64,000 nt of DNA from Gracilariopsis chorda (Eukaryota; Rhodophyta; Florideophyceae; Gracilariales; Gracilariaceae). Shown here one piece after another: positions 1-64,000 of the stretch. Position numbers and translations under genes: made by a program. Positions within the stretch are counted from its first letter, which is position 1. The number at the start of each line of letters is the position of its first letter. The notes beneath the pieces are model-generated. The model searched no databases. It was not told the DNA's origin and saw nothing but the letters and a program-made list of their open reading frames with translations. Location: NCBI GenBank assembly GCA_003194525.1, contig NBIV01000053.1, positions 62,001 to 126,000 on the forward strand, read 5' to 3'.

Positions 1-56
1 TCTCCAACCTTATTTCCAAACATAGTGTACCCTGCACGCTCACCTGGGACCGATTT

Positions 57-620
57 TTGAGGCCTCTCACAGAGTTGTTGAACGATCGAAGCAACATCTC
101 TACCGCTGATAAACTGGAACCCAATCGGCAGTCCAAGAACATCATTCCCACTCTTTCCACTATTTTAAGGTCAACTGTCCAATCTGCACTTTCCGATTGG
201 GACACGCTGGTACCTACCTTAAAATTTGAGCGCAATAGCTCACGCCATACTAGACCCCACCTCTCCCCATTTGAGGTCGCTCTTGGCTATATTTTACATA
301 TTCCTGCTACCCGGACTTTCGAGCAATGCACCGAGCGTTCTCAGTCAGCATTGGAATACGTGGTGCAAAAGAGCCAAGCGATGGTCTCGGTTGCAAGGGA
401 ACATCTAGCTAAAGCACACTCCGAACAGAAGTTTTACGCTGAACGTTCTCTGCGTGATGTGTCCTTCAACCCCGATGATCTGGTTTTCTTACGTGCAGAT
501 AACCTTTCTCTATCTCGCTGCTCCACCCTTCCCAAAAATTGGCAGCCTCAGTTTGTTGGTCTCTTCCGTATTCATGAACACCTTGAACCCATCACATATC
601 TTGTTCCAACGACGACATGA
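57..620 (+). pseudogene. Ty3/gypsy integrase C-terminal fragment
   Basis: The 187-residue frame resembles the end of a Ty3/gypsy polyprotein: the part of the integrase after the catalytic core, including a stretch beginning SPFEVALGY, a basic KFYAERSLRD region and a terminal LPKNWQPQFVGLFRI block that is typical just before the chromodomain. The same block, in diverged form (LSKKWQPLFIVLFRI), occurs on the minus strand at 41676-42074, so both belong to one element family. The gag, protease, reverse transcriptase and integrase core would lie left of the window. The frame ends without a recognisable chromodomain. I read it as a decayed remnant. Family assignment is by motif recognition only. 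Confidence 0.7.
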
Positions 621-1134
621 TGAATCAGCCATTTTCAACCTCTATCAGTCGCGCGATGACAGATGATTCCAGCTCGGCACATCATTCTGTTCCATACTAC
701 CCGTTTGTTGATATGGGGGCTGAGGAGTCCAATGACACGTATCCCGTCATGATAGCAACTACCGCACAAGATGCTAGCGATTGAATCCCTTCCAGAATCA
801 GGGGGTTTGGGTGGTGAAAAGATTTATTAGTGCAATTGGAGGAAGTACTGCGTCGTATATCTGAAAATGAGACCACAACGGAAAACCAGCATACCAAGGC
901 CAAGTATATTATCGCTAAGGCCCCCACTTTCGGTATACGCGTACCATTGGATGGCCTGGGGTTTACGACAAACTGCTGCCGTCTGAAAAACGTTGCTCCA
1001 CTGCACCTGCTTCTATCTTTAGTCAGAACCCGTCTGGAAAAACAAATTTCCTTCCTTGCGTTGTGTCAACTTAGTACTTTCTGTGGCGGTGCAGTGCTGA
1101 TTTAGGTACGTTTTGGGGGCGGTTTGGAAGTGAA
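621..1134. other. No clear gene; probable decayed tail of the Ty3 fragment
   Basis: Short frames exist on both strands (for example 697-927 minus and 830-1105 plus), but none shows a recognisable domain. By position this should hold the chromodomain end and 3' LTR of the Ty3 fragment to the left. I could not define either. Confidence 0.3.
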
Positions 1135-1164
1135 AGATTGGACGGAGGCGGGGTTGAGGTCGGT

Positions 1165-1963
1165 ATTAAGAGAGACCAGGAGGGTGTAGCGCGTACGGAA
1201 ACTGCACTCGTTTCAGCGCTCGTTCATACCACATCCGCGCGCGACGCAGGTTGGGTTTGATGGGCGGCTGGCCGTAGTGGTACAGTATGGCCATATTTAT
1301 TATGGTGCGAGGGTCCTGCGTAAGCGTGATGTAGCGTTTTTACAGAGCAACAGTGCGCATGGGGTCCGGGTTGGAGACCCTATCCGAGCCGAACTGGTAG
1401 GCGAACGAGAGCGAATACTCTGCAACCGGCGAATCAAAATGAGTGATGGCGCGTTCTAGAAGCTTCAAAGCGTAGTCGGGGTCATATTCCAACCTGCTGT
1501 TGTACAGCTCACGTTAGAGCAACAAGGTGGAGGCGTGCAGCGATTGCTGGGGCACGTAGAGCAGCGGGTGGTCGCTTCGAAAGCATTTGCGACACACTGA
1601 ACACGGAGCGCGAACGAGGGTGTGACGGAGAACTAGATCATGATGGGAAACGAGCAACAGCCATGAACGTGGTGTGATGTGTTTATCAGTTGCCTCTGTT
1701 GCTGCGGTGGTTGCACGTCCTGCCCAAAGTGCAACAGAGTTTGATCCAACGTGAGAGCTTGCGGCAAACGGGCAGTGGATCGAAACGAAGAGAGGCATGC
1801 CAGAAACTGTCCAGCTCGGGATGGTTGCGTAGCGCGAACTCCCGAGTGTGGCACAGGCTGCAACTGCTGTTGCTGCTGCAAGTAAACGCACCAGTTGGTG
1901 AGTTTGGCGCGCTGGAGCTGCAGTTGCAGGTGGCATCCGTGCGAAGACGGCCATTTGAAGCAT
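1165..1963 (-). pseudogene. Decayed Sel1-repeat (TPR-like) protein
   Basis: Reading the minus strand down from about 1620, one frame gives helical repeats of Sel1 type: a unit beginning DYALKLLERAITHF, a second with SLSFAYQFG, and a third reading INMAILYHYG then RRARMWYERALKRV. The pattern of small residues, paired helices and a Y-x-x-G turn is what Sel1-like repeats show. The frame is broken by in-frame TAA codons near 1514 and 1331. Upstream (to about 2292) the frames are glutamine- and alanine-rich and the correct frame is unclear. Sel1 repeats mediate protein-protein contacts in ER-associated degradation and signalling. Nothing here says which partner. This looks like a host gene fragment that has decayed among transposons. 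Confidence 0.45.
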
Positions 1964-2289
1964 TGTGGATATGCAGTGGGCACGGCCTTCGTCCAGAATG
2001 GTGCCCAGAAGTCGGGGGATGTGGCAGAGCGTACTTGGGACATTATGGGTTGGAGTGGTTGATGATGGGCGGTGGCGACGAAATGCGGTGGCAAAGGCTG
2101 TAATTGAACGTGCGACAAAGAGTACCCGGCGAGAGTGACGGCGTGCGCGAAGGCGGTGGTGGAGTCGGCAGCGGCGCCGCTGCCATCAGCGGCGGGACGA
2201 GTTCGCGTGGTGGTCGCCACACTGAAGGCGAGAGATGCCTGGGCTGAAAGCAGCGAGAGGTGCTTGCCCCTTAAAACAGTGATCATACG

Positions 2290-2600
2290 CATTCAGAATT
2301 CTGCAGAGTACGAAGCAGAATTCTGCCAAAATCATTACACTGAAACAAGTACAAACGGCCTTCGGCCGCAGGCGGCGCTTCGCGCCACGTCGAAAGTTTT
2401 GCGTATGATATCCACACAAATTTTGGTTTACGCATAAACTAAACTATTTCAAACTAATGATGCCCCTCTAGAATGTCTGAAGCTTCTTGAAAAACAGGGA
2501 TTTTGATGCTTACCGGCATTGGATGGAAATACTGCGCGTTTCGGGGCGTCTCTTCTTCATTATGAAGCAGTAACACATCATCAGATGTTCTCACACGCGA
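2290..2600. other. Non-coding stretch with short palindromes
   Basis: No gene seen. The region contains repeated CAGAATTCTG-like motifs and a short palindrome around GGCCTTCGGCCGC. Similar AGAATTC-rich sequence occurs at 50485-50570. It may include the 3' end of the neighbouring Helitron, but I could not identify a CTRR end with a hairpin. Confidence 0.3.
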
Positions 2601-2609
2601 AAGCCCAAC

Positions 2610-3900
2610 TTAGACCTGACCCCGCCAAAAAAAGTTTGTTCGAAAGTCATTTATCATTTTCTTCAGCGTTTGTCCTTGTGGTTTATGCACAGTTGCTTCA
2701 AATTCCAATCTGATGGGAACCTGTCGACCTTCGATTTTCACATCTGCAAACTCAAAAACAAAGTCAATGCGGTGCAGTAAAAAGCTTTGCTGCACTTCCC
2801 CATGTTCATCAATGCCCGACAGGCTAGTCACTCTGCGAGAAATGCTGGTAACGATAAACGTCTTTCCATTTAGCAAGTGCGGATGAAATACATTTCGAAT
2901 CAACATAACAGGAACACCCAGCCTCAGTTTCAAATGCTGATGCAGGACTCCATTTGGAGCGTAATTATACGTCAGTTCAGGTCCAGTGATACTATTTGTG
3001 TGAAAGGGCTCACCGGTTGGCCCTCGGTTGAGAACGATCGTCGTTGCAGACTTCAAGTCAAAAATCCTTCCTGGGAAATGCTCCAATGCGTTCTGGTTAT
3101 GTTCCTCCACTAATTGGTTTGTTGGCGCAACAATCAATCGGTTGAGCTTGACATCTTCTTTCTTCCGTGTTGTAAACCATTTCCAAAGCAATTTGTATGC
3201 GTCGGGTACATCTGACGTAGACATAAGTGGAAGCCTTGCAGATGCTGGAAACGTCCCACGACCAAGACTGAGCAAACCGTTTGCAAGAAATGGATCATCT
3301 TGTTGAAGAACCTGTTCTTTAAGGCAAATAACTTTGACTCTTCTGTCCCGAAGCTCGCAAGAGTACCTTGGAAGATTTCGTAGGAGAGTCACTGGAATAA
3401 CTCGATTTGTTCCATCCCGTTCGGATACTTTTCTCGTTCTTGGAACCACTGGAAGCAGTTGCATATAGTCGCCTGCCAAAACTACGACCATGCCTCCAAA
3501 GTCTTTCGTAGAGTTTCTTACGTCCTTCAGTACGGTTTTTAAACTCTCGAAGAGCATTTTCGGGCACATTGAAGCTTCATCAATTACCAGCAAGACAGTC
3601 TTCCGTATTAGTTCTGCTCTCTGTGATCGTGATCCGTACTTGAAAAGTGTCCGACGCTCTCTACTCTGCAAATCTTTGGTGTCATCGACTCTCAATCCAA
3701 GAAAACTATGCAAAGTATTTCCGCCTTCATATAGAGCAGCAGCAATACCTGTCGTGGCTGTCAAACGGTGCAATAGGCCTCCTTGCTCAACAATATCTCT
3801 CAGCAAAGATAAGAGATAAGTCTTCCCTGTCCCCGCTCTTCCTTGTAAGAAGAAAACAATTCCGTATGTGTTACGTCTTTCTGACTCTCTAATTTTCTCT
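2610..3900 (-). pseudogene. Helitron helicase domain (Pif1-like)
   Basis: The frame is open from about 3900 to 2610 and contains the Pif1/RecD-type motifs in order: Walker A as GRAGTGKT (about 3850-3815), Walker B as VLLVIDEASM, motif III as VVLAGDYMQLLPV, and the C-terminal motif TVHKPQGQTL near the end. Pif1-type helicases unwind 5'-to-3'. In Helitrons this domain is fused downstream of Rep and drives strand displacement. There is no ATG near the start of the open stretch, as expected for an internal part of a longer polyprotein. This is the best preserved part of the element. It is probably inactive because the upstream Rep frame is broken. Confidence 0.8.
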
Positions 3901-4209
3901 TATTGTATTTTTCTCATTATTTTGTCAAAAACTTGCTTCTGGCTTTCTTTCATATCATTACATCGCTATTTTAATCTTCGCCTGGACCTCGAAGAAGAGC
4001 TGCGAGGTACTTCAGCTTGTTCCTTTGCTAATTGCAGTTCGCTCTCTCTGAGATAAAATTGTGATACAGTGTGATGAAAGAAGGGATCATCTCTGATAAG
4101 CTGACCGCCATGTCTGTCCGAAATCTCAATGATTCTTCTAAGTAGTGCTTCTCTTCTTTGTGTTCTGTTTCCCTCTGTATAATCTGCAGTTAGGGCTCTT
4201 TCGTGCTTT

Positions 4210-5577
4210 TCAATCACAGTTAGTTTTAGGAATTACCCCTTGTTGAAAGGAAGTAAAGAAAAAGTGACGCAGCTCAGCAAAAGTAGAATGGTATCTTACT
4301 GCGTCATCAAAAGCCGTTTCGTACTCGTCACCATGGATATATAGTCCACCGGCTACTGCCGCTTCTCTATAAGTTGAGTAGGATTCGCTCCCAACACGTT
4401 TAGGATCATCAAAGGAGTTGAATGCAAAGTTCATGAGCAATATTCGAAGAGCTAATAGTTCGGGATTTGCGGGAGAAGCAAATCTAATTCGAGTCACAGT
4501 TCGATAATTTTCGGATCGTTGCACGAAGTAAATTCGTGGACTTCCTCCATCCCGAGTGGAGTCAGACTCTAGTACAGAGCGGGGTAGCTTACCATATACA
4601 CGTACATTCTCGTAGTATGTCATGTAGTCCAATTTCATGTGCCAGGAGGGTCGCTGGAAAAGTCTTTCCAGCAGGGAAGACTTCAGACGTCTAGGCAGTG
4701 TTTCGTGTCGAACCAAAACCTGTCGCTCTCCACGGAGATGTATGTCAAATGCCTGTACAGGCGAAATGATGCGAACATGCCTGAACCCAAAGACGTTCCA
4801 TGCAGCTTCAACAGAGCCCATAACTCTCGCTCTCATTTACGCCCTGATCTCATTTTGAAGCATGTCGCTCTGTGCACATGATTGGCTTTCCGCTCGACTT
4901 GATACAACCAAATCCTGTTCTTTGGCACTCTTGAAAGCATACTTCACCAGGTATGCTACAGCACTGCCACATTGGGTTCTTTCAACATTCATGTGAGCCT
5001 TGTACGTCATTTTGAGATCTGGATTGTACGGAACCACTTTCAAATCTTCTGTCCTTCTTCTTCGGTAGGTCACTCGATTTGTGTACTAATTTATCGTTGT
5101 TTCAGCGACAATATCTTGTCGATCATACCCAAATCTGCACCTCCCGTCAGAGGTACGACCACGGCGATATGGATAATGTCTGTGCATATTGAGTTTCTTC
5201 CCCAATTTTTGGAGTTCCTGGTCCTCAGTCGACTCATCCCGAGGCAGTTCAGCTTTTATCAAATTTTCAATGATCTCAGGATCTTCAATGACGCCCCCAT
5301 CCAATCAAAGAAGCATGTGATGATGTGGAGAATTTCTGTACTGTAATTCAAGTTTGGCGGCAATCCCAATGCATTTCAAGCCAAAAAGCTCTTCTTAATT
5401 ATTCTGTAGATCCTTCATGATTGAATTTGCATACTGATTGTACACTCTTGCAATAAGATCTGGCCTATCAAAAGGATGGCATCTGTCTCCCCCAGTGAGG
5501 CATGTTGAAACCCCACGGATTCTCATTGGATGCGCATTGGATAAATTGTTATAGAAATGGATGCGCCGCTGAAGCAC
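4210..5577 (-). pseudogene. Helitron Rep (HUH-type) region and linker, broken
   Basis: Several minus-strand frames together read as the Helitron Rep region. 5577-5395 contains FDRPDLIARV, a typical block before the catalytic motif. Around 5341-5306 the translation gives NSPHHHMLL, matching the position of the HUH metal-binding motif. 5073-4837 contains VVPYNPDLKMTYKAHMNVE followed by AYLVKYAFK, the standard post-HUH block. 4836-4210 is the linker leading to the helicase. Stops and frame changes interrupt it at least three times. HUH endonucleases nick one strand and become covalently bound through tyrosine; the catalytic tyrosines were not identified with confidence. Confidence 0.7.
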
Positions 5578-6046
5578 GTATAATGAGTCTCAAAAAACGG
5601 CGGGAAACCTTGCCGCCTGCCAGATGCACATCGAAACCGGTGCCGGCGTCACAGGGACAGAAGAAATCAGAGCGGTTCAAATGTGGCACGGCCAAACGTA
5701 TTCATGGACATAGACCCAGACTGTCCAATTTTTTGGCCAGTACGTGCCGAGAAGAAGCCATCGAACTCGTCAATGACTATGGTGCCCTTGCACTCAACGC
5801 GACCAAGGTGCCAGTTCTGTAACATGCGATCAGCGTTATTACTGACCTCTTGCAACGCCGATTTTTTTATGTGGATGCAGGCTTAGAGGCGAACGTAGTT
5901 CGGCAGGTATGCCGTGCATTCCGGCCCAACTCAAGGAAAGGATCGCTAGTGTACACAGTGTGTCGTTTTTTTGCTATTTTAGGAAGTAAATTTGCAGAGC
6001 ACTGCCTCCTCAGAATTGCTTTTATTGGAATCCATTAGGGTCAATC

Positions 6047-6904
6047 TCAGGTCCCCCTCGGTGCGGTGGAACCACCACACTCTCTAATACCGGGACGAAT
6101 GCGACTGTGGCCTCTAAAAGTACTATCAGACGCTTGTCTTCTTGGTGTTGCGCTGCGCTGAGAAACATTTTGCAGGTGCAGTTGTCCAGATATACTACGG
6201 CGTTCGATATTTGGCTGAGCTACAGGTATAGATTCCGTTGCAGACTGAGTGATTGAACGCATACTCTCAGCTGGCACATGCCAAGTCGGTACTTCAGGTT
6301 GAACTGACTCTCTCTCTTCCGTCAGCAATGGAACAGATGTGGAGAATACAAGTGTTATCTCATCGTCGTAATCGTTTTCAATTGCAAAACCTCCAGTGCT
6401 CTGCTCAAGATTTCGGGGAACTGGTCGCATGATAGCTCTTGCATCGTCATTCCGTTCTCTTTGCAGATGAGTGGCTTTATCTGCCCCTTCTTGATTCGAA
6501 TTGCTTCTACGAACTGCAGCTGATAAGTTATCACTCCGTCGTGCTTCCAGACTTGGAACACTAAGACCTGTATTGTAGCTCCGGTGCCCCCTGAGGCTCT
6601 CTTGTATGAGCATTTTTACGGCCAATGAACCCTCAGCCTTCCGAAGAATCCGATAATGTCTTTCGATTTTGGATCACAGCCCTACCACAACTTTTGGGTG
6701 TTTTCGAATTGTTGAACGGTAAGTCACAACGCCGTTATCTGGAAATTTACTTCTGCAATACAGATATTCACTTATACTTCGCATTGCAGAAAACACAAAT
6801 TCCTTGGAAAGAGGATAATGAGGACGATACTCACGACGTTCCGGGACTGCCATTTTTTGGTTGAATACCTCCCGCATGCTTTTCCGTGAGCCTTTACCTT
6901 CCAC
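6047..6904 (-). pseudogene. Unrecognised N-terminal region, probably of the Helitron protein
   Basis: Two minus-strand frames (6904-6674 and 6625-6047) lie directly upstream of the Rep remnants. The 192-residue frame is rich in Ser, Arg and Gln and has low complexity. The first frame starts with a basic stretch. Neither shows a domain I recognise. Helitron polyproteins often have variable N-terminal extensions, so position is the only argument for this assignment. Confidence 0.3.
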
Positions 6905-7165
6905 ATCAGAACTGTTCCTTCGTTGGGACTTGTCCCGAGTATTAATTAAAAGAACGCGTTCCTCCTACACTATGGTGGTGCCTGCTGAGCTGGGTTGCAA
7001 GTTTTCAAAGGATTGGTTAGGAGCAGTCATCAGGGTTGTCGATATTCCAGACTGTGAGAAACAGACGTGAAATATGTAGGAGAAGCAAGGAGTGGGAGAC
7101 TAAGAACCCTGCCAGGCAACTTTGAAATGGAGAAGAGAGAGACTTCTATCGTTCCCGTTGTTGGA
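6905..7165. other. Intergenic, nothing recognised
   Basis: No supported gene or repeat structure was seen between the Helitron remnant and the start of the CMC copy. Confidence 0.3.
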
Positions 7166-10100
7166 GGTGTCGTATTTATACATTTCGGATGAGTACAGTT
7201 TCATTTCGGAAAGGCAGGATTCCTTATTCCACATGGCCTATAACTGATCCATGATATCCTGAAAAGTACGTGCACTAATTTTGACTTCGTATCTGCACTT
7301 TCTCTTCTCTCACCAACGTAACCTGTAATCACCTCGCATGCATGACGTCGAAGCAACGCTTTCCTCAAAATGCAGGTACTAGAGCGTCTGGGAGTGCCTT
7401 TGCTGGCCTGTAAGTTTGTACGGGGGAGGGGAGTGCAAGCAGTAAGCAAAGCTGGTCATCCAAAGGCAGTTGAGAGATACGAAGAGCAACAGGTAACAGA
7501 CACAGTAGAGCTCCAGGTACTCAGTTGAAGCAGCATTTTGATTCGTTGCCTACACAAACGAAGAGAATGAAAAGCACAATATCCCGTGCAAGACTGTTTC
7601 AAGCGCTAGAACCAGGCCACGGGAATGCTTCTTGCCCGAATTCAAAGAATTCAAAAGCAGACTCATCGATTAATCCGTAACACGTCTATAATTGTTACCG
7701 TAGCCCTGGCCCTGCAAGAACCCGTGATATTATTCGTTACGATGAAGGACAAAGCCAGATTGGCCACAGAGCTCTGCAACAGCCAAAGGACTACGATTAC
7801 GGTGTTATGGAACACATGGGTCGAGAAAGTATAGTTCGGGAAAATGATGTGGCCCAGCAACCAGCACAGGATCATCAGAGATCTGAAGACGATGCTCGAA
7901 AACCCTTTAGTTTGTCCTATATGGCGCAATTAGAGACCGCATGTAGTGTGAGTGTTTACATGCACAGGGATGAGGACGAGCAGAACGTTCTTATGCGTCA
8001 AAACAACTGGGATGTCACTGAAACATTCATGGATGATGCAGGCAATTCTCGGAGCCACAGAAACTCCGTCTTCCGACATGGGAGCTCATGACATCTAACT
8101 TTGTTGGCGGTCGCCCTTCTGGACACATGGAAGACCTGAAGGAGGCCGAGTCGAAACGGTTGATCGAAGTACTATTCATAATCGAATTTGGAGGAGTTCC
8201 TGAGAGTCAAGCACGGCGAATTATGCGACCGAGTTTGATAGCTTCCAAATTTTGCTATGATGTGATCTGTTGGTATAATAGGAAAAGAACAGGAGTGCGA
8301 AGATGCTTTGGAGCTATGTGCCGCCATGATCATGTGCTAGTGTTTGCACGACCCCTTCATGAAGCATAGTGCCCAAGCCTTGGTTGTGTGACAGTCACAT
8401 CACCGTTCATCGCAAGTGTTGGTACCGATTGATCTCAAAGCAGCTTTCAGGGTTGTGCAGAGAGCTCAATTCCTTTGAGTGCCTTATGAACGGATGCGTA
8501 CAAGCCTATAACTCTTTTGCTAATAACGAGAATAATATGGTGTATGTCCACTCATACAGTGCCGAGTACTTCCGAGATAAGCACGGAAACCAAATGCTAT
8601 CTTGGAACAGAGTTGAAGAGCTTTATATTTTCTTATCCTTCCCAACGGATGATTGTTAGGAGCAGAGGTGCAGTGGTTGAATTAGTTGGAAGTCGATGGT
8701 GATGATCCGAGTTAAACGGTATGATGCTTGGTGTTCGTGCTGCCCTCCGTACGCGACTGGTTTACCGGGTTCAGTGCCAGATCTAGTTGTTTGATGACTT
8801 AGCAAATTCCATCAATGCTGATGACTTGTCATCAGACAAGGTCTTGATGATCAGGCATGAACCCAGGGTGCCAGTGATGACTTGGCACGACTCCCTCGGG
8901 AATCTTACATGACCGTTGGATCCCCGCTGTACCATGTGAAGTGTCTGTCAACATTGTGAGTAGTATGCAACGTGTACCTTAGGGCCACTATGTCCATGTG
9001 GTCAATCAAGACTTCTTTGAAATGAACATGTTGTCATGTCATACTGACAGGGTGTCACGAAGATGTCAACTCTGCTTTGAGGCCAGTTTGGTAAGGCAGA
9101 TGGGTAAAAGATTTCTTCAGCAGATCGAGTACAATAAAACTAGCTGGTTTGTGCACGTTAGAACTGATGCTGGAGCCAACTATACTCAAAGAAAGGTAAA
9201 TAATAACTAATTCTAACAGTGGTGTCGAACTGTACAGAGGGCGAACGATGAAACGATCTCTATGGAATCTGATGTTCACGGTTTTGAATTATCCGCCTGA
9301 ATATCTTTTTCAAACTTCAAACGCTCTTCTTTCGGGATTTGTTCCTGGACGTCATGATACAAAGAAATTTGACAGTTTCCTTGCGCCCACTTGTCGAAGA
9401 CCTACAGAAACTCGAAAACGGGGTACCTATGCTTTGCCATGATGGAACGGTTAGAACTGTATAGGCATCGCTTCTCTTCATCACCGCCCAGTGGCCCGCT
9501 GCGAGCAAACATCTTGGCATCAAGGGTCATAACGCTGAGCTTCCGTGCCAAAAATGTCACAAGAAAGCCCAAAGAGTATCAGGTGGGGGACGCCAACTTT
9601 GGCTCTTTCCAAAACGAGTTTCCATGGCAGCAGAGCCACACCTATCACCGGATTACGTCCAATTAGAGTGATCTGTACCAAGAACAGAAAGAGGTATGAA
9701 GCTTGTATGGAACCAGTTGAATGCTGCCATAAGTAAAGCAGCTTGGGATAGAATTGTAAAGGAGACTGGAGTGAAAAGGCGCCCAATTCTGAGAAACCTT
9801 ACGGTTGAGTTTGCGAGAGCTACCCCGTATGACCTAATACAGTCCTGGCTCCTTGGATGGGTAAAGCATCTCATCTCTTTTTGTACCGGTACACATCCAA
9901 AATGCTTTGAAAGGACGTATTCGTTTGTATTTGATGAGCAGCTCAGAAGGTATGTTAACGATGCTCTTGCAGAGGGTTACAAGGGAATCTCAGCAGTATG
10001 GGGAAGAGCGCCAGAGTGATTCAGGTACATTGGTGGATACAAGGCGGAAGATTACAAAAACTTCGCTCTCTACTACGGATGTGTAGTTTTACGCAGAAGG

Positions 10101-11763
10101 ACAATTGACAGACGTTTAGTATCGCTTTGGGATTTGATTTCAAGGATTAAATTCATTCTTTTCGACCCCACACCCTCCAAGAATGATGTAAGGAGGCTTT
10201 CAAATTTGATGGCGAACACCCATTCTCTTTTCATCGATTTGTATTATAAATCAGGATCAAACGGCTTTGTGCTAACCCCTATAACCCATGCAGTTCTCCA
10301 TCTTCCGGAAATATTGCGGCATTGCGGACCGCTACGAAACGTGTATCAGTTTGTCGTAGAGCGAGTTGTTGGGACGCTGAGTGAAATGACGAGATCTACT
10401 CAGCGCCCTGAGGCAAACCTCTTTCACAAGACGCATAATTTTTCTGCACTGCAAATGACAGGTGGTTGGAATGGGACAAGGGGTACAGAGCATGTCACCA
10501 AACCCAGTTTTTGGCGCCTCACACGTTTCTATGCACAGCTCAGAGTCTGACTGTTCAGAAAGTATGCGAAGATTCAGTGATGAAGCTAAATTCCAAAGTA
10601 CGTTGAACGTGGCCACATCCCTCACGCGTGCTTCTACATCCTCGATACACGTATCTGGAAGGAGCTATGTTGTAGGTGATGTCGAACGCTTTATGGATGT
10701 CACAGTATACTTCCAAGGCTACCTCCCCGTCACTGCACACGACATCCAGATCGCTGAACTCCGAATATTTCCGTGCGCCACCATAGCTAACGGAGATCAA
10801 AGTTTGAAGCTTGAGAATTTTGCTGAGTTTCAATGTCGAACCAGGCAGGAGCGCCATCGTGTACGTCAATGATGCTGGAAAGCTGCTCACTTTATGAAAA
10901 GAGAAGGGCAACGTATCGCAGACCAAGGGAGCAGTTGAAGATTGTGGTAGAACCTATCTCGTTCGAGTTAATTGGATGTACGGACTCCGGGTTGATGGAC
11001 TTTCTGGACAAGCATTTACCGCTCTCAGTGGAAGAGAGCGAAGGGGGTTATTGCGAGACTTTTGAAGGACCACTGAGGACATTTTCTGCGTGAACGACTT
11101 CATTGGTGTCATGGACTACAACGGCAAACGCACATTTCTTGACTCAGTTCAGCTCGAATCTCAAAACGACGAAGGAAGAAATGGAGTTCTAAGAGAAGCC
11201 ATTGGGCAAGTTCGTGGAGGTACGTGACAATCCGGCTGGAAATAAGGTGAAGTACTGCGCGGCAGATTACCCAATCTTTGAGGTTCTATCCGACTGGTAA
11301 ATTCTTAATCGTAATGATTAGCAACAGAATAGGGATGCTAACTCTAATGTGTACCTAAAGCAAATTTTGATTCCAAATACAGCTAAACAGGATGTAAACG
11401 GGTGTCAAATAAAAGCACCTGAGTGGTTGTCACTGGGCAAACTCTCGTGCAAAATTGGACAAGTATCAAATCATTATACATGTCTGCCGGATATCATCCG
11501 TATATCAGCGAGTACAGTTTTGTCAAGAAACGATGCACATCCAGTACACAAATTGTCGTTTATCATATGCACATCACATGGTCTACTGATGGGCATTACT
11601 TGCGCATCTAGACCGTGTATACTGTGGTTATCTCAAACATAGCGATGGTACATCCCATGAACATCAACCGAACATCTATAACCTCTTCAACTCCCTTCAT
11701 ATGTAATATATGTTACCGCACATCTTACGGATATCCGTGGTGCATCCACTTACCTCGCTGGGG
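7166..11763 (+). mobile_element. CMC-superfamily (Tnp2-type) DNA transposon, copy 1, decayed
   Basis: A 4.6-kb segment is repeated in inverted orientation at 55976-60101, with recognisable similarity from the GAGGTGTCGTATTTATAC motif at the left edge to the CCACTTACCTCGCTGG motif at the right edge. Coding remnants inside match the CMC (CACTA/Mirage/Chapaev, Tnp2-type) transposase. Neither edge has a CACTA terminus or an obvious terminal inverted repeat, so the given boundaries are where the similarity between copies stops rather than proven element ends. Confidence 0.65.
7625..11093 (+). pseudogene. Tnp2-like CMC transposase, multiply frameshifted (copy 1)
   Basis: Consecutive plus-strand frames add up to a Tnp2-type transposase. 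8088-8369 contains a cysteine/histidine cluster (CFGAMCRHDH). Around 9180-9420 a NYPPEYLFQTSNALLSGFVPG block corresponds in the family to the region before the CxxC knuckle; the following DNA gives a CQKCHKK-like motif near 9548. 9696-10019 contains LLGWVKHLISFCTGTH. 10134-10550 contains ITHAVLHLPEILRHCGPLRN followed by a conserved Glu (VERVVG), the usual end of the catalytic domain. Several frameshifts make it non-functional. The same protein can be followed in copy 2 with different breaks. Confidence 0.65.
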
Positions 11764-13082
11764 TGAGTTAGATGGGTGAGCACACATGTGGGTGATTTCT
11801 CGCGTAAAGCATCACACGTGCTATCCTACGTAGTACTTACCTTCTATCATTATAGTGTCACTTGTACATCTGCATTGGCGTTTGATGTCTTAATGATGTA
11901 AAACAGTTATGGAAATTGCTTGCAAGTCGACTTCCTTGACTTTTTGGAATCATTTGGACATCAAACGTCCATGTGAATGTACATGTGGCAGTTTGTTGAT
12001 AAAACGGTCAGAAGTACATCAAATAGCACACGTGATTTCATACAAAATTAGTCACTCAGATGTGAATACGCCAATCCAACGCAAATCTACAAAACTCTCC
12101 GAGTGCAGTTTAAAACCCCTCCTTATGTCTTCCTGTAGACTTCAATGTTTTTCTGACAACTTGGGACAGCTAGAACTACTAGGCGCCGCTGCCCCTACCA
12201 ATAGCATATAATATATGACATCTTCATTGTACCGGCAGTAGATATCTATTCATTGCTGGCAGTCTTTTGGTGAGCGCTTTCCTCGGCGGTGATTCTTTTC
12301 CCGGTTACGTGCAGTGTTTGATCTCGTTCTTCTCTACGGCTTGGAATGGTGCAGTAGGACACATACTAAGAACAGTCTTGAACGGACAAGAATTTTCCCG
12401 CTTTGCGTCACTCGTCCGATTTTACGTTCTCTAAATGCTGGTCGATATCGCCAAACTTCTTTGTTTGCTGCCGCATTTACTGTATTGCTAGGCCTTGCAA
12501 AGAACTCTAGTCCGATGAAGTCATACGCAGATTCTAGATATGCCTCTACACAGTCGTCTGCTGTTAGAGCATGTAGCGCAATCCCTATTCGCAGGTCTTC
12601 TGAGTGAAGTGAATCGTCGACATGGCATTGGCTCAATTCAGTTATGAGTGGACCGTTGGTATTTTAAGTGGAATTCAGTATAGATTTATTCAGTTTTTTG
12701 GTACCTTTACAGGTGAATTATATAATACCTGGAACACATGGACGCCTGACAAGCGTGCAAGCTTTCACTTACTGCTAATGTGAAACACACGTGTTTTGTG
12801 GCCGCCGCCGTAGCCGGCCGTGCCGCCTGGTGACACATGTTATGGAGCCAGAACATTTTGCACTGTTGTACCCAGTCCCCATCGTTTATTATTTCCCAAT
12901 AGTGATAACGGGATGGTGGCTTTGACATTGAACTCTGTAGCTAAGGTAAGCTGTAACCTGGCTCTGAGTTTATCGCTTTTGCAATTTCTACGGCTTCTTC
13001 TGGAGTCTTAACACGACTGGTTGCATTATATCAACCCACAAAGTGTCCTTTGTGACCCTTTAGCTGTTGAAACTGGTAGTTC
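11764..13082. other. No recognised gene; one unexplained minus-strand frame
   Basis: A 100-residue minus-strand frame at 12636-12334 (containing AYDFIGLEFFARPSN) is unlike the antisense noise around it, but I cannot assign a family. Another short minus frame at 12928-12707 is unassigned. The rest shows nothing I can support. A GC-rich CCGCCGCCGTAGCCGGC patch lies near 12800. Confidence 0.25.
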
Positions 13083-13350
13083 TGTCGCTCCACAAAGAGC
13101 TGTGTTTTGTGTCACGCAACGAACCACAACAGCGTAGGACTGCTGTCAACTATGAGGCAAGTATGGTTTATGTTACGTGGTTACCTTTTGCTAACATGAA
13201 GGGGAAGGAAAGGTAAGGCTTCCTTAAGTAGCTACCGAAAGTCTGACGACCATTCGATAGGGGCCTACTGACAGATAGAACTAGAGCGGTCACTCGCCGT
13301 GACCATTACATCATCACTCACAACTTTCCAAACAGTGCTTAATGTCTCCA
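13083..13350 (-). repeat. LTR-like repeat, probable 3' LTR of copia A
   Basis: The first 60 bases from TGTCGCTCCACAAAGAGCTG closely match 41095-41154, which lies just upstream of the copia A gag gene. Further in, both copies share ATGAAGGGGAAGG. The positions, at opposite ends of the minus-strand copia A element, suggest its two LTRs. The remainder has diverged or been rearranged, so the inner boundary is approximate. Confidence 0.4.
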
Positions 13351-13412
13351 ATAGACAAACGGAGATTGTGCCACCGCTCAAAAACAAAGAATCAAATAAA
13401 TTAATAGCATTA

Positions 13413-14157
13413 TCATCTACATGGCAGAGATGATGGTGAGGTAAACACGCTTTTGTTGTTCCGGATCACCCATTGATTGATATGATGATCCATGATGCCG
13501 GTAGTTAGGAGCTTGACTAGAGCAAGACAAGTTTTTGGCTTAGTCAGACCGTCTGCGGGATTATTGGATCCCGAAATGTGTCCAATGTCCAAAATTTCCA
13601 GCTGCTGATACGCTTCTCGAGCAGCTTGAACTTCAATCATCAGTCTTTTCTCAGAAATGAAAGAGTTCTTCACAGTAGTATCGAACAATGATTTGATATC
13701 CGTTAGAATACACAACCTTAACTTCCGATTCATGATAGATTCCAAATCAAATCGTAGCATGTGAGCTACGTCAAAACCGTCAGCGAAAGCATATACTTCA
13801 GCACCCATTACACTTCTCACAACGCGTCGAGAATTGTAAGACCTGCAGGATAGAATGTTGCATCTGTTGAATTTATCGCATAATGTAGCGATGTATCCGA
13901 GCTGTGAGGATTGGTCGGCACTGTTCGCAATTGACGAATCAGTATAAAACCTGATATGAAAAGAGGCTATATCTAGTTCCTGCTGCATGATGCCTTGTTC
14001 CAAAGACTGCTTGACGTACTTTGGGTTCCTTGGTATGCTCAGGTGAAAAAGATCCTTCGGTAACCTGGGCGAGTTGGCCTACACGGCATGAAATGTCTGG
14101 GCGCGTATGTGTAATCCAACCTAGTGACATCAATTTATACTTGAAATCTTGAAACAA
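13413..14157 (-). pseudogene. Copia B reverse transcriptase end and RNase H
   Basis: 14157-13939 contains LMSLGWITHTRPDISCRVGQL, matching the post-RT copia block (usually near YLxxTRPDI). 14003-13413 contains FYTDSSIANSADQSSQLGY for the first RNase H acidic site, then SVMGAEVYAFADGFD and LCILTDIKSLFDT for the following ones, and HISGSNNPADGLTKP at the C-terminus. These are standard copia RNase H features. The two frames overlap and are joined by a frameshift. RNase H removes the RNA strand during reverse transcription. Decayed. Confidence 0.75.
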
Positions 14158-14638
14158 AGGGTTCGCTGGTAGTGTCGATAGTTTTGCAACTGTTTGTCTT
14201 GATGTAAGCAGAAACCCTTGTATATGGTCGGGATCTCTAGCACTGCGAAAATGAAATTATCAAGTGTCTTCTCTTTAGATTCCAAACTTTAGGCTGTTGC
14301 TTGAGTTGAGTCCATAAATATCTTGTTGCCCGACAGCATCGAGTCATCCACATAAGTTCCGGCCAGTCCTGTGAGTTTTCCATTGACGTGTTTGAAGAAC
14401 AAAGAAAGGTCCCCTATGGCTTGTGTCATCCCCATATCTTTCTTCATGTGTTCAGAGAACGTGTAGTTCCAATACTACCCAGATTAAGTGACACCATACA
14501 GAGGGCGCAGGAGTTTGAGCAGCTGGTTTGGTGCAAGCTCGAATTCCTTTGTAGGCCCAATGTAGATATCACGCACTAGTTTCGTTGCCGATATGGTTCC
14601 ATAGAGCCACTCCTCTCCTCTTCATCTCCGATGGGTGA

Positions 14639-16161
14639 TTACAACTGTGATTCATCACCATCTTGGTCAGAGCCCTCTGACTGCACGTTCGTTCCTTCAC
14701 TCTGCGCTCCCAGAAGGTCCTGTACACTTTCCCCAAACAATGCTCTTCCTGGGAATACTGTCTCATTAATGGTAACGTGCCTTGCAAACGTTATGGATCC
14801 ATTCTCAATGTCGTAGACACGGTAGTGGTGGTGCGGAAGGCATCTCAGGAGAATCCCACGACGGGCTTTGCTCTCCAGCTTCTTACGTTTGGCAACATGG
14901 ACCCAAACTTCACAACCAAATGTCCTCAGTGAACTGACATTGGGAACATTACCTTTCATCATCCGTGAGGTGTCTTTCCATCTATTGCATCACTGTTTAA
15001 CATGTTCATAATTCTCGTAGCAGTAATCACAGCTTCCCCTCAGAATCGAGACGGGAGCCCGGCATGTCTAAGCATTGCCCTTACCATCTCCATGACAGTG
15101 CGGTTGAATCGTTCAGCGACACCATTCTGCTGCGGCGTGTATGGCGCACTGTTCTCCCAGTCAATACCTTCAGTACTTAGGTGTTTGCGGAGCGCTACAT
15201 ATTCTGGTCCATTGTCGGAGTAGACAAGCTTGATCGTTCTCTCTGCTTGCCTTTCGAACTTCAGCTGGAAACACCTAAAGTGTTCAGTCAAGTCTTTCCT
15301 TTTCGCAAGGAGACGTACGTCCTTGTATCTTGATTTCTTATCAATAAATGACACAAAGTACTTTTTGTCTGAAATACTTGCAGTATGGGGAAGCCTACAT
15401 ATATCGGTGAAGATCATATCCCCAATGGGAGCGCTGTCTTGGCTTCTTTCTGACAGACGTCAGCGAGTCATCTTCCCTTGGATACAAGATAAACAATTGG
15501 TGCCTCGTTCTGGTTTGTAATCCAAGTCCAATCCACATATTGTCCTCTTCCTAGCCATTTGGCGGATCCTCTGCTTCCCAGAATGGCCAAGTCTCTCGTG
15601 CCACAGTCGTAGCCCAGCAGGCTCTTTCACAACAACTGCTCGGTGCTTTTCTACCTTGGTACATAAAAGATACACTCCACCATTACGGAAAGCTTTGATT
15701 GCTTTCCCAAGGCGCACAATGGAGCAACCAGATACGTCAAACTGGATTTGATAGCCATCACCTGCCAGTTCTGCGCATGAAATCAAGTTGCAATCCATAT
15801 CTTCTACAAATAGCACATTTGTTAGCTCCAGGGGCAGCTCAAGTCTGCCTCGTTGACGCACCCTCAGCAGTAGAGTTCCTCCCTTAGATGGTTGTACACG
15901 CCTTCCATCGCCAAGGGCAATGGTCTTAGGCGGTACTAGGTTGAACTGCCCTGCCAATGTACGGTGGCCAATTATGTGACAGGTAGCCCCGGAGTCAATT
16001 ATGAAGCAGTGTTCTCTCTGCTGGGCAACCAAGGCCTGGTGTCTTCCAGACTTGTTGCCACTTCTTCCTTCTCTTTCGTTGTTCAAGGACACTCTCGCTT
16101 GTAGTGACCCTTCATCCCGCATCTGAAGCACTTGCCCTTCAGTGTTTGGCTTCCAGTGCAC
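14639..16161 (-). pseudogene. Copia B protease and integrase
   Basis: 16161-15460 holds the aspartic protease active site IIDSGATCHI, then the GAG-pre-integrase zinc domain (LWHERLGHSGKQ...CLSCIQGK). An in-frame TGA follows, and 15417-15040 gives the integrase core: FTDICR, FIDKKSRYKDV, KLVYSDNGPEYV and NSAPYTPQQNGVAERFNRT, so the three acidic catalytic positions (D, D, E) are visible. 14962-14639 contains TFGCEVWVHV, the usual post-core motif. The in-frame TGA most likely arose from CGA by C-to-T change. Non-functional as it stands. Confidence 0.8.
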
Positions 16162-16734
16162 GCTCTGTGCCGACTGGGGCCGTAACAGGCGACGTAATCT
16201 CCTTACTTTTTGTCGTCCTTGACTCGTACTCCTGCAGTAATCTAGCCGTCACCTTGTCCCATGAGAGATCCTTATCCGCCATTGTCTGTAGCGCAGAAAT
16301 GACGGGTCCATAGGCACTATCTCCAGTACTTCCAAAGCTCAAGAACAAGATAGCAATCTACATTGTTTCTTCAATTCGACTACCCATAGCTTCCAATCTT
16401 GACAACACAGATTCCAGCTCATCAACATAGTCCAACATCACCATACCCTCTTTGAAGCGTGACTGATGAAGCTTGGCCTGTATCTGGACCCTGGTTGCTG
16501 TGTTCTCTGTGGCATATCGTTCATTGAGCTTTCGATACATCACAAATGGATTTTCCGTTCTGATGCAATGGCACGCAGTGGTTTGTCCCCTAATGACTGC
16601 ACCAGGTACATGCGCGCTTTCGAGATCTTCGTCTTCATCTCATCTGAAAGAGCGTCCATGCTTCCGTCTACAGACGGATCTTCAAGAACCACGTTTATTA
16701 AGTCCTTTGACTCAAGTAATGCCTCAATTCTCAT
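16139..16734 (-). pseudogene. Copia B gag remnant
   Basis: Three short minus-strand frames (16734-16540, 16543-16358, 16348-16139) read as a copia gag: helical segments with MMYRKLNERYATENTATRVQ and a block on the stepwise model L-x-x-Y-x-D-x-L-x-x-L (VMLDYVDELESVLSRLEAMG). Frame changes separate them. The zinc knuckle normally at the gag end is only hinted at near 16130 (KCFRCG-like in another frame). Confidence 0.6.
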
Positions 16735-16913
16735 CTTCTACAGCGTAAAGTCTTCATTGAGTCGAGCGCAAAACCGAAGGAGCTGCTTCACCATATCCTC
16801 TTCCATGTTGAAGTTTTCCAAAACACAGAAAAATGGTTGAACTGGAATATTGAGAGACGTCTGGACGGCAGGATCGATTTTTGACTGTAGTTGCCAGTGT
16901 GCGATGCTACCAC

Positions 16914-17188
16914 TGTTGGATGGCTAACTCTCACTCAGTAAGGTAGAGTTCTAGTCACATCTTTATATGGCAACTGTGCCTATGTGAAACCCTGTAAAAT
17001 CAAAGGCACAAACTAGATCTGTGGCTAAAAGACAGGGAACCACACAATCCCGACATTACAGCAAACTATCTTCAAGCTTACGAGAACATTAATGACACTG
17101 TCAATCTTACATCAACATATATGTCTTACGTGATATGTTCACGTTAGACCAACGTGTCTCATGGCATAATCAGTTCGCCATATTATCA
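16914..17188 (-). repeat. Candidate 5' LTR of copia B
   Basis: On the minus strand this 275-bp segment begins TGATAATATGG and ends CCATCCAACA, so it has TG...CA ends. It is followed by TGGTAGCATCGC, which resembles the initiator-tRNA-Met primer site TGGTATCAGAGC used by many copia elements. It lies between the interrupted copia A frame and the copia B gag. There is no second copy in the window to confirm it. Confidence 0.4.
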
Positions 17189-17587
17189 ATCTTGTGTCTC
17201 TGCGTTCTTAATAAATAGAACAAAGCGGCCACCAATCACATTGGCATCAGGCGGTAGCCCTACTGAGCACACGACCTTCCATGTTCCCCTCTTCAGAACT
17301 CCATCGAGTTCTTTGCGCTTTGCGGGCAAAAAGCGTGGGTCATTGTTGCGTTTATCGCTGAGCGGGATAACTTCGGTGATCATGATTCCATGTGTCTGTA
17401 GGTTGGCGGGGGTGTTGGTGGGAAGTGGGCAGGAGGGAGGCGATGAACGGAAAGCGGAGAGTGGATCATGAAGCTTGTCGATGGCATGGGAATCAGTGAA
17501 GAAAGAGGAAGGGACGAGCTGAGAAATGTAATATTGGACGAGCCGGTTGTTGTGCTTGACAAAAATTTGTTTGTCCTCAACGCGCAC
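17189..17587 (-). pseudogene. Copia A reverse transcriptase N-terminal fragment
   Basis: The C-terminal half of this frame contains RKELDGVLKRGTWKVV, then NVIGGRFVLFIKNAETQ, the well-known start of copia reverse transcriptases (in the family W-x-x-A-x-x-x-E then normally ...GCKWVFKIKRKADG). The frame stops at 17186, where the TG of the candidate copia B LTR begins, so the rest of the reverse transcriptase and RNase H were displaced or lost. Confidence 0.7.
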
Positions 17588-17710
17588 GACGGGGAGGGGT
17601 CCGTGAAATTGTTTTGAAACTTCGCAGTATGCGTAGACTTTTTCGCCCGGGACGATTACATATTTGGATGCCGGTGGGACTCGAGCTCGAAGTGCACGAG
17701 CAATGCGAAG

Positions 17711-18937
17711 CTAGGCGACTATGGAGGCGTATTCGGTTCTCGTGGACTCCAATGCTTTCATACGACGGCGTTGATCCGGTAGCAAGGTGTTTACGGCAGG
17801 GAATTTCGGGAGAGATCCGAAAACAAGGTACGAAGGAACTACATCCTCCGGTCCGACTGTGTCGCTCATGGCCTTCAGAGCCAAACGAAAGATTCCTGCT
17901 TTGTCCAGCTCTGGTCCATCATGTCGGAGTTTGCGGTAAATTCTTCGTAGTGGTTCATAGTATCTTTCTCCAAGACGCAAGGAGTTGTGGGATTCGACGC
18001 CGCTGTTTTTGAGCTCCATTCCATTGTCGGAAGTGAGTTGATTTCATCGCGCAGAAGTGAAGACAGAACCGGAATCTGTGCGAAGAGAGTTGGGGTGTCC
18101 AACGTAGACGGTTGACCATCATTGCTTGTAAGCGCTCCAGACATCATTGACAGAATGACGCTTGAGAAAGACGGCATTGGAGAAACCTGTACCGCGATCA
18201 ACGACGTGTAACACTGCTTTGCCATCAAGCCAGAAGAGGTCGAGAGAGAGTTCTTGGTTGAAGACAAGATTATCCGCAGGCATGGAGACACGAAACCGAA
18301 GAGGCTTCGACGAGAAAGTGGTGCAGGTGGCGCAGGCACACGAAATATCTTCCAAGGTTTTGCGAGTGGTGGGGGTGAGGTGCTCTGGATGTGCTTGCTT
18401 GATGAGGTTATAGAGCTTTTGTGCGGTAGGATGGAAGAAGTGGTAGCGCAATTTTCGTAGTTCCGGCAGGGTGAACAGTGCCGAGGCGTATGCGTAAGCA
18501 ATGGAGGAAGTGGCCGTCCGAAGGGCTTCGAGGTCCCATGTCCAATACAGGTGACCGTTCTGGTGTGTGAGACGTTGTGTCCAACCTTCGAACTTGGATC
18601 GCACTGTATCGGAGTGCATATCTAGCACGAGTCTGTTCTGAGTGCACACGTCGAGACCGAGAAGGAACGGGAGGGAAACATCAACGACGTGGGTGTGTAC
18701 AGTAATTTTGGTGCCAAGGGTGGTGGGTATAGTGATTAACGTTGTAACAATGCTTGGTTGTTGTCCGTTTCCAAATCGGAAGATTTTCGCGTTGTTGAGT
18801 TTTAATGGAAGATTGAGAAGGGCGAGTAGCGCATTCAGTTGAGGACGGCCAATGAAACTGCAGGAGGCGCCGGATTCAACGAGTGCGCCATCGAAGAAAG
18901 CAGCTGGTGATCCTTGGGCGTGGGCGATTTCTGTCAA
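17711..18937 (-). pseudogene. Copia A protease and integrase
   Basis: 18937-18119 contains a retropepsin-like fold with GALVESGASCSFIG where the catalytic D-S/T-G is expected (Asp replaced by Glu), then FLLGLDVCTQNRLVL, the typical second half. Next is an HHCC-type zinc domain (LRKLRYHFFHPTAQKLYNLI ... CACATCTTF) and the start of the integrase core (LSLDLFWLDGKAVLHVVDRG). The core continues in another frame at 18019-17711 (ELKNSGVESHNSLRLGERYY). The Asp-to-Glu change and the frameshift make it inactive. Confidence 0.7.
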
Positions 18938-19230
18938 GTGAACATGTGGGATGTCGACAGTATGGCAATCAGGTATGTAAGACGTAAGAGAGGTTAGTCG
19001 CGCAGCGCGGGGAAGTCGACGTGAGGTGCAACCGAGGATCGCGTTCCGGAGGCGCCAAAGTAGGGTTGGTCAGTCAGGAGGTGATGGAGGTGGATCAGGA
19101 GGATCCATGGTATCGGCTGACGATGGGATTGAGGAAGTGTCATTGAGATTCTCAGCTGTACAGGAAGTGTCAGATGGAACGGATGGTGGCCTGGGAGGTA
19201 TGGGAGGCAGATGGCCAGTTTGGCTCCCCT

Positions 19231-20162
19231 TTAAAAAGGCTGATCCGAAAAGTCTGGGAGATACAGGGTGGTATGGAAAGTAGCAGAGTCTGCGAGGGTT
19301 TCGAGAAAGTATGCCTCTTTGGGTTCTGTGTGCACGTCTTCAGAGTGATTAATGTTGTCAGGGCTGACATCTTCCGCATGAGAGGCGAATGCTGAACGGG
19401 TGGTACTATTGTCTTGGCCTTCGTAGCTGGGTGTCGTGTCATCCAGATCTTCATCGTCGTTTTCTTCGAATTCGTCAAGCAGTACGTAATACGCTCCGCA
19501 GTTACCGCGAGAGTGATTGTAAGGGCGACGGGTCCGGTAGAATCCGCGAGGTTGTCCGCGGTGGTTTTCATGCCTATCCAGTGATTCATGACGCTGAGGG
19601 TGGGAGCGGGAGCTGCGGTCCTCTCTGTGACGGAAAGATTCTCGGTGATGTTTAGTGCTGTAGGGTTTCCCAAGGCTAGTTGGGTACCGGCCAAATGGAG
19701 GGTTGGTGTAGAAGGCGTCGTTCTGAACTATACCTTGTTCTTGTGACTCCTTGGAACGCGCTACATGCTTCTGGAGAACATGGGCTAGAGCGGCAGAAAG
19801 GGAGGCGTAGGAGGGCAGTTCGTCGGTGGTGCAGTCGAGGGGGGAGGTTGCCCATGGTTCCAGCGCTACTGCGTGCGAAAGAATTCGCCGCTTGTGATAG
19901 TCGTTCTGTAGCTGAAGTGGGATGCGTGGGAATAGTTCTTCGATGGTGATATTGATTTTGGCAAACCCATCGTTGAGAGAGGTGACGGCGTTGGTGAACT
20001 CTGCGAAGGTCAAGCCTTTCAGTTTTGCGAGAATTCGGGCTTGTGCTGGTTCATTGTGGAAGTGTTTTTCTAAAATCTTCATAGCCTCGTCATAGTCGTG
20101 CAATTTTCCTTTGACGTATTGGAGAAATACTGTCCTAGCGCTTCTGGTGAACAGATTGTTCG
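19231..20162 (-). pseudogene. Copia A gag, C-terminal part
   Basis: The minus-strand frame from the MULE target site reads FPNNLFTRSARTVFLQYVKG and continues through helical gag-like sequence to an Arg/His-rich RGQPRGFYRTRRPYNHSRGN region and an acidic tail. The open frame upstream to 20277 (about 38 residues) is MULE terminal repeat and does not belong to gag. Joined across the 9-bp duplication, it is in frame with 39976-39889. Gag packages the element RNA. No CCHC knuckle was seen. Confidence 0.65.
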
Positions 20163-20171
20163 GAAATTGTA
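20163..20171. repeat. MULE target-site duplication, left copy
   Basis: GAAATTGTA, 9 bp, directly abutting the left TIR and repeated exactly at 39880-39888. Nine-base duplications are the hallmark of Mutator-like elements. Confidence 0.9.
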
Positions 20172-20411
20172 GGGAAACGGCTAAACTACACGACGTAGAT
20201 AGTGTAGGCGAGTCAGCGCGCATTTGCACCAATAAAAAGAGAGAGTCAGCGGGCACGTGCCACGGCGAGCTGCACAAGTGCCCGTGCCACTTCAGATCTT
20301 ACTGTAGCCAATAATACGCCCCTATTTTGGATTTCAACCAGTAGATCCGCAGAGTCAGAGCATTCCCTCTATCCCTGCTCTCTCCGGCCGCCAAGTCAGC
20401 ACAACGTAAAT
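20172..20411 (+). repeat. MULE left terminal inverted repeat
   Basis: 240 bp starting GGGAAACGGCTAAACTACAC. The reverse complement is at 39640-39879 with one difference seen (GGGAAAC versus GGGAAAG). It contains an internal near-palindrome GGGCACGTGCC and a GGCACGGGCACTTG-related stretch. Similarity ends at the ACGTAAAT motif. Confidence 0.92.
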
Positions 20412-20826
20412 ATCATAATTGCCATTTGGCGCCATCTTTGTGCAAACGGGTGAGCGTAGCCGAGGAAAAAGAGGATTAGGGAATCGTGATCGTGCGGTGG
20501 GTATTATTGGCGTTGCAGAGGACACTACGGCCCAGGACCCAGTGGACAAGGCTGGGGATGACGCCTACCCAATTACCGAAGATGAGCCTCGAGAGCACAA
20601 TTTGGATCTAGGGACCATCGAACCTGTTGCGGAGGAAGCCGTGGTGATCGCAACGCAGGTGGATGATGGCAGCAGTACAGAGAATCCAGTGGAAACTGAG
20701 CTCCACAAACTCGAAAAGGCCGAAGGAGAAGACGACGAGATCTCTGCGACTGGCCAATAGCGCGTAGTTGAAACGGAAGCGACTGCTTTCGATGTCGAGG
20801 GCGAAGCTAAAGGGCAAGATGCTGGA

Positions 20827-21504
20827 ATGCCTACCGAAGATGTGGACACATCGCAAGAGCAGGAACAAGAATCAATTCCCAGACTCGTAGTTGATGTAGA
20901 TGCGGCTGTTGTTGAGGGAGGAGGTGCTGAGGAGGGTGCAGACGAGGAGTACATTGAAGAAGTTGATGCCAAAAGGGAAGAGTATGGTGGCGACGAGGAC
21001 TTTGAAGCAGAGCCACCTGTACTGGCTTTTGTTACTCTCAATGTCGTAGGAGAGGATGATGATGAGTACGACGAAGCTGATGAGGAAGATGAGGGCCTGA
21101 GCGGACAAGCGCCTGTTGAGTTCGATGTTCGGGACGATGTGGAGGAGCTTCACTTAACTGCGGAAGGGAGACCCGCAGACCTTGATGCTCATTCTGATAT
21201 TGAAGAAGACTATGAAGATGTTGTCGATCCGGATAAGGTATACGGTCAAGCAGTCGTTGAGGAATTAGGTGACATTCAACAGGTCGACTCAGAGCAGTCT
21301 CCCATTGTGGTCGCAGAAGGTATGCTCACAGAAAACGTGCGTGTGGACCGTGCAACGACTGAAGCTATAACAAGAGATTCGAGTTGTGTAACTGGGATTG
21401 ACGAGTCCGACGTGAACCAGCATGGACCTGAAGTACTGTTGGGGACAGTTGAAGTTAAGTCGGAAGAAACTGCATCTCCGATTGCTGTTCATGAGTTCAG
21501 GTGA
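20827..21504 (+). CDS. Acidic protein near the MULE left end
   Basis: A 225-residue, strongly acidic frame begins at ATG 20827 and ends at TGA, rich in Asp and Glu (for example GEDDDEYDEADEEDEG). Upstream the same frame is open from 20419 except for a TAG at 20758-20760, again with acidic sequence, so the original protein may have been about 360 residues. No domain was recognised. It is the only MULE gene transcribed away from the left TIR. Acidic accessory proteins of transposons can be transcriptional activators or chromatin-binding proteins, but no function can be claimed. Confidence 0.45.
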   Translation: MPTEDVDTSQEQEQESIPRLVVDVDAAVVEGGGAEEGADEEYIEEVDAKREEYGGDEDFEAEPPVLAFVTLNVVGEDDDEYDEADEEDEGLSGQAPVEFDVRDDVEELHLTAEGRPADLDAHSDIEEDYEDVVDPDKVYGQAVVEELGDIQQVDSEQSPIVVAEGMLTENVRVDRATTEAITRDSSCVTGIDESDVNQHGPEVLLGTVEVKSEETASPIAVHEFR

Positions 21505-21792
21505 TACTATTGTTTAGTCTTTTCAAAGATACGTTGGCTCTTCAGTGATCGAGGTGCATGGAACAATTCCAACTGGGCTACCATTTCGGGGTTCTCAGAT
21601 GCAAGAAAGACTGTTCACGCGTTCTTGGACGAGGTTTTAGAATACGCGACGATATCTAGAAGTTGAATAAAGAATTAAAGTGAAGCAGAAGGCGAAAGAA
21701 GCAAGAACTCAAGGCTTTTATGAAGAACAGAAAGAGCTCAAAGAAATTATGAAAGAAGGAAAGGCATCAAACGCCTGTGGTCAATGCTACAG

Positions 21793-23231
21793 CTAGTGGA
21801 TGTGTCCGAGAGACTTTGACATAATTCGAAGTGCTTTGTCTTGCACGTCTTGGGCTATGGAAGTTGAGGGTGCCACAGCTGGTTCTGAGGATGTTGAAGG
21901 TGGGTGACAGTCTTTCTGAGACACTTCCTGGGATAAATGTGGGCTTGTCCTCGCTCGCTTTCTCGTGCACTCCAAGGAGCTTTTCTTTCTCCGTTGTGCT
22001 CTGTGGCGTCCATTGTTTGGCGGACGGATCCCTGATGAACTGAAATCTTTTGTAGAAGACGATGGATGCAGTAAAGTGACAGTGTTCTCTGTTTCTTCCG
22101 CGTGTTCTGTTAATGAAGCCAGCCTTGTTTTAAAGGTACCTCTAGCTTCGAAGTGTGTCGCTTTTCCTTGCTGAATGTCCGCGATGGCATCCCTTAAAAG
22201 ACATAGAACTCCACTCACCGCAACACGTCCAATTCCAGTAGCTTGTCGATGTAAAGCATCGTAGAGGTTTTTTCCTTCCATGTACGTATTGTACCCATCT
22301 ACTTCCGAGTCTTCTCTACTGGTTCTAAGTATATCTGAGTCAATGGGGATAAACTCTTTCTCCGTCGACTCATCAAAACGGCGTAGTCGGTAATCCATCT
22401 CCTCGTTGTTGAAGTATCGGGTCTCTGACCTCAGTTTCGCCAAGTATGGGACTGTCATAGCAGAAGTATCTTTTCTCCAGTATGTAGAGAAAAGCGCTTC
22501 AAGAGGTATGAAGTATCCTAGTATGTTTCGTAGTTCAGGGAAACGCAGACGTTCTTCCTGATAAACCACAGCACATCGAACCATGTGACGACAAGCAAAA
22601 CCAACGGACCAGGGCTGCCCACAGGAACAGACACCAATAAACTCTGCCTTAACGTCATCCCCCGACCCCGTATACCTTTTTGAGAATTGCACAACAGTCT
22701 CCTGTGATGAGCGCTCTTCATCCACCGACGCATTCCGGCTCTGACTCAGATGGCTTCCCCATTTCAACTTAAAGCGAGCTACAGGTCCCATTGCTGGGGT
22801 TGAACTACTTTCCAGGTTTCTGATTGCTTCCGGCCACGCTTCCTGTGAATAATCCACAACCTCTGTGCTGGAAAGAAGGTAGTTCTTCGAGGGCTTAAAG
22901 CTCAAATCTACGAAGTGCGCCAAGGCGTAGTTCGTGTACTCAGCCACCAGGCTGTCTACAACTTCTACAGGTAGAAAGTGCTCAAGCTCTCTTGTCTTCC
23001 GATATCTCCCACTTTGAGAAGATAAGGTTCTTACAAGCTCCAAGTTCCGGGTATCAGCCCGTTCTTGGGATATACGCCGAACCTCCAAAGGAACCTTGCA
23101 CAAGGGAATCTTCTTCGATATAATGATCTTCTTGTATGCAGAGTTAGAAGATTCGGTGTAGCCAGTTCCTTGGAACATGTAACGGGTAGGTATAGCCGCG
23201 TTTCGGAAGCAAGACACCAGCATATGCGGCT
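21793..23231 (-). pseudogene. MULE transposase, C-terminal part with SWIM finger (severed)
   Basis: The frame carries the end of a MULE transposase. At the start is a YTESSNSAYKK segment, matching the conserved T-x-x-x-E-S-x-N-x-x-x-K block that follows the catalytic core. A SWIM zinc finger lies at C199, C201, C211, H213 of the 476-residue open frame (CSCGQPWSVGFACRH). The C-terminal tail is basic and low-complexity. SWIM fingers are standard in MULE and FAR1-like transposases. It lies exactly at the left TIR of the Plavaka-like insert. Its N-terminal partner is on the other side of the insert at 36408-35089 on the same strand, so this is half of a split gene rather than a separate gene. The ATG at 23223 is fortuitous. 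Confidence 0.85.
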
Positions 23232-23257
23232 TATCGTCGGTGTTTTCGGAATGCTAG
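23232..23257 (+). repeat. Left TIR of the Plavaka-like element
   Basis: 26 bp, starting TATCGTCGGTGTTTTCGGAA. Inverted copy at 35063-35088. A 21-base piece of it (with one change) recurs at 63341-63361. Confidence 0.85.
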
Positions 23258-23462
23258 TTTGACAATCAAAAGGGAAAGAATTGAAATGGACGGATATCGA
23301 CTCTTAAAACCCACTTTTGAATGAATCAATTTCCATCAAAATATTTTCACACATTCAACACTGCTAGTTTTTTGAAAGTATAAACTAGTAAAGCACTTCA
23401 CATTTCCAAGTTATTTCGGACCAAAAACCGAGTCCGGACTCCGCGAAGTGGAGTCCAGACTC
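23253..23462 (+). repeat. Left subterminal CTAG repeats and hairpin
   Basis: GCTAGTTT at 23253, CTGCTAGTTT at 23361, AAACTAGTA near 23382, and a hairpin with 13-base arms at 23430-23442 and 23450-23462 (GAGTCCGGACTCC / GGAGTCCAGACTC, one mismatch). Subterminal repeats of this sort are transposase-binding sites in CACTA elements. Confidence 0.6.
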
Positions 23463-23801
23463 CACTACTACATACCTTCACATGTGAACGTGAGATTGAA
23501 AATCTGACCGGACCACCGGAACTGCCCCTTCAAATAGAAGGATAGGATGCTCAGATAAATACATATATAGGAAATACATTAGAGTTTACAAAACATGATA
23601 GCCCTCACTATCCTTCACTCGTTGTCAGTGTCTGCGGCCTTGCATAGCATGCACCAGTCCACGAGCCAGCGCAAAACGCTCGGCATCACCTGCTCCACTT
23701 CATCCCCGTGCGCCATAATAATTACGCTCCCGCATTTCGCTCTCCAACAACCCCTTTGCTCCCCTTTCTCCTTCCAATCCTTCAACTTTCCTTCCCGCAC
23801 C

Positions 23802-26800
23802 ATGTTCCCCTGTTGCTACCCTCGCTGCTCCTTCCACGGCCGCACCACATACTCTCTTCAGAGTCACCAACGCAGGTGCCCCCATCGCCTCACCGCCAAC
23901 AAGCGTTCCTCCTCCACAGCCACCGCTCCAGTTCAGTTCCCTCCCAGGACCAAGAAGCGAAAATCCGTTCCCAACCTCTCCATCAATTCTCCTCCCCTTC
24001 CCTCTCACCGTCCTTCCGACAACGTCCCCCTCGCCGATGATGATCCATATGAACTTCAACAGGCTTCCCTCTCTCTTCAAACCCAAGACGCTTACCATAT
24101 CGCAAGTCACGCCATCGGCTCCGTCTCCTCCTCAAACCCCCTTCTCCCGCCCCCTTCTCGTTCCCCTTCCCCTCTTGCCGACAACCCTCATCTCGAACAA
24201 CTCGTCCTCTACATCTCCTTCATCGCATCCTCCGTCAGCACCCGCAAAGCAGACGAGCTCATCTCCATCCTCAACCATCCAGACTTCTCCAAGTCCTCCT
24301 TCCAGACCTCCATCTCCTCCGCCAGGCAGTGCCTCGCACTGCAAGAGGACCTCTTCAAGCAACGCATCAGCTCCAACGGCTTCATCCCTTCCACCATCAC
24401 AGACAAGCGCAACACCTTCTCCGCAACCCTCTTCCAGAAACGTGCCATCGACGTCCTCAAGCAACAACTCGCACTCGCACACCTCAACAACACCTTCTTC
24501 CAGCCGGTATCTCAATCTTCCTCATCTTCTTCGTCTTCTGGTCACCCGGCTTTCGCACATCCCATGGCTGCAGCCCTCGGAAAGAAAGTCGTCCCAGCCA
24601 TCAAACAGGAAATTATGCAGTCCCCCGTCGATGACATCGTCTGGCACACCCCCCAGGAAACCGGTATCGAATCATTCATCGGCCTCGTCCAGCTCTACTC
24701 GGACAAGTCCGCAACCTCCCTGAAAAGCTCCTCCGTCAATTCCTACCCCCTCCACGTCACGTTTCTCAACTTCTCCGATGCCCTCCGCCGAAAGTGTATA
24801 TCCGAAAATCTCACACTCCTCGGATACCTTCCAACCTCCTTCTCCCCGTTTACCGCCTTCGACGACGGCGGCGACTACGTCCCGAAATCATCCTCCAACA
24901 TCCCACGCGAGACCAAAATGAACCTCATTCAGCGCGCCATCTCTACCATCCTCAACCCACTCCTCACCTCTGCGCTCCCAGGATTCTCCTTCCGTGACGC
25001 TCACGGTGTCCTCCGCCACTGCCACCCCATCCTCGCCAGCTATTGCGCAGACATCCCCGAAGCAAAGGACATCCTCGCCATCTCCCACGGAACACGGCCG
25101 CAGCACCCTTGCCCGAGATGCACCGTCCCTCGGGAACACCTCTTCCTCAATACAGATCCCATCCCCTTCCGCACACAACTCCAAACTCGAACCAATCGCA
25201 GACAGCACACCTGCCTTCTCCGCGAATCCGAGGAAGCGCAACTCGCCCGGAAACCAAAAGTGGCACGCACCAAAAAAGAAGAGGCAGCAACAGCACTTCA
25301 TTCTCTCTCCCTCGCAAAGTACACTTCTCTCTTCGAATCATACCCCATCTTCAACATCACTCCGCTTCTCTCTTCTTACAACATCTTCGCCTTCGAGCCA
25401 CTGCATAACTTCCACCTCGGCGTCTCTAAACTCATCAAAGCCACCGCAATCGAACGTCTCCGATCCGATTCCCTCTTCTCCATTGTCGGTCCCAGCAAAT
25501 CCAAGAGATCCTTCCAATCCATCCGCACCTCCATCCTCAAACACTCCAACTCCATTCTTGCGGCCATCCAAAAAGATTCCCCTGCAACTGGACTCCACAT
25601 AGACTTCTCCACCTCCGACAACGCTCAAGCTCTTAACGGCTTCTTCACCACAGAAGGACTCCGTGGAATGCTCGAAGCAAAAGATTACCGCGCACTCGAC
25701 ATGGTATTCCCCTTCATCGGAGCATTCTTCGACAGATGCTGCAACGAAATCGACTCCTCCCCAATCACTTCCGTCTTCACCAAGTACACAGATCTCGTTC
25801 TCTACGCCATGCGATACAACTCCACTTCCGAATGGACCGAAGACTCTCTCAAATCACTCGAACGACAGATCAGATCCTTCAAACTCACAGCCACCACCGT
25901 CCTCGGACCCTACCACTCTTCGCACCTCGGTACCCTCAAGTTCCATCTCCTCGATCACATCGTCGACGACATACGTAGATACGGAGGTCTGCACTTCAAC
26001 GACGCAGGCATATTCGAACATGCCCACGTCCTCTTCAAATCTCACTACTCCAAGACATCCAAACGAAGAGCCACTGCCCACAACGAAACCATCCGCGCTA
26101 TAGACCGCTCCACCGCCATCAAGGATTGGAATCCACTCTCAGCAGAACCCTCTATTGCTTCTCATCCTCCATCAAAAACTCCAACCGAACCCCGAAAACC
26201 ATGCTTTGTACGCGACGGAAAACAAATCTCATTCTACGACATCTTCACTGCTGCAAAGTACCTCGGATCCAATCCAAACGCTTCTCCAAAACTTCTTCAA
26301 GAACTCTTCTCCGCAGACACTCTCTCCATCATCTCACAACTCGGTCACACGGCTCTCCATTCGTTTATCTCTCTCTCAATCGAATACCTCAACCTCGACC
26401 TCTCCACGAAACAACTACGTCAAACTCGTCTCACCATCCTCAACTCAGGATACGTCGTCGGCGGCTACACTCCCACCCTCGACAATTACAACCCCGAACA
26501 AAACGAACTCATGCTTCAAGAACCTCCTGTCTCTCTCCTTCAGCGCATCTTCGCCGTTCAATCCTTCGGACCCTCGAAGTCTGCAAAATTCTCCCACATC
26601 CTCGTGGCGGGCACAAACTCCTCCTCTTCATCCAAACCCATCGTATGGGTCTCCAAGCTCATCGCCCTCGTTCGCTTCACAGTACCTTCTGCTTCCTCAA
26701 CTTTCCCCACCTCGACCACAGAGGAATTTTCATTTGTACAATTTCTCGAAGTCGTACCACCTCGCGACCAAGTAGATATAACCCTCAACTGTGTATCCCT

Positions 26801-27065
26801 TCGATGGTCAACCGATGACGAACACAACCACACCACAAATCCCGTTCCCATCTCCAAACCATCCACAGACGATAACGTTTCCCCTTGGTTCGGACTCGTT
26901 CCTTCAACTTCCATTCTCGGTGCAGTGCACGTCGTGCGTCAAAACTACCCCGCCCCACCCTTCCCGTCTCGACTTCACTGGCGTTTCCATCGTTTCTACA
27001 TTAACCGCTTCTATCGCGACACCGCTTCAAAGCCCTACAACCCCCATTCCACTACCCCTCCATAA
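23802..27065 (+). CDS. Plavaka-like (CMC) transposase
   Basis: The open frame runs 23595-27065 (1,156 residues). I prefer the ATG at 23802 because the sequence after it starts with a zinc-finger block (MFPCCYPRCSFHGRTTYSLQ, then HQRRC), the usual N-terminus of Plavaka transposases, while the preceding 69 residues have no family resemblance. Central motifs: FRDAHGVLRHCHPILASYCA then HPCPRC, the conserved knuckle region; EPLHNFHLGVSKLI, the D/E-x-x-H...LGV-x-K block; and FNDAGIFEHAHVLFKSHY near residue 850, matching the conserved C-terminal Glu-containing segment. CMC transposases cut and paste DNA with an RNase H-type DDE fold; the exact triad was not proven. The coding strand is strongly pyrimidine-rich. 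The frame is intact. Confidence 0.8.
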   Translation: MFPCCYPRCSFHGRTTYSLQSHQRRCPHRLTANKRSSSTATAPVQFPPRTKKRKSVPNLSINSPPLPSHRPSDNVPLADDDPYELQQASLSLQTQDAYHIASHAIGSVSSSNPLLPPPSRSPSPLADNPHLEQLVLYISFIASSVSTRKADELISILNHPDFSKSSFQTSISSARQCLALQEDLFKQRISSNGFIPSTITDKRNTFSATLFQKRAIDVLKQQLALAHLNNTFFQPVSQSSSSSSSSGHPAFAHPMAAALGKKVVPAIKQEIMQSPVDDIVWHTPQETGIESFIGLVQLYSDKSATSLKSSSVNSYPLHVTFLNFSDALRRKCISENLTLLGYLPTSFSPFTAFDDGGDYVPKSSSNIPRETKMNLIQRAISTILNPLLTSALPGFSFRDAHGVLRHCHPILASYCADIPEAKDILAISHGTRPQHPCPRCTVPREHLFLNTDPIPFRTQLQTRTNRRQHTCLLRESEEAQLARKPKVARTKKEEAATALHSLSLAKYTSLFESYPIFNITPLLSSYNIFAFEPLHNFHLGVSKLIKATAIERLRSDSLFSIVGPSKSKRSFQSIRTSILKHSNSILAAIQKDSPATGLHIDFSTSDNAQALNGFFTTEGLRGMLEAKDYRALDMVFPFIGAFFDRCCNEIDSSPITSVFTKYTDLVLYAMRYNSTSEWTEDSLKSLERQIRSFKLTATTVLGPYHSSHLGTLKFHLLDHIVDDIRRYGGLHFNDAGIFEHAHVLFKSHYSKTSKRRATAHNETIRAIDRSTAIKDWNPLSAEPSIASHPPSKTPTEPRKPCFVRDGKQISFYDIFTAAKYLGSNPNASPKLLQELFSADTLSIISQLGHTALHSFISLSIEYLNLDLSTKQLRQTRLTILNSGYVVGGYTPTLDNYNPEQNELMLQEPPVSLLQRIFAVQSFGPSKSAKFSHILVAGTNSSSSSKPIVWVSKLIALVRFTVPSASSTFPTSTTEEFSFVQFLEVVPPRDQVDITLNCVSLRWSTDDEHNHTTNPVPISKPSTDDNVSPWFGLVPSTSILGAVHVVRQNYPAPPFPSRLHWRFHRFYINRFYRDTASKPYNPHSTTPP

Positions 27066-27129
27066 ACTATCCGTTCCACTTGAACAACTACTCGCCTCCC
27101 TCAACACCCTCCATTTCACCGTAGAGCTC

Positions 27130-29457
27130 TTACCTTGAACCATTCCTCCCATTCCCTCCGTTCTCATTCTGCAACCTCTTCATCCACACATCCTCCGGCC
27201 GACAAGCAGCAACATAACAGTCAAGCACCCCTCCAAGTCGTTTCGTCAGGTGCTCCACGAAGTACTCATCCCTCATTGCCAAGTAGATCTCCCGCTTCGA
27301 AGGTATCCAAAGCGCAACCGTCGCTTTCCTATTCTCATTCCCTGCTATGCGACGCGGATCCCCCTCGTCGAACCCTTCATTCTCCAATTCCTCATGGTGC
27401 CGTTCCCTCACTCTCTCCCATGCCACCCCAATTATGTTCTCCAGAGCAAGCGGGAGATACTCACCAAACAACTTTGAAAACAATAACTGCCGTTTTCCTC
27501 CACGGCCCACATTCGTGTCCAACGCAGTCAAAACACATCCGATCCAAGCATCCAAGCGTGCCAAATGCATCACAGTTCCATCCACATAATCTGTCTTCCC
27601 TTCGCCTCCCGGTACCACCTCATATCCCATAAACTCTGCCAGCACTTCTACCGCAGCTCCGTTCTTAAAGTACATGTCCTCCCCACCAAAGTCCCTTAAC
27701 CTTCGAGCAACTTGAAATCCAGAATATGTAAGATCGTCAATCGCACTCATTCTCCATGCACATAAGATTCGGCTCTTCTCTACCTCCTTTCCCATTAACT
27801 TGCTTCTCGCTTCCTCTAACTGCTTCTTCAATTCCACATCAAGCTCCGTCCCCTCCTGAGGTCTCACACGTCTTGCTATCAAGTCATACCCAAGTAGCGA
27901 AAACAACTTTTCCCGTGCCGCCCGCTTCCGAACCCCAATCACATCGCTCAACGTTTGCTTCATACGCTGCCTCAAACACCTGTCCCGAGCTACGTCCTGC
28001 ATACACTGAATCTTCTTACCCGCTTGTCGAATCGACTCCCATCTATGCCCTTCAATCTCAACACCAATCAAATACTTCAAAAGTTCATTGCTTCCTCCTC
28101 GCAAACTCGGTGTATACGCCCTCATCTCCGATACGATCTCAAAGGGACACCGAGGAACAATTTCGTTCCCTCCCACTACGAATACACTCGACTCCGTCCC
28201 TTTCCCTAAGATCTCACACCGGTTCGTCCAGTTCCTCTCCATTCGATCCGTAGTAAAACAAAGCTCCGACACTTCCAACTTTGCGTAATACAATATCCTA
28301 TCATACACTACCCTAGCAAATCCATAAAAGCTCTCGTCCACATCAACCACATACTTTTTACGCCTCGTCAAATCAGTGTCTCCCCCTTCAGCTCTTCTTC
28401 TCTCCGCACTCCTTACCTTTATCCCTTCCCTCAAACTGTCAATCAGCATGTTCTTCTCGATCATTTCTTCCCTCATCCTCTTCAGTTCCTCCTGTGTCAG
28501 CTTCAAAGATATCTTTAAAGTAGTATGGTCCTCCTTAAGGCTTCCAAGTTCTCCCTTTAGCGAATTCACCTTCTGAACCAATGTAGGTCTAGACAACACA
28601 CCGATCTCATCATCATCAAGGTCCTTCACAACATCGGTACTCACCACTTGCTCATCACGGGGTGACTTATTCACATTCTCTTCCGCCTCCAATCCCATTT
28701 CGAAAGATCGGTCAAATGATACCGAAATTCTTCGCCTTCTCTCCCGCATTCCTTCCGGTGTACGCAGCGCATTGCGTCCGCTTTCTTTCTCTACGTCAGG
28801 GACGATGTCCATATTCCTCGATCGGATGGGAGTGCCGCCATTTCCATCTTGATCTCTCGTGGCCTCATTCTCATGAAATACATTAGAACACCGCCCGTGC
28901 TTCTCACGTGCACTTCCTTCGGTACACCTCCCCTTCGTAATCTCATCTTCGCGCTCTCCTTCGCTCTCAGGCAAATAAACATTCACCTCTTCTTGCGCGC
29001 GCTCTTGATTACCACTGGGAGCTCCACGTCGCTTGGAGTTACGACACTCCTGCACCTCCTTTCCACACGACAAGACCTTCCTCACTCCTGAGCCTTCAGC
29101 GCGTGCCTGCTCGGAAACACCATCTCCCTCCACTCCGCTCCTGTCGTGTTTCGCAGCTTCCTCGTTGGATCTCCGCTTCATCCGTTGCACGCGCCTTGGT
29201 TCCTTGCCAGACCGCGCCTCTCGGGAGAGCTCCGGCCTCAAATTATCGTTTATCGTGCGATCCGATGCGCCACTTGGGTTTGAACCCCCTGTCCCTCCTT
29301 TTCTCCCGGACAAACCGCTCCTCGGAACGCGGGTAGCTCCTACCTGAGGTCCTTTCGTGCCACTCGGACTTCGTTCCTCCACACCCCTCCGTCGCGTTTT
29401 CGGTGCATTCGTCGCGCCTTCCCTCCCGGCGCCTCTCTTCTTCCCCTTCACTGGCAT
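27130..29457 (-). CDS. Basic, coiled-coil accessory protein of the Plavaka-like element
   Basis: A 775-residue frame from ATG 29457 (an ATG at 29538 would add 27). The N-terminus is lysine/arginine-rich (MPVKGKKRGAGREG, KTRRRG) and looks like nuclear localisation signals in a disordered region to about residue 280. A coiled coil follows (VNSLKGELGSLKEDHTTLKI, then KLTQEELKRMREEMIEKNML). The C-terminal 380 residues are globular, with regular hydrophobic spacing and no domain I recognise. It converges with the transposase gene, whose stop is 66 bp away. Intact length despite no known family suggests selection. It may bind DNA or the transposase; that is a guess. Confidence 0.7.
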   Translation of the reverse strand: MPVKGKKRGAGREGATNAPKTRRRGVEERSPSGTKGPQVGATRVPRSGLSGRKGGTGGSNPSGASDRTINDNLRPELSREARSGKEPRRVQRMKRRSNEEAAKHDRSGVEGDGVSEQARAEGSGVRKVLSCGKEVQECRNSKRRGAPSGNQERAQEEVNVYLPESEGEREDEITKGRCTEGSAREKHGRCSNVFHENEATRDQDGNGGTPIRSRNMDIVPDVEKESGRNALRTPEGMRERRRRISVSFDRSFEMGLEAEENVNKSPRDEQVVSTDVVKDLDDDEIGVLSRPTLVQKVNSLKGELGSLKEDHTTLKISLKLTQEELKRMREEMIEKNMLIDSLREGIKVRSAERRRAEGGDTDLTRRKKYVVDVDESFYGFARVVYDRILYYAKLEVSELCFTTDRMERNWTNRCEILGKGTESSVFVVGGNEIVPRCPFEIVSEMRAYTPSLRGGSNELLKYLIGVEIEGHRWESIRQAGKKIQCMQDVARDRCLRQRMKQTLSDVIGVRKRAAREKLFSLLGYDLIARRVRPQEGTELDVELKKQLEEARSKLMGKEVEKSRILCAWRMSAIDDLTYSGFQVARRLRDFGGEDMYFKNGAAVEVLAEFMGYEVVPGGEGKTDYVDGTVMHLARLDAWIGCVLTALDTNVGRGGKRQLLFSKLFGEYLPLALENIIGVAWERVRERHHEELENEGFDEGDPRRIAGNENRKATVALWIPSKREIYLAMRDEYFVEHLTKRLGGVLDCYVAACRPEDVWMKRLQNENGGNGRNGSR

Positions 29458-29717
29458 AGCTGTTAGATAATGTCGCGTGCTTGTGGCGGGGAAACACCGC
29501 GGCCCTAAAACGACGTGTGCCGAGCAGGAAGAACTCACGAAAAGCCACGAAGGGTTTTTGGCATTAGTTCCACCTCTCTGAAAACATGAAAAAAATTACC
29601 CTGATGTTCCTACCACTCGTTAACCGAATGGGTCCCCTGACATATCGCCCCCCCATCAAGGATTTTTTCACTAAAGTAGCTATGTGGTTTACAAACTCGG
29701 TTTCTTTAGTATATAAG

Positions 29718-32700
29718 CTAGTCAATTACAATAGCTCCATCATCTATACGCAGATGCGTCTGAGTATGCCAATCATAGACATTTCCGTATTCACTAAAGA
29801 TTTCGTCCCCTTCCTCTATTTCAACAAGGGCTTCCAGCTTGATAAGCCTGTAGTCTGTTAGTTTCCTACAGTTCAGCCCTAGGCCAGGTGAACGTTTCAT
29901 CCGCACGTTAGCCTCACGCTTTTTCACAAGGCCATCTACCGTAGCATCTAAGTCCTTATCGCCTTCGACATACTTAGGGTCGTTAATATACCCTGCAACA
30001 CAAAACGGAGCTGGAACAACCCAAAGAATCGGGTTGGTTTGTTTTCCATGGTTCAGTGTTCTCCGATGAGGTAGTGCAGAGAACTGATGCCCATGAACAT
30101 CCACCGCCACCGCATATTTTCGAAAGCGATCCTTCGTCACACCCATAACTCCGTCCCCGTAGGTCTTGTGCACTTCTTTACGGTTCGTCAGATCATGATA
30201 CACGAGTGTCCCATAGAAGTAGCACACTACCTCCCCTACAGCAATACGACGAGTTGCAAACACTCCAACACCAGCGTTATCGTGGCGAATAGTAGACTTG
30301 CTGATTCGTAGTCCATAATGCACAGCTTCCATTGCCAGCAGCGAGTTCATGTTCTCCAGATTCATCCTACCCTGCAGCACGCTAGGCCATTGATCGAAGG
30401 TCCTGCTCTTACCCAATTTGGCTACCTCTTCACTTCTCCACAGCGTCGACAGGAACTGGACGACGTGTGGGGGAAGCATCTGGTACGGAGAAAAGCCATT
30501 GACTGCCTTCCATGACAAGGTATGCCTCAATCTGCCCATTGGAAATGCGATGACAACAGTATGGGCCATCTTCCTGAGCTCTTGGTTCTTCTCAAGATTG
30601 GTGTTTCCCTCCCGGATTATAGAAGCAAAACGAACAATAGCAGCATGCTTTGCGTGTTCAAAGCAAGCTTTATCGTCTTCACATCCTACAAATATCCGGT
30701 GCTTCGGCAGTTCCATGCATGCCATCGCTGTAGAGAACGTCCCCGCAAAGAGGTCAACCACTAGGTCTCCTGGCTGACTAAACCTGCAAATGAGTTCCTT
30801 CAGCAATGCCCTACACTTCTGTTCCGGTCGCACCTTTTTCCTCGTAGTGATTCTCTCCGAGTTTGTCACATTCCATAGCAGAGTTTCGCCATAAGACATA
30901 GGCGGCACCTGGTCTATGATTGCGTGATATGCCGGGTAGCGTGAAGGGATAAAATTAAAGTTCTCATAGTTCACCATTCTGTGCTGTTGGGAATACGGGA
31001 CCCCAGAGCGCACTGCATGTACGGCATACTCCGACGTCTGGTACAGCCGACAGCTCCGCCTTCCCGGATTACCCATCGAGTTCCCCATGGATCGTACGAA
31101 CTGGAGGGGTTGTTCGTCCACGACAAAAGAAAAACGAGTTGTGCCAGAGTCATCTGTGTACGTAACACTCCGCAGCACCTCCCGCCACTTCTGTATCTGA
31201 TCCCACGAGCAGAACAATATAACATGCCCACCGGGACGTAGCAACTTTGAAATTCTTTTCCCTGCCCGGGCCATGGTCTTCTCGGTGAGAACATCATGAC
31301 CACTGTTCTCCCGATTACGCTCCGCACGAGTCCCATATGGGGGATCCGAAAGCACGAACTGTACCCTTCCTTCAATGGATAGTTCGCTGTCCCCGGACTT
31401 GTTGTCGTCGACGTCGACAAGGTCTTGGAAACTGCAGTTGTGAAGACGGAAGCTGCGGGACATCTGCCTCTCACAGTACTCGTACGACATCAACTGATCT
31501 AAAGTCTTCGGATACGGTGGAGGTTGAACACCAGTCTCCTTCACGCTGTACGTCAGTCTCTGAGACAATGTCGTTGTCTGCAGACCAGTAGTAGCTCTTG
31601 GAGCAGCCACACTCTCCACCACCTCTTCGACCTCATTATCAGCGATACCTTCCTTTTCATGAATACCTTCGTGCCTCCCAGCAGCAGGGTTGGTCCGTAC
31701 CGGCACCATCATGATATCGTCATCTTCCCCAGGCTCCTGCTTAACAGCTTGATGAACGGCGAAATTGCTTCCATGCGATTTAGTTAGCTTAAGAGGCTTG
31801 ATGGCATCCTGAACTGTAGTGACAAGAGACTCACTAAAGTCCTCAAATCGTGTAGGGAAATGCCTTGTGTTCGTGATATTGAATCTCTTTAGAGCATCCC
31901 ATTTACTGGGAGCAGAGATTTCGAACAGTTTCTCTTGTACTACCACACTGGAAAGGTCCCCAAGGTATTCCTTTGCACATAAACGAAGTCCTGTATCAAC
32001 TGCGCCAGGTAGGCTCCAAGCCCATTCCACAACGTTCTCCCTGATGGTAGTGGCGTTCTTCTCCTTCACAAATTGTTTCGAGCAGTCTTTGTGTTGAAAA
32101 CCCAGGGAAGGTTCTCCAATATCTTTGAATACCATGTTACGGTAGTCCAGTCGAATGTACGGCAATATCATAACCTCGACGTTGGGAAAACCAAGAAATT
32201 GTGCAAAGCAATCCCATGCCCTGGTAACCAGCTGGACGCCATAGCCCACTCTCTGACATTGCAGCTTGTCAGACAGGCTCACCTTCGAGAACTTCGTACT
32301 AGACATTCCGAATTTCCTTTTTCTACCACTCGCTTTCTTATGCAACGAGATGTTCTGCACCATAGACAAGGCTATGAAGAATTCGAAATCCGTGCAAGGT
32401 TTGGTGTGGAAAGGAGAAGAGTTATTGATGACGCCTAGCACTCGAGACTTGAAGAACACACTTAGCAATACATTGGGTGGTATACCCTTATGCACCTCGC
32501 TTCCACAATAAAGCTCCCAAAAGTCCCTCACGCGTCGGTCCCCATCACCATCCTTCAGGTCCACTACCCTTGCCATCAAGTACATCTGACGTGCCGGACC
32601 CCTAGAAGCGACTTTCCGTAGCTCGGAATCGGAGTACGAGGTGTAATCCGGTCCGATGAGAGTATAGAACATTTGCTTCACAGACTCATGAACGTTTCGG

Positions 32701-32900
32701 GTTTCCACCGCGAACGTCAAGAAATCGCTGTGCTTCAGACCTCTCGGCTCGTCAAAGTTTTGCCTCGTCGCCACGTAGGCGTCGCGAATACCCAGGTAAG
32801 CAGCAAGAAGCTGCTCCCCAGTTCCATGCATCTTACCGCTTCCCGAAGCACTCCCGGTGGCGGCCGACCTCACATTAACTTCTTCGACGGAGGAGCCCAT
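29718..32900 (-). CDS. DNA N6-A/N4-C methyltransferase fused to a SET domain
   Basis: 1,060 residues from ATG 32900. Residues 1-480 have no recognised domain and include a low-complexity acidic linker at about 385-440. A beta-class amino-methyltransferase follows: motif IV as FVLSDPPYG (DPPY 519-522), then LLRPGGHVILFCSW, a variable target-recognition stretch, KVRPEQKCRALLKELI (motif X-like, before motif I), and motif I as PGDLVVDLFAGTFST (716-724), followed by GCEDD. IV-before-I is the beta-class order (N6_N4_Mtase family). A SET domain occupies about 876-1043: NAGVGVFATRRIAVGEVVCY, then GYINDPKY with NVRMK in place of the NHSC-x-PN motif, then ALVEIEEGDEIFSEYGNVYD with the catalytic Tyr1038. 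The first domain would methylate DNA amino groups and the SET domain protein lysines, probably histones. I know of no described protein with this combination. Confidence 0.85.
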   Translation of the reverse strand: MGSSVEEVNVRSAATGSASGSGKMHGTGEQLLAAYLGIRDAYVATRQNFDEPRGLKHSDFLTFAVETRNVHESVKQMFYTLIGPDYTSYSDSELRKVASRGPARQMYLMARVVDLKDGDGDRRVRDFWELYCGSEVHKGIPPNVLLSVFFKSRVLGVINNSSPFHTKPCTDFEFFIALSMVQNISLHKKASGRKRKFGMSSTKFSKVSLSDKLQCQRVGYGVQLVTRAWDCFAQFLGFPNVEVMILPYIRLDYRNMVFKDIGEPSLGFQHKDCSKQFVKEKNATTIRENVVEWAWSLPGAVDTGLRLCAKEYLGDLSSVVVQEKLFEISAPSKWDALKRFNITNTRHFPTRFEDFSESLVTTVQDAIKPLKLTKSHGSNFAVHQAVKQEPGEDDDIMMVPVRTNPAAGRHEGIHEKEGIADNEVEEVVESVAAPRATTGLQTTTLSQRLTYSVKETGVQPPPYPKTLDQLMSYEYCERQMSRSFRLHNCSFQDLVDVDDNKSGDSELSIEGRVQFVLSDPPYGTRAERNRENSGHDVLTEKTMARAGKRISKLLRPGGHVILFCSWDQIQKWREVLRSVTYTDDSGTTRFSFVVDEQPLQFVRSMGNSMGNPGRRSCRLYQTSEYAVHAVRSGVPYSQQHRMVNYENFNFIPSRYPAYHAIIDQVPPMSYGETLLWNVTNSERITTRKKVRPEQKCRALLKELICRFSQPGDLVVDLFAGTFSTAMACMELPKHRIFVGCEDDKACFEHAKHAAIVRFASIIREGNTNLEKNQELRKMAHTVVIAFPMGRLRHTLSWKAVNGFSPYQMLPPHVVQFLSTLWRSEEVAKLGKSRTFDQWPSVLQGRMNLENMNSLLAMEAVHYGLRISKSTIRHDNAGVGVFATRRIAVGEVVCYFYGTLVYHDLTNRKEVHKTYGDGVMGVTKDRFRKYAVAVDVHGHQFSALPHRRTLNHGKQTNPILWVVPAPFCVAGYINDPKYVEGDKDLDATVDGLVKKREANVRMKRSPGLGLNCRKLTDYRLIKLEALVEIEEGDEIFSEYGNVYDWHTQTHLRIDDGAIVID

Positions 32901-33225
32901 GATATACCTCGATGGCTATGCAGCTAGTTTGAAAATGAACGGACGTGGGGGAGGAACGCGATACTCCACACGTTCGGAGCGGTCGCGGAGCAAAGAGAAA
33001 GTGGTTACCGTGTTTTTCGGTGGTCGTCAATGACCAAAAGTTGCAATCACGCGGATGAAGATTGGCGGGTTTTCGGAATCGTTGTAATGCTTGTGAGCCG
33101 GCGTGGTTGCACTGCGATGATAGGAGAGAATATCTGCGCATCGACACCGATTGCATGAAGGAGCGCGGCGGTCAGAAGATCATTGCGAGAAACTATGCTG
33201 ATGTTGAACTGCTAGGGGGGGTGGA

Positions 33226-33299
33226 GGTCCGTGGACCGGAGTGTCGTGGCGCTTCATCAGGCGCCTGATGAAGCGCCACGACACTCCGGTCCACGGACC
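33226..33299. repeat. 74-bp perfect palindrome
   Basis: Two 37-base arms meet without a loop at 33262/33263 (centre CATCAGGC/GCCTGATG). It lies between the divergent methyltransferase-SET gene and the 252-residue coiled-coil gene. A direct, shortened copy of most of it is at 33462-33520. Confidence 0.9.
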
Positions 33300-33302
33300 T
33301 TC

Positions 33303-33520
33303 GCCACCCAGCTGTTCAGAAAATCAAAAAATTAGTGTAAAATGAACCATGCATCTTCCGCCCATGACCTACTAGGTCGTACCGCAGATGTCCGTTCATT
33401 CCAGACACTAATTTTAAACTAATTTTTTGATTTTCGGAACTGCTGGCCGCCACGTGGTGGAGGTCCGTGGACCGGAGTGTCGTGGCGCTTCATCAGGCGC
33501 CTGATGAAGCGCCACGACAC
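33303..33520. repeat. Inverted-repeat cluster next to the palindrome
   Basis: AAAATCAAAAAATTAGTGT at about 33318 is mirrored by an ACACTAATTTTA/TAATTTTTTGATTTT stretch at about 33405-33435, and CAGCTGTTC by GAACTGCTGG beyond it, with roughly 95 bases between. The second palindrome copy at 33462-33520 follows; its right arm is cut short at ACGACACTTCG. The whole looks like a composite foldback sequence or a small inserted hairpin element. Confidence 0.6.
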
Positions 33521-33888
33521 TTCGTGCTGCTTCTTTTGGGTATGGCTGTGGATATGGACTTGGAGTACCATTTTCGAAGGTATGTTGCGAATCTAGGAGA
33601 GCACTGTAGGCCTGTTGGTTCTCGTTTTGAACCATTTCTTTAGACACGTTCGTAGTTCTACCTGTACATACCTAAGTTAGTGTGATAGAGTTGTAAACTG
33701 AAGGAAGTGTTAAACTAATGTCGTTCTAAATTTTTCGTTTCAGATTATTGGTGGGACACGACTCGGTGGGAAATGGCGCGAAAACGGGCGAGTGAAAAAA
33801 TGCGGTTGGATAAGTACCTGGGGAGTGCTCGCTTGGTGGTTGGGTTAGGAACGGGAGCGCCGTTGTGGTGGGGCGTGTAGTAGCCATG

Positions 33889-34644
33889 TCTAGCGAAGAC
33901 GTGAATGATGAGGAGCTACTGGCGTTGTTGGATAAAGCGGAGAAGAGGGAGGTCCCCGAGACGCCTCCAAGGACGAAGAAGGAGGAGGAAGGGAAGGGTG
34001 ATGGTGAAGAGGGCAAGGGAAGGAACGTTGTTGGGTTCGGGGAGCTTGGGGTTGGGACGATGATGGGAGGGGATGGGGGGGAGGGAAGTGAGGGCGAGGG
34101 AAGTCGAGGAGGACGGGGAGGAGGAGGAGGTGGGGCGGGGCGAATGAGTCGGTTTTACCGCGATGTGAAGAAACTGGTGAGGAGCGTGGGCGGAGGGCTT
34201 AAGGAGCGTTTGGATGAGTGTATCGAGGAGGTTGTGGTGGAGATGGGGGGGATGGTGCTGAGTTCTTCAGAGGAAGGGGTGCCTATGGGTGCTGTGGCTG
34301 AGCTGCGTAGGAGGGCAAGGGAGGCTGGGGTGTGGGCGGAAATGCATGTCGATGGGGTTGTGGCGTGTGTGGGTGAGGAGCTGAGGAGACTGTGGAAGGA
34401 GAACGAGGAGATGCGTAGACGGGTTTTGGTGTTGGAGAAGCAACTTTTACTGGTTGGTAGGGCTGTGCATCTAATCGAGGAAATGCAGAAGAAGGTGTGT
34501 GATGCGGAAGGGAGAGCTGTTGTCGGGGAAGGCACTCCTGTTACTCCCGGTCGAGGGGCTGTAAGGAAGAGGTTGGAGGAGAAGGACGACGAAGGAATAG
34601 AAGGTGAGAGTCGGTTGAAGAGGAGGCGTGGAATGAGAGGATAA
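33889..34644 (+). CDS. Coiled-coil protein of the Plavaka-like element
   Basis: 252 residues from ATG 33889 (an ATG at 33865 would add eight). Starts MSSEDVNDEELLALLDKAEKRE, followed by an acidic/basic region, a glycine-arginine linker (SRGGRGGGGGGAG), a helical domain (RFYRDVKKLVRSVGGGLKER), a leucine-heptad coiled coil (EELRRLWKENEEMRRRVLVL) and a basic C-terminus (RLKRRRGMRG) that could be a nuclear localisation signal. No family recognised. Intact, and divergent from the methyltransferase-SET gene across about 1 kb that contains the palindromes, so the two may share a regulatory region. The coding strand is strongly G-rich. Confidence 0.65.
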   Translation, partial: SSEDVNDEELLALLDKAEKREVPETPPRTKKEEEGKGDGEEGKGRNVVGFGELGVGTMMGGDGGEGSEGEGSRGGRGGGGGGAGRMSRFYRDVKKLVRSVGGGLKERLDECIEEVVVEMGGMVLSSSEEGVPMGAVAELRRRAREAGVWAEMHVDGVVACVGEELRRLWKENEEMRRRVLVLEKQLLLVGRAVHLIEEMQKKVCDAEGRAVVGEGTPVTPGRGAVRKRLEEKDDEGIEGESRLKRRRGMRG

Positions 34645-34817
34645 GGAGAAGAAGGATGGTAAGGATGGTAAGGGAGGTTTTATGTTTGGTGTTCAAGAGT
34701 GTGGGTGCCACCCAGTGAGGCTGAGAGAACAGTTGGGCTCCAAACTTTGACAATTTGAAGTTTGAAATCCACGAGATGGAAATATGTAAGTTAATTTGGG
34801 TTGCATGGGGGTGGGGC

Positions 34818-35066
34818 CGCTGGCCGCTACGCGGCCAGCGCCATTTCGAGCCCTCTAACTAGCGTTTAGTGAGCAAAGAACTTGCTCTAAACTTGAAACT
34901 AGCGAAGTGCGGTACTAGGGACGGATGACAATAGAAAATATGAAAGAGTGATTTCCGAAAAAATTTTTTTTTTGCTTGCCAACCACCACGAACTAGCAGA
35001 ATCTAGCGTTTTCGTAGTTTTTTGAGTGATTGCCTAACAAACTTGCGATCTAGCACCCTTATCTAG
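34818..35066 (+). repeat. Right subterminal CTAG repeats and hairpin
   Basis: A perfect hairpin with 10-base arms and a 3-base loop at 34818-34840 (CGCTGGCCGC / GCGGCCAGCG), then CTAG-centred motifs at about 34857, 34897, 34991, 35001, 35048 and 35063, most reading AACTAGC or TCTAGC. They mirror the left-end motifs in the opposite orientation. Confidence 0.65.
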
Positions 35067-35088
35067 CATTCCGAGAACACCGACGATA
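35063..35088 (-). repeat. Right TIR of the Plavaka-like element
   Basis: Inverted copy of 23232-23257 with one base different. It overlaps the last codons of the upstream open frame, so the apparent transposase end YRRCSRNAR is encoded by the TIR. Confidence 0.85.
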
Positions 35089-36408
35089 GTGGTACAAGTA
35101 CTTATACCACACAGGGAGACGATCGTCAAAAGCATCAAAGTACTTGGATTCTAGCATTCTTCTCCTTTCGAAAAACGTTTCCGACGTATATGACTTTCTG
35201 AGGTTGAACAGGTCTTTCTTCATATCGTGCATCCACTCCATCTTACCAATCTTTCTACACCAATTGGCCACATTCTTCTTCTGATTCTCGTTCAGATGCC
35301 ATTCGTCGAGGCTTATATAGGACGAATTGAACACCTTCTCAGCTGCATTTATACACGCAGTGTTCTGGTCCATCACTACCATCGCCGGTGAGACGGCGAC
35401 TATAGACTTGAAGTAGGACAGAATTCGTACGAAGTCCTCTTCTGTTTCGGAGCACATATACCCCATGAAAAATGTCAACACATGACCATCATTGGCTCTT
35501 CCATTAATGGTGACCAGAGGGAAACCGTATCTATTGGCTATGGCTTTACAATCAATAGATACCCCCGGAACAATGCCGAACTTCTGGTAGTCTTCCATCC
35601 ACTCTCGAAACGACCAACAAGCGTACTTCATCCTACCCGAATCATCCGCAGCGAAGAATCCCTTATTCCCTGCATCCTCCTGGCTCAACGAAAAGAGCAG
35701 ATCACACAACCTTACACATTCCAAATCGCGGGGATTGCTTGTGGACGAAGCATACCTCAACTTCTTCCTCGCCGATACCGGATTTATCTTCTGATTTTAC
35801 TTGTCTTCCAGGTATCGTATGGTATCTCTAAAGCTCATATGCAAATCGTTCGTCATATGTATCGCTTCAGAACGCATTTGCGGCTTGAGATGTCTAATAC
35901 CAAAGCTCCCAGAGGGACCATGTCCATGTTTACAACCATTTAAATTAGCCACGTAGATCATTCCACCATCTTCCTCCTGCCCAGAATCCTCCGTCTTAAT
36001 CGTTATCGAGAAGAGGCATCGCGTCATCTTGTTATTGTATTGATCGCACTTCAAGATTCCCTTCTTCAGCACCCTTCTATTCCCACGTTCAGCACCACGA
36101 CTCTTGGGAGACTTTGCCTTATCCGGAGATCGCTTTCGTTCTCCAAAGTATATAGAAGTCCTTACGAATAAGCTGTACCCGAAGCAGTCCGCGATAAATT
36201 GAACTTCCTTCAGAACCGTGACACCAGGAGCATTGAGAGGAAGGGTTTCCAGATAGGCTAAAACTGCTGCTTTAAAACACTCCTCAATTCTCTCATTCGG
36301 TATCGTGTTCTGTACGGATTCCGTGCCCAGTTCTTCATCACCATCTTCTGTCCAGTACTTTTCGTCTTTCTCTCCAAGGCCATCCTTCTCCTTTGGTTCT
36401 GATTCTTC
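35089..36408 (-). pseudogene. MULE transposase, N-terminal and catalytic part (severed)
   Basis: One frame, broken only by TAA at 35797-35799. Before the stop: a zinc-finger-like module (ILKCDQYNNKMTRC ... NLNGCKHGH), typical of MULE/FAR1 N-termini. After it: the MULE catalytic domain. First Asp in VSIDCKAIANRYGFPL, then ETEEDFVRILSYFKSI, the second Asp in AMVVMDQNTACINAAEKVF, and LDEWHLNENQKKN (the C/x-x-H block). The third acidic residue is probably in SETFFERRRMLE. The domain is cut at 35089 by the Plavaka-like TIR; its continuation is at 23231-21793. The frame joins without a break to the Ulp1-like frame upstream except for the TAA at 36409-36411. Confidence 0.85.
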
Positions 36409-39400
36409 TTAATTTAGGATGCCACCATCAGAGTCTTCGAAGAAGCATGAAGGAACCTCTTCTTCGTCATCTAAGAATCGATCAATCAGCAGCGCCTCCT
36501 CTTCTTCAACGGATTGCTCATCTGAAACCTGCTGCGCATATGCAACGTTTGCGTTGAGAGTTTCACTCTCCTCACTCATTTTTGAGCCTAATTCGGCGCC
36601 CACAGCGCTGTGGCGTGCACGCTCGCATTTCGCGTCCACTGTTTGTGTTGAGGAGTTCGGAGAAGCAGCAGGGGGGTCAGCTTCAAAAGAGCTAATGCCA
36701 AAATCGCCTCTTACGCCACTCTCGACGTTAAACGCATTATCCAGAAGTCCATCCGAGCATTTTACATCGTTTACGCCACCTTTCCCGATGCCTTCCCTTG
36801 AGATAGGTCCTTGCTGCGGCCTCTTCGGTAGATTGGAGAACGGCCTACCTCCTTCCTGTGAAACCGAGGAGTGTTGCTTCCAAAGCTCGGGTTTGGGTTC
36901 GTGAACTGCTCTTTGCGAAGCACGGCCATCAAAAACACCTCCCCTCTCAGGGCATTTCGTGCTATGCAACACGCAATAGAAGGGATAAAATTCCTCAGCC
37001 CCACTGGAGTCGCCATACGCCATATCGTCTTCACTTCCTGTTTCTGCATTGCTTTGAGATAAAGAACCATGTGAATGCTCTAGGAGGTAGCATGATGAGC
37101 TGTTGTAGAACTCGGCTCCCTGGAAGGGGGGTATGGTTCGAAATAGGCATGACAGACGTACATATTCTCCATTTTTCCGTATGTGCTCTTCCCATTCTTG
37201 TAGACGGGAGGCTAAAGAGGAGCGAATGCCCTCAAACCTCCTTCTTACAACATCATCGGGGCATGGAAGTTGTTGGGGGGTGTGCGTGTGTATCAGGTCC
37301 TGTTCAATTACCCAACATCTCTCCATGGGATAGAACTTTGCTCGAATGTTGGAGCGGCACTGCGAATTGTGCCACAGACACCGCAATTTTCCGGTGAGCA
37401 GCGCAGACGACCTCGACTTCCTCGTCTGCAACACTGAGAAGTATTGTACACCATAAAGGTAGCCAAAGTTCTTGGCGATGCAGGCAACCAGTGCAGGGAG
37501 GTCAAAGACCTCCTTTAAACCTTCCAGAGCTGAGACAAGCCTCTCGTTTGACATCGCAAGTTCTGTCTTACATTCACCACCGTCCTCAAGTTTCACATCA
37601 ACCCATAAACGCCTTCCATTGTTTTCAAATGTCTCTTGGACGTCTGCCTGATCCTCAGTGCATGACCCGGTCTTCGTAGTGCGTCCTTCACACATAGGCA
37701 TTGATGGTAGCTCCATGTGCGGCTTCTCCTGTATCTGAGCGTCAGATGGTAGCTCCATGTGCGGCTTCTCCTGTATCTGAGCGTCAGAACAGGCTGCCAG
37801 CTCTTCATTGAGCTCTTGAGCTTGACCACCATTCTCAGAAGCCTGCTTCTTCTCTTCAATATGTTTTTCAGTTTCTGCGTTCAGCTCGGAAGGCGCCGCG
37901 GTATCCTTCGCTCCTTCTTCAGCTTCAACTTCTACCTGTGCCTGTGTCCGACTGATCGTCTTTGCTGGTGAATGTCCATCAATTTCCATGTCTACTTCAC
38001 TACCTTCTCCAGTCTGAATCATTTCCTGCTCCTCTTCTACACCTGATGCTCCACTTACTTCAGAACCTCTTCCAGTTTTCTCACCTAGCGCTTTGTGCAC
38101 CATCTCGGAGCGCTGTGATACACATATCTCAATCAATGTGTTCACAATGTCCGCTACAACCGGAGCAGAATCAGAAAACTGCACTCCTCGCTTCATGCGA
38201 ATCTTCAGGGGTAGACACATCCCACTGCTCTGAACAGAACTTTGGTTCAGCTCATGAACACGCTTTGTTCGCTGGCTTTTCCGTATAGCACGCGCCTCAG
38301 AGTCGCACGTACCCAACGGCATTGGCTGAAGATTCGTCTCTCTACAGGGGTCGTTGAAAACATCCACGACCTTTCCTTCTCCTGCTTTTCGTTCTCCCAG
38401 AACTGTATTCACATCCGTTCCCTCTTCCTTTCCAGCTTCTTCCTTTCCAGTCTGCATCCCAATGCTCCGCTCCACGCTTCGTTTCGTACGCTGCCGTTTT
38501 TTACCTTTCTTCCTCATGCGAAGGAGTTCTAAACGATGCTCTGACCGGAGCCGTACGACCATTGTTTCAGTAACAATGTCGGTTTGAAAGAACTCCTTCG
38601 CCATGAGTATGTGTAGAATCCGGATTCTAATGGACATCCATCGAATCCTCTCAGTCAATGCTCGGCTGTACCCAGAGGCGTAGGTTCGCTTCGGGATACA
38701 GCCGTGGTCCGCACTGAACATGGTGAAAAGGGAAACAACATAGCAACCACAGCTGTGAGAGTCCTTTTGTCGCTTAAACCCTTTTACCTGTAGCATGTAG
38801 TTCCGCTCCGATATCACTGCACGTAGCGCTTCATCTCCTGTGAGGCAAAAGGGAAACAAGAAAGAGAACAGTTTCATAATCCTTAGATCAACAGACATTC
38901 CAAGACTGTCTCCAAACCAAACCGTCCATCGTTGCGTTCCTCGCGCCGCATTGACAATTTTCTTCCCTACCAAAACACCCCAATGGCTGTTAGACATGTT
39001 CAAAGGGACTAAAACCGTGTTTATCTCTGTATCACCATTACCTTTAAAGGTAAACCACTTCTTGAACACTTCCAAATCCTCTTCCGGTATGTTTCCCTTC
39101 TTTCCCTTGAATGACTTCGATAGCCTTGTCAGCATCACTCCAATAGAACATGAGGCAAAAGCCACACCAACAGAAGGTACCATGTTCAAAACAGCTGTTG
39201 AGATCAAATCGCTACACATTTCCGAGTCAGGTTTTGAACTGTGTACCAAAGAAACCGGTGATGTTTCTTTGCCTTCTGCGATCAAGATTCTGGCTACATG
39301 GTCCTTCACAACCGCAAAAAGGACTTCGGAACTCGCAGAGCCATCACTGATGCGCATTTGCGTACGCTTTTCAAGATTCTCCCAGAACGACGTAAAGGTT

Positions 39401-39459
39401 TCATAAAGTTCATGTTCTGGGAGAATATCTACGTAGTCAGACGCTTTGTTTTGCTCCAT
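36409..39459 (-). CDS. Ulp1-type cysteine protease with zinc finger, MULE-encoded
   Basis: 1,016 residues from ATG 39459. The Ulp1/C48 catalytic set is complete: H159 (NMSNSHWGVLVG), D184 (WFGDSLG), Q231 (FKRQKDS) and C237 (SHSCGCYVVS). A long charged linker (about 300-630) includes a duplicated 14-residue unit. A second zinc-finger-like module follows at C694, C701, H724, H726 (RCLWHNSQC ... LIHTHT), of the WRKY-GCM1/FLYWCH type common in MULE proteins. The tail is acidic. Ulp1 proteases remove SUMO or related modifiers. Ulp1-like domains are known in plant Kaonashi MULEs. The stop TAA at 36409-36411 is followed in the same frame by the transposase, so a fused polyprotein or readthrough product is possible. 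Confidence 0.85.
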   Translation of the reverse strand: MEQNKASDYVDILPEHELYETFTSFWENLEKRTQMRISDGSASSEVLFAVVKDHVARILIAEGKETSPVSLVHSSKPDSEMCSDLISTAVLNMVPSVGVAFASCSIGVMLTRLSKSFKGKKGNIPEEDLEVFKKWFTFKGNGDTEINTVLVPLNMSNSHWGVLVGKKIVNAARGTQRWTVWFGDSLGMSVDLRIMKLFSFLFPFCLTGDEALRAVISERNYMLQVKGFKRQKDSHSCGCYVVSLFTMFSADHGCIPKRTYASGYSRALTERIRWMSIRIRILHILMAKEFFQTDIVTETMVVRLRSEHRLELLRMRKKGKKRQRTKRSVERSIGMQTGKEEAGKEEGTDVNTVLGERKAGEGKVVDVFNDPCRETNLQPMPLGTCDSEARAIRKSQRTKRVHELNQSSVQSSGMCLPLKIRMKRGVQFSDSAPVVADIVNTLIEICVSQRSEMVHKALGEKTGRGSEVSGASGVEEEQEMIQTGEGSEVDMEIDGHSPAKTISRTQAQVEVEAEEGAKDTAAPSELNAETEKHIEEKKQASENGGQAQELNEELAACSDAQIQEKPHMELPSDAQIQEKPHMELPSMPMCEGRTTKTGSCTEDQADVQETFENNGRRLWVDVKLEDGGECKTELAMSNERLVSALEGLKEVFDLPALVACIAKNFGYLYGVQYFSVLQTRKSRSSALLTGKLRCLWHNSQCRSNIRAKFYPMERCWVIEQDLIHTHTPQQLPCPDDVVRRRFEGIRSSLASRLQEWEEHIRKNGEYVRLSCLFRTIPPFQGAEFYNSSSCYLLEHSHGSLSQSNAETGSEDDMAYGDSSGAEEFYPFYCVLHSTKCPERGGVFDGRASQRAVHEPKPELWKQHSSVSQEGGRPFSNLPKRPQQGPISREGIGKGGVNDVKCSDGLLDNAFNVESGVRGDFGISSFEADPPAASPNSSTQTVDAKCERARHSAVGAELGSKMSEESETLNANVAYAQQVSDEQSVEEEEALLIDRFLDDEEEVPSCFFEDSDGGILN
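37703..37786. repeat. 42-bp tandem duplication in the Ulp1-like gene
   Basis: Two exact 42-base units (37703-37744, 37745-37786) encode a repeated SDAQIQEKPHMELP segment in the linker. The frame is kept. Confidence 0.9.
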
Positions 39460-39639
39460 TGCTCAAAGCAATAGAACAGTACACGAGAGCGGTCCGTGAA
39501 GGAGATTGGGACGTAGAGAGAGTCAGCAGTCTTTGAACGGGTCGTCGAAGATGTGAAGGAGGACGTAGTACCTGACGTATCTGTCATTCCCACACATTTT
39601 GACGACGCCGCGCGGTAACCTCGACTGCATCTACATCTC

Positions 39640-39879
39640 ATTTACGTTGTGCTGACTTGGCGGCCGGAGAGAGCAGGGATAGAGGGAATGCTCTGACTCT
39701 GCGGATCTACTGGTTGAAATCCAAAATAGGGGCGTATTATTGGCTACAGTAAGATCTGAAGTGGCACGGGCACTTGTGCAGCTCGCCGTGGCACGTGCCC
39801 GCTGACTCTCTCTTTTTATTGGTGCAAATGCGCGCTGACTCGCCTACACTATCTACGTCGTGTAGTTTAGCCCTTTCCC
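39640..39879 (-). repeat. MULE right terminal inverted repeat
   Basis: Inverse of 20172-20411 with one difference seen. The outer end is CCCTTTCCC next to the duplicated GAAATTGTA. The Ulp1-like gene starts 180 bp inside it, so the TIR or the short spacer probably holds the promoter. Confidence 0.92.
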
Positions 39880-39888
39880 GAAATTGTA
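39880..39888. repeat. MULE target-site duplication, right copy
   Basis: GAAATTGTA, identical to 20163-20171. Confidence 0.9.
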
Positions 39889-41044
39889 AGGCTTTGGGCA
39901 TAGAACAGTTGTAGTTCTGCGCAATATCCTCAAATATTTCCTGTTTTGCCGGCCGAGAATCATCGATCTTACCGCTTTACTGACTGTTAGTATCTTTGAA
40001 TGCTGTAGAAAAGGCAACAGCTAGTTTGGATTGGCGCTCAGATGCGTGCTTGTCCGAGCTATGGTGCTGAGGCAATGATTGGGGGTTGTAGTACGGGTTC
40101 ACATTTTGTGCGCATGCATTATTGTACGGAGGATTCACATTGGGAAGCGTCTTTTGATGCGGCATGGATTGAAGAAAGGCTGCAAGGGCAGGCTTTTGAT
40201 ATTCTTGATTGACTCGATAGTCGGCAGTGTTACGGTTCATACGTGATGGATGAGTGTACTCTGGTGCACCATGTTCGTGTGCAGTGGAAAGCGCCAGGGT
40301 ATTGGCATGAGTTCCTGGTTGAGCAGGGTCTTTGGAGTTGTCCTCAAAAGTAAAACGTTGAACAGCTTGCTGAAGAGCATGCTCCTGAGGCGTCTGAATA
40401 GGGAGTCCTTGCACGGTGGCAGATGGATATGGGTGAGTTCCGAGGTTTGGGGTGTGCCATGTGGGGATTCCAGGTGGTTTGACCGATTGAAAAGGTTGGC
40501 CATGTAGAATGTCCTGCAAAGAGGGTGGTGTGGAAAGGCTTATGGCGCGGTCTGGGACCGGGTTAATACAATTATGCACTATGAATTCGGCTACATCTTG
40601 CTCATGCTGATACTCATTACCAAACCATGTCAAACGTTCGAGGAGCAATGCTCGCGATTTTCTTTCGCAAAGAGCAAAAGGTGCGACTACTATGCCCACT
40701 TGTACAAGCTTTTCCGTCAGACTGCTGTATATATTCGGTCTTGCGCAGAATTCTGGATGTACGAACAACTCTGGCGTAAAATCGTCTTGCAGGGCAGCTA
40801 TCAGCGTATTTCCGGATATTTGCGAGCCACGACGAAACAGGCAAATTCGAACTCGGGCTACGAAACACTTTTGCAGCTCGTTCGTAAACGTTGAGCGTGG
40901 GCAAAAGGCTTGTAGGCTGTCTGAGTCTTTGCCATGTTCTACATCAGAAGGCAAGGGGTGGCTTACAAGCGTGGTAGGGTTATTCCCATTCTCTGATGGA
41001 GGCGGTGGCGCGTTCAATCGCACGCGAGAGTAATGACCACTCAT
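39889..41044 (-). pseudogene. Copia A gag, N-terminal part
   Basis: The ATG at 41044 opens a 355-residue frame ending at TAA 39977-39979. The same frame continues without another stop to the MULE target site and joins the C-part at 20162 (reading SMPKALQFPNNLFTRS across the junction). The protein is Pro/His/Gln-rich after a helical N-terminal half, with no zinc knuckle, as in many copia-like gags. The single in-frame TAA could be a nonsense mutation from CAA. Confidence 0.65.
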
Positions 41045-41094
41045 TGTTGAGTTTGTGTATAGTATGTTTCAGCTGTTTGCAAGCTGATTCGCGA

Positions 41095-41366
41095 ATGTCG
41101 CTCCACAAAGAGCTGTGTGTTGTGTCATGCAACAAACCAAAACCGCGTAGGACTGTTTTTGTAGCAAAGTGATGGTGAATGAAGTCTGACCTTCTCCAAA
41201 TGAAGGGGAAGGTCAGCTCACACTCATTTTATACAGGTCTTGTAGCACTCCAGAGACTTCTGTGACTACGCTACAAGCTAGCTACTGTCTGCGAATATGA
41301 CAGCTAAAAGCCGATCACGATGTTCAGGCGTGACTTGGCTTGTAGGCTGTCTTCTGTGTTACACTC
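41095..41366 (-). repeat. Probable 5' LTR of copia A
   Basis: Begins (plus strand) TGTCGCTCCACAAAGAGCTG, shared with 13083, and lies about 50 bases upstream of the gag ATG. The far boundary is set at a CA dinucleotide just before the end of the older Ty3 element and is approximate. Confidence 0.4.
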
Positions 41367-41384
41367 ACTACTCCCTTGAATGGG

Positions 41385-42952
41385 CTACTGTCCCAGTAGG
41401 CTTCTGGCATAGTTGAGTTCCTTCACAGCAGTTTTATAGTTTTTCAAAGCTGTAGGGGGCAACCAAACCGCATCATCGGCAGAATCGTTTGTAAAACGAA
41501 CTAAGTAATAGACGCGGCGTTGAATCTTGCGTTTCTGAAGGATTTCAGGGACTTCTTGTTCGACCTCGCCGTCGCTATTGACGACAACATCCAGAGTTTC
41601 TACAGAGCCTGGGTGATATGGCTTCAATTTAGAAACATGTATGACGTCGTGCGATTTCTTCATACTAGGCGGTAGTTAAATACGATACGTGACAGGACCA
41701 AGAACCTGTAGGATTCGGAAGAGAACAATAAACAGAGGCTGCCACTTTTTCGATAGAGTTGCGCGTCTTGCCAGAGAAAAAGAATTGGCTTCAAGCAACA
41801 CCAAATCGTTCTTCTCAAATACCACATCTCGCCTGCACATGTCAGCATAATACTTCTGTCTGGCACTAGAAACGGCAAGATGATCGCGCGCTAATGCTCG
41901 TAAAGCGTTGCAACGGTCACCCGAGTCGACGTCTTCCTGTGATCGAACGGTGCAGTGTTCAAGCTGGTGAGTGAAGGGCGTGTGTGGAATAAAACCAAGC
42001 TCAAACTGAAATGGGGCGCGCTTCGTTGACCCAGGTCGGGAGGCGTTGTATTCATACTGGAGGGTTGGAAGCAATAAATCTCATGTCCTAGGGTCTTTCT
42101 GCACGATCGCGCGGAGCATGGATGAAACGGTTCTCATCATATTTTCCGACTGGCCATTCGTCTGTGGGTGGTTCGTAGAGGAAACGTTGCAGCGAACGTT
42201 AAGCAGCTCAACTAGAAATTTCCAGAAGTTTGAGGTGACCTTCGAGTCGCGATCACTGACCATGGTATGTAGTATACCATGTAATGCAAAGATGTGGGTG
42301 TCGAACAAGTGCATAGTATCGCGAACAGTTGCAGTCTTCGTGGTTGGGATGAATATTCGATAGTTTGTCGACATTAACGAGAAAAGCATCATGTCCACGG
42401 TCTGAAGTCGGGATCTCGGTAAGAAAGTCAAAGGTTACGATTTGTTAACAACGATTGAGGATTGGGAGGGGCTGTAACGATCCCTGTGATTAACGATTAG
42501 AAGACTTGTTGGACTGACATTATCGACAGGACCAAACGTACGTGAGAACTGTTTCGTACATGTTTGGCCAGAACACGTATCGATAGGCGGCAAAGTATGT
42601 CTTGTCAGCGCCCAGCTGACCAACGCCATGGAAATATTTCATAAGTGTAGTACGGACGGTGGGCGTTGCGATATACAATCAGAGGGAGCCAGTTCCAATC
42701 CAGTACAGCTTATCGTTAGAGATCTTATAACTGCGTAAGTGACGTCAGACGATGCCGGAAGGTTGATGTGATGGATGGCGCAGCGCGTGGAGCATGTCTG
42801 TAGCAAAAGAATCATCCACGTATGCGGCACCCACCGAAGTCATGAAGTTTGGAATGTGGGCGTCGAGAGAACTGGGGAACATGATCTGGTGTACGGCTGA
42901 GAGCGTCTGGAACAACGTTCAAATGTTCGGCGAGATGTTTGATTTCAAACGA
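41385..42952 (-). pseudogene. Older Ty3/gypsy pol remnant (RNase H end, integrase, chromodomain-like tail)
   Basis: Minus-strand segments in order: RNase H end (FEIKHLAEHLNVVPDALSR, 42952-42870), integrase core (MVSDRDSKVTSNFWKFL and SSTNHPQTNGQSENMMRTV, 42431-42081), post-core region (42074-41676) and a chromodomain-like tail (RRVYYLVRFTNDSADDAVWL, 41663-41385). Frameshifts separate them. Its 5' continuation lies at 48398-48545, on the far side of the young Ty3 insertion. It is related to the fragment at 57-620. Confidence 0.75.
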
Positions 42953-42957
42953 ATGCT
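42953..42957. repeat. Target-site duplication of the young Ty3 element, left
   Basis: ATGCT, repeated at 48393-48397 directly after the other LTR. Five bases is the usual Ty3 duplication. Confidence 0.9.
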
Positions 42958-43328
42958 TGTTGATCGGATACGCTACGAAGAGAGAGCCGACGGTGCGTAG
43001 GCTTGTCGGGCAAAGTTGACAGGCACAAAGACCTCAGAAGTCCTACTGAGGCTGCCTCCTTCCCTTAGAGTTCTTCCTCTAAGAGTCGGCTTTTATATTC
43101 TATTTCTAATGTGCTCTCTCCTATGCTGGGAGGCTTGAACGTTTTCGGCATTGCGTGTACATTGCGCGGTGTGCCGCGCAATTCTATGCGAATCAACTTC
43201 AGTCCTGTTCCGCGGGTTGCGTGTGCGCTGCGCGACTTGCCATGCAATACGCTGCGATTCACCTTGAATCGCGTTCCTCTTATCGGAACGTAAGAATGCA
43301 TCTCGGAGAATTGCTTAGATCATCAACA
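42958..43328 (-). repeat. 3' LTR of the young Ty3 element
   Basis: 371 bp, near identical to 48022-48392. Contains a TTATATTC box-like AT stretch and repeated GCGCGG/GCGTGT segments. Confidence 0.93.
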
Positions 43329-43345
43329 GTCCCCCATAATCAAGC
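43329..43345 (-). other. Polypurine tract of the young Ty3 element
   Basis: On the minus strand TTATGGGGGAC immediately precedes the 3' LTR and lies just after the gag-pol stop, the expected site for plus-strand priming. Confidence 0.6.
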
Positions 43346-43355
43346 GATAGTTTGG

Positions 43356-46300
43356 TTATTGCAGATCGATGTCACGAGCAATTCGGCGCTGGCGCTGTGT
43401 TCCTGACGTTCGCAGATCTTCGATGTATTCTTTCAGTAGTACAGGCACGTCCTGTTCGAGAGAATCAAAAGATACCCAGTCGGTTTCTTCGTCACTGAAT
43501 CCGTTCCATTTGACGAGTAGTTGTATCCTGCCTGAAAGTCTTCTGATATCCCTAAACTCCTCGATCGTCAGCAGTTCGTTCGCTTGGTAGGCTAGATGAT
43601 CTTTGATTTCTTGCGTAACTTCAAAGTCCTTGTTACGGAAAAACTTTAAACGACGACCGTGTACCCATTCTTTGTTTCCGTTTAGCAGATTCTCTACTTC
43701 GAAGACGTAGTTATCTCTGCAATTCGTTACTCTAGATGGTCCCAACCATTTTAGATTCATTTTAGATCCAGCGTGCTTCTGCAGTACGCCTCGAAGAACG
43801 TAATCCCCTTCGCAGAAGTTAATTGGACGTACTCCGGTTCGGCGATTGTGTGAGTCGACGGCGTTTTTTCGCTGCCTCTTTGAACGATCAGCACACTCAC
43901 GGTGTATCTTTGAAAGTGAATCGTGAAACTTCTCGATGTTTCCTAGTGCTTTTACCGTTTCCGTCTTAACGCACTCTACCTTTCTGAAGTTGTGGTTCTT
44001 AATGATGGCAGAAAGTGGCGAATCTCTTGGAAGGCCTGTGAATACCGTTAGAGGGCATTTCCCGTTTAGTCTGCGTGTTGGTGAGTTGTTGAGGGCGGAC
44101 TGAATGAGTGTGATAACAGACGGCCAGGCGGTTTGCGGTAGCTGGAACTCGGAGAGTATTGCTCTAGACATTCTGAGAAGTTCCCGGCATACAACTTCCA
44201 CCGAACCGTTGCTCCACGGGCAGTACGGGAGCGTGAAATGGTGCTTGGCCTTCAATGCGTCGGAGATACGTTCGACCAGCTTGTTCTTGAAGTGGCTGCC
44301 TTTGTCCGATATCCAACATTTTGACACTCCGAATGAGGCAAACCAGTTCAGTAGGATTGTTGCTGTTGCTTCCGCGTCGGCTTCGGCTGTAGGTTTCAGC
44401 CAAACATAGCCCGAGAGGTCGTCCTTGACGATCAATACGTAAACCAAATTCCCTTCGCCTTTCTTCATGTAGCAGTAGTCGAAGTGAATTATTTCGTTCG
44501 GTTTGCTTGCGTGCATTGTGTGTCCCAAAGGGCTTGGCACGGTGCAACCGGGCTCGGTTGCGATGCAATGAAAACAGGACCGTACGAACTGTTGGGTGTC
44601 TTGTCGAAGATCCTTCCACCAGAAGTGTTCAAGTAATGATTCCAGCGTGGTCTGAGAAGCTCTATGGCCTCCCCTTCCAGTATGTGCTGCGATAAGCAGT
44701 CTGAGGCGTAGCTGATTATCTGATTGGGGTATCCATACTTGACCAGACTTCAGTTCCCACGGCTTTTTTTTCTTGGAGAGTGATCTCGGAGCTTCGGCGG
44801 CGTGGTTGTGCTGTGATACCGAGATTTCCTGCTTTGAAGGCCAGTCAAAGGCTTTGTTGAGACCAGGGTTGATTGGTGCTACCATAAGTGCGCTTATTCT
44901 TCCCACATTGGATGGGTGGACGGTCTTCTTCGGCTCAACAGCCCATCTAGTCAGCATGTCGGCCCAGACGTTCTTTTCTCCGGGAACATGTTCGATGACG
45001 TAGCGGAATGCACTCAGTTTTAGAGCCCATCGCATGAGTTTATTCGCGGTATGACGAGCGACTCCAGGATTCTGCCCGTAGGGATCATAGATGTACACGA
45101 GGTTGGCGTGGTCCGTATAGATCGAGGTTTCCCTTCCAGCGGTAAGGTAGTCCATCCTGCACATTGCTTCTACGATGGCGTATCCTTCCTTTTCTGGGAC
45201 GCTCCATCTCTCAGCTGAACCCCTGAACGCGCCGGATAGGAAGCACAGCGGCTCGTGTGTTTGAGTGTGAACTGGTATGTGATCTTCAGCTTCGGGTGAC
45301 TGCGTCAGAATGGCGGCCCAGTGCTCGTCAGAAGCGTCCGTAAAGAGGCACGTTCGGTACCCTTCTTTCGGGAGGGAGAGCTTCGTCGCGGCCGCCAGCT
45401 GGGATATTATTCTGTTAAAAGCATCTGTGTGTGTCGTCCCCCAAGAGTCGCTTACACGAACCTTCTCCACGCTTTTCTTCGTTCGTTTCCCAGCCTTCTT
45501 GTACGCGAGTTCTAGTAGATCGTGCAGAGGTTGTACTGTCTGAGAGTAGTTGGGGATAGAGGTGCGCATCCAGTTGGTGGCACACATTAGCTGTTGCAAC
45601 TCGCCGCCCATCTGCGGCATTCGCATTGTCAATAGTGCTTCGAGGTTGCGGGGGTGGAATCGAACTCCTTCCCGAGATATGATCCTTCCGCAAAACTTCA
45701 CTTCGTTACAAAAGAAACAAGATTTCGCAGGGTTGACTTTGAAACCAATGTTTTTGCACACCATCAAGAACATTTCTATGTCCGATAGCAGTTCCTTCTC
45801 GGTCTTAGCGTACATCAGGAAATCGTCGAGCCACTGTAGCATGCGTTTCACCTTCTGTGCGAAGTGTTCGCTTGTGACAGATTGAAAGTGGTTTCCAGAA
45901 TCCGTCCCGCCTTGCAGCATTCTTGTCGGTGAGTACACTCCGTCTGGCGTCTGTATGGACATTATCTCCTGTGAGGCCTGGTCAAGGGGTATTTGCCAGT
46001 AGCCATGGGTGAAGTCGATGTTTGCGAAGCACTCGCTTTCGCTGCAGTTCTGCAAGAGAGATTCCAAGTGCGGCATGGCTGATTGGAGCGGGAGCGTTCG
46101 TGCGTTAGTTCCTCGCAGGTCCACTGTGAAGCGGAGCTTTTCCGATCCTGGTTTTGGGACAGCCAGTGCTGGGCTGGCCCAACGCGCAGTAGGGTTCTTG
46201 TATACTGCTCCTATCTTTTCCAGCTGTTGCACCGTGTGTCGGATGAACTTCCTCTGGTTGGGTGCGTATCGACGCTGTGCGCATCGGAAAGGCTTTGCGT

Positions 46301-47975
46301 TGGGCTTGAGCTTCACTGACAGTGGTCGTACCTTTGCCGGTGGATGTACTCCGAGTTTGATGCCAAGACAATCCCGATGTTCCTGTAACAGCTTCCTGAG
46401 GGACTGCACTCCTTCTCGAGACATTCCGTTGCTTGCGGCTTCCTTGACCGCCTGGTCGATCGCTTTCTGGATGGGTTCGTCGGAGTCGATCCCGAAACCT
46501 GCATGCAGACATTCCGGGAGCTCTACTGGATCGTCATCGGCTTCCTGGTAGCTTAGGCCTCTAAACGCAGTTGCAGATAGCCGCGCGGTCTTCTCCATAA
46601 GTTCTTTTTCCGACATACCGCTGATTGTTGCGCCTACCTGCTGCAGATGTTTCCCGAAATCGAATCCTATTGCCTTGAGGAGTGGTATTCCCAGCAGCAC
46701 TTCGGCCATGTCTTCGTCTGCGACTAGGAACTCGACATCTCGGATGCGTACAGGGAGCCCGGTGTTTGGGAGGATGATCGTCAGGCACAGCTGGGTCTTT
46801 GCGATAGCCGTCGAGGTACAAGTTTCGTTATTCCCTTTTACAGCAGGTTCTAAGACCATTGGAGATGCGAGTCGCTGGTATGGAGTTTCGGGATGCTTCT
46901 CCCGGATTGCGGCGAGGACATTCGATGAAATCGTCGAGAAGTCTGCACCTGAATCTCCTAGTCCGAATTCCTCGATTCCATTGAGCATAATTGCGTATCG
47001 CCCTTCTTCTTCGTTCGGAATCGTTCGCGGTGTCGAACGAACGGACGAGATCTTTGCGCTCTTCCCGCGCTGCTTCTTGTTCCCGAACAGTTCGTCCAAA
47101 AGTTCTCGCCTTTTCTCCTTAGAAGTCACAGGGCACTTACTGATAGGGTGGATTCCGTCGCATTCTTCTTTGTTCAAACAAGGTTTGTTCCATTTCTCGC
47201 CTCTCTTGGCGTGGCTTGGTTCCTCTTCCCGTCTTCCAAGGCGTTCGCGTACGGTGCGACCGGTTTTCGCGGCCTTTGTTGGCGGCTCCTGGTTTGACTT
47301 GTTGTTCACATTTCTATGCTGGCTACTGCTTTGCTTTCGCTTGAGCTTGAAGGTCGCTGTCTGGACGGCGTGCACTTGATCTGCAAGTGTGGATAGTGTG
47401 TTTGCGAAGAAAGTCAGATTGCCCTTCTGCTCGGCGGTCCACATACCCATTTGGTCTTTCAATAGCTGCTTTAGCTCAGGGGGCTCCACTTTGTAAACAA
47501 GTTTCGTCACAAGTTGCTTACAACGATCTGTTTCGGTTATCACTTCCGAAGCGTTATGTTCGTCTAGTGCGGTGATCACGTCCAATACGAACTGTTCTGC
47601 TGTCCCAGCTGGGTCTCTAGGCGTGAGCGTATACGTGACCCTCGATATGGCTTCTTCGACGCGATCGTTCAAGTCTCTTGAGCTGTGGGCCAGACGTGAT
47701 TCAAACCAACTTTTCACCGCTTCATCTGTCGCCTCCTCCGCTTTGCAGGCCCCTTCTATTCTTCCTAGGATACACAAGCTGTGCACTAGTTTTGGCTTGA
47801 TGCACTGGCGAATCGTAGCTGCCTTGATTCGTTGATTAGCCGGTCTACTGGCGTTGATTTCTTCCACACGTTGAACATATGCAGAGTAGTTAGTCTCAAA
47901 TCGAATTAACTCCGGTTGGGTTGCTTTTGCCAGGGATGGCGGTTGAATCTTGTTCACTAATCCGTAGTTCGACAT
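43356..47975 (-). CDS. Ty3/gypsy gag-pol polyprotein
   Basis: The open frame starts at 48092 inside the LTR. I choose the first ATG after the 5' LTR (47975, MSNYGLVNK), giving 1,539 residues. Numbering from 48092: zinc knuckle C305, C311, H315, C320; protease GLGDSGADFS (D380); reverse transcriptase with D693 (ANIDFTHGYWQIPLD) and D756-D757 (MLQWLDDFLM instead of the common YxDD); RNase H from TDAS (919); integrase zinc site H1137, H1143, C1173, C1176 and core D1205, D1263, E1299; and a C-terminal chromodomain-like segment (LLVKWNGFSDEETDWVSF, near 1545). Gag and pol are in one frame without a stop or shift. Every catalytic residue appears present. Confidence 0.93.
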   Translation of the reverse strand: MSNYGLVNKIQPPSLAKATQPELIRFETNYSAYVQRVEEINASRPANQRIKAATIRQCIKPKLVHSLCILGRIEGACKAEEATDEAVKSWFESRLAHSSRDLNDRVEEAISRVTYTLTPRDPAGTAEQFVLDVITALDEHNASEVITETDRCKQLVTKLVYKVEPPELKQLLKDQMGMWTAEQKGNLTFFANTLSTLADQVHAVQTATFKLKRKQSSSQHRNVNNKSNQEPPTKAAKTGRTVRERLGRREEEPSHAKRGEKWNKPCLNKEECDGIHPISKCPVTSKEKRRELLDELFGNKKQRGKSAKISSVRSTPRTIPNEEEGRYAIMLNGIEEFGLGDSGADFSTISSNVLAAIREKHPETPYQRLASPMVLEPAVKGNNETCTSTAIAKTQLCLTIILPNTGLPVRIRDVEFLVADEDMAEVLLGIPLLKAIGFDFGKHLQQVGATISGMSEKELMEKTARLSATAFRGLSYQEADDDPVELPECLHAGFGIDSDEPIQKAIDQAVKEAASNGMSREGVQSLRKLLQEHRDCLGIKLGVHPPAKVRPLSVKLKPNAKPFRCAQRRYAPNQRKFIRHTVQQLEKIGAVYKNPTARWASPALAVPKPGSEKLRFTVDLRGTNARTLPLQSAMPHLESLLQNCSESECFANIDFTHGYWQIPLDQASQEIMSIQTPDGVYSPTRMLQGGTDSGNHFQSVTSEHFAQKVKRMLQWLDDFLMYAKTEKELLSDIEMFLMVCKNIGFKVNPAKSCFFCNEVKFCGRIISREGVRFHPRNLEALLTMRMPQMGGELQQLMCATNWMRTSIPNYSQTVQPLHDLLELAYKKAGKRTKKSVEKVRVSDSWGTTHTDAFNRIISQLAAATKLSLPKEGYRTCLFTDASDEHWAAILTQSPEAEDHIPVHTQTHEPLCFLSGAFRGSAERWSVPEKEGYAIVEAMCRMDYLTAGRETSIYTDHANLVYIYDPYGQNPGVARHTANKLMRWALKLSAFRYVIEHVPGEKNVWADMLTRWAVEPKKTVHPSNVGRISALMVAPINPGLNKAFDWPSKQEISVSQHNHAAEAPRSLSKKKKPWELKSGQVWIPQSDNQLRLRLLIAAHTGRGGHRASQTTLESLLEHFWWKDLRQDTQQFVRSCFHCIATEPGCTVPSPLGHTMHASKPNEIIHFDYCYMKKGEGNLVYVLIVKDDLSGYVWLKPTAEADAEATATILLNWFASFGVSKCWISDKGSHFKNKLVERISDALKAKHHFTLPYCPWSNGSVEVVCRELLRMSRAILSEFQLPQTAWPSVITLIQSALNNSPTRRLNGKCPLTVFTGLPRDSPLSAIIKNHNFRKVECVKTETVKALGNIEKFHDSLSKIHRECADRSKRQRKNAVDSHNRRTGVRPINFCEGDYVLRGVLQKHAGSKMNLKWLGPSRVTNCRDNYVFEVENLLNGNKEWVHGRRLKFFRNKDFEVTQEIKDHLAYQANELLTIEEFRDIRRLSGRIQLLVKWNGFSDEETDWVSFDSLEQDVPVLLKEYIEDLRTSGTQRQRRIARDIDLQ

Positions 47976-48021
47976 GCTCTCCTTGTAACGTCTCGGTACG
48001 ATTTGACGTCTCAAAGCGCTT

Positions 48022-48392
48022 TGTTGATCGGATACGCTACGAAGAGAGAGCCGACGGTGCGTAGGCTTGTCGGGCAAAGTTGACAGGCACAAAGACCTCA
48101 GAAGTCCTACTGAGGCTGCCTCCTTCCCTTAGAGTTCTTCCTCTAAGAGTCGGCTTTTATATTCTATTTCTAATGTGCTCTCTCCTATGCTGGGAGGCTT
48201 GAACGTTTTCGGCATTGCGTGTACATTGCGCGGTGTGCCGCGCAACTCTATGCGAATCAACTTCAGTCCTGTTCCGCGGGTTGCGTGTGCGCTGCGCGAC
48301 TTGCCATGCAATACGCTGCGATTCACCTTGAATCGCGTTCCTCTTATCGGAACGTAAGAATGCATCTCGGAGAATTGCTTAGATCATCAACA
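48022..48392 (-). repeat. 5' LTR of the young Ty3 element
   Basis: 371 bp, paired with 42958-43328. On the minus strand it is followed directly by AAGCGCTTTGAGACGTCAA, where the primer site should be; this is not the common TGG-start form. Confidence 0.93.
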
Positions 48393-48397
48393 ATGCT
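48393..48397. repeat. Target-site duplication of the young Ty3 element, right
   Basis: ATGCT, matching 42953-42957. Confidence 0.9.
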
Positions 48398-48545
48398 CCT
48401 GGATTTCATCCAGCAAACGACATTGGCGGCCAGTGAGCTTTGGTTTCGTTTGTAGGTATTGAATCGGATCATGGCCAGTGCTTAGTTTAAAGTGGCGACC
48501 ACGAAGGTAGGGCGCTCAAATACGTAGAGCACTCATAACAACAAA
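48398..48545 (-). pseudogene. Older Ty3/gypsy RNase H fragment
   Basis: Minus-strand translation gives LRGRHFKLSTGHDPIQYL then LTGRQCRLLDEIQE, the standard Ty3 RNase H block before the insertion site; the next residues continue at 42952 (FEIKHLAEHLN). This proves the young element landed inside the older one. The older element is truncated upstream of here. Confidence 0.75.
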
Positions 48546-48588
48546 GGCTTCCTCACCACACTTGCAACAAATTGCCTTTCAGAAGAAC

Positions 48589-49551
48589 ATGAAAGCTGTC
48601 TCAAACAGGTGTCATCACGTCTCTTCTACTCTCATTCAACGCACTCTGCCCATTCTCTTTTATCTTATCATTTATTCTTTCCTCACTTCTGCGTATGCCG
48701 CCAACTCTCCCGAATGTAAGAGCGAAACAAACGACAAATCAAAGAGTGTGACGTTCTTGTGCGCAGTAAACGTGACTTTCCTTCGCCAGCTGGACTGCTC
48801 CGCCGACATCACCGAGCAGTACGTGTTCCCACACACAACAGGGAGGGATTTTGAAAGGGGAATCTCTGCAATTAACGAGGTTCAGAAGGTCACCGACATA
48901 TATGTACACCGTGATGGAAAGAATATCACCCATTCTTTTGCAAAGGCGGAATCTGATAACGAAGTACGAATATCGGTGCCGACTGTCAAGTCGGCAGAAC
49001 CTGCTGTTTTCCATATTTCCTATCGTCTTTCAAACGCAGTCTTCAAGTTTTCTCGCAGTTGCAAGAATCTGGATGCTAAACCAAAACAAGGAGAAAATGC
49101 CAACATCATGAGGTGGCGCTCAGGAGAGTGGGATAAAAGCTTCAACACCCTTTCCGTTTCTTTCTTGAACAATAATTCCAAGGCAAGGCTTCGTATCCTC
49201 AGCTCTGGATTCAACGTTAAGAAAACGTATCGAGGGAATACGACAGTGGCTGCAAAGAACGTAGACGATCTTGTCGAAGTATATGCAAAAGAGTGGGGAA
49301 CGAAAACGTGCACCATAGATCTGAAATGCTTCGGAAAGAAAGAAGAGAAATTGTCATGGTTGGCCATCATGGCAATCGTCTTTGCAAGTATCTCTTTGGC
49401 GTTTGGGGCTTTGAAGATAATCATTATGGTGTGCAGCTGCATCTTCGAATGTGAGGCATGCTCCATTTGTGGCGAGATGGAGTGCGATGTTGAGCCTTGC
49501 CTTGAAATATTGGAGCTCTGCGGCCTTTGCTGTGGGGGCGGAGATGCGTAA
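48589..49551 (+). CDS. Signal-peptide membrane protein resembling DUF2207
   Basis: 320 residues from ATG 48589. A hydrophobic N-terminal segment (LPILFYLIIYSFLTSAYA) looks like a cleaved signal peptide. The lumenal/extracellular domain resembles the N-terminal DUF2207 pattern: ITEQYVFPHTTGRDFERGIS, a beta-rich stretch ending VFHISYRLSNAVFKF, and later MRWRSGEWDKSFNTLSVSF. One transmembrane helix follows (WLAIMAIVFASISLAFGAL), then a short cytoplasmic tail with about ten cysteines (CSCIFECEACSICGEMEC ... LCGLCCGGG), which may bind metal or be acylated. DUF2207 proteins are membrane proteins of unknown function. This is the only intact non-transposon gene seen. No intron is apparent. Confidence 0.7.
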   Translation: MKAVSNRCHHVSSTLIQRTLPILFYLIIYSFLTSAYAANSPECKSETNDKSKSVTFLCAVNVTFLRQLDCSADITEQYVFPHTTGRDFERGISAINEVQKVTDIYVHRDGKNITHSFAKAESDNEVRISVPTVKSAEPAVFHISYRLSNAVFKFSRSCKNLDAKPKQGENANIMRWRSGEWDKSFNTLSVSFLNNNSKARLRILSSGFNVKKTYRGNTTVAAKNVDDLVEVYAKEWGTKTCTIDLKCFGKKEEKLSWLAIMAIVFASISLAFGALKIIIMVCSCIFECEACSICGEMECDVEPCLEILELCGLCCGGGDA

Positions 49552-50269
49552 CCTGTACACAAGCGCGATAAAGCCGTGAAGCGTTTACGACGGCATTAAA
49601 CAGGCAACATTCCACAATGGAACCAAGAGATTACTGGCCGTATAGTCGCGAGTGCATTCTTCCCTGGAGGAACTACGGACGTCAGAAAGAACGAATTTTG
49701 ATACGGTCGCTCTGGAGAGAGTCTCGAGAGGAGTTTGTCAGAGGTCATTTATGAGAAGAACCTATATTGAGTGGTCGGCAAGGATAGGATAAGTCCATTC
49801 TGGGTTCGAAAAGAATCATTATCGAGCACAGGGATAGGCGTAGACAGCCTTATTGCTCCTAAAGAATGAACTCAAGATGCGCACCGTACCTTGGCAGCCT
49901 TGAACGGAGGATGATTCATTTTGGCATCGCATAGACACACACAGGTGCATGAACACATTGCTTAAAATGAAGTCTCGGCAGATTCATTGGCTGGAAAGGA
50001 ACTGGTGTCTGCTGCTGGGACATTCGTGCAGAATGCGTTTGCTTGATTTAAGACGAGCACGTGCGTGATCAAAGGTGATAACAGAACAACGTGGTTTGGC
50101 ACGACTTCGTGTCGATGTCAGGTCTCTAGGACAAGTGCACATTCAATTGCTGTAACCCGAACTGACCATGCAACGTTTAGGGATTAGCTTTAATCAACAA
50201 GTGTAGATATTTTATTTTGTTATCTATCCAACCAGAACGCACGAAAAGGCGATAATCCAAAATTGGCGA
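49552..50269. other. Non-coding, nothing recognised
   Basis: About 700 bases after the membrane-protein gene without a supported gene or repeat. It should contain that gene's 3' untranslated region. Confidence 0.4.
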
Positions 50270-50381
50270 GCTTGTTTTGAATAAGCGCCTATCCAATCAT
50301 ACTCGATTACGTGCTCTCGGGCCGCCGCCCGTCACGATTCATTGTGTCGGTTATTGTTTGAGGTGCTTATTCAAAACAAGC
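50270..50381. repeat. Short foldback (MITE-like) element
   Basis: 20-base arms GCTTGTTTTGAATAAGCGCC (50270-50289) and its inverse at 50362-50381 with one mismatch, enclosing about 72 bases with a GGGCCGCCGCCCG core. No target duplication was resolved. Confidence 0.65.
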
Positions 50382-51960
50382 ACGCTATTTGTCAGGCATT
50401 CCCCCCAATCTGTGACCTAGGTGGAAAAGGCGCGGAGAGGGCGGAGTCCCTATGAGATTTGATCTCATCAGAGAGCTTACACCTGCGCAGAATTCTGCGA
50501 GCCAAACACAGAATTCCGGCAAGTTTGCTTGCCCACATGTAAACTGAAATTGATACAGAATTCTATTTTCGGAGGGTTTACGCAAGCACCCACAAATTGA
50601 CTCTTGAGTATTATACAGGAAAGTCTCATCATCTGTCATGCTCCGGGACTTTGACAGCAGCCATCATGTCCGGTCATCGCCAAAAAGGCCAGAGCTTAGT
50701 TGCAATTGCAAATAAATCCCTTAGTTTTACTTGCACGTTACAGGCTATCTTTCGCAAGCGTATTGTGCAAAAAGCATCTGGTTTTTTCCTCGGACCACGC
50801 TTTATTGCAGCATGCGCAAACAAATGCGCCATCGTGATAACCATACCAACTATCTCCGCCATCGCAACGATTTTTTCCTCACTGACTTTACATTGCACTT
50901 CAATTTGCTTATTGACTTACAATGTATCACCCAATTTTGATTTTGTGAAGACGGTCTTACTAAACTCGTTCTTGTTATGGCTTGGCTCTTTGTTAAGCCT
51001 TCAACTACCTGTAATTGGTAAGCCTGTCCACCTGTTTTATCATCTTACGTCGTACGTTCTCAAATTCCTACTCTACCGCGTTGGCTAGACTTCGAAGAGC
51101 TCTTTAGAAAGAACGCGTCACAGCTGTCCGAGATCTTTTGGGAACCGATAGAGCTAAAACTCTATGCAATAAATCATTTGCTCACCAGCCCCATAAGTGT
51201 CAAATGTCTCATTTGAAGACGTTTTCTTACGAATACACTATAGATAGAATGTTTAACTTGTTGCCGAACTGCGTCTGCTTTATAGAAGGGACTGTGTTTG
51301 GCATTACAAGGCAATAAGGTAGCCTTGCGCAGCGTGTTGTATACAATTGACATAAGTGCAAGCATGCACTTAAATATCAAGCGGTTTGTACTACCTATGG
51401 AATTATCATGCACCTATATGGCCCGCTTGAAGGGCGTAAACACGAATGGACATGATACATTTTCTCCGGACTGGACTAAGAACTGCCACAAGAGCTGCAG
51501 CATCAAGATGAATAGTATTATATATATGAACACTCGGGTTATAATGAAAGGTGGTTTATGGTGGTGCCCTTTTAGATTGCAACCCTATCACCAGCAAAGA
51601 CAGCTTTCAACAGCGCTATGTCAGGCGTGCGTATCAGCGTAGTGTGGGCCTTCAAAGAGCTCAAAATACACTTTGCTACAGTGGAATTCAAGTGCAAGAT
51701 CAAGGTTTTCGAACCACCTATCGGTATGTTATACACAGCATCGATACTGTTGTCGAACTTCCACAACTGTTGCTATCCCAACCAGATATCAAAGTACTTC
51801 GGTGCGCCCCCTTTCTCTCTTGAAGAGTATGTATCGCCTAAAGAATAGCTAGCGAAGAGCCCCGCGGAGCGAGGAAAAAGTCGGCGTCCCGAGGTGACCG
51901 ACGGCGTGAAGCGAGCGGAATTTTTCGCAGCCCCACAGGAAGCTCTCCGCGAGAAAACGC
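50382..51960. other. Unassigned; weak hydrophobic frame at 50597-51088
   Basis: A 163-residue plus-strand frame (50597-51088) is hydrophobic with repeated Ile/Leu/Ser segments, but has no family signal, and there is no coding evidence beyond length. Other frames at 51298-51848 are short and overlapping. An AGAATTC-rich stretch at 50485-50570 resembles the sequence near 2300. A GC-rich patch with GAGCGAGG/CGAGCGG repeats lies at 51850-51960. Confidence 0.25.
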
Positions 51961-52026
51961 TAGGGTGATTTTAATGGTAAAAGATGCAGGTCGTTACTTT
52001 AAAAAGGGCGATGGAGAGCGAAAAGG

Positions 52027-52485
52027 TTACTTTTACTTGTGCTTAGCCAGTAGCTCCAGTAGCGCTTTATGCTTCTCCAACTCCAGCTTTCTATGCTCGA
52101 GACGCTCCTCGCGTCGCTCTTCTCGCTCCAAGCGGTGCTACTCTCTAACTTCCTCGCGCCCCTTCTCGCGCTCGATACGGTCTGCAATTGCGTGTTCCTG
52201 CTCAAAGGCCAAGCGCTCGCTTTTGAGGTCTACGCAAGCAAGATCAGCCTCTTTGAGATGAGAGCCAAAGCGATCCATCTCACTCCCAACAACTGGCGGA
52301 CCTCGGCTGCCCTTCTCGGCTCTGTTCCTGCTTCTGCTCCCCTTGTCCTTCTCAGGGTCCGAAGTCTCCCCATTTACTGACGAACCACTGCTTCCGGCAT
52401 CAATTACAGTCTTACACTTTGTAGCGGCAGACACGAGAGTGGCACCCATGCGTTTTTTATCTTCTTTTTTCTTGCGTTCAGCCAT
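52027..52485 (-). pseudogene. Coiled-coil protein, possibly Myb/SANT-type transposon partner, broken
   Basis: The 115-residue minus frame (52485-52138) ends at TAG but continues in frame to about 52030 as a highly charged helix (HRLEREERREERLEHRKLEL then LLELLAKHK). Upstream at 52560-52490 another frame gives MKELADLLMTMQNAKDDYDS. Helical tails of this kind are common in Myb/SANT-like proteins associated with Harbinger elements, but no SANT motif was confirmed. No transposase is seen nearby. Confidence 0.35.
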
Positions 52486-52559
52486 TTTCAGTGCTTTTTT
52501 TGTGAGTCATAATCGTCTTTTGCATTCTGCATCGTCATGAGCAGATCCGCAAGCTCCTT

Positions 52560-53246
52560 CATCTCCCCTCTCCCCACTCCTGGCAGCTGCTGATTACCAT
52601 CGTAAAGCTTGCAGTGTTGCTCCTGTTTACACTTGTAGCAGTCCTGTAGTGGCTTCCAGCCTATAGGTTCACCAGCAAAAGCAGGGTTTGCGTCGACCTT
52701 TGTAGCTGCCTCTTAAAACCGCTTCCTCTTCTCGCCATATGGAGGCGTATGCGCCCTCGCAGCTGGGAATTAGCGCGCAATGACGAGGTCTTGCGCCACT
52801 GTGTAACACGACTTCTTTCCGAGGGTGAGGGGCACAGCTTCAACGACGCGAACTTTTCCCATCGTGGCTGCGTCGTGATTGCTGGGCCATATAATGCTCG
52901 CGGTGGTGCATGTAAGGTTAGATCTTTACTGCGGAATTAGTGAAATGCATTACACGCGGTACTCCTAGCTTTACTCACGCCACTTTCGTAACGATGCACT
53001 ATTCAGAATTATTCGTGAAGTCTTCGCTAGAGAATTCTGCAAACTAAATCTAACCTACCTAAGGATTGCTCTGACAACGAGAAAGTTGACCCCTTAGAAT
53101 ACATCAACAAACGCACTTTTATTTCCCTCCAAACGACTAGCCCATGATAATCCAAGGATTTGCACTACTGGCACGAATCGGTCGAGCACGTGTGTCATCT
53201 GTCACTCTCGAAAGCCTCAATTTCTATCAGCCGCGTTGAGCCCATC
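52560..53246. other. No gene recognised
   Basis: Short frames only. The stretch may hold the decayed N-terminal part of the coiled-coil gene to the left. Confidence 0.25.
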
Positions 53247-53493
53247 TCACACGTTTATATCTCTGACGGCCAACGAACAGGCAAATCCTTGCTGCATCCA
53301 ATCAGGCGGTAGTCTTCCAATTTCGTGTAGACTTTGTCGATTTTTGGGCCAATGGAGCACAAAATCTCTTCCAAAAAAACCAATTGACATTGCCACCGTG
53401 CATATCAATGTGCTTGAATGCAGCCTGTATGATGCACAATTTTTCCAATAATGTGCCCAAGCGCGGTAGAATAGCATCCTTATGGTCGCGCAA
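53247..53493 (-). pseudogene. Possible protein-kinase catalytic-loop fragment
   Basis: One minus-strand frame (53493-53302) reads FKHIDMHGGNVNWFF, which resembles the H-x-D-x-x-x-x-N catalytic loop of kinase-like proteins (HxDxHxxNV). Nothing else of a kinase is readable around it, and a frameshift follows. Low confidence; it may be chance. Confidence 0.25.
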
Positions 53494-53717
53494 ACGGCAT
53501 AATTGTAGGTAGAAGAACCACTGTTTGGGACGTAACGGCCATGGTGTTAGACGGTAGCTGAAACGAAGGACAGAAAAATAAGTTGTAGGTGGCTGCTTGG
53601 AGAAAAGTTTTTTGCAACTTCAGGGTACGCTATAGCATAAGTACACAATCGTCAGCACATTACACAATAGGTGAAATAGAAACGTATCCTATTCAAAGAA
53701 CAAAATAAATAACTTAT

Positions 53718-53960
53718 AGTACAACCTACGTATACCCTTGTAACAAAAATAGTTACATTTTACGTAGTGTGTACGTAGGCTGCACAGTACGGCAAACGTA
53801 TACCCTTCAAACAAAAACTTTTATAGTTTACATAGCACATACGTAGGCTGCGCAGTACTGCAAACGTATACCCTTCTAACAAAAATAGTTGTGATCTATG
53901 TAGTGCAGAAGTAGGCCATACAGTTCTACAAACGTACAACACTGTAACAAGAATAGGAAA
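53718..53960. repeat. Tandem repeat, about 68-bp unit
   Basis: The motif CGTATACCCTT occurs at about 53730, 53797 and 53866, with a degenerate fourth unit at about 53934, each followed by AACAAAAA and a conserved GTAGGCTGC...CAGTAC segment. Period 67-69 bases, AT-rich, non-coding. Confidence 0.75.
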
Positions 53961-54247
53961 GAAATATACGTTGCATACGTAGGTTAATCGTACTCGATAT
54001 GTATTGACATCTGAAACCAAGACCGAATAAGAAGGCAATGCATATGTACTTAGTAAAGTACTACGTATGTAAACTATCAAGGTACCAGGAGCATCGTGAG
54101 ACAATGAAGACTATATTTATACGTATATGTCAAACGAGAAACTATTGTGCAACACCAGTTCTCTATATAAAGGGCAGAGACGGTACATGTTCCATCAAAA
54201 GGTGATGACTAAATCTCTCAATCTCTCTCCGCTTCCCGCAGTCCAAC

Positions 54248-55975
54248 ATGAGCTCTTCTTCGCATCGACTGCCATCACGACGTGGTGGACGCCGGCCAGG
54301 AGCAGGCCGTTGTCCAAGAGAGAATATGCAGCCCATGCATCCTCGAGGCATAACCGATGAGCTTGTGCAAGTGGACTTAGGAACTAAAACCGAGCTTCCT
54401 CAAAATTTTATGGAACCTCATAACCCTGAAGAGATTTACTTAAACTCCTTTCATTCTTCTGGCATTCAACAGTAACGAGATAGGAAGGTTATTCGGTTCA
54501 CTGGGAGACCTCGCCAAGGCAAAATATTCGTCACGGCCTCGCCCTTCCAGGCTCTTCATATTCGGAGTATCAACAAATCACTGGCACACTTCCAGCGTGT
54601 TGTGGGACGTGCGGTGCAAACGCCCATCGAGCACCTCGGTGTCCTCTCAAAGATTTGGGGTGGGTGCTTCGTATTCGTATGTCCGAATATTGTGGCGAAG
54701 TTCTGCTTGGTGCAGAGACCGAAGGAACATGCTATGGATATAAAAGCTCCAGATCGCTTGGAGTTTCTTTCAGACAAGTGCATATCAATTCGCAACTTGA
54801 AGACATATATCGCTTGCGTTCTTTTCCAACGCTATCAACACACTTAAATGTGTTATTTGCCACCTTTGTCACATTCATGGATATGAAGTACGTTTGGGGT
54901 GCAAGTCCGTCATTTCTTCGACTTGAAGGGAATGTGTCTCTTTCTGTTCCAGGCCAGGACGTGCGCTACACATATTTGTGGTCGGAAGGTTCTCCCAATC
55001 TTATGATTATTCTTCTTTTTTCACGAAAAGAATGGTGTCTAACCCACCTATTTGATATATGGTTCCAAATTTATACGATCTCATGCAACCAAGACCAGAT
55101 GTTGTCCGACAGAGATATAGAAATTTGTTCAGACCAGATGAAACTGTTCGCATGAGATCAAACGCCGACGAATCTACTCTCGACATCTCTGCAGACGCTA
55201 TTCAGGAAGGATTAGTTGTCCAGAATTATCAAGGTGCCCATGAAGCCCGAATCGAGGTGAGCTCCGGCGCAGGACCGGTACCAGAAGACAGCCGAGGCAT
55301 ATTTCTTGCAATGAGAGCTTTTTTCGTAGAGCCAAGTCGACTGTTCAGGTTGGAAGTCCCAGTTGCCCAGCTGGTAGGGAAAAGAGAATCCCACCACATG
55401 TCAACCGGAAATCTTCGACGCCGAGTTGTCAAATAGAAGCGTTTGAAGCCTGATTCAATTTACCCTGAGAAAGGAGCTTTTCTACTGCTCTAACCTTATG
55501 GTGAGATTCATGCCCCGTATAATACAGCGACATATATTTCATCAATGGATGCGAACAACCGAGACTAAAGGAGCCTAACGTGGGCAGAACACTCTAAGCG
55601 AAAACTGTACACCGATATTGTGCTGCTGGACTCTGTTACTCTTCTTCAGCAATGGTTGCTTCGTACTAGCACAAACATTGAAGACTTGAGACTTCGTTAC
55701 TTGGAAACAGAAGAGATGAGAATGGTTTAACAACGGGAACTGCGAGCTAGAACCCATACCGGAAAAGAAAAATTGGCCCTCCCGGTAAACTCTTTCTTCC
55801 AGTTCATCACAAAAACTCTCCGGCGTACTGGAGACAAAAACGACTGGATGTGCAAGTAATGGTCGCGCAAATGGGCTCCCGAACGCTTTTCGTCACATTC
55901 ACAATGAACGTATGGCGGGAAGAGATAAAAATGATTAGTATGGACAACGAAAACATCGGAGCAGTTTCCCCGCAG
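54248..55975 (+). pseudogene. Helitron N-terminal region, truncated by CMC copy 2
   Basis: Near the right end the plus strand encodes SPAYWRQKRLDVQVMVAQMG then RTLFVTFTMNVWREEIK, the Helitron_like_N block. Upstream frames (54248-54475, 54602-55155, 55059-55436, and around 55600-55730) are in the same orientation and read as parts of one long protein (MVPNLYDLMQPRPDVVRQRY; then helical charged segments) with several stops. The rest of the Helitron was lost where CMC copy 2 begins at about 55976. Confidence 0.6.
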
Positions 55976-58900
55976 GGACCCAGCGAAGTAGGTGGATGCG
56001 CCATGGATATCCGTAAGATGTGCGGTTACATGTATTACATACGACGGGAATTGAAGAGGTTATAGATGTTCGGTTGATGTTCATTGGATGCACCATAGCC
56101 ATTTTTGAGATAGCCACAGTATACACGGTCTGGATGCGCAAAGAATGCCCATCAGTAGACCATGTGATGTGCATATGATGAACGACAATATGTGCCTTGG
56201 ATGTGCATCGTTTCTTGACAAAACTTTACTCGCTGATATACGGATGATATCCGGCAGACATGTATAATGATTTGATATTTGTCCAATTTGGCACGAGAGT
56301 TTGCCGTGTGAAAACCACTCAGGTGCTTTTATTTGACACCCGTTTACATCCTATATAGCTGTATATGGAATCAAAAGTTGCTTCAGGTTCACATTAGAGT
56401 TAGCATCTCTATTCTGTTGCTAATCATTGCGATTAAGAATTTACCAGTCCGATAGATCCCCAAAGATGGGGTAATCTGCCACGCAGTATTTCACCTTATT
56501 TCCAGCCGGATTGTCACGTACCTCCACGAAATTGCCCAATGGCTCCTCTTAGAACTCCATTTCTTCCTTCGTCGTTTTGAGATTCGAGCTGAACTGAGGC
56601 AAGAAATGTGCGTCTGCCGTTGTACTCCATGACACCAATGAGGCGGTTCACGCAGAAAATGTCCTCAGTGGTCCTTCAAAAGTCTCGCAAGGACCCCCTT
56701 CGCTCTCTTCCGCTGAGAGCGGTAAATGTTTGTCCAGTAAGTTCATCAACCCGGAGTCCGTACATCCAATTAACTCGAACGAGATGAAGTCCTACCGAAA
56801 TCTTCAACTGCTCCCCTGGTCTGTGATACGTTGCCCTTGTCTTCCAAATCTTATCAATACGCTCGTAGTATACTTCAAACAGTTGTGTTCCTGCCTCCAA
56901 AGAGGCAATGGGTTCCTCTTTCATAAAGTGAGCAGCTCTCCAGCATCGTTGACGTACATGGTGGCGCTCCTGCCTGGCTCGACGTTGAAGCTCAGCAAAA
57001 CTCTCAAGCCTCAAACTTTGGTGTCCGTTAGCTATGGTGGCGCACCGAAATATTCGGAGTTCAGCGATCTGGATGTCGTGTGTAGTGACGGGGAGGTAGC
57101 CTTGGAAGTATTCTGTGACATCCATATAGCGTTCGACACCACCTACAGCATCGTTCCTTCCAGATACGTGTATCGAGGATGTAGAAGCACGCGTGAGGGA
57201 TGTGGCCTCGTTCGACGTACTTTGAAATTCAGCTTCATCACTGATTCTTGGCATACTTTCTGAACAGTCAGACTCTGAACTGTGCATAGAACCGTGTGAA
57301 GCGCTAAAAACTGGGTTTGGTGACATGCTCTGTACCCCTTGTCCCCTTCCACCACCTTTCATTTGCAGTGCAGACAAATTATGCGTCTTGTGAAAGAGGT
57401 TTGCCTCAAGGCACTGAGTAGATCTCGTCATTTCACTCAGCGTCCCAGCAACTCGCTCTACAACAAACGGAGACACGTTTCGTAGCGGTCCGCAATGCCG
57501 CAACATTTCCGGAAGATGGAGAACTGCATGCGTTGTAGGGGTTAGCCTAGAGGCGTTTGATCCTGATTTATAATACAAATCGATGAAAAGAGAATGGGGT
57601 TCGCCATCAAATTTGAAAGCCTCCTTGCATCATTCCTGGAGGGTGTGGGGTCGAAAAGAATGAATTTAATCCTTGAAATCAAATCCCAAAGCGATACTAA
57701 ACGTCTGTCAATTGTCCTTCTGCGAAAAACTACACATCCGTAGTAGAGAGCGAAGTTTTTGTAGTCTTCCGCCTTGTATCCACCAATGTACCTGAATCAC
57801 TCTGGCGCTCTTCCACATACTGCTGAGATTCCCTTGTAACCCTCTGCGAGAGCATCGTTAACATACCTTCTGAGCTGCTCATCAAATACAAACGAATACG
57901 TCCTTTCAAATCATTTTGGATGTGTACCGGTGCAAAAAGAGATGAGATGCCTTACCCATCCAAGGAGCCAGGACTGTATTGGATCATACGGGGTAGCTCT
58001 CGCAAACTCAACCGTAAGGATTGTCAGAAGTGGGCACCTTTTCACTCCAGTCTCCTTTACAATTCTATCCCGAGCTGCTTTACTTATGGCGGCATTCAAC
58101 TGGTTCGGTACAAGCTTCATACCTCTTTCTGTTCTTGGTACAGAGCACTCTAATTGGATTTAACCTGGTGATACGTGTGGCTCTGCTGCTATGGAAACTT
58201 GTTCTGGAAAGAGCCAAAGTTGGCGTCCACCACCACATACTCTTTGGGCTTTCTTGTGACATTTTCGGCACGGGAGCTCAGCGTTATGACCCTTGATGCC
58301 AATCTGTTTGCTCGCAGCGGGCCAATCGGCGGTGATGAAGAGAAGCGATGCAATATACAGTTCTAACCGTTCCATCATGGCAAAGCATAGGTACCCCCTT
58401 TTCGAGTTGCTGTAGGTCTTGGACAAGTGGCCCAAGGAAACAGTCAAAGTTCTTTGTATCATGACGTCCAGGAACAAATCCCGAAAGAAGAGCGTTTGAA
58501 GCTTGAGAACGATACCCAGGCGGATAATTAAAAACCATGAACAGCAGAGGCCACGGAGATCGTGTCATCGTTCGCCCTCTGTGCACTTCGACACCGTCCC
58601 TGGAGAAGAATAAGAAAATTTAAAGCTTTTCATCTCTGTTCCAAGATAGCATTTCGTCTCCGTGCTTATCTCGGAAGTACTTGCCACTGTATCAGTCGAC
58701 ATACAGCATATCAGTCTTGTTATTAGCAAAGAGTTATAGGCTTGTAAGCATCCTTTCATAAGGCACTCAAAGTAATTGAGCTCTCTGCACAACACTGAAA
58801 GCTGCTCTGAGATCAATCGATACCAATACTTGCGGTGAACGGTGATGCAACTGTCACAAACAAGGCTTGGGCACTGTGCATCATGAAAGGGTTGTGCAAA

Positions 58901-60101
58901 CACTGGCGCATGATCATGGCGACACATAGCTCCAAAGCATCTTCGGACTCCTGCTATTTTCCTTTTATACGGACAGATCACATCATAGCTAAATTTGGAA
59001 CCTATCAAACTCGGTTGCAAAAGTCGCCGTGCTTGACTCTCGGGAACTCCTCCAAATTCGATTGTGAACAGTACTTCCATCAACCGTTTCAACTCGGCCT
59101 CCTTCAGGTCTTCCATTTGTCCAGAAGAACGACCACCAAAAAAGGTAGATTTCATGAGCTATCATATCAGAAGACAGAGTTTCTGTGGCTCCTACAATTG
59201 CCTGCATTCACCCATGAATGTTTCAGCATTCATCCATGAATGTTTCAGCAACATCCCAATTTTTTGACGCAAAAAAACGTTTTCCTCGGCTTCATTCATA
59301 TGCATGTCAACACCCACACTACATGCAGTCTCAAATTGTGCCATATAGGACACAGTAAATGTTTTTCCAGCATTGTCTTCAGCACTCTGATGATCCTGTG
59401 CTGGTTGCTGGGCCACATCGTTTTCCTGAACTATGCTTACTCGATCCATGGATTCGATAACACCGCAATCGTGGTTCTTTGGCTGTTGCAGAGCTCTATG
59501 GCCAGTCTGAATTTGTCCTTCATCGTAACGACTAAAATCACGAGTTCTTGCGGGGCCAAGGCTACGGTCACAATCATGAACGTGTGACCGACTACTCGAT
59601 GAGTTTTCTTTTGAATTCTTTGAATTCGGTCAAGAAGTATTCCCGTGGTCTGGTTCCAGCGCTTGAGAAGGTCTTGCAAGGGATGTTGTGCTTTTCATGC
59701 CCTTCGAAAGTGTAGGCAACGGATCAAAATATTGCTCGACCTGAGTACATGGAGCCACTGTGTTTGTTACCTGTTGCTCTTCTTCTCTCACAACTGCCTT
59801 TGGATGACCAGCTTTGCTCAATGCTTGCACTGAACTCCCCCGTGCAAACTTCCAGGCCAATAAAGGCACTCCCAGACGCTCTAGTACCTGCATTTTGACG
59901 AAAGCGTTGCCTCGACGAAATGCGTGCAAGGTGATTACAGGTTAAGTTGGTCAGAGAAGGGAACGTGCAAGTACGAAGTCAAAATTAGTGCACGTACTTT
60001 TCAGGATATCATGAATCAGTTATAGGCCATGTAGAATAAGGACTCCTGCCTTTCCCAAACGAAATTGTACTCATCCAATATGTATAAATACGACACCTCT
60101 G
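55976..60101 (-). mobile_element. CMC-superfamily (Tnp2-type) transposon, copy 2, decayed
   Basis: Inverted copy of 7166-11763, about 0.5 kb shorter, so each has suffered different indels. Similarity runs from the CCAGCGAAGTAGGTGGATGC motif to the reverse of GAGGTGTCGTATTTATAC at about 60100. It interrupts a Helitron at its left end. Confidence 0.65.
56676..59679 (-). pseudogene. Tnp2-like CMC transposase, multiply frameshifted (copy 2)
   Basis: Minus-strand frames: 59449-59192, 59155-58565 (cysteine/histidine cluster CFGAMCRHDH), 58586-58284 (NYPPGYRSQASNALLSGFVP, then DCFLGPLVQDL), 58477-58160 (ELPCRKCHKKAQRV), 58120-57911 (LLGWVRHLISFCTGTH) and 57578-56676 (THAVLHLPEMLRHCGPLRN then VERVAGTLSE). 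The last frame is longer here than in copy 1, and the breaks differ, so a consensus of both copies would show most of the ancestral protein. Inactive. Confidence 0.65.
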
Positions 60102-60660
60102 TAGGAGAATGACCATTGGGCATGTGGAGTGGTGAGGTAACTAAAGGTCCGGGCTGGCAGAGGTCAGACCATTGCTGGCCAACATTTCCCACGTTGCCAA
60201 CCTGGGTGCCGAGGCAGGAGATACCAGGGGACTGTGAGAATGCCAAGGCACTGTGGCCTAAAGTTTTATTATGTAGCTATTTTTATTTAATTGTTTAGGA
60301 TAGTTCCCGGAGGTCAGAGCACCTCGCCAGCTATAGAGGTTGGCTCGAGTGCCGCCGATCTCTGAAGAGTAAAGGCAAGCACCCTCACCGTCTTCTTGCC
60401 GCCATATGCAGCCAGTAGGACTCCAAAGGCCTCCAAGCCATCGCTACCATACTCCCGACCTGTAGGGACTTGAGATAGCGCCCGCCCATTGCGCCTCGCT
60501 GCCAGTTGGTGCCCGCGTCACTAGTATAACCAGTGGATTGTCACCCCAGTGACTGGCTCTCTGCCGTTACTACCCCCTAGTAGACTACTACTCCAGTTGG
60601 CCAAAGGACGTAGCATTCTACTACAACTGTTCTCCCGACCTAAAAGCCTACTGGAACAGC
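60102..60660. other. Probable LTR/leader of the Ty3 element E
   Basis: This region lies upstream of the gag remnant in the same orientation and holds no gene. It contains a TTTATTATGTAGCTATTTTTATTT stretch at about 60265-60290 that could be an LTR promoter. No second LTR copy is in the window, so no boundaries can be set. Confidence 0.3.
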
Positions 60661-60838
60661 TGTTTGGATCTTAAGGAAAGACGTTTACGGATAGGACTTC
60701 TACCATTGGACTATTAGTCGACACAACTGGCTCGAACGCAACACCAACCGTACGGATAACCAACAACCCAACCCAAGGAACGAAGACCAACAAGGAACAC
60801 CAGGTGCAGCCGCACCTCCTGCAGTCGCCGTAACCCCA

Positions 60839-63340
60839 TTGGCCGCCCAAGCCAACAATAATAGTGACCATAGGAGTACCCGCAGCCGCTCCGATGGACG
60901 TTTTATAGACCTTGTGGACAATCCTGAAAGGATAAGCAGAGAATCGCCATTGGTCGCTTGCCTCCGCGAGAGGATGGATCAGCTCAATCTTCTGCAAGGC
61001 CCAAGGAACGATGCAGAACAGCCTCAGGATTTAGTTGCTACCGTAACCACCCCCCGTATGCTGGACGATGTCGCCACTCTCCTATGGCCACAACTCCGCT
61101 CTTGGTGCGAAAATCAAGTGGAGCAGTTCTTTAGGGACAACCTGGATAGAGTATTACGGGAGCGCCTCTCCTCTTTGGCAGACCAACTGGTTCCTCAGGT
61201 GGTGCAATCAGATGTCCTTGTGGAATCCATTGCCACGACCATCCAAGGGGAAATCACCCGCCAGGCAGGCACATTTCACAGCCCTCGGGCTGTTTCTCAA
61301 AGGTTACCATTGGATTTCCATCGTTCAACACACACCGGACCTCAGGGAGCAGCTTTAGAAGTAGCCCCTCTCCTGGGTACAGCACAGGAAGTCCCATTGG
61401 GTTATATACAGCCTGGAGAAGAGAGACTCCAGAGGCAAAGAGGCCGTGCGGGAGATAAGACTAATGGACAACACGGCGTTCGGTACGCCAACGAGATCCT
61501 CGAGGACGATGAAGAGATCGCCCAAAAAAACCTCGTAGATACCGAGACCCATAGAAAGAAGAGACGCAGCCGAAGGCGTAAGTCGAGGACCAACCATTGG
61601 AAGAGGCACCACTCGGACTCGAGCGATGACCATTCGGACTTGTTGGACTCTTCCGATACCGATACGGATGAGGCGGATTTTCGGCGCCTCAAACCATTGG
61701 TCACGACTAATGAGCTTTTCCAGAAGGTCTTAGACGTGAAAAGTACCGTTTGATGAATCGGTCCACGCGGTACACCTCTTCGGTCGCCAAGAAGATTGCC
61801 AGGTGGGCGAAGAGAACGCAACTGACCGTCCCGGACAAGTTTTCTTGGAAGGATTCCATTACAGTCCTTAGGTTCTTGAGCTCGTTCCAGGTGGCCTGTG
61901 ACCAGAATGGAGTCCAGGAAGGAGCGGCGCTTTTTGCTTCCAGTTTTTCCTAAGTGGACAAGCGAAGGACCAAGTGGTTGCCACGATATCCGGTTCGGCC
62001 AACGCCTTTGATGCCCGAGATCCGGAGCTCCTAAGGACCTATCCAGAGGTTTTTCATTACCTGTTGGAAACGTATGCGACTGATCACCACATAATGGATG
62101 CCTGTCAGGACGTAATTGGATACCACCAGAGTCCCAGCATGTCCAAAACGGATTACGCTGACTAACTTTGGACTAGAGCCTGCAGGTGCAAGCATGTGTT
62201 CTCCGAGGGTCGGCTGAAGCGACATTTTATACCGGGATTGCTCCCTGCGATACGGACTCATGTCCGAAACCACCAGTCGGCCCATCCGGACTTGACCCTG
62301 CGTCAACTGGTGACGTATGCCGAAGGATACGGCCAGACCTATAGAACTTCCAGTCGAACGGGTGACGCGGATACAAGGGGTTGCGTAAGACCCCTGACCG
62401 GAGGAGTGTAGGCCCATATGGTAGAGTCCCCGTCGGAGTCGGACTCGGCCTTTGGACATTCAAACACCGCAGATGCTCTTGCGGTGAGCTTCTCCTCAGC
62501 TCCGTCAGGAGCACCATCGGCCTTTTCGTCAGGAACGACCACCCCATCTGTCCCGGCAACACCCCGTTATTCTCCAATTGCTCCCAGGAAGGAGGTCATT
62601 ACGAAGTCCAATCAGGCCTGCTATAATTGTCTTTCTACGGCCCGGCCGTGTGACTGCATAAAGTATATGCCTGAGGACATCCTCAAGTGAATTATGGCAC
62701 GAAGGGAGGAGAACTATCAGGTGCGCCGAGCCGAGGGTTAGTTCCGTAGGACCTTTCCGCCGAGAACCACTGGAGCGCCAGAGAGCTCAAATTATGTGGC
62801 TCCCCTGACCACACCGGTGAAGCAACCTGAGGTCATCTTGGTTGAAGATCCAAGGTATAGCGTCGAATACCTGGACGGGGAGGTAGATCTTGCGGTGTCC
62901 ACGCCACAGAAAAACGACCAGAGGAACGCATCGAGGCGTGTTGTTCCTCTTGTGACTGCCGCCTCAAACCATCGGACTCGCAGACCGCAGGAGCTGAGAA
63001 GAGAAAGAAAGCAGAGGACAAAATGACAGGGGTCTCGAGTCGGGTGTATGCTGTGAACCAATGGGAAGACCTGGAGGACGCTGTTTTTGTCCTGAGGAAG
63101 TATAACTACAAGGTACAGGGAACCATGGGACTACAGGCCAATACCACAAGGACGTTTACGGCCGTACTGGATACTGGAGCAGGCCCTAATCTGGTAAATT
63201 CGAAGGTCTTACCATTGGGCTGGGAAAGGATGATACATGAAAAGAAGTCACCGAAGGTAACGGACGCATCACGTCGGCCGATGGATATTCGCGGAATACT
63301 TCCGCTTTACGTCCAATTGGGTCACCTGAAGGTTACGTCT
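60839..63340 (+). pseudogene. Ty3/gypsy element E: gag and protease, decayed
   Basis: 60839-61753 is a gag-like frame (no ATG; the frame is open further upstream) ending in a long Arg/Lys/Ser/Asp tail (THRKKRRSRRRKSRTNHWKR). The capsid-like part continues in other frames: 61750-61953 (FSWKDSITVLRFLSSFQVAC) and 61974-62411 (TLRQLVTYAEGYGQTYR). 62418-62690 carries a degenerate zinc knuckle (CYNCLSTARPCDCIK). 63023-63358 is the aspartic protease (TAVLDTGAGPNLVNSKVLPL). At least four frame changes. The reverse transcriptase would lie beyond the window. Confidence 0.7.
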
Positions 63341-63564
63341 GTGTTCTCGGAATGCTAGTTTCAGAAGCTAGTTTAGTATGCGTCAAGATGTCATTCAAAA
63401 AATCTATGAAAAATGACGGATGGCGAATGCGGAGTGAATTTCGGTCAGTTTTGTAGATTGCCACGTAGTTTAAACCTCCGAATCTAGGACAGAAACTTGC
63501 ACATTATGAATGAGAAGCGAATGCAGAAGACACTGCTAGTTTAATTTGTGTATTCGAATGTCAA
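63341..63564. other. Short segment with Plavaka-like terminal and subterminal motifs
   Basis: GTGTTCTCGGAATGCTAGTT at 63341 matches the TIR of the element at 23232-35088, and CTAG-centred motifs follow at 63367 (AGCTAGTTT) and 63533 (TGCTAGTTT). The protease frame of the Ty3 element stops within it. It may be one end of another element of that family, or a fragment. No inverted partner was found. Confidence 0.4.
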
Positions 63565-64000
63565 ACACTTGGTGGTACAGAGCGTGACTGTGGGCTGGCA
63601 TCCGTCGTGGTTGACGTGGAGCGGAGCAGGAAGCCGCTGCACCAGAGTGCGATTGGGAAGGAATTCGACGCGGTCCTGTCGAGTCATCTTTCCAGTCCAG
63701 CTCCCTAGAGCGCGACTGCTAGTGACCAGTGTTCAGCCCGGAAGGGCCCTATCGAAGGGGAGGTTGCATCTGGTAGAACTATTTCCGACGACCAATGGAG
63801 TAACGGCCGAAACGCTCCACTTGAAGCCGAGTTTATGCAAAAAAAGAATGAAAAAGACTGGTAGGTTCGTCGCCCAATCGAAGCAGAAAGTAGTACACCC
63901 GGTCCTGAATCGTCGGACTGGGCTGCCCGTAAGGGGCCTGTGGAAGCGGAGTTTACCGCACCAACTCCTGAGCGAGTTTGGACTGCACGAAGGGGCCCTA
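63565..64000 (+). pseudogene. Ty3/gypsy element E, continued (post-protease region)
   Basis: After the short segment, one plus frame reads CRVIFPVQLPRARLLVTSVQ, then LVELFPTTNGVTAET, resembling the region between protease and reverse transcriptase of Ty3 elements. It runs to the end of the window. Weak family signal, supported mainly by position. Confidence 0.4.

Follow-up and report, generated by a model that had tools for sequence, protein, structure and literature searches.

A Plavaka-type transposon of the red alga Gracilariopsis chorda encodes a DNA amino-methyltransferase domain fused to a SET-fold domain

Introduction

Transposons with DNA-methylation enzymes and transposons with SET genes are already known. 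In fungi, Plavaka and KDZ transposons carry TET/JBP enzymes, which PMC12730594 reads as an escape from silencing. The same account names the Phytophthora HarbingerS and MuDR elements, DNA transposons of other superfamilies that carry a SET gene, and its passage on them does not mention a fused DNA methyltransferase. According to PMC8885841, N4CMT, an amino-methyltransferase that bdelloid rotifers captured from bacteria, deposits 4mC at transposons, and a silencing partnership with SETDB1 was proposed. Amino-methyltransferases are also found in Marchantia sperm, where MpDN4MT1 is responsible for 4mC; this is a sperm-specific gene, for which the excerpt of PMC8566409 names neither a transposon nor SET.

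Here, we describe a gene of the red alga Gracilariopsis chorda that lies within a window of 64,000 nucleotides (contig NBIV01000053.1, positions 62,001 to 126,000). Like the fungal TET/JBP transposons (PMC12730594), its element combines a Plavaka-type transposase with an enzyme that would alter a DNA methyl mark, and like the Phytophthora elements it carries a SET gene. However, the host is a red alga rather than a fungus, the target duplications are 2 bp compared with 2–3 bp, and, whereas TET/JBP acts on 5-methylcytosine, the red algal enzyme, joined to SET in one protein, is predicted to attach a methyl group.

Results

The fusion gene is located at 29718..32900 on the minus strand and consists of one uninterrupted frame of 1060 codons with an ATG start. 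This open frame, reported in the initial annotation with no mention of the strand, was confirmed by the list of open reading frames; the plus-strand translation of the same interval contains many stops. From its N-terminus onward, the protein comprises a helical region, a beta-class DNA amino-methyltransferase domain of bacterial type, and a SET domain. The N-terminal region (residues 1–374; 31779..32900, minus strand) belongs to no known family, with zero matches in a Pfam search, and is mostly helical in a structure model, with low confidence at residues 1–22 and 193–202. It is also present in one other copy (C745) and missing from all 11 other copies fetched.

The methyltransferase domain (residues 513–751; 30648..31364, minus strand) matches N6_N4_Mtase (PF01555) with 66.8 bits in Pfam (cut-off 26.7), and this match is found at E ≤ 0.001 in all 30 aligned family members. 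DPPY (residues 519–522), the K-x-x-x-L-L-K-x-x-I block (KCRALLKELI), and motif I (DLFAGTFST) were found where they had first been noticed and follow one another in beta-class order; PF01555, motif IV ahead of motif I, and a matching fold all place the domain in the beta class. DPP is present in 30 of 30 aligned proteins, and both DPP[YF] and DPP[YFW] in 29. The initial annotation had named either N6-adenine or N4-cytosine as the target; the class assignment stands, and, judging from DPP[YF] and the most similar folds, the target base is more likely adenine (6mA) than N4-cytosine. By comparison, the bdelloid N4CMT described in PMC8885841 is a host gene for an N4-cytosine enzyme with SPPY and a C-terminal chromodomain (a reader), whereas the red algal protein is a transposon gene product with DPPY and SET (a writer fold), in which no Chromo domain was matched in Pfam at E up to 1.

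The bacterial beta-class enzymes CcrM, M.BceJIV, MboIIA, and M1.HpyAVI share domain order, motifs, and fold with the red algal domain (19–27% identity in fold alignments), but they are chains of 230–370 residues without SET. A sequence search with the methyltransferase piece alone returned six matches, five of them named Gracilariopsis chorda, and no bacterial protein. A prokaryotic or viral origin of the whole fusion was rejected on the basis of a single scan of IMG/VR and a single scan of the GTDB species genomes with a family alignment, in which 12 of 12 and 38 of 38 confirmed matches, respectively, fell within residues 478–784, the methyltransferase part only; each scan used two short peptide patterns, both from the methyltransferase part, so that distant fusions could escape.

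The SET domain (residues 877–1039; 29784..30272, minus strand; PF00856, 8.8e-5) scored 23.3 bits in Pfam, barely above the cut-off of 22.4; both domains for which the initial annotation had proposed a profile search were thus recovered above cut-off. The SET motifs GVGVFATRRI, GYINDPKY, and EIFSEYGNVYDW are all present in the protein. Among the 30 aligned members, 17 (including the window protein) match SET at E ≤ 0.001. A profile of 14 members, which were picked for an intact SET part, gave 48 distinct matches at E ≤ 0.01 to solved sequences, comprising KMT2, KMT5A/SETD8, EZH1/EZH2, and viral SET or PRC2 chimeras. The SET fold appears intact in the structure model, and GxG, two Asn residues, and the catalytic Tyr are present in the window protein. 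N973, N998, and Y1038 are kept in 22 of 30 members; core residues are lost in seven, and an eighth stops ahead of the tyrosine. The usual SET core motif reads NH, in place of which ND is found in the window protein (21/30 members in all) and NE in two. These features suggest a SET-fold domain with putative lysine methylation activity, which, considering the seven members without the core, cannot be essential throughout the family.

We found that the fusion gene is carried by a transposon of the cut-and-paste type, which has moved. This Plavaka-type element of 11,851 bp (23235..35085) is nested in an outer MULE transposon (20172..39879), which has 240-nt perfect inverted ends, a Ulp1 protease (PF02902), and a transposase (PF10551, 2.9e-9 on the piece 35107–35796); the empty site rebuilds the MULE transposase frame of 716 codons. 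The element has terminal inverted repeats, CGTCGGTGTTTTCGGAATGCTAG on the left (23235..23257, plus strand) and CGTCGGTGTTCTCGGAATGCTAG on the right (35063..35085, minus strand), and AT target site duplications at 23233..23234 and 35086..35087. The element ends, the duplications, and the empty site bear out the original description of the gene as transposon-borne. The end pattern has 110 exact matches genome-wide (0 for the reversed control). The left end of 11 other copies is within 7 bases of the same position, and the right end is within 3 bases in the nine of these that are not cut by their contig. Of 12 copies examined, 10 could be viewed at both ends, and all 10 have target duplications of 2 bp, in keeping with the 2–3 bp range of Plavaka transposons.

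The transposase (23595..27065, plus strand) has 1156 codons from the first ATG and contains the Plavaka domain PF18759 at residues 317–610 (2.7e-21; 76.6 bits, cut-off 26.3), and a KDZ element was therefore ruled out. It has CPRC at 506 and HLLDH at 784, candidates for the C(2)C and H(3-4)H motif that transposases of the CMCT clade bear between their catalytic acidic residues, along with five further H(3-4)H strings. The termini, CGTCGG..CCGACG, are unlike those given for fungal PlavakaA and PlavakaB (TGT..ACA or CATCA..TGATG; PMC12730594), and the element was placed in neither group.

A second gene (27130..29538, minus strand; 802 codons, with GTG as the listed start) has no known domain, with zero matches in Pfam, NCBIfam, and PHROG, and has a counterpart in a divergent element (C249) with 43% identity over 485 residues. 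A possible fourth gene (33865..34644, plus strand; 259 codons from GTG) is a mechanical open reading frame only, with no Pfam match; this stretch was found in all 11 copies fetched. Palindromic and inverted repeats lie directly upstream of the fusion gene (33216..33524), and their alignment is differently arranged in other copies. A tandem repeat search gave nothing useful, and an RNA family search returned 0 matches.

The left (23235..23594, plus strand) and right (34686..35085, minus strand) subterminal regions contain two and six GCTAG repeats, respectively, all eight facing inward. CTAG occurs 20 times at the ends, both strands counted, compared with 3.8 expected, a number reached in 0 of 300 simulations. 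A related end at 63336 in the window also has GCTAG repeats, and no methyltransferase match is listed nearby (150 of 175 candidates scored). In the divergent C249/C12 family, CTAG repeats are absent from two short stretches examined, where the element end was not located; a similar string in both stretches was considered as a candidate end and rejected for its wrong orientation and the same flank.

In the genome survey, 150 methyltransferase matches of 175 candidates were scored, and PF18759 had 114 matches. A Plavaka match lies within 10 kb of 71 of the 150 (3.7 expected); all 71 neighbors are downstream and 70 are convergent. Inward-facing element ends are present within 12 kb of 51 of the 150 (39 upstream and 25 downstream, 64 in total), compared with one outward-facing end, using 100 of the 110 ends. 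The fusion gene is convergent with the transposase, and related genes are present in many elements of the genome, including four open frames of 1065 codons. Relatives with identical domain order occur in many contigs and in other sources, which rules out a chance arrangement as well as the assembly join that had been named as a possible refutation. Bacterial contamination is ruled out by fusion relatives in many contigs and several red algae and by the empty site.

The family is found in both Florideophyceae and Bangiophyceae. Our literature search found no published description of a methyltransferase–SET fusion, although a comparable Chondrus protein may have been mentioned earlier in a 2016 review or in Repbase reports; Iyer and colleagues reportedly treated adenine methylation in eukaryotes in 2016. 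The initial statement that no described protein of this architecture was known agrees with this search. Sequence databases already contain entries with both domains precomputed, including one from Chondrus crispus.

The dN/dS values were 0.18 and 0.22 in two unsaturated comparisons between subfamilies and 0.57–0.80 within subfamilies; taken separately, the methyltransferase gave 0.16 and SET gave 0.28, with overlapping intervals. Stops were found in 6 of 18 frames examined. The first 419 residues are missing from all 11 other copies fetched, and the last 52, including the SET tyrosine, from eight of them; the methyltransferase domain is present in all 11, which is uninformative because the copies were selected by a match to it. 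Such shortened copies still spread, indicating that the fusion protein is not required from each copy.

Discussion

Judging from its domains, this protein may link DNA methylation with protein-lysine methylation. We tentatively favor, at somewhat under even confidence, the hypothesis that it is a self-marking device against host silencing. The fusion protein would enter chromatin and methylate adenines within the element that encodes it, perhaps at the CTAG-containing subterminal repeats, and its SET domain would write a matching lysine methyl mark, with degenerate members only reading or scaffolding. The resulting chromatin would resist host silencing, and copies would stay expressed and mobile. 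In CACTA elements, subterminal repeats are transposase binding sites, and by analogy the CTAG repeats are also candidate transposase binding sites.

Several observations count for self-marking: the domains and folds, the element ends, duplications, and empty site, the inward-facing ends near 51 of 150 matches, the stable partnership with the transposase (71 of 150), DPP[YF] in 29 of 30 proteins, which favors adenine, and the low dN/dS between subfamilies, which suggests that function has been kept. On the other hand, loss of the SET core in some members, the spread of shortened copies, and the absence of CTAG repeats from the C249/C12 stretches count against it. Transposons are often silenced by DNA methylation, so the proposed effect could run in either direction. 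PMC8566409 puts the methylated share of the G. chorda genome at about 8% and associates methylated transposons with small RNAs, implying that there is silencing to evade; methylation there is equal across transposons, genes, and promoters, which weighs against self-marking. The fungal Plavaka TET/JBP elements, read as silencing escape in PMC12730594, provide a parallel, as do other transposons with SET genes.

The rival readings overlap, and their odds need not sum to one. It is doubtful that the methyltransferase alone is active, with SET reduced to a structural leftover that binds AdoMet, DNA, or a partner and methylates no lysine. The seven members that lost the SET core retain DPP and motif I, ND replaces NH in most members, the tyrosine is gone from eight of 11 other copies, and SET has the higher dN/dS, with overlapping intervals. 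However, that value is still only 0.28, the two asparagines and the tyrosine persist in 22 of 30 members, and the modeled SET fold is intact.

A rather unlikely alternative is transposition control instead of protection from silencing: adenine methylation at the ends would couple excision to replication or license transposase binding, and SET would be a chromatin tether or act on a transposition protein. Some bacterial transposons are controlled by Dam methylation. The fixed convergent layout beside the transposase, the inward GCTAG repeats and CTAG excess at the ends, and the better-kept methyltransferase motif are consistent with such control, but copies that lack a full fusion gene spread as well, pointing at most to action in trans, and the end at 63336 has the same repeats with no methyltransferase match listed nearby, suggesting that these repeats could act for the transposase only.

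Self-restraint or attack on rivals, in which 6mA and a repressive lysine mark would silence the element itself or its competitors and limit copy number, seems improbable. The bdelloid enzyme and its proposed SETDB1 partnership (PMC8885841) offer a precedent, and the repressive EZH2 and SUV4-20 are among the SET fold matches; however, MLL1, MLL3, PRDM9, and SETD7 match equally, so that the fold gives no direction, and a gene that silences its carrier would be hard to retain for as long as a distribution in Florideophyceae and Bangiophyceae implies. An artefact (assembly join or contamination) or a functionless passenger can practically be dismissed: despite the stops in some frames and the 11 shortened copies, the architecture recurs in many contigs and several red algae, four 1065-codon frames are open, and dN/dS is about 0.2 in two between-subfamily comparisons.

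A bolder form of the self-marking hypothesis, which we consider unlikely as it stands, is that this would be the first single polypeptide to act as a bifunctional writer, setting N6-methyladenine on DNA and a methyl mark on a chromatin lysine to give the element a self-identity unreadable to host silencing, and that the system predates the split between Florideophyceae and Bangiophyceae. By combining a DNA methyltransferase with SET, a single transposon protein would give a mobile element a new route to both layers of host chromatin. The role of 6mA in eukaryotes is disputed, and the fusion elements offer a clear test case, with a local prediction and a named enzyme. Little is known about the chromatin biology of red algae; judging from how numerous and divergent the families are, element and host may have been engaged there in a long-standing contest, in which, if both domains act as predicted, the element may set chemical marks of its own on both DNA and chromatin.

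Architecture and Relatives of the Fusion Protein

The initial annotation had described an uninterrupted frame at 29718–32900 in which a DNA amino-methyltransferase is joined to a SET domain, and this was borne out: the frame occupies the minus strand in a single piece of 1,060 codons, and all motifs named were found, in beta-class order. The HMM searches it had proposed gave Pfam matches to N6_N4_Mtase at residues 513–751 (E = 3.6e-18) and to SET at residues 877–1039 (E = 8.8e-5; 23.3 bits vs. a cut-off of 22.4). By sequence, the solved chains nearest to the methyltransferase part are DpnA (M1.HpyAVI), M.BceJIV, CcrM, MboIIA, and RsrI.

When residues 490–1060 were searched against 5.8 billion proteins, 29 matches were found (lowest identity 28%), including proteins of Chondrus crispus (adenine specific DNA methyltransferase) and Pyropia vietnamensis; the methyltransferase piece as query gave six, five of which are from Gracilariopsis chorda. 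Because Chondrus and Gracilariopsis are Florideophyceae and Pyropia belongs to Bangiophyceae, the family is present in both of these red algal classes. No description of the architecture was found in the titles and abstracts of the literature searched, whose coverage excludes most subscription journals.

Multiple alignment of the window's protein and its 29 matches revealed that DPP is invariant and that DPP[YFW] occurs in all but one of the 30 members, P0006 having DPPL. A Pfam E-value of 0.001 was reached by the methyltransferase in all 30 and by SET in 17. The SET residues N973, N998, and Y1038 are all present in 22 members, seven (P0018, P0020, P0021, P0023, P0024, P0027, and P0028) have lost SET core residues while keeping the methyltransferase motif, and the sequence of P0029 stops short of the SET tyrosine. 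The residue following N973 is Asp instead of the usual His in 21/30. In members that are intact, the SET domain plausibly methylates a lysine; in the seven degenerate members this is unlikely.

Boundaries and Gene Content of the Element

The fusion gene is carried by a Plavaka-type transposon that has jumped. Inverted repeats at 23232–23257 and 35063–35088 enclose a stretch of 11.85 kb, whose left end is common to 11 other copies fetched from the genome (deviation of at most 7 bases) and whose right end is common to nine of them (at most 3 bases), the remaining two (C14 and C281) running into contig ends. These 11 copies are 97.7–100% identical over aligned segments of at least 100 bases, and 88–91% in a repeat-rich stretch. 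Among 12 copies examined for exact ends, all ten that show both ends have a 2-bp flanking duplication (AC, TA, CT, TA, CC, TA, CT, CG, AA, and AT). The window copy is inserted within a MULE transposase gene, and removal of the element and one AT restores a 716-codon frame (236 codons before the join and 480 after); a MULE match (2.9e-9) was obtained with the upstream piece alone, and no match over a cut-off with the downstream piece. Given the common ends, the duplications, and the restored frame, the element has moved, and its limits are not an artifact of the assembly.

The outer MULE (20172–39879, 19.7 kb), whose transposase is interrupted by the Plavaka element, carries a Ulp1 protease gene. 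Its 240-nt inverted ends (20172–20411 and 39640–39879) are perfectly identical, which suggests that its own jump was recent.

The element encodes a Plavaka transposase (23595–27065, plus strand), an 802-codon second gene without known domain match (27130–29538, minus), the fusion gene, which is next on the minus strand, and a possible 259-codon gene (33865–34644, plus). In the protein collection, the second gene has one relative, 91% identical, among the 7,992 candidates sharing most words that were scored. The element on contig C249, whose methyltransferase shares 35% identity with that of the window, has a frame 43% identical to the second gene over 485 residues, located between methyltransferase and transposase on the methyltransferase's strand. 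The three genes have thus remained together in these two divergent families, between which the second gene is conserved. Directly upstream of the fusion gene, near-perfect palindromes (33216–33524; 26 and 47 nt per arm) are arranged differently in alignments of other copies.

Genome-Wide Association

In the assembly searched (91.3 Mb, 1,081 contigs), at least 150 methyltransferase matches were obtained, with 150 of 175 candidates scored, and at least 114 Plavaka matches, with 123 of 133 scored; for SET, 85 matches came from 146. A Plavaka match lies within 10 kb of 71 of the 150 listed methyltransferase matches (3.7 expected under random placement), always downstream and in 70 cases convergent. 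Without the 28 best-scoring matches, mostly the window's subfamily, some fragments of which stay among the other 122, a partner is found for 49/122 listed, all downstream and 48 convergent. A SET match (E ≤ 0.001) follows 59 of the 150 listed on the same strand, 0.7–1.0 kb downstream, several copies of the window's subfamily being near this threshold (8e-4 to 9.9e-4). For 26 of the 85 SET matches, none of the same 150 lies in this position; these 26 presumably include ordinary host SET genes.

The inverted-repeat pattern occurs 110 times in the genome (reversed control, 0). Based on 100 listed places, an inward-facing end lies within 12 kb of 51 of the 150 listed methyltransferase matches (upstream 39, downstream 25, both 13) and an outward-facing end near one. 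Upstream ends are of the C variant (38) or the A variant (1), and all 25 downstream ends of the T variant. Outside the 28 best-scoring matches, 28/122 listed have an inward-facing end and none has both.

Decay and Selection

The fusion gene shows the usual pattern of transposon genes, which must work to spread and decay once inserted. The transposase end (26100–27350) is missing from 10 of the 11 other fetched copies, most of the second gene together with the C-terminal 52 residues of the fusion protein (27950–29850) from eight, and the fusion protein's first 419 residues (31660–33200) from all 11. Four open frames of 1,065 codons exist in the genome, including the window's and that of C745, which matches residues 13–1060 at 99%. 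Stops were present within 6 of 18 frames examined. Near-identical copies gave dN/dS of 0.44–2.64 against the window, each on 6 to 17 changes, and six pairs inside other subfamilies gave 0.57–0.80. Between subfamilies, dN/dS is 0.22 (window vs. C60) and 0.18 (window vs. C336) at a synonymous divergence of about 1.0; these are the only two unsaturated comparisons, and they are not independent as C60 is close to C336. By part, window vs. C60 gave 0.16 for the methyltransferase (bootstrap 0.10–0.24) and 0.28 for SET (0.17–0.44).

Other Features of the Window

A related Plavaka-type end at 63336–64000 (CGTCTGTGTTCTCGGAATGCTAG) continues past the window (contig C53, about 125336–139486). About 6 kb farther lies a SET gene (L100) whose NHSCDPN and DYG motifs are of the usual form, and beyond it a convergent Plavaka match; together these are possibly a second Plavaka element that captured a SET gene separately. 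On the minus strand, a Ty3-like retrotransposon frame (43356–48092) encodes reverse transcriptase, RNase H, and integrase, with a C-terminal chromodomain match under the Pfam cut-off, and a Pif1-type helicase frame (2610–3806; PF05970, 4.8e-26) possibly derives from a Helitron.

Possible Function

PMC8885841 gives DPPY as the motif of bacterial N6A enzymes, describes the bdelloid enzyme as having SPPY and lacking eukaryotic homologs, and warns that domain structure does not prove specificity. Motif and fold make it likely that the present enzyme acts on adenine. From the stable position beside the transposase and the selection observed, we infer that the fusion protein acts in support of the expression or movement of the element itself.

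The main rival for the direction of this effect is that methylated ends would control transposition. Ten CTAG sites lie in the stretches just inside the two ends (360 and 400 bases), eight of them in GCTAG, all eight pointing inward; CTAG density is 8.3 and 17.5 per kb there vs. 1.3 in the interior, and the count was reached in none of 300 simulations. CTAG contains adenine and equals its own reverse complement. The repeats may instead belong to the transposase, since the related end at 63336 has them too. The divergent C249 and C12 stretches have one GCTAG each, and an element end was located in neither.

According to Kojima (2025; PMC12730594), TET/JBP genes occur in fungal Plavaka and ten other transposon lineages, SET genes are mentioned for Phytophthora HarbingerS and MuDR, and Plavaka termini and 2–3 bp duplications are given. 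PMC8566409 puts methylation of the G. chorda genome at ~8%, equally across transposons, genes, and promoters, and associates methylated transposons with small RNAs. Because silencing is thus suggested in the host and the enzymes of related fungal transposons are read likewise, we favor the view that the fusion protein would help the element to escape host silencing.
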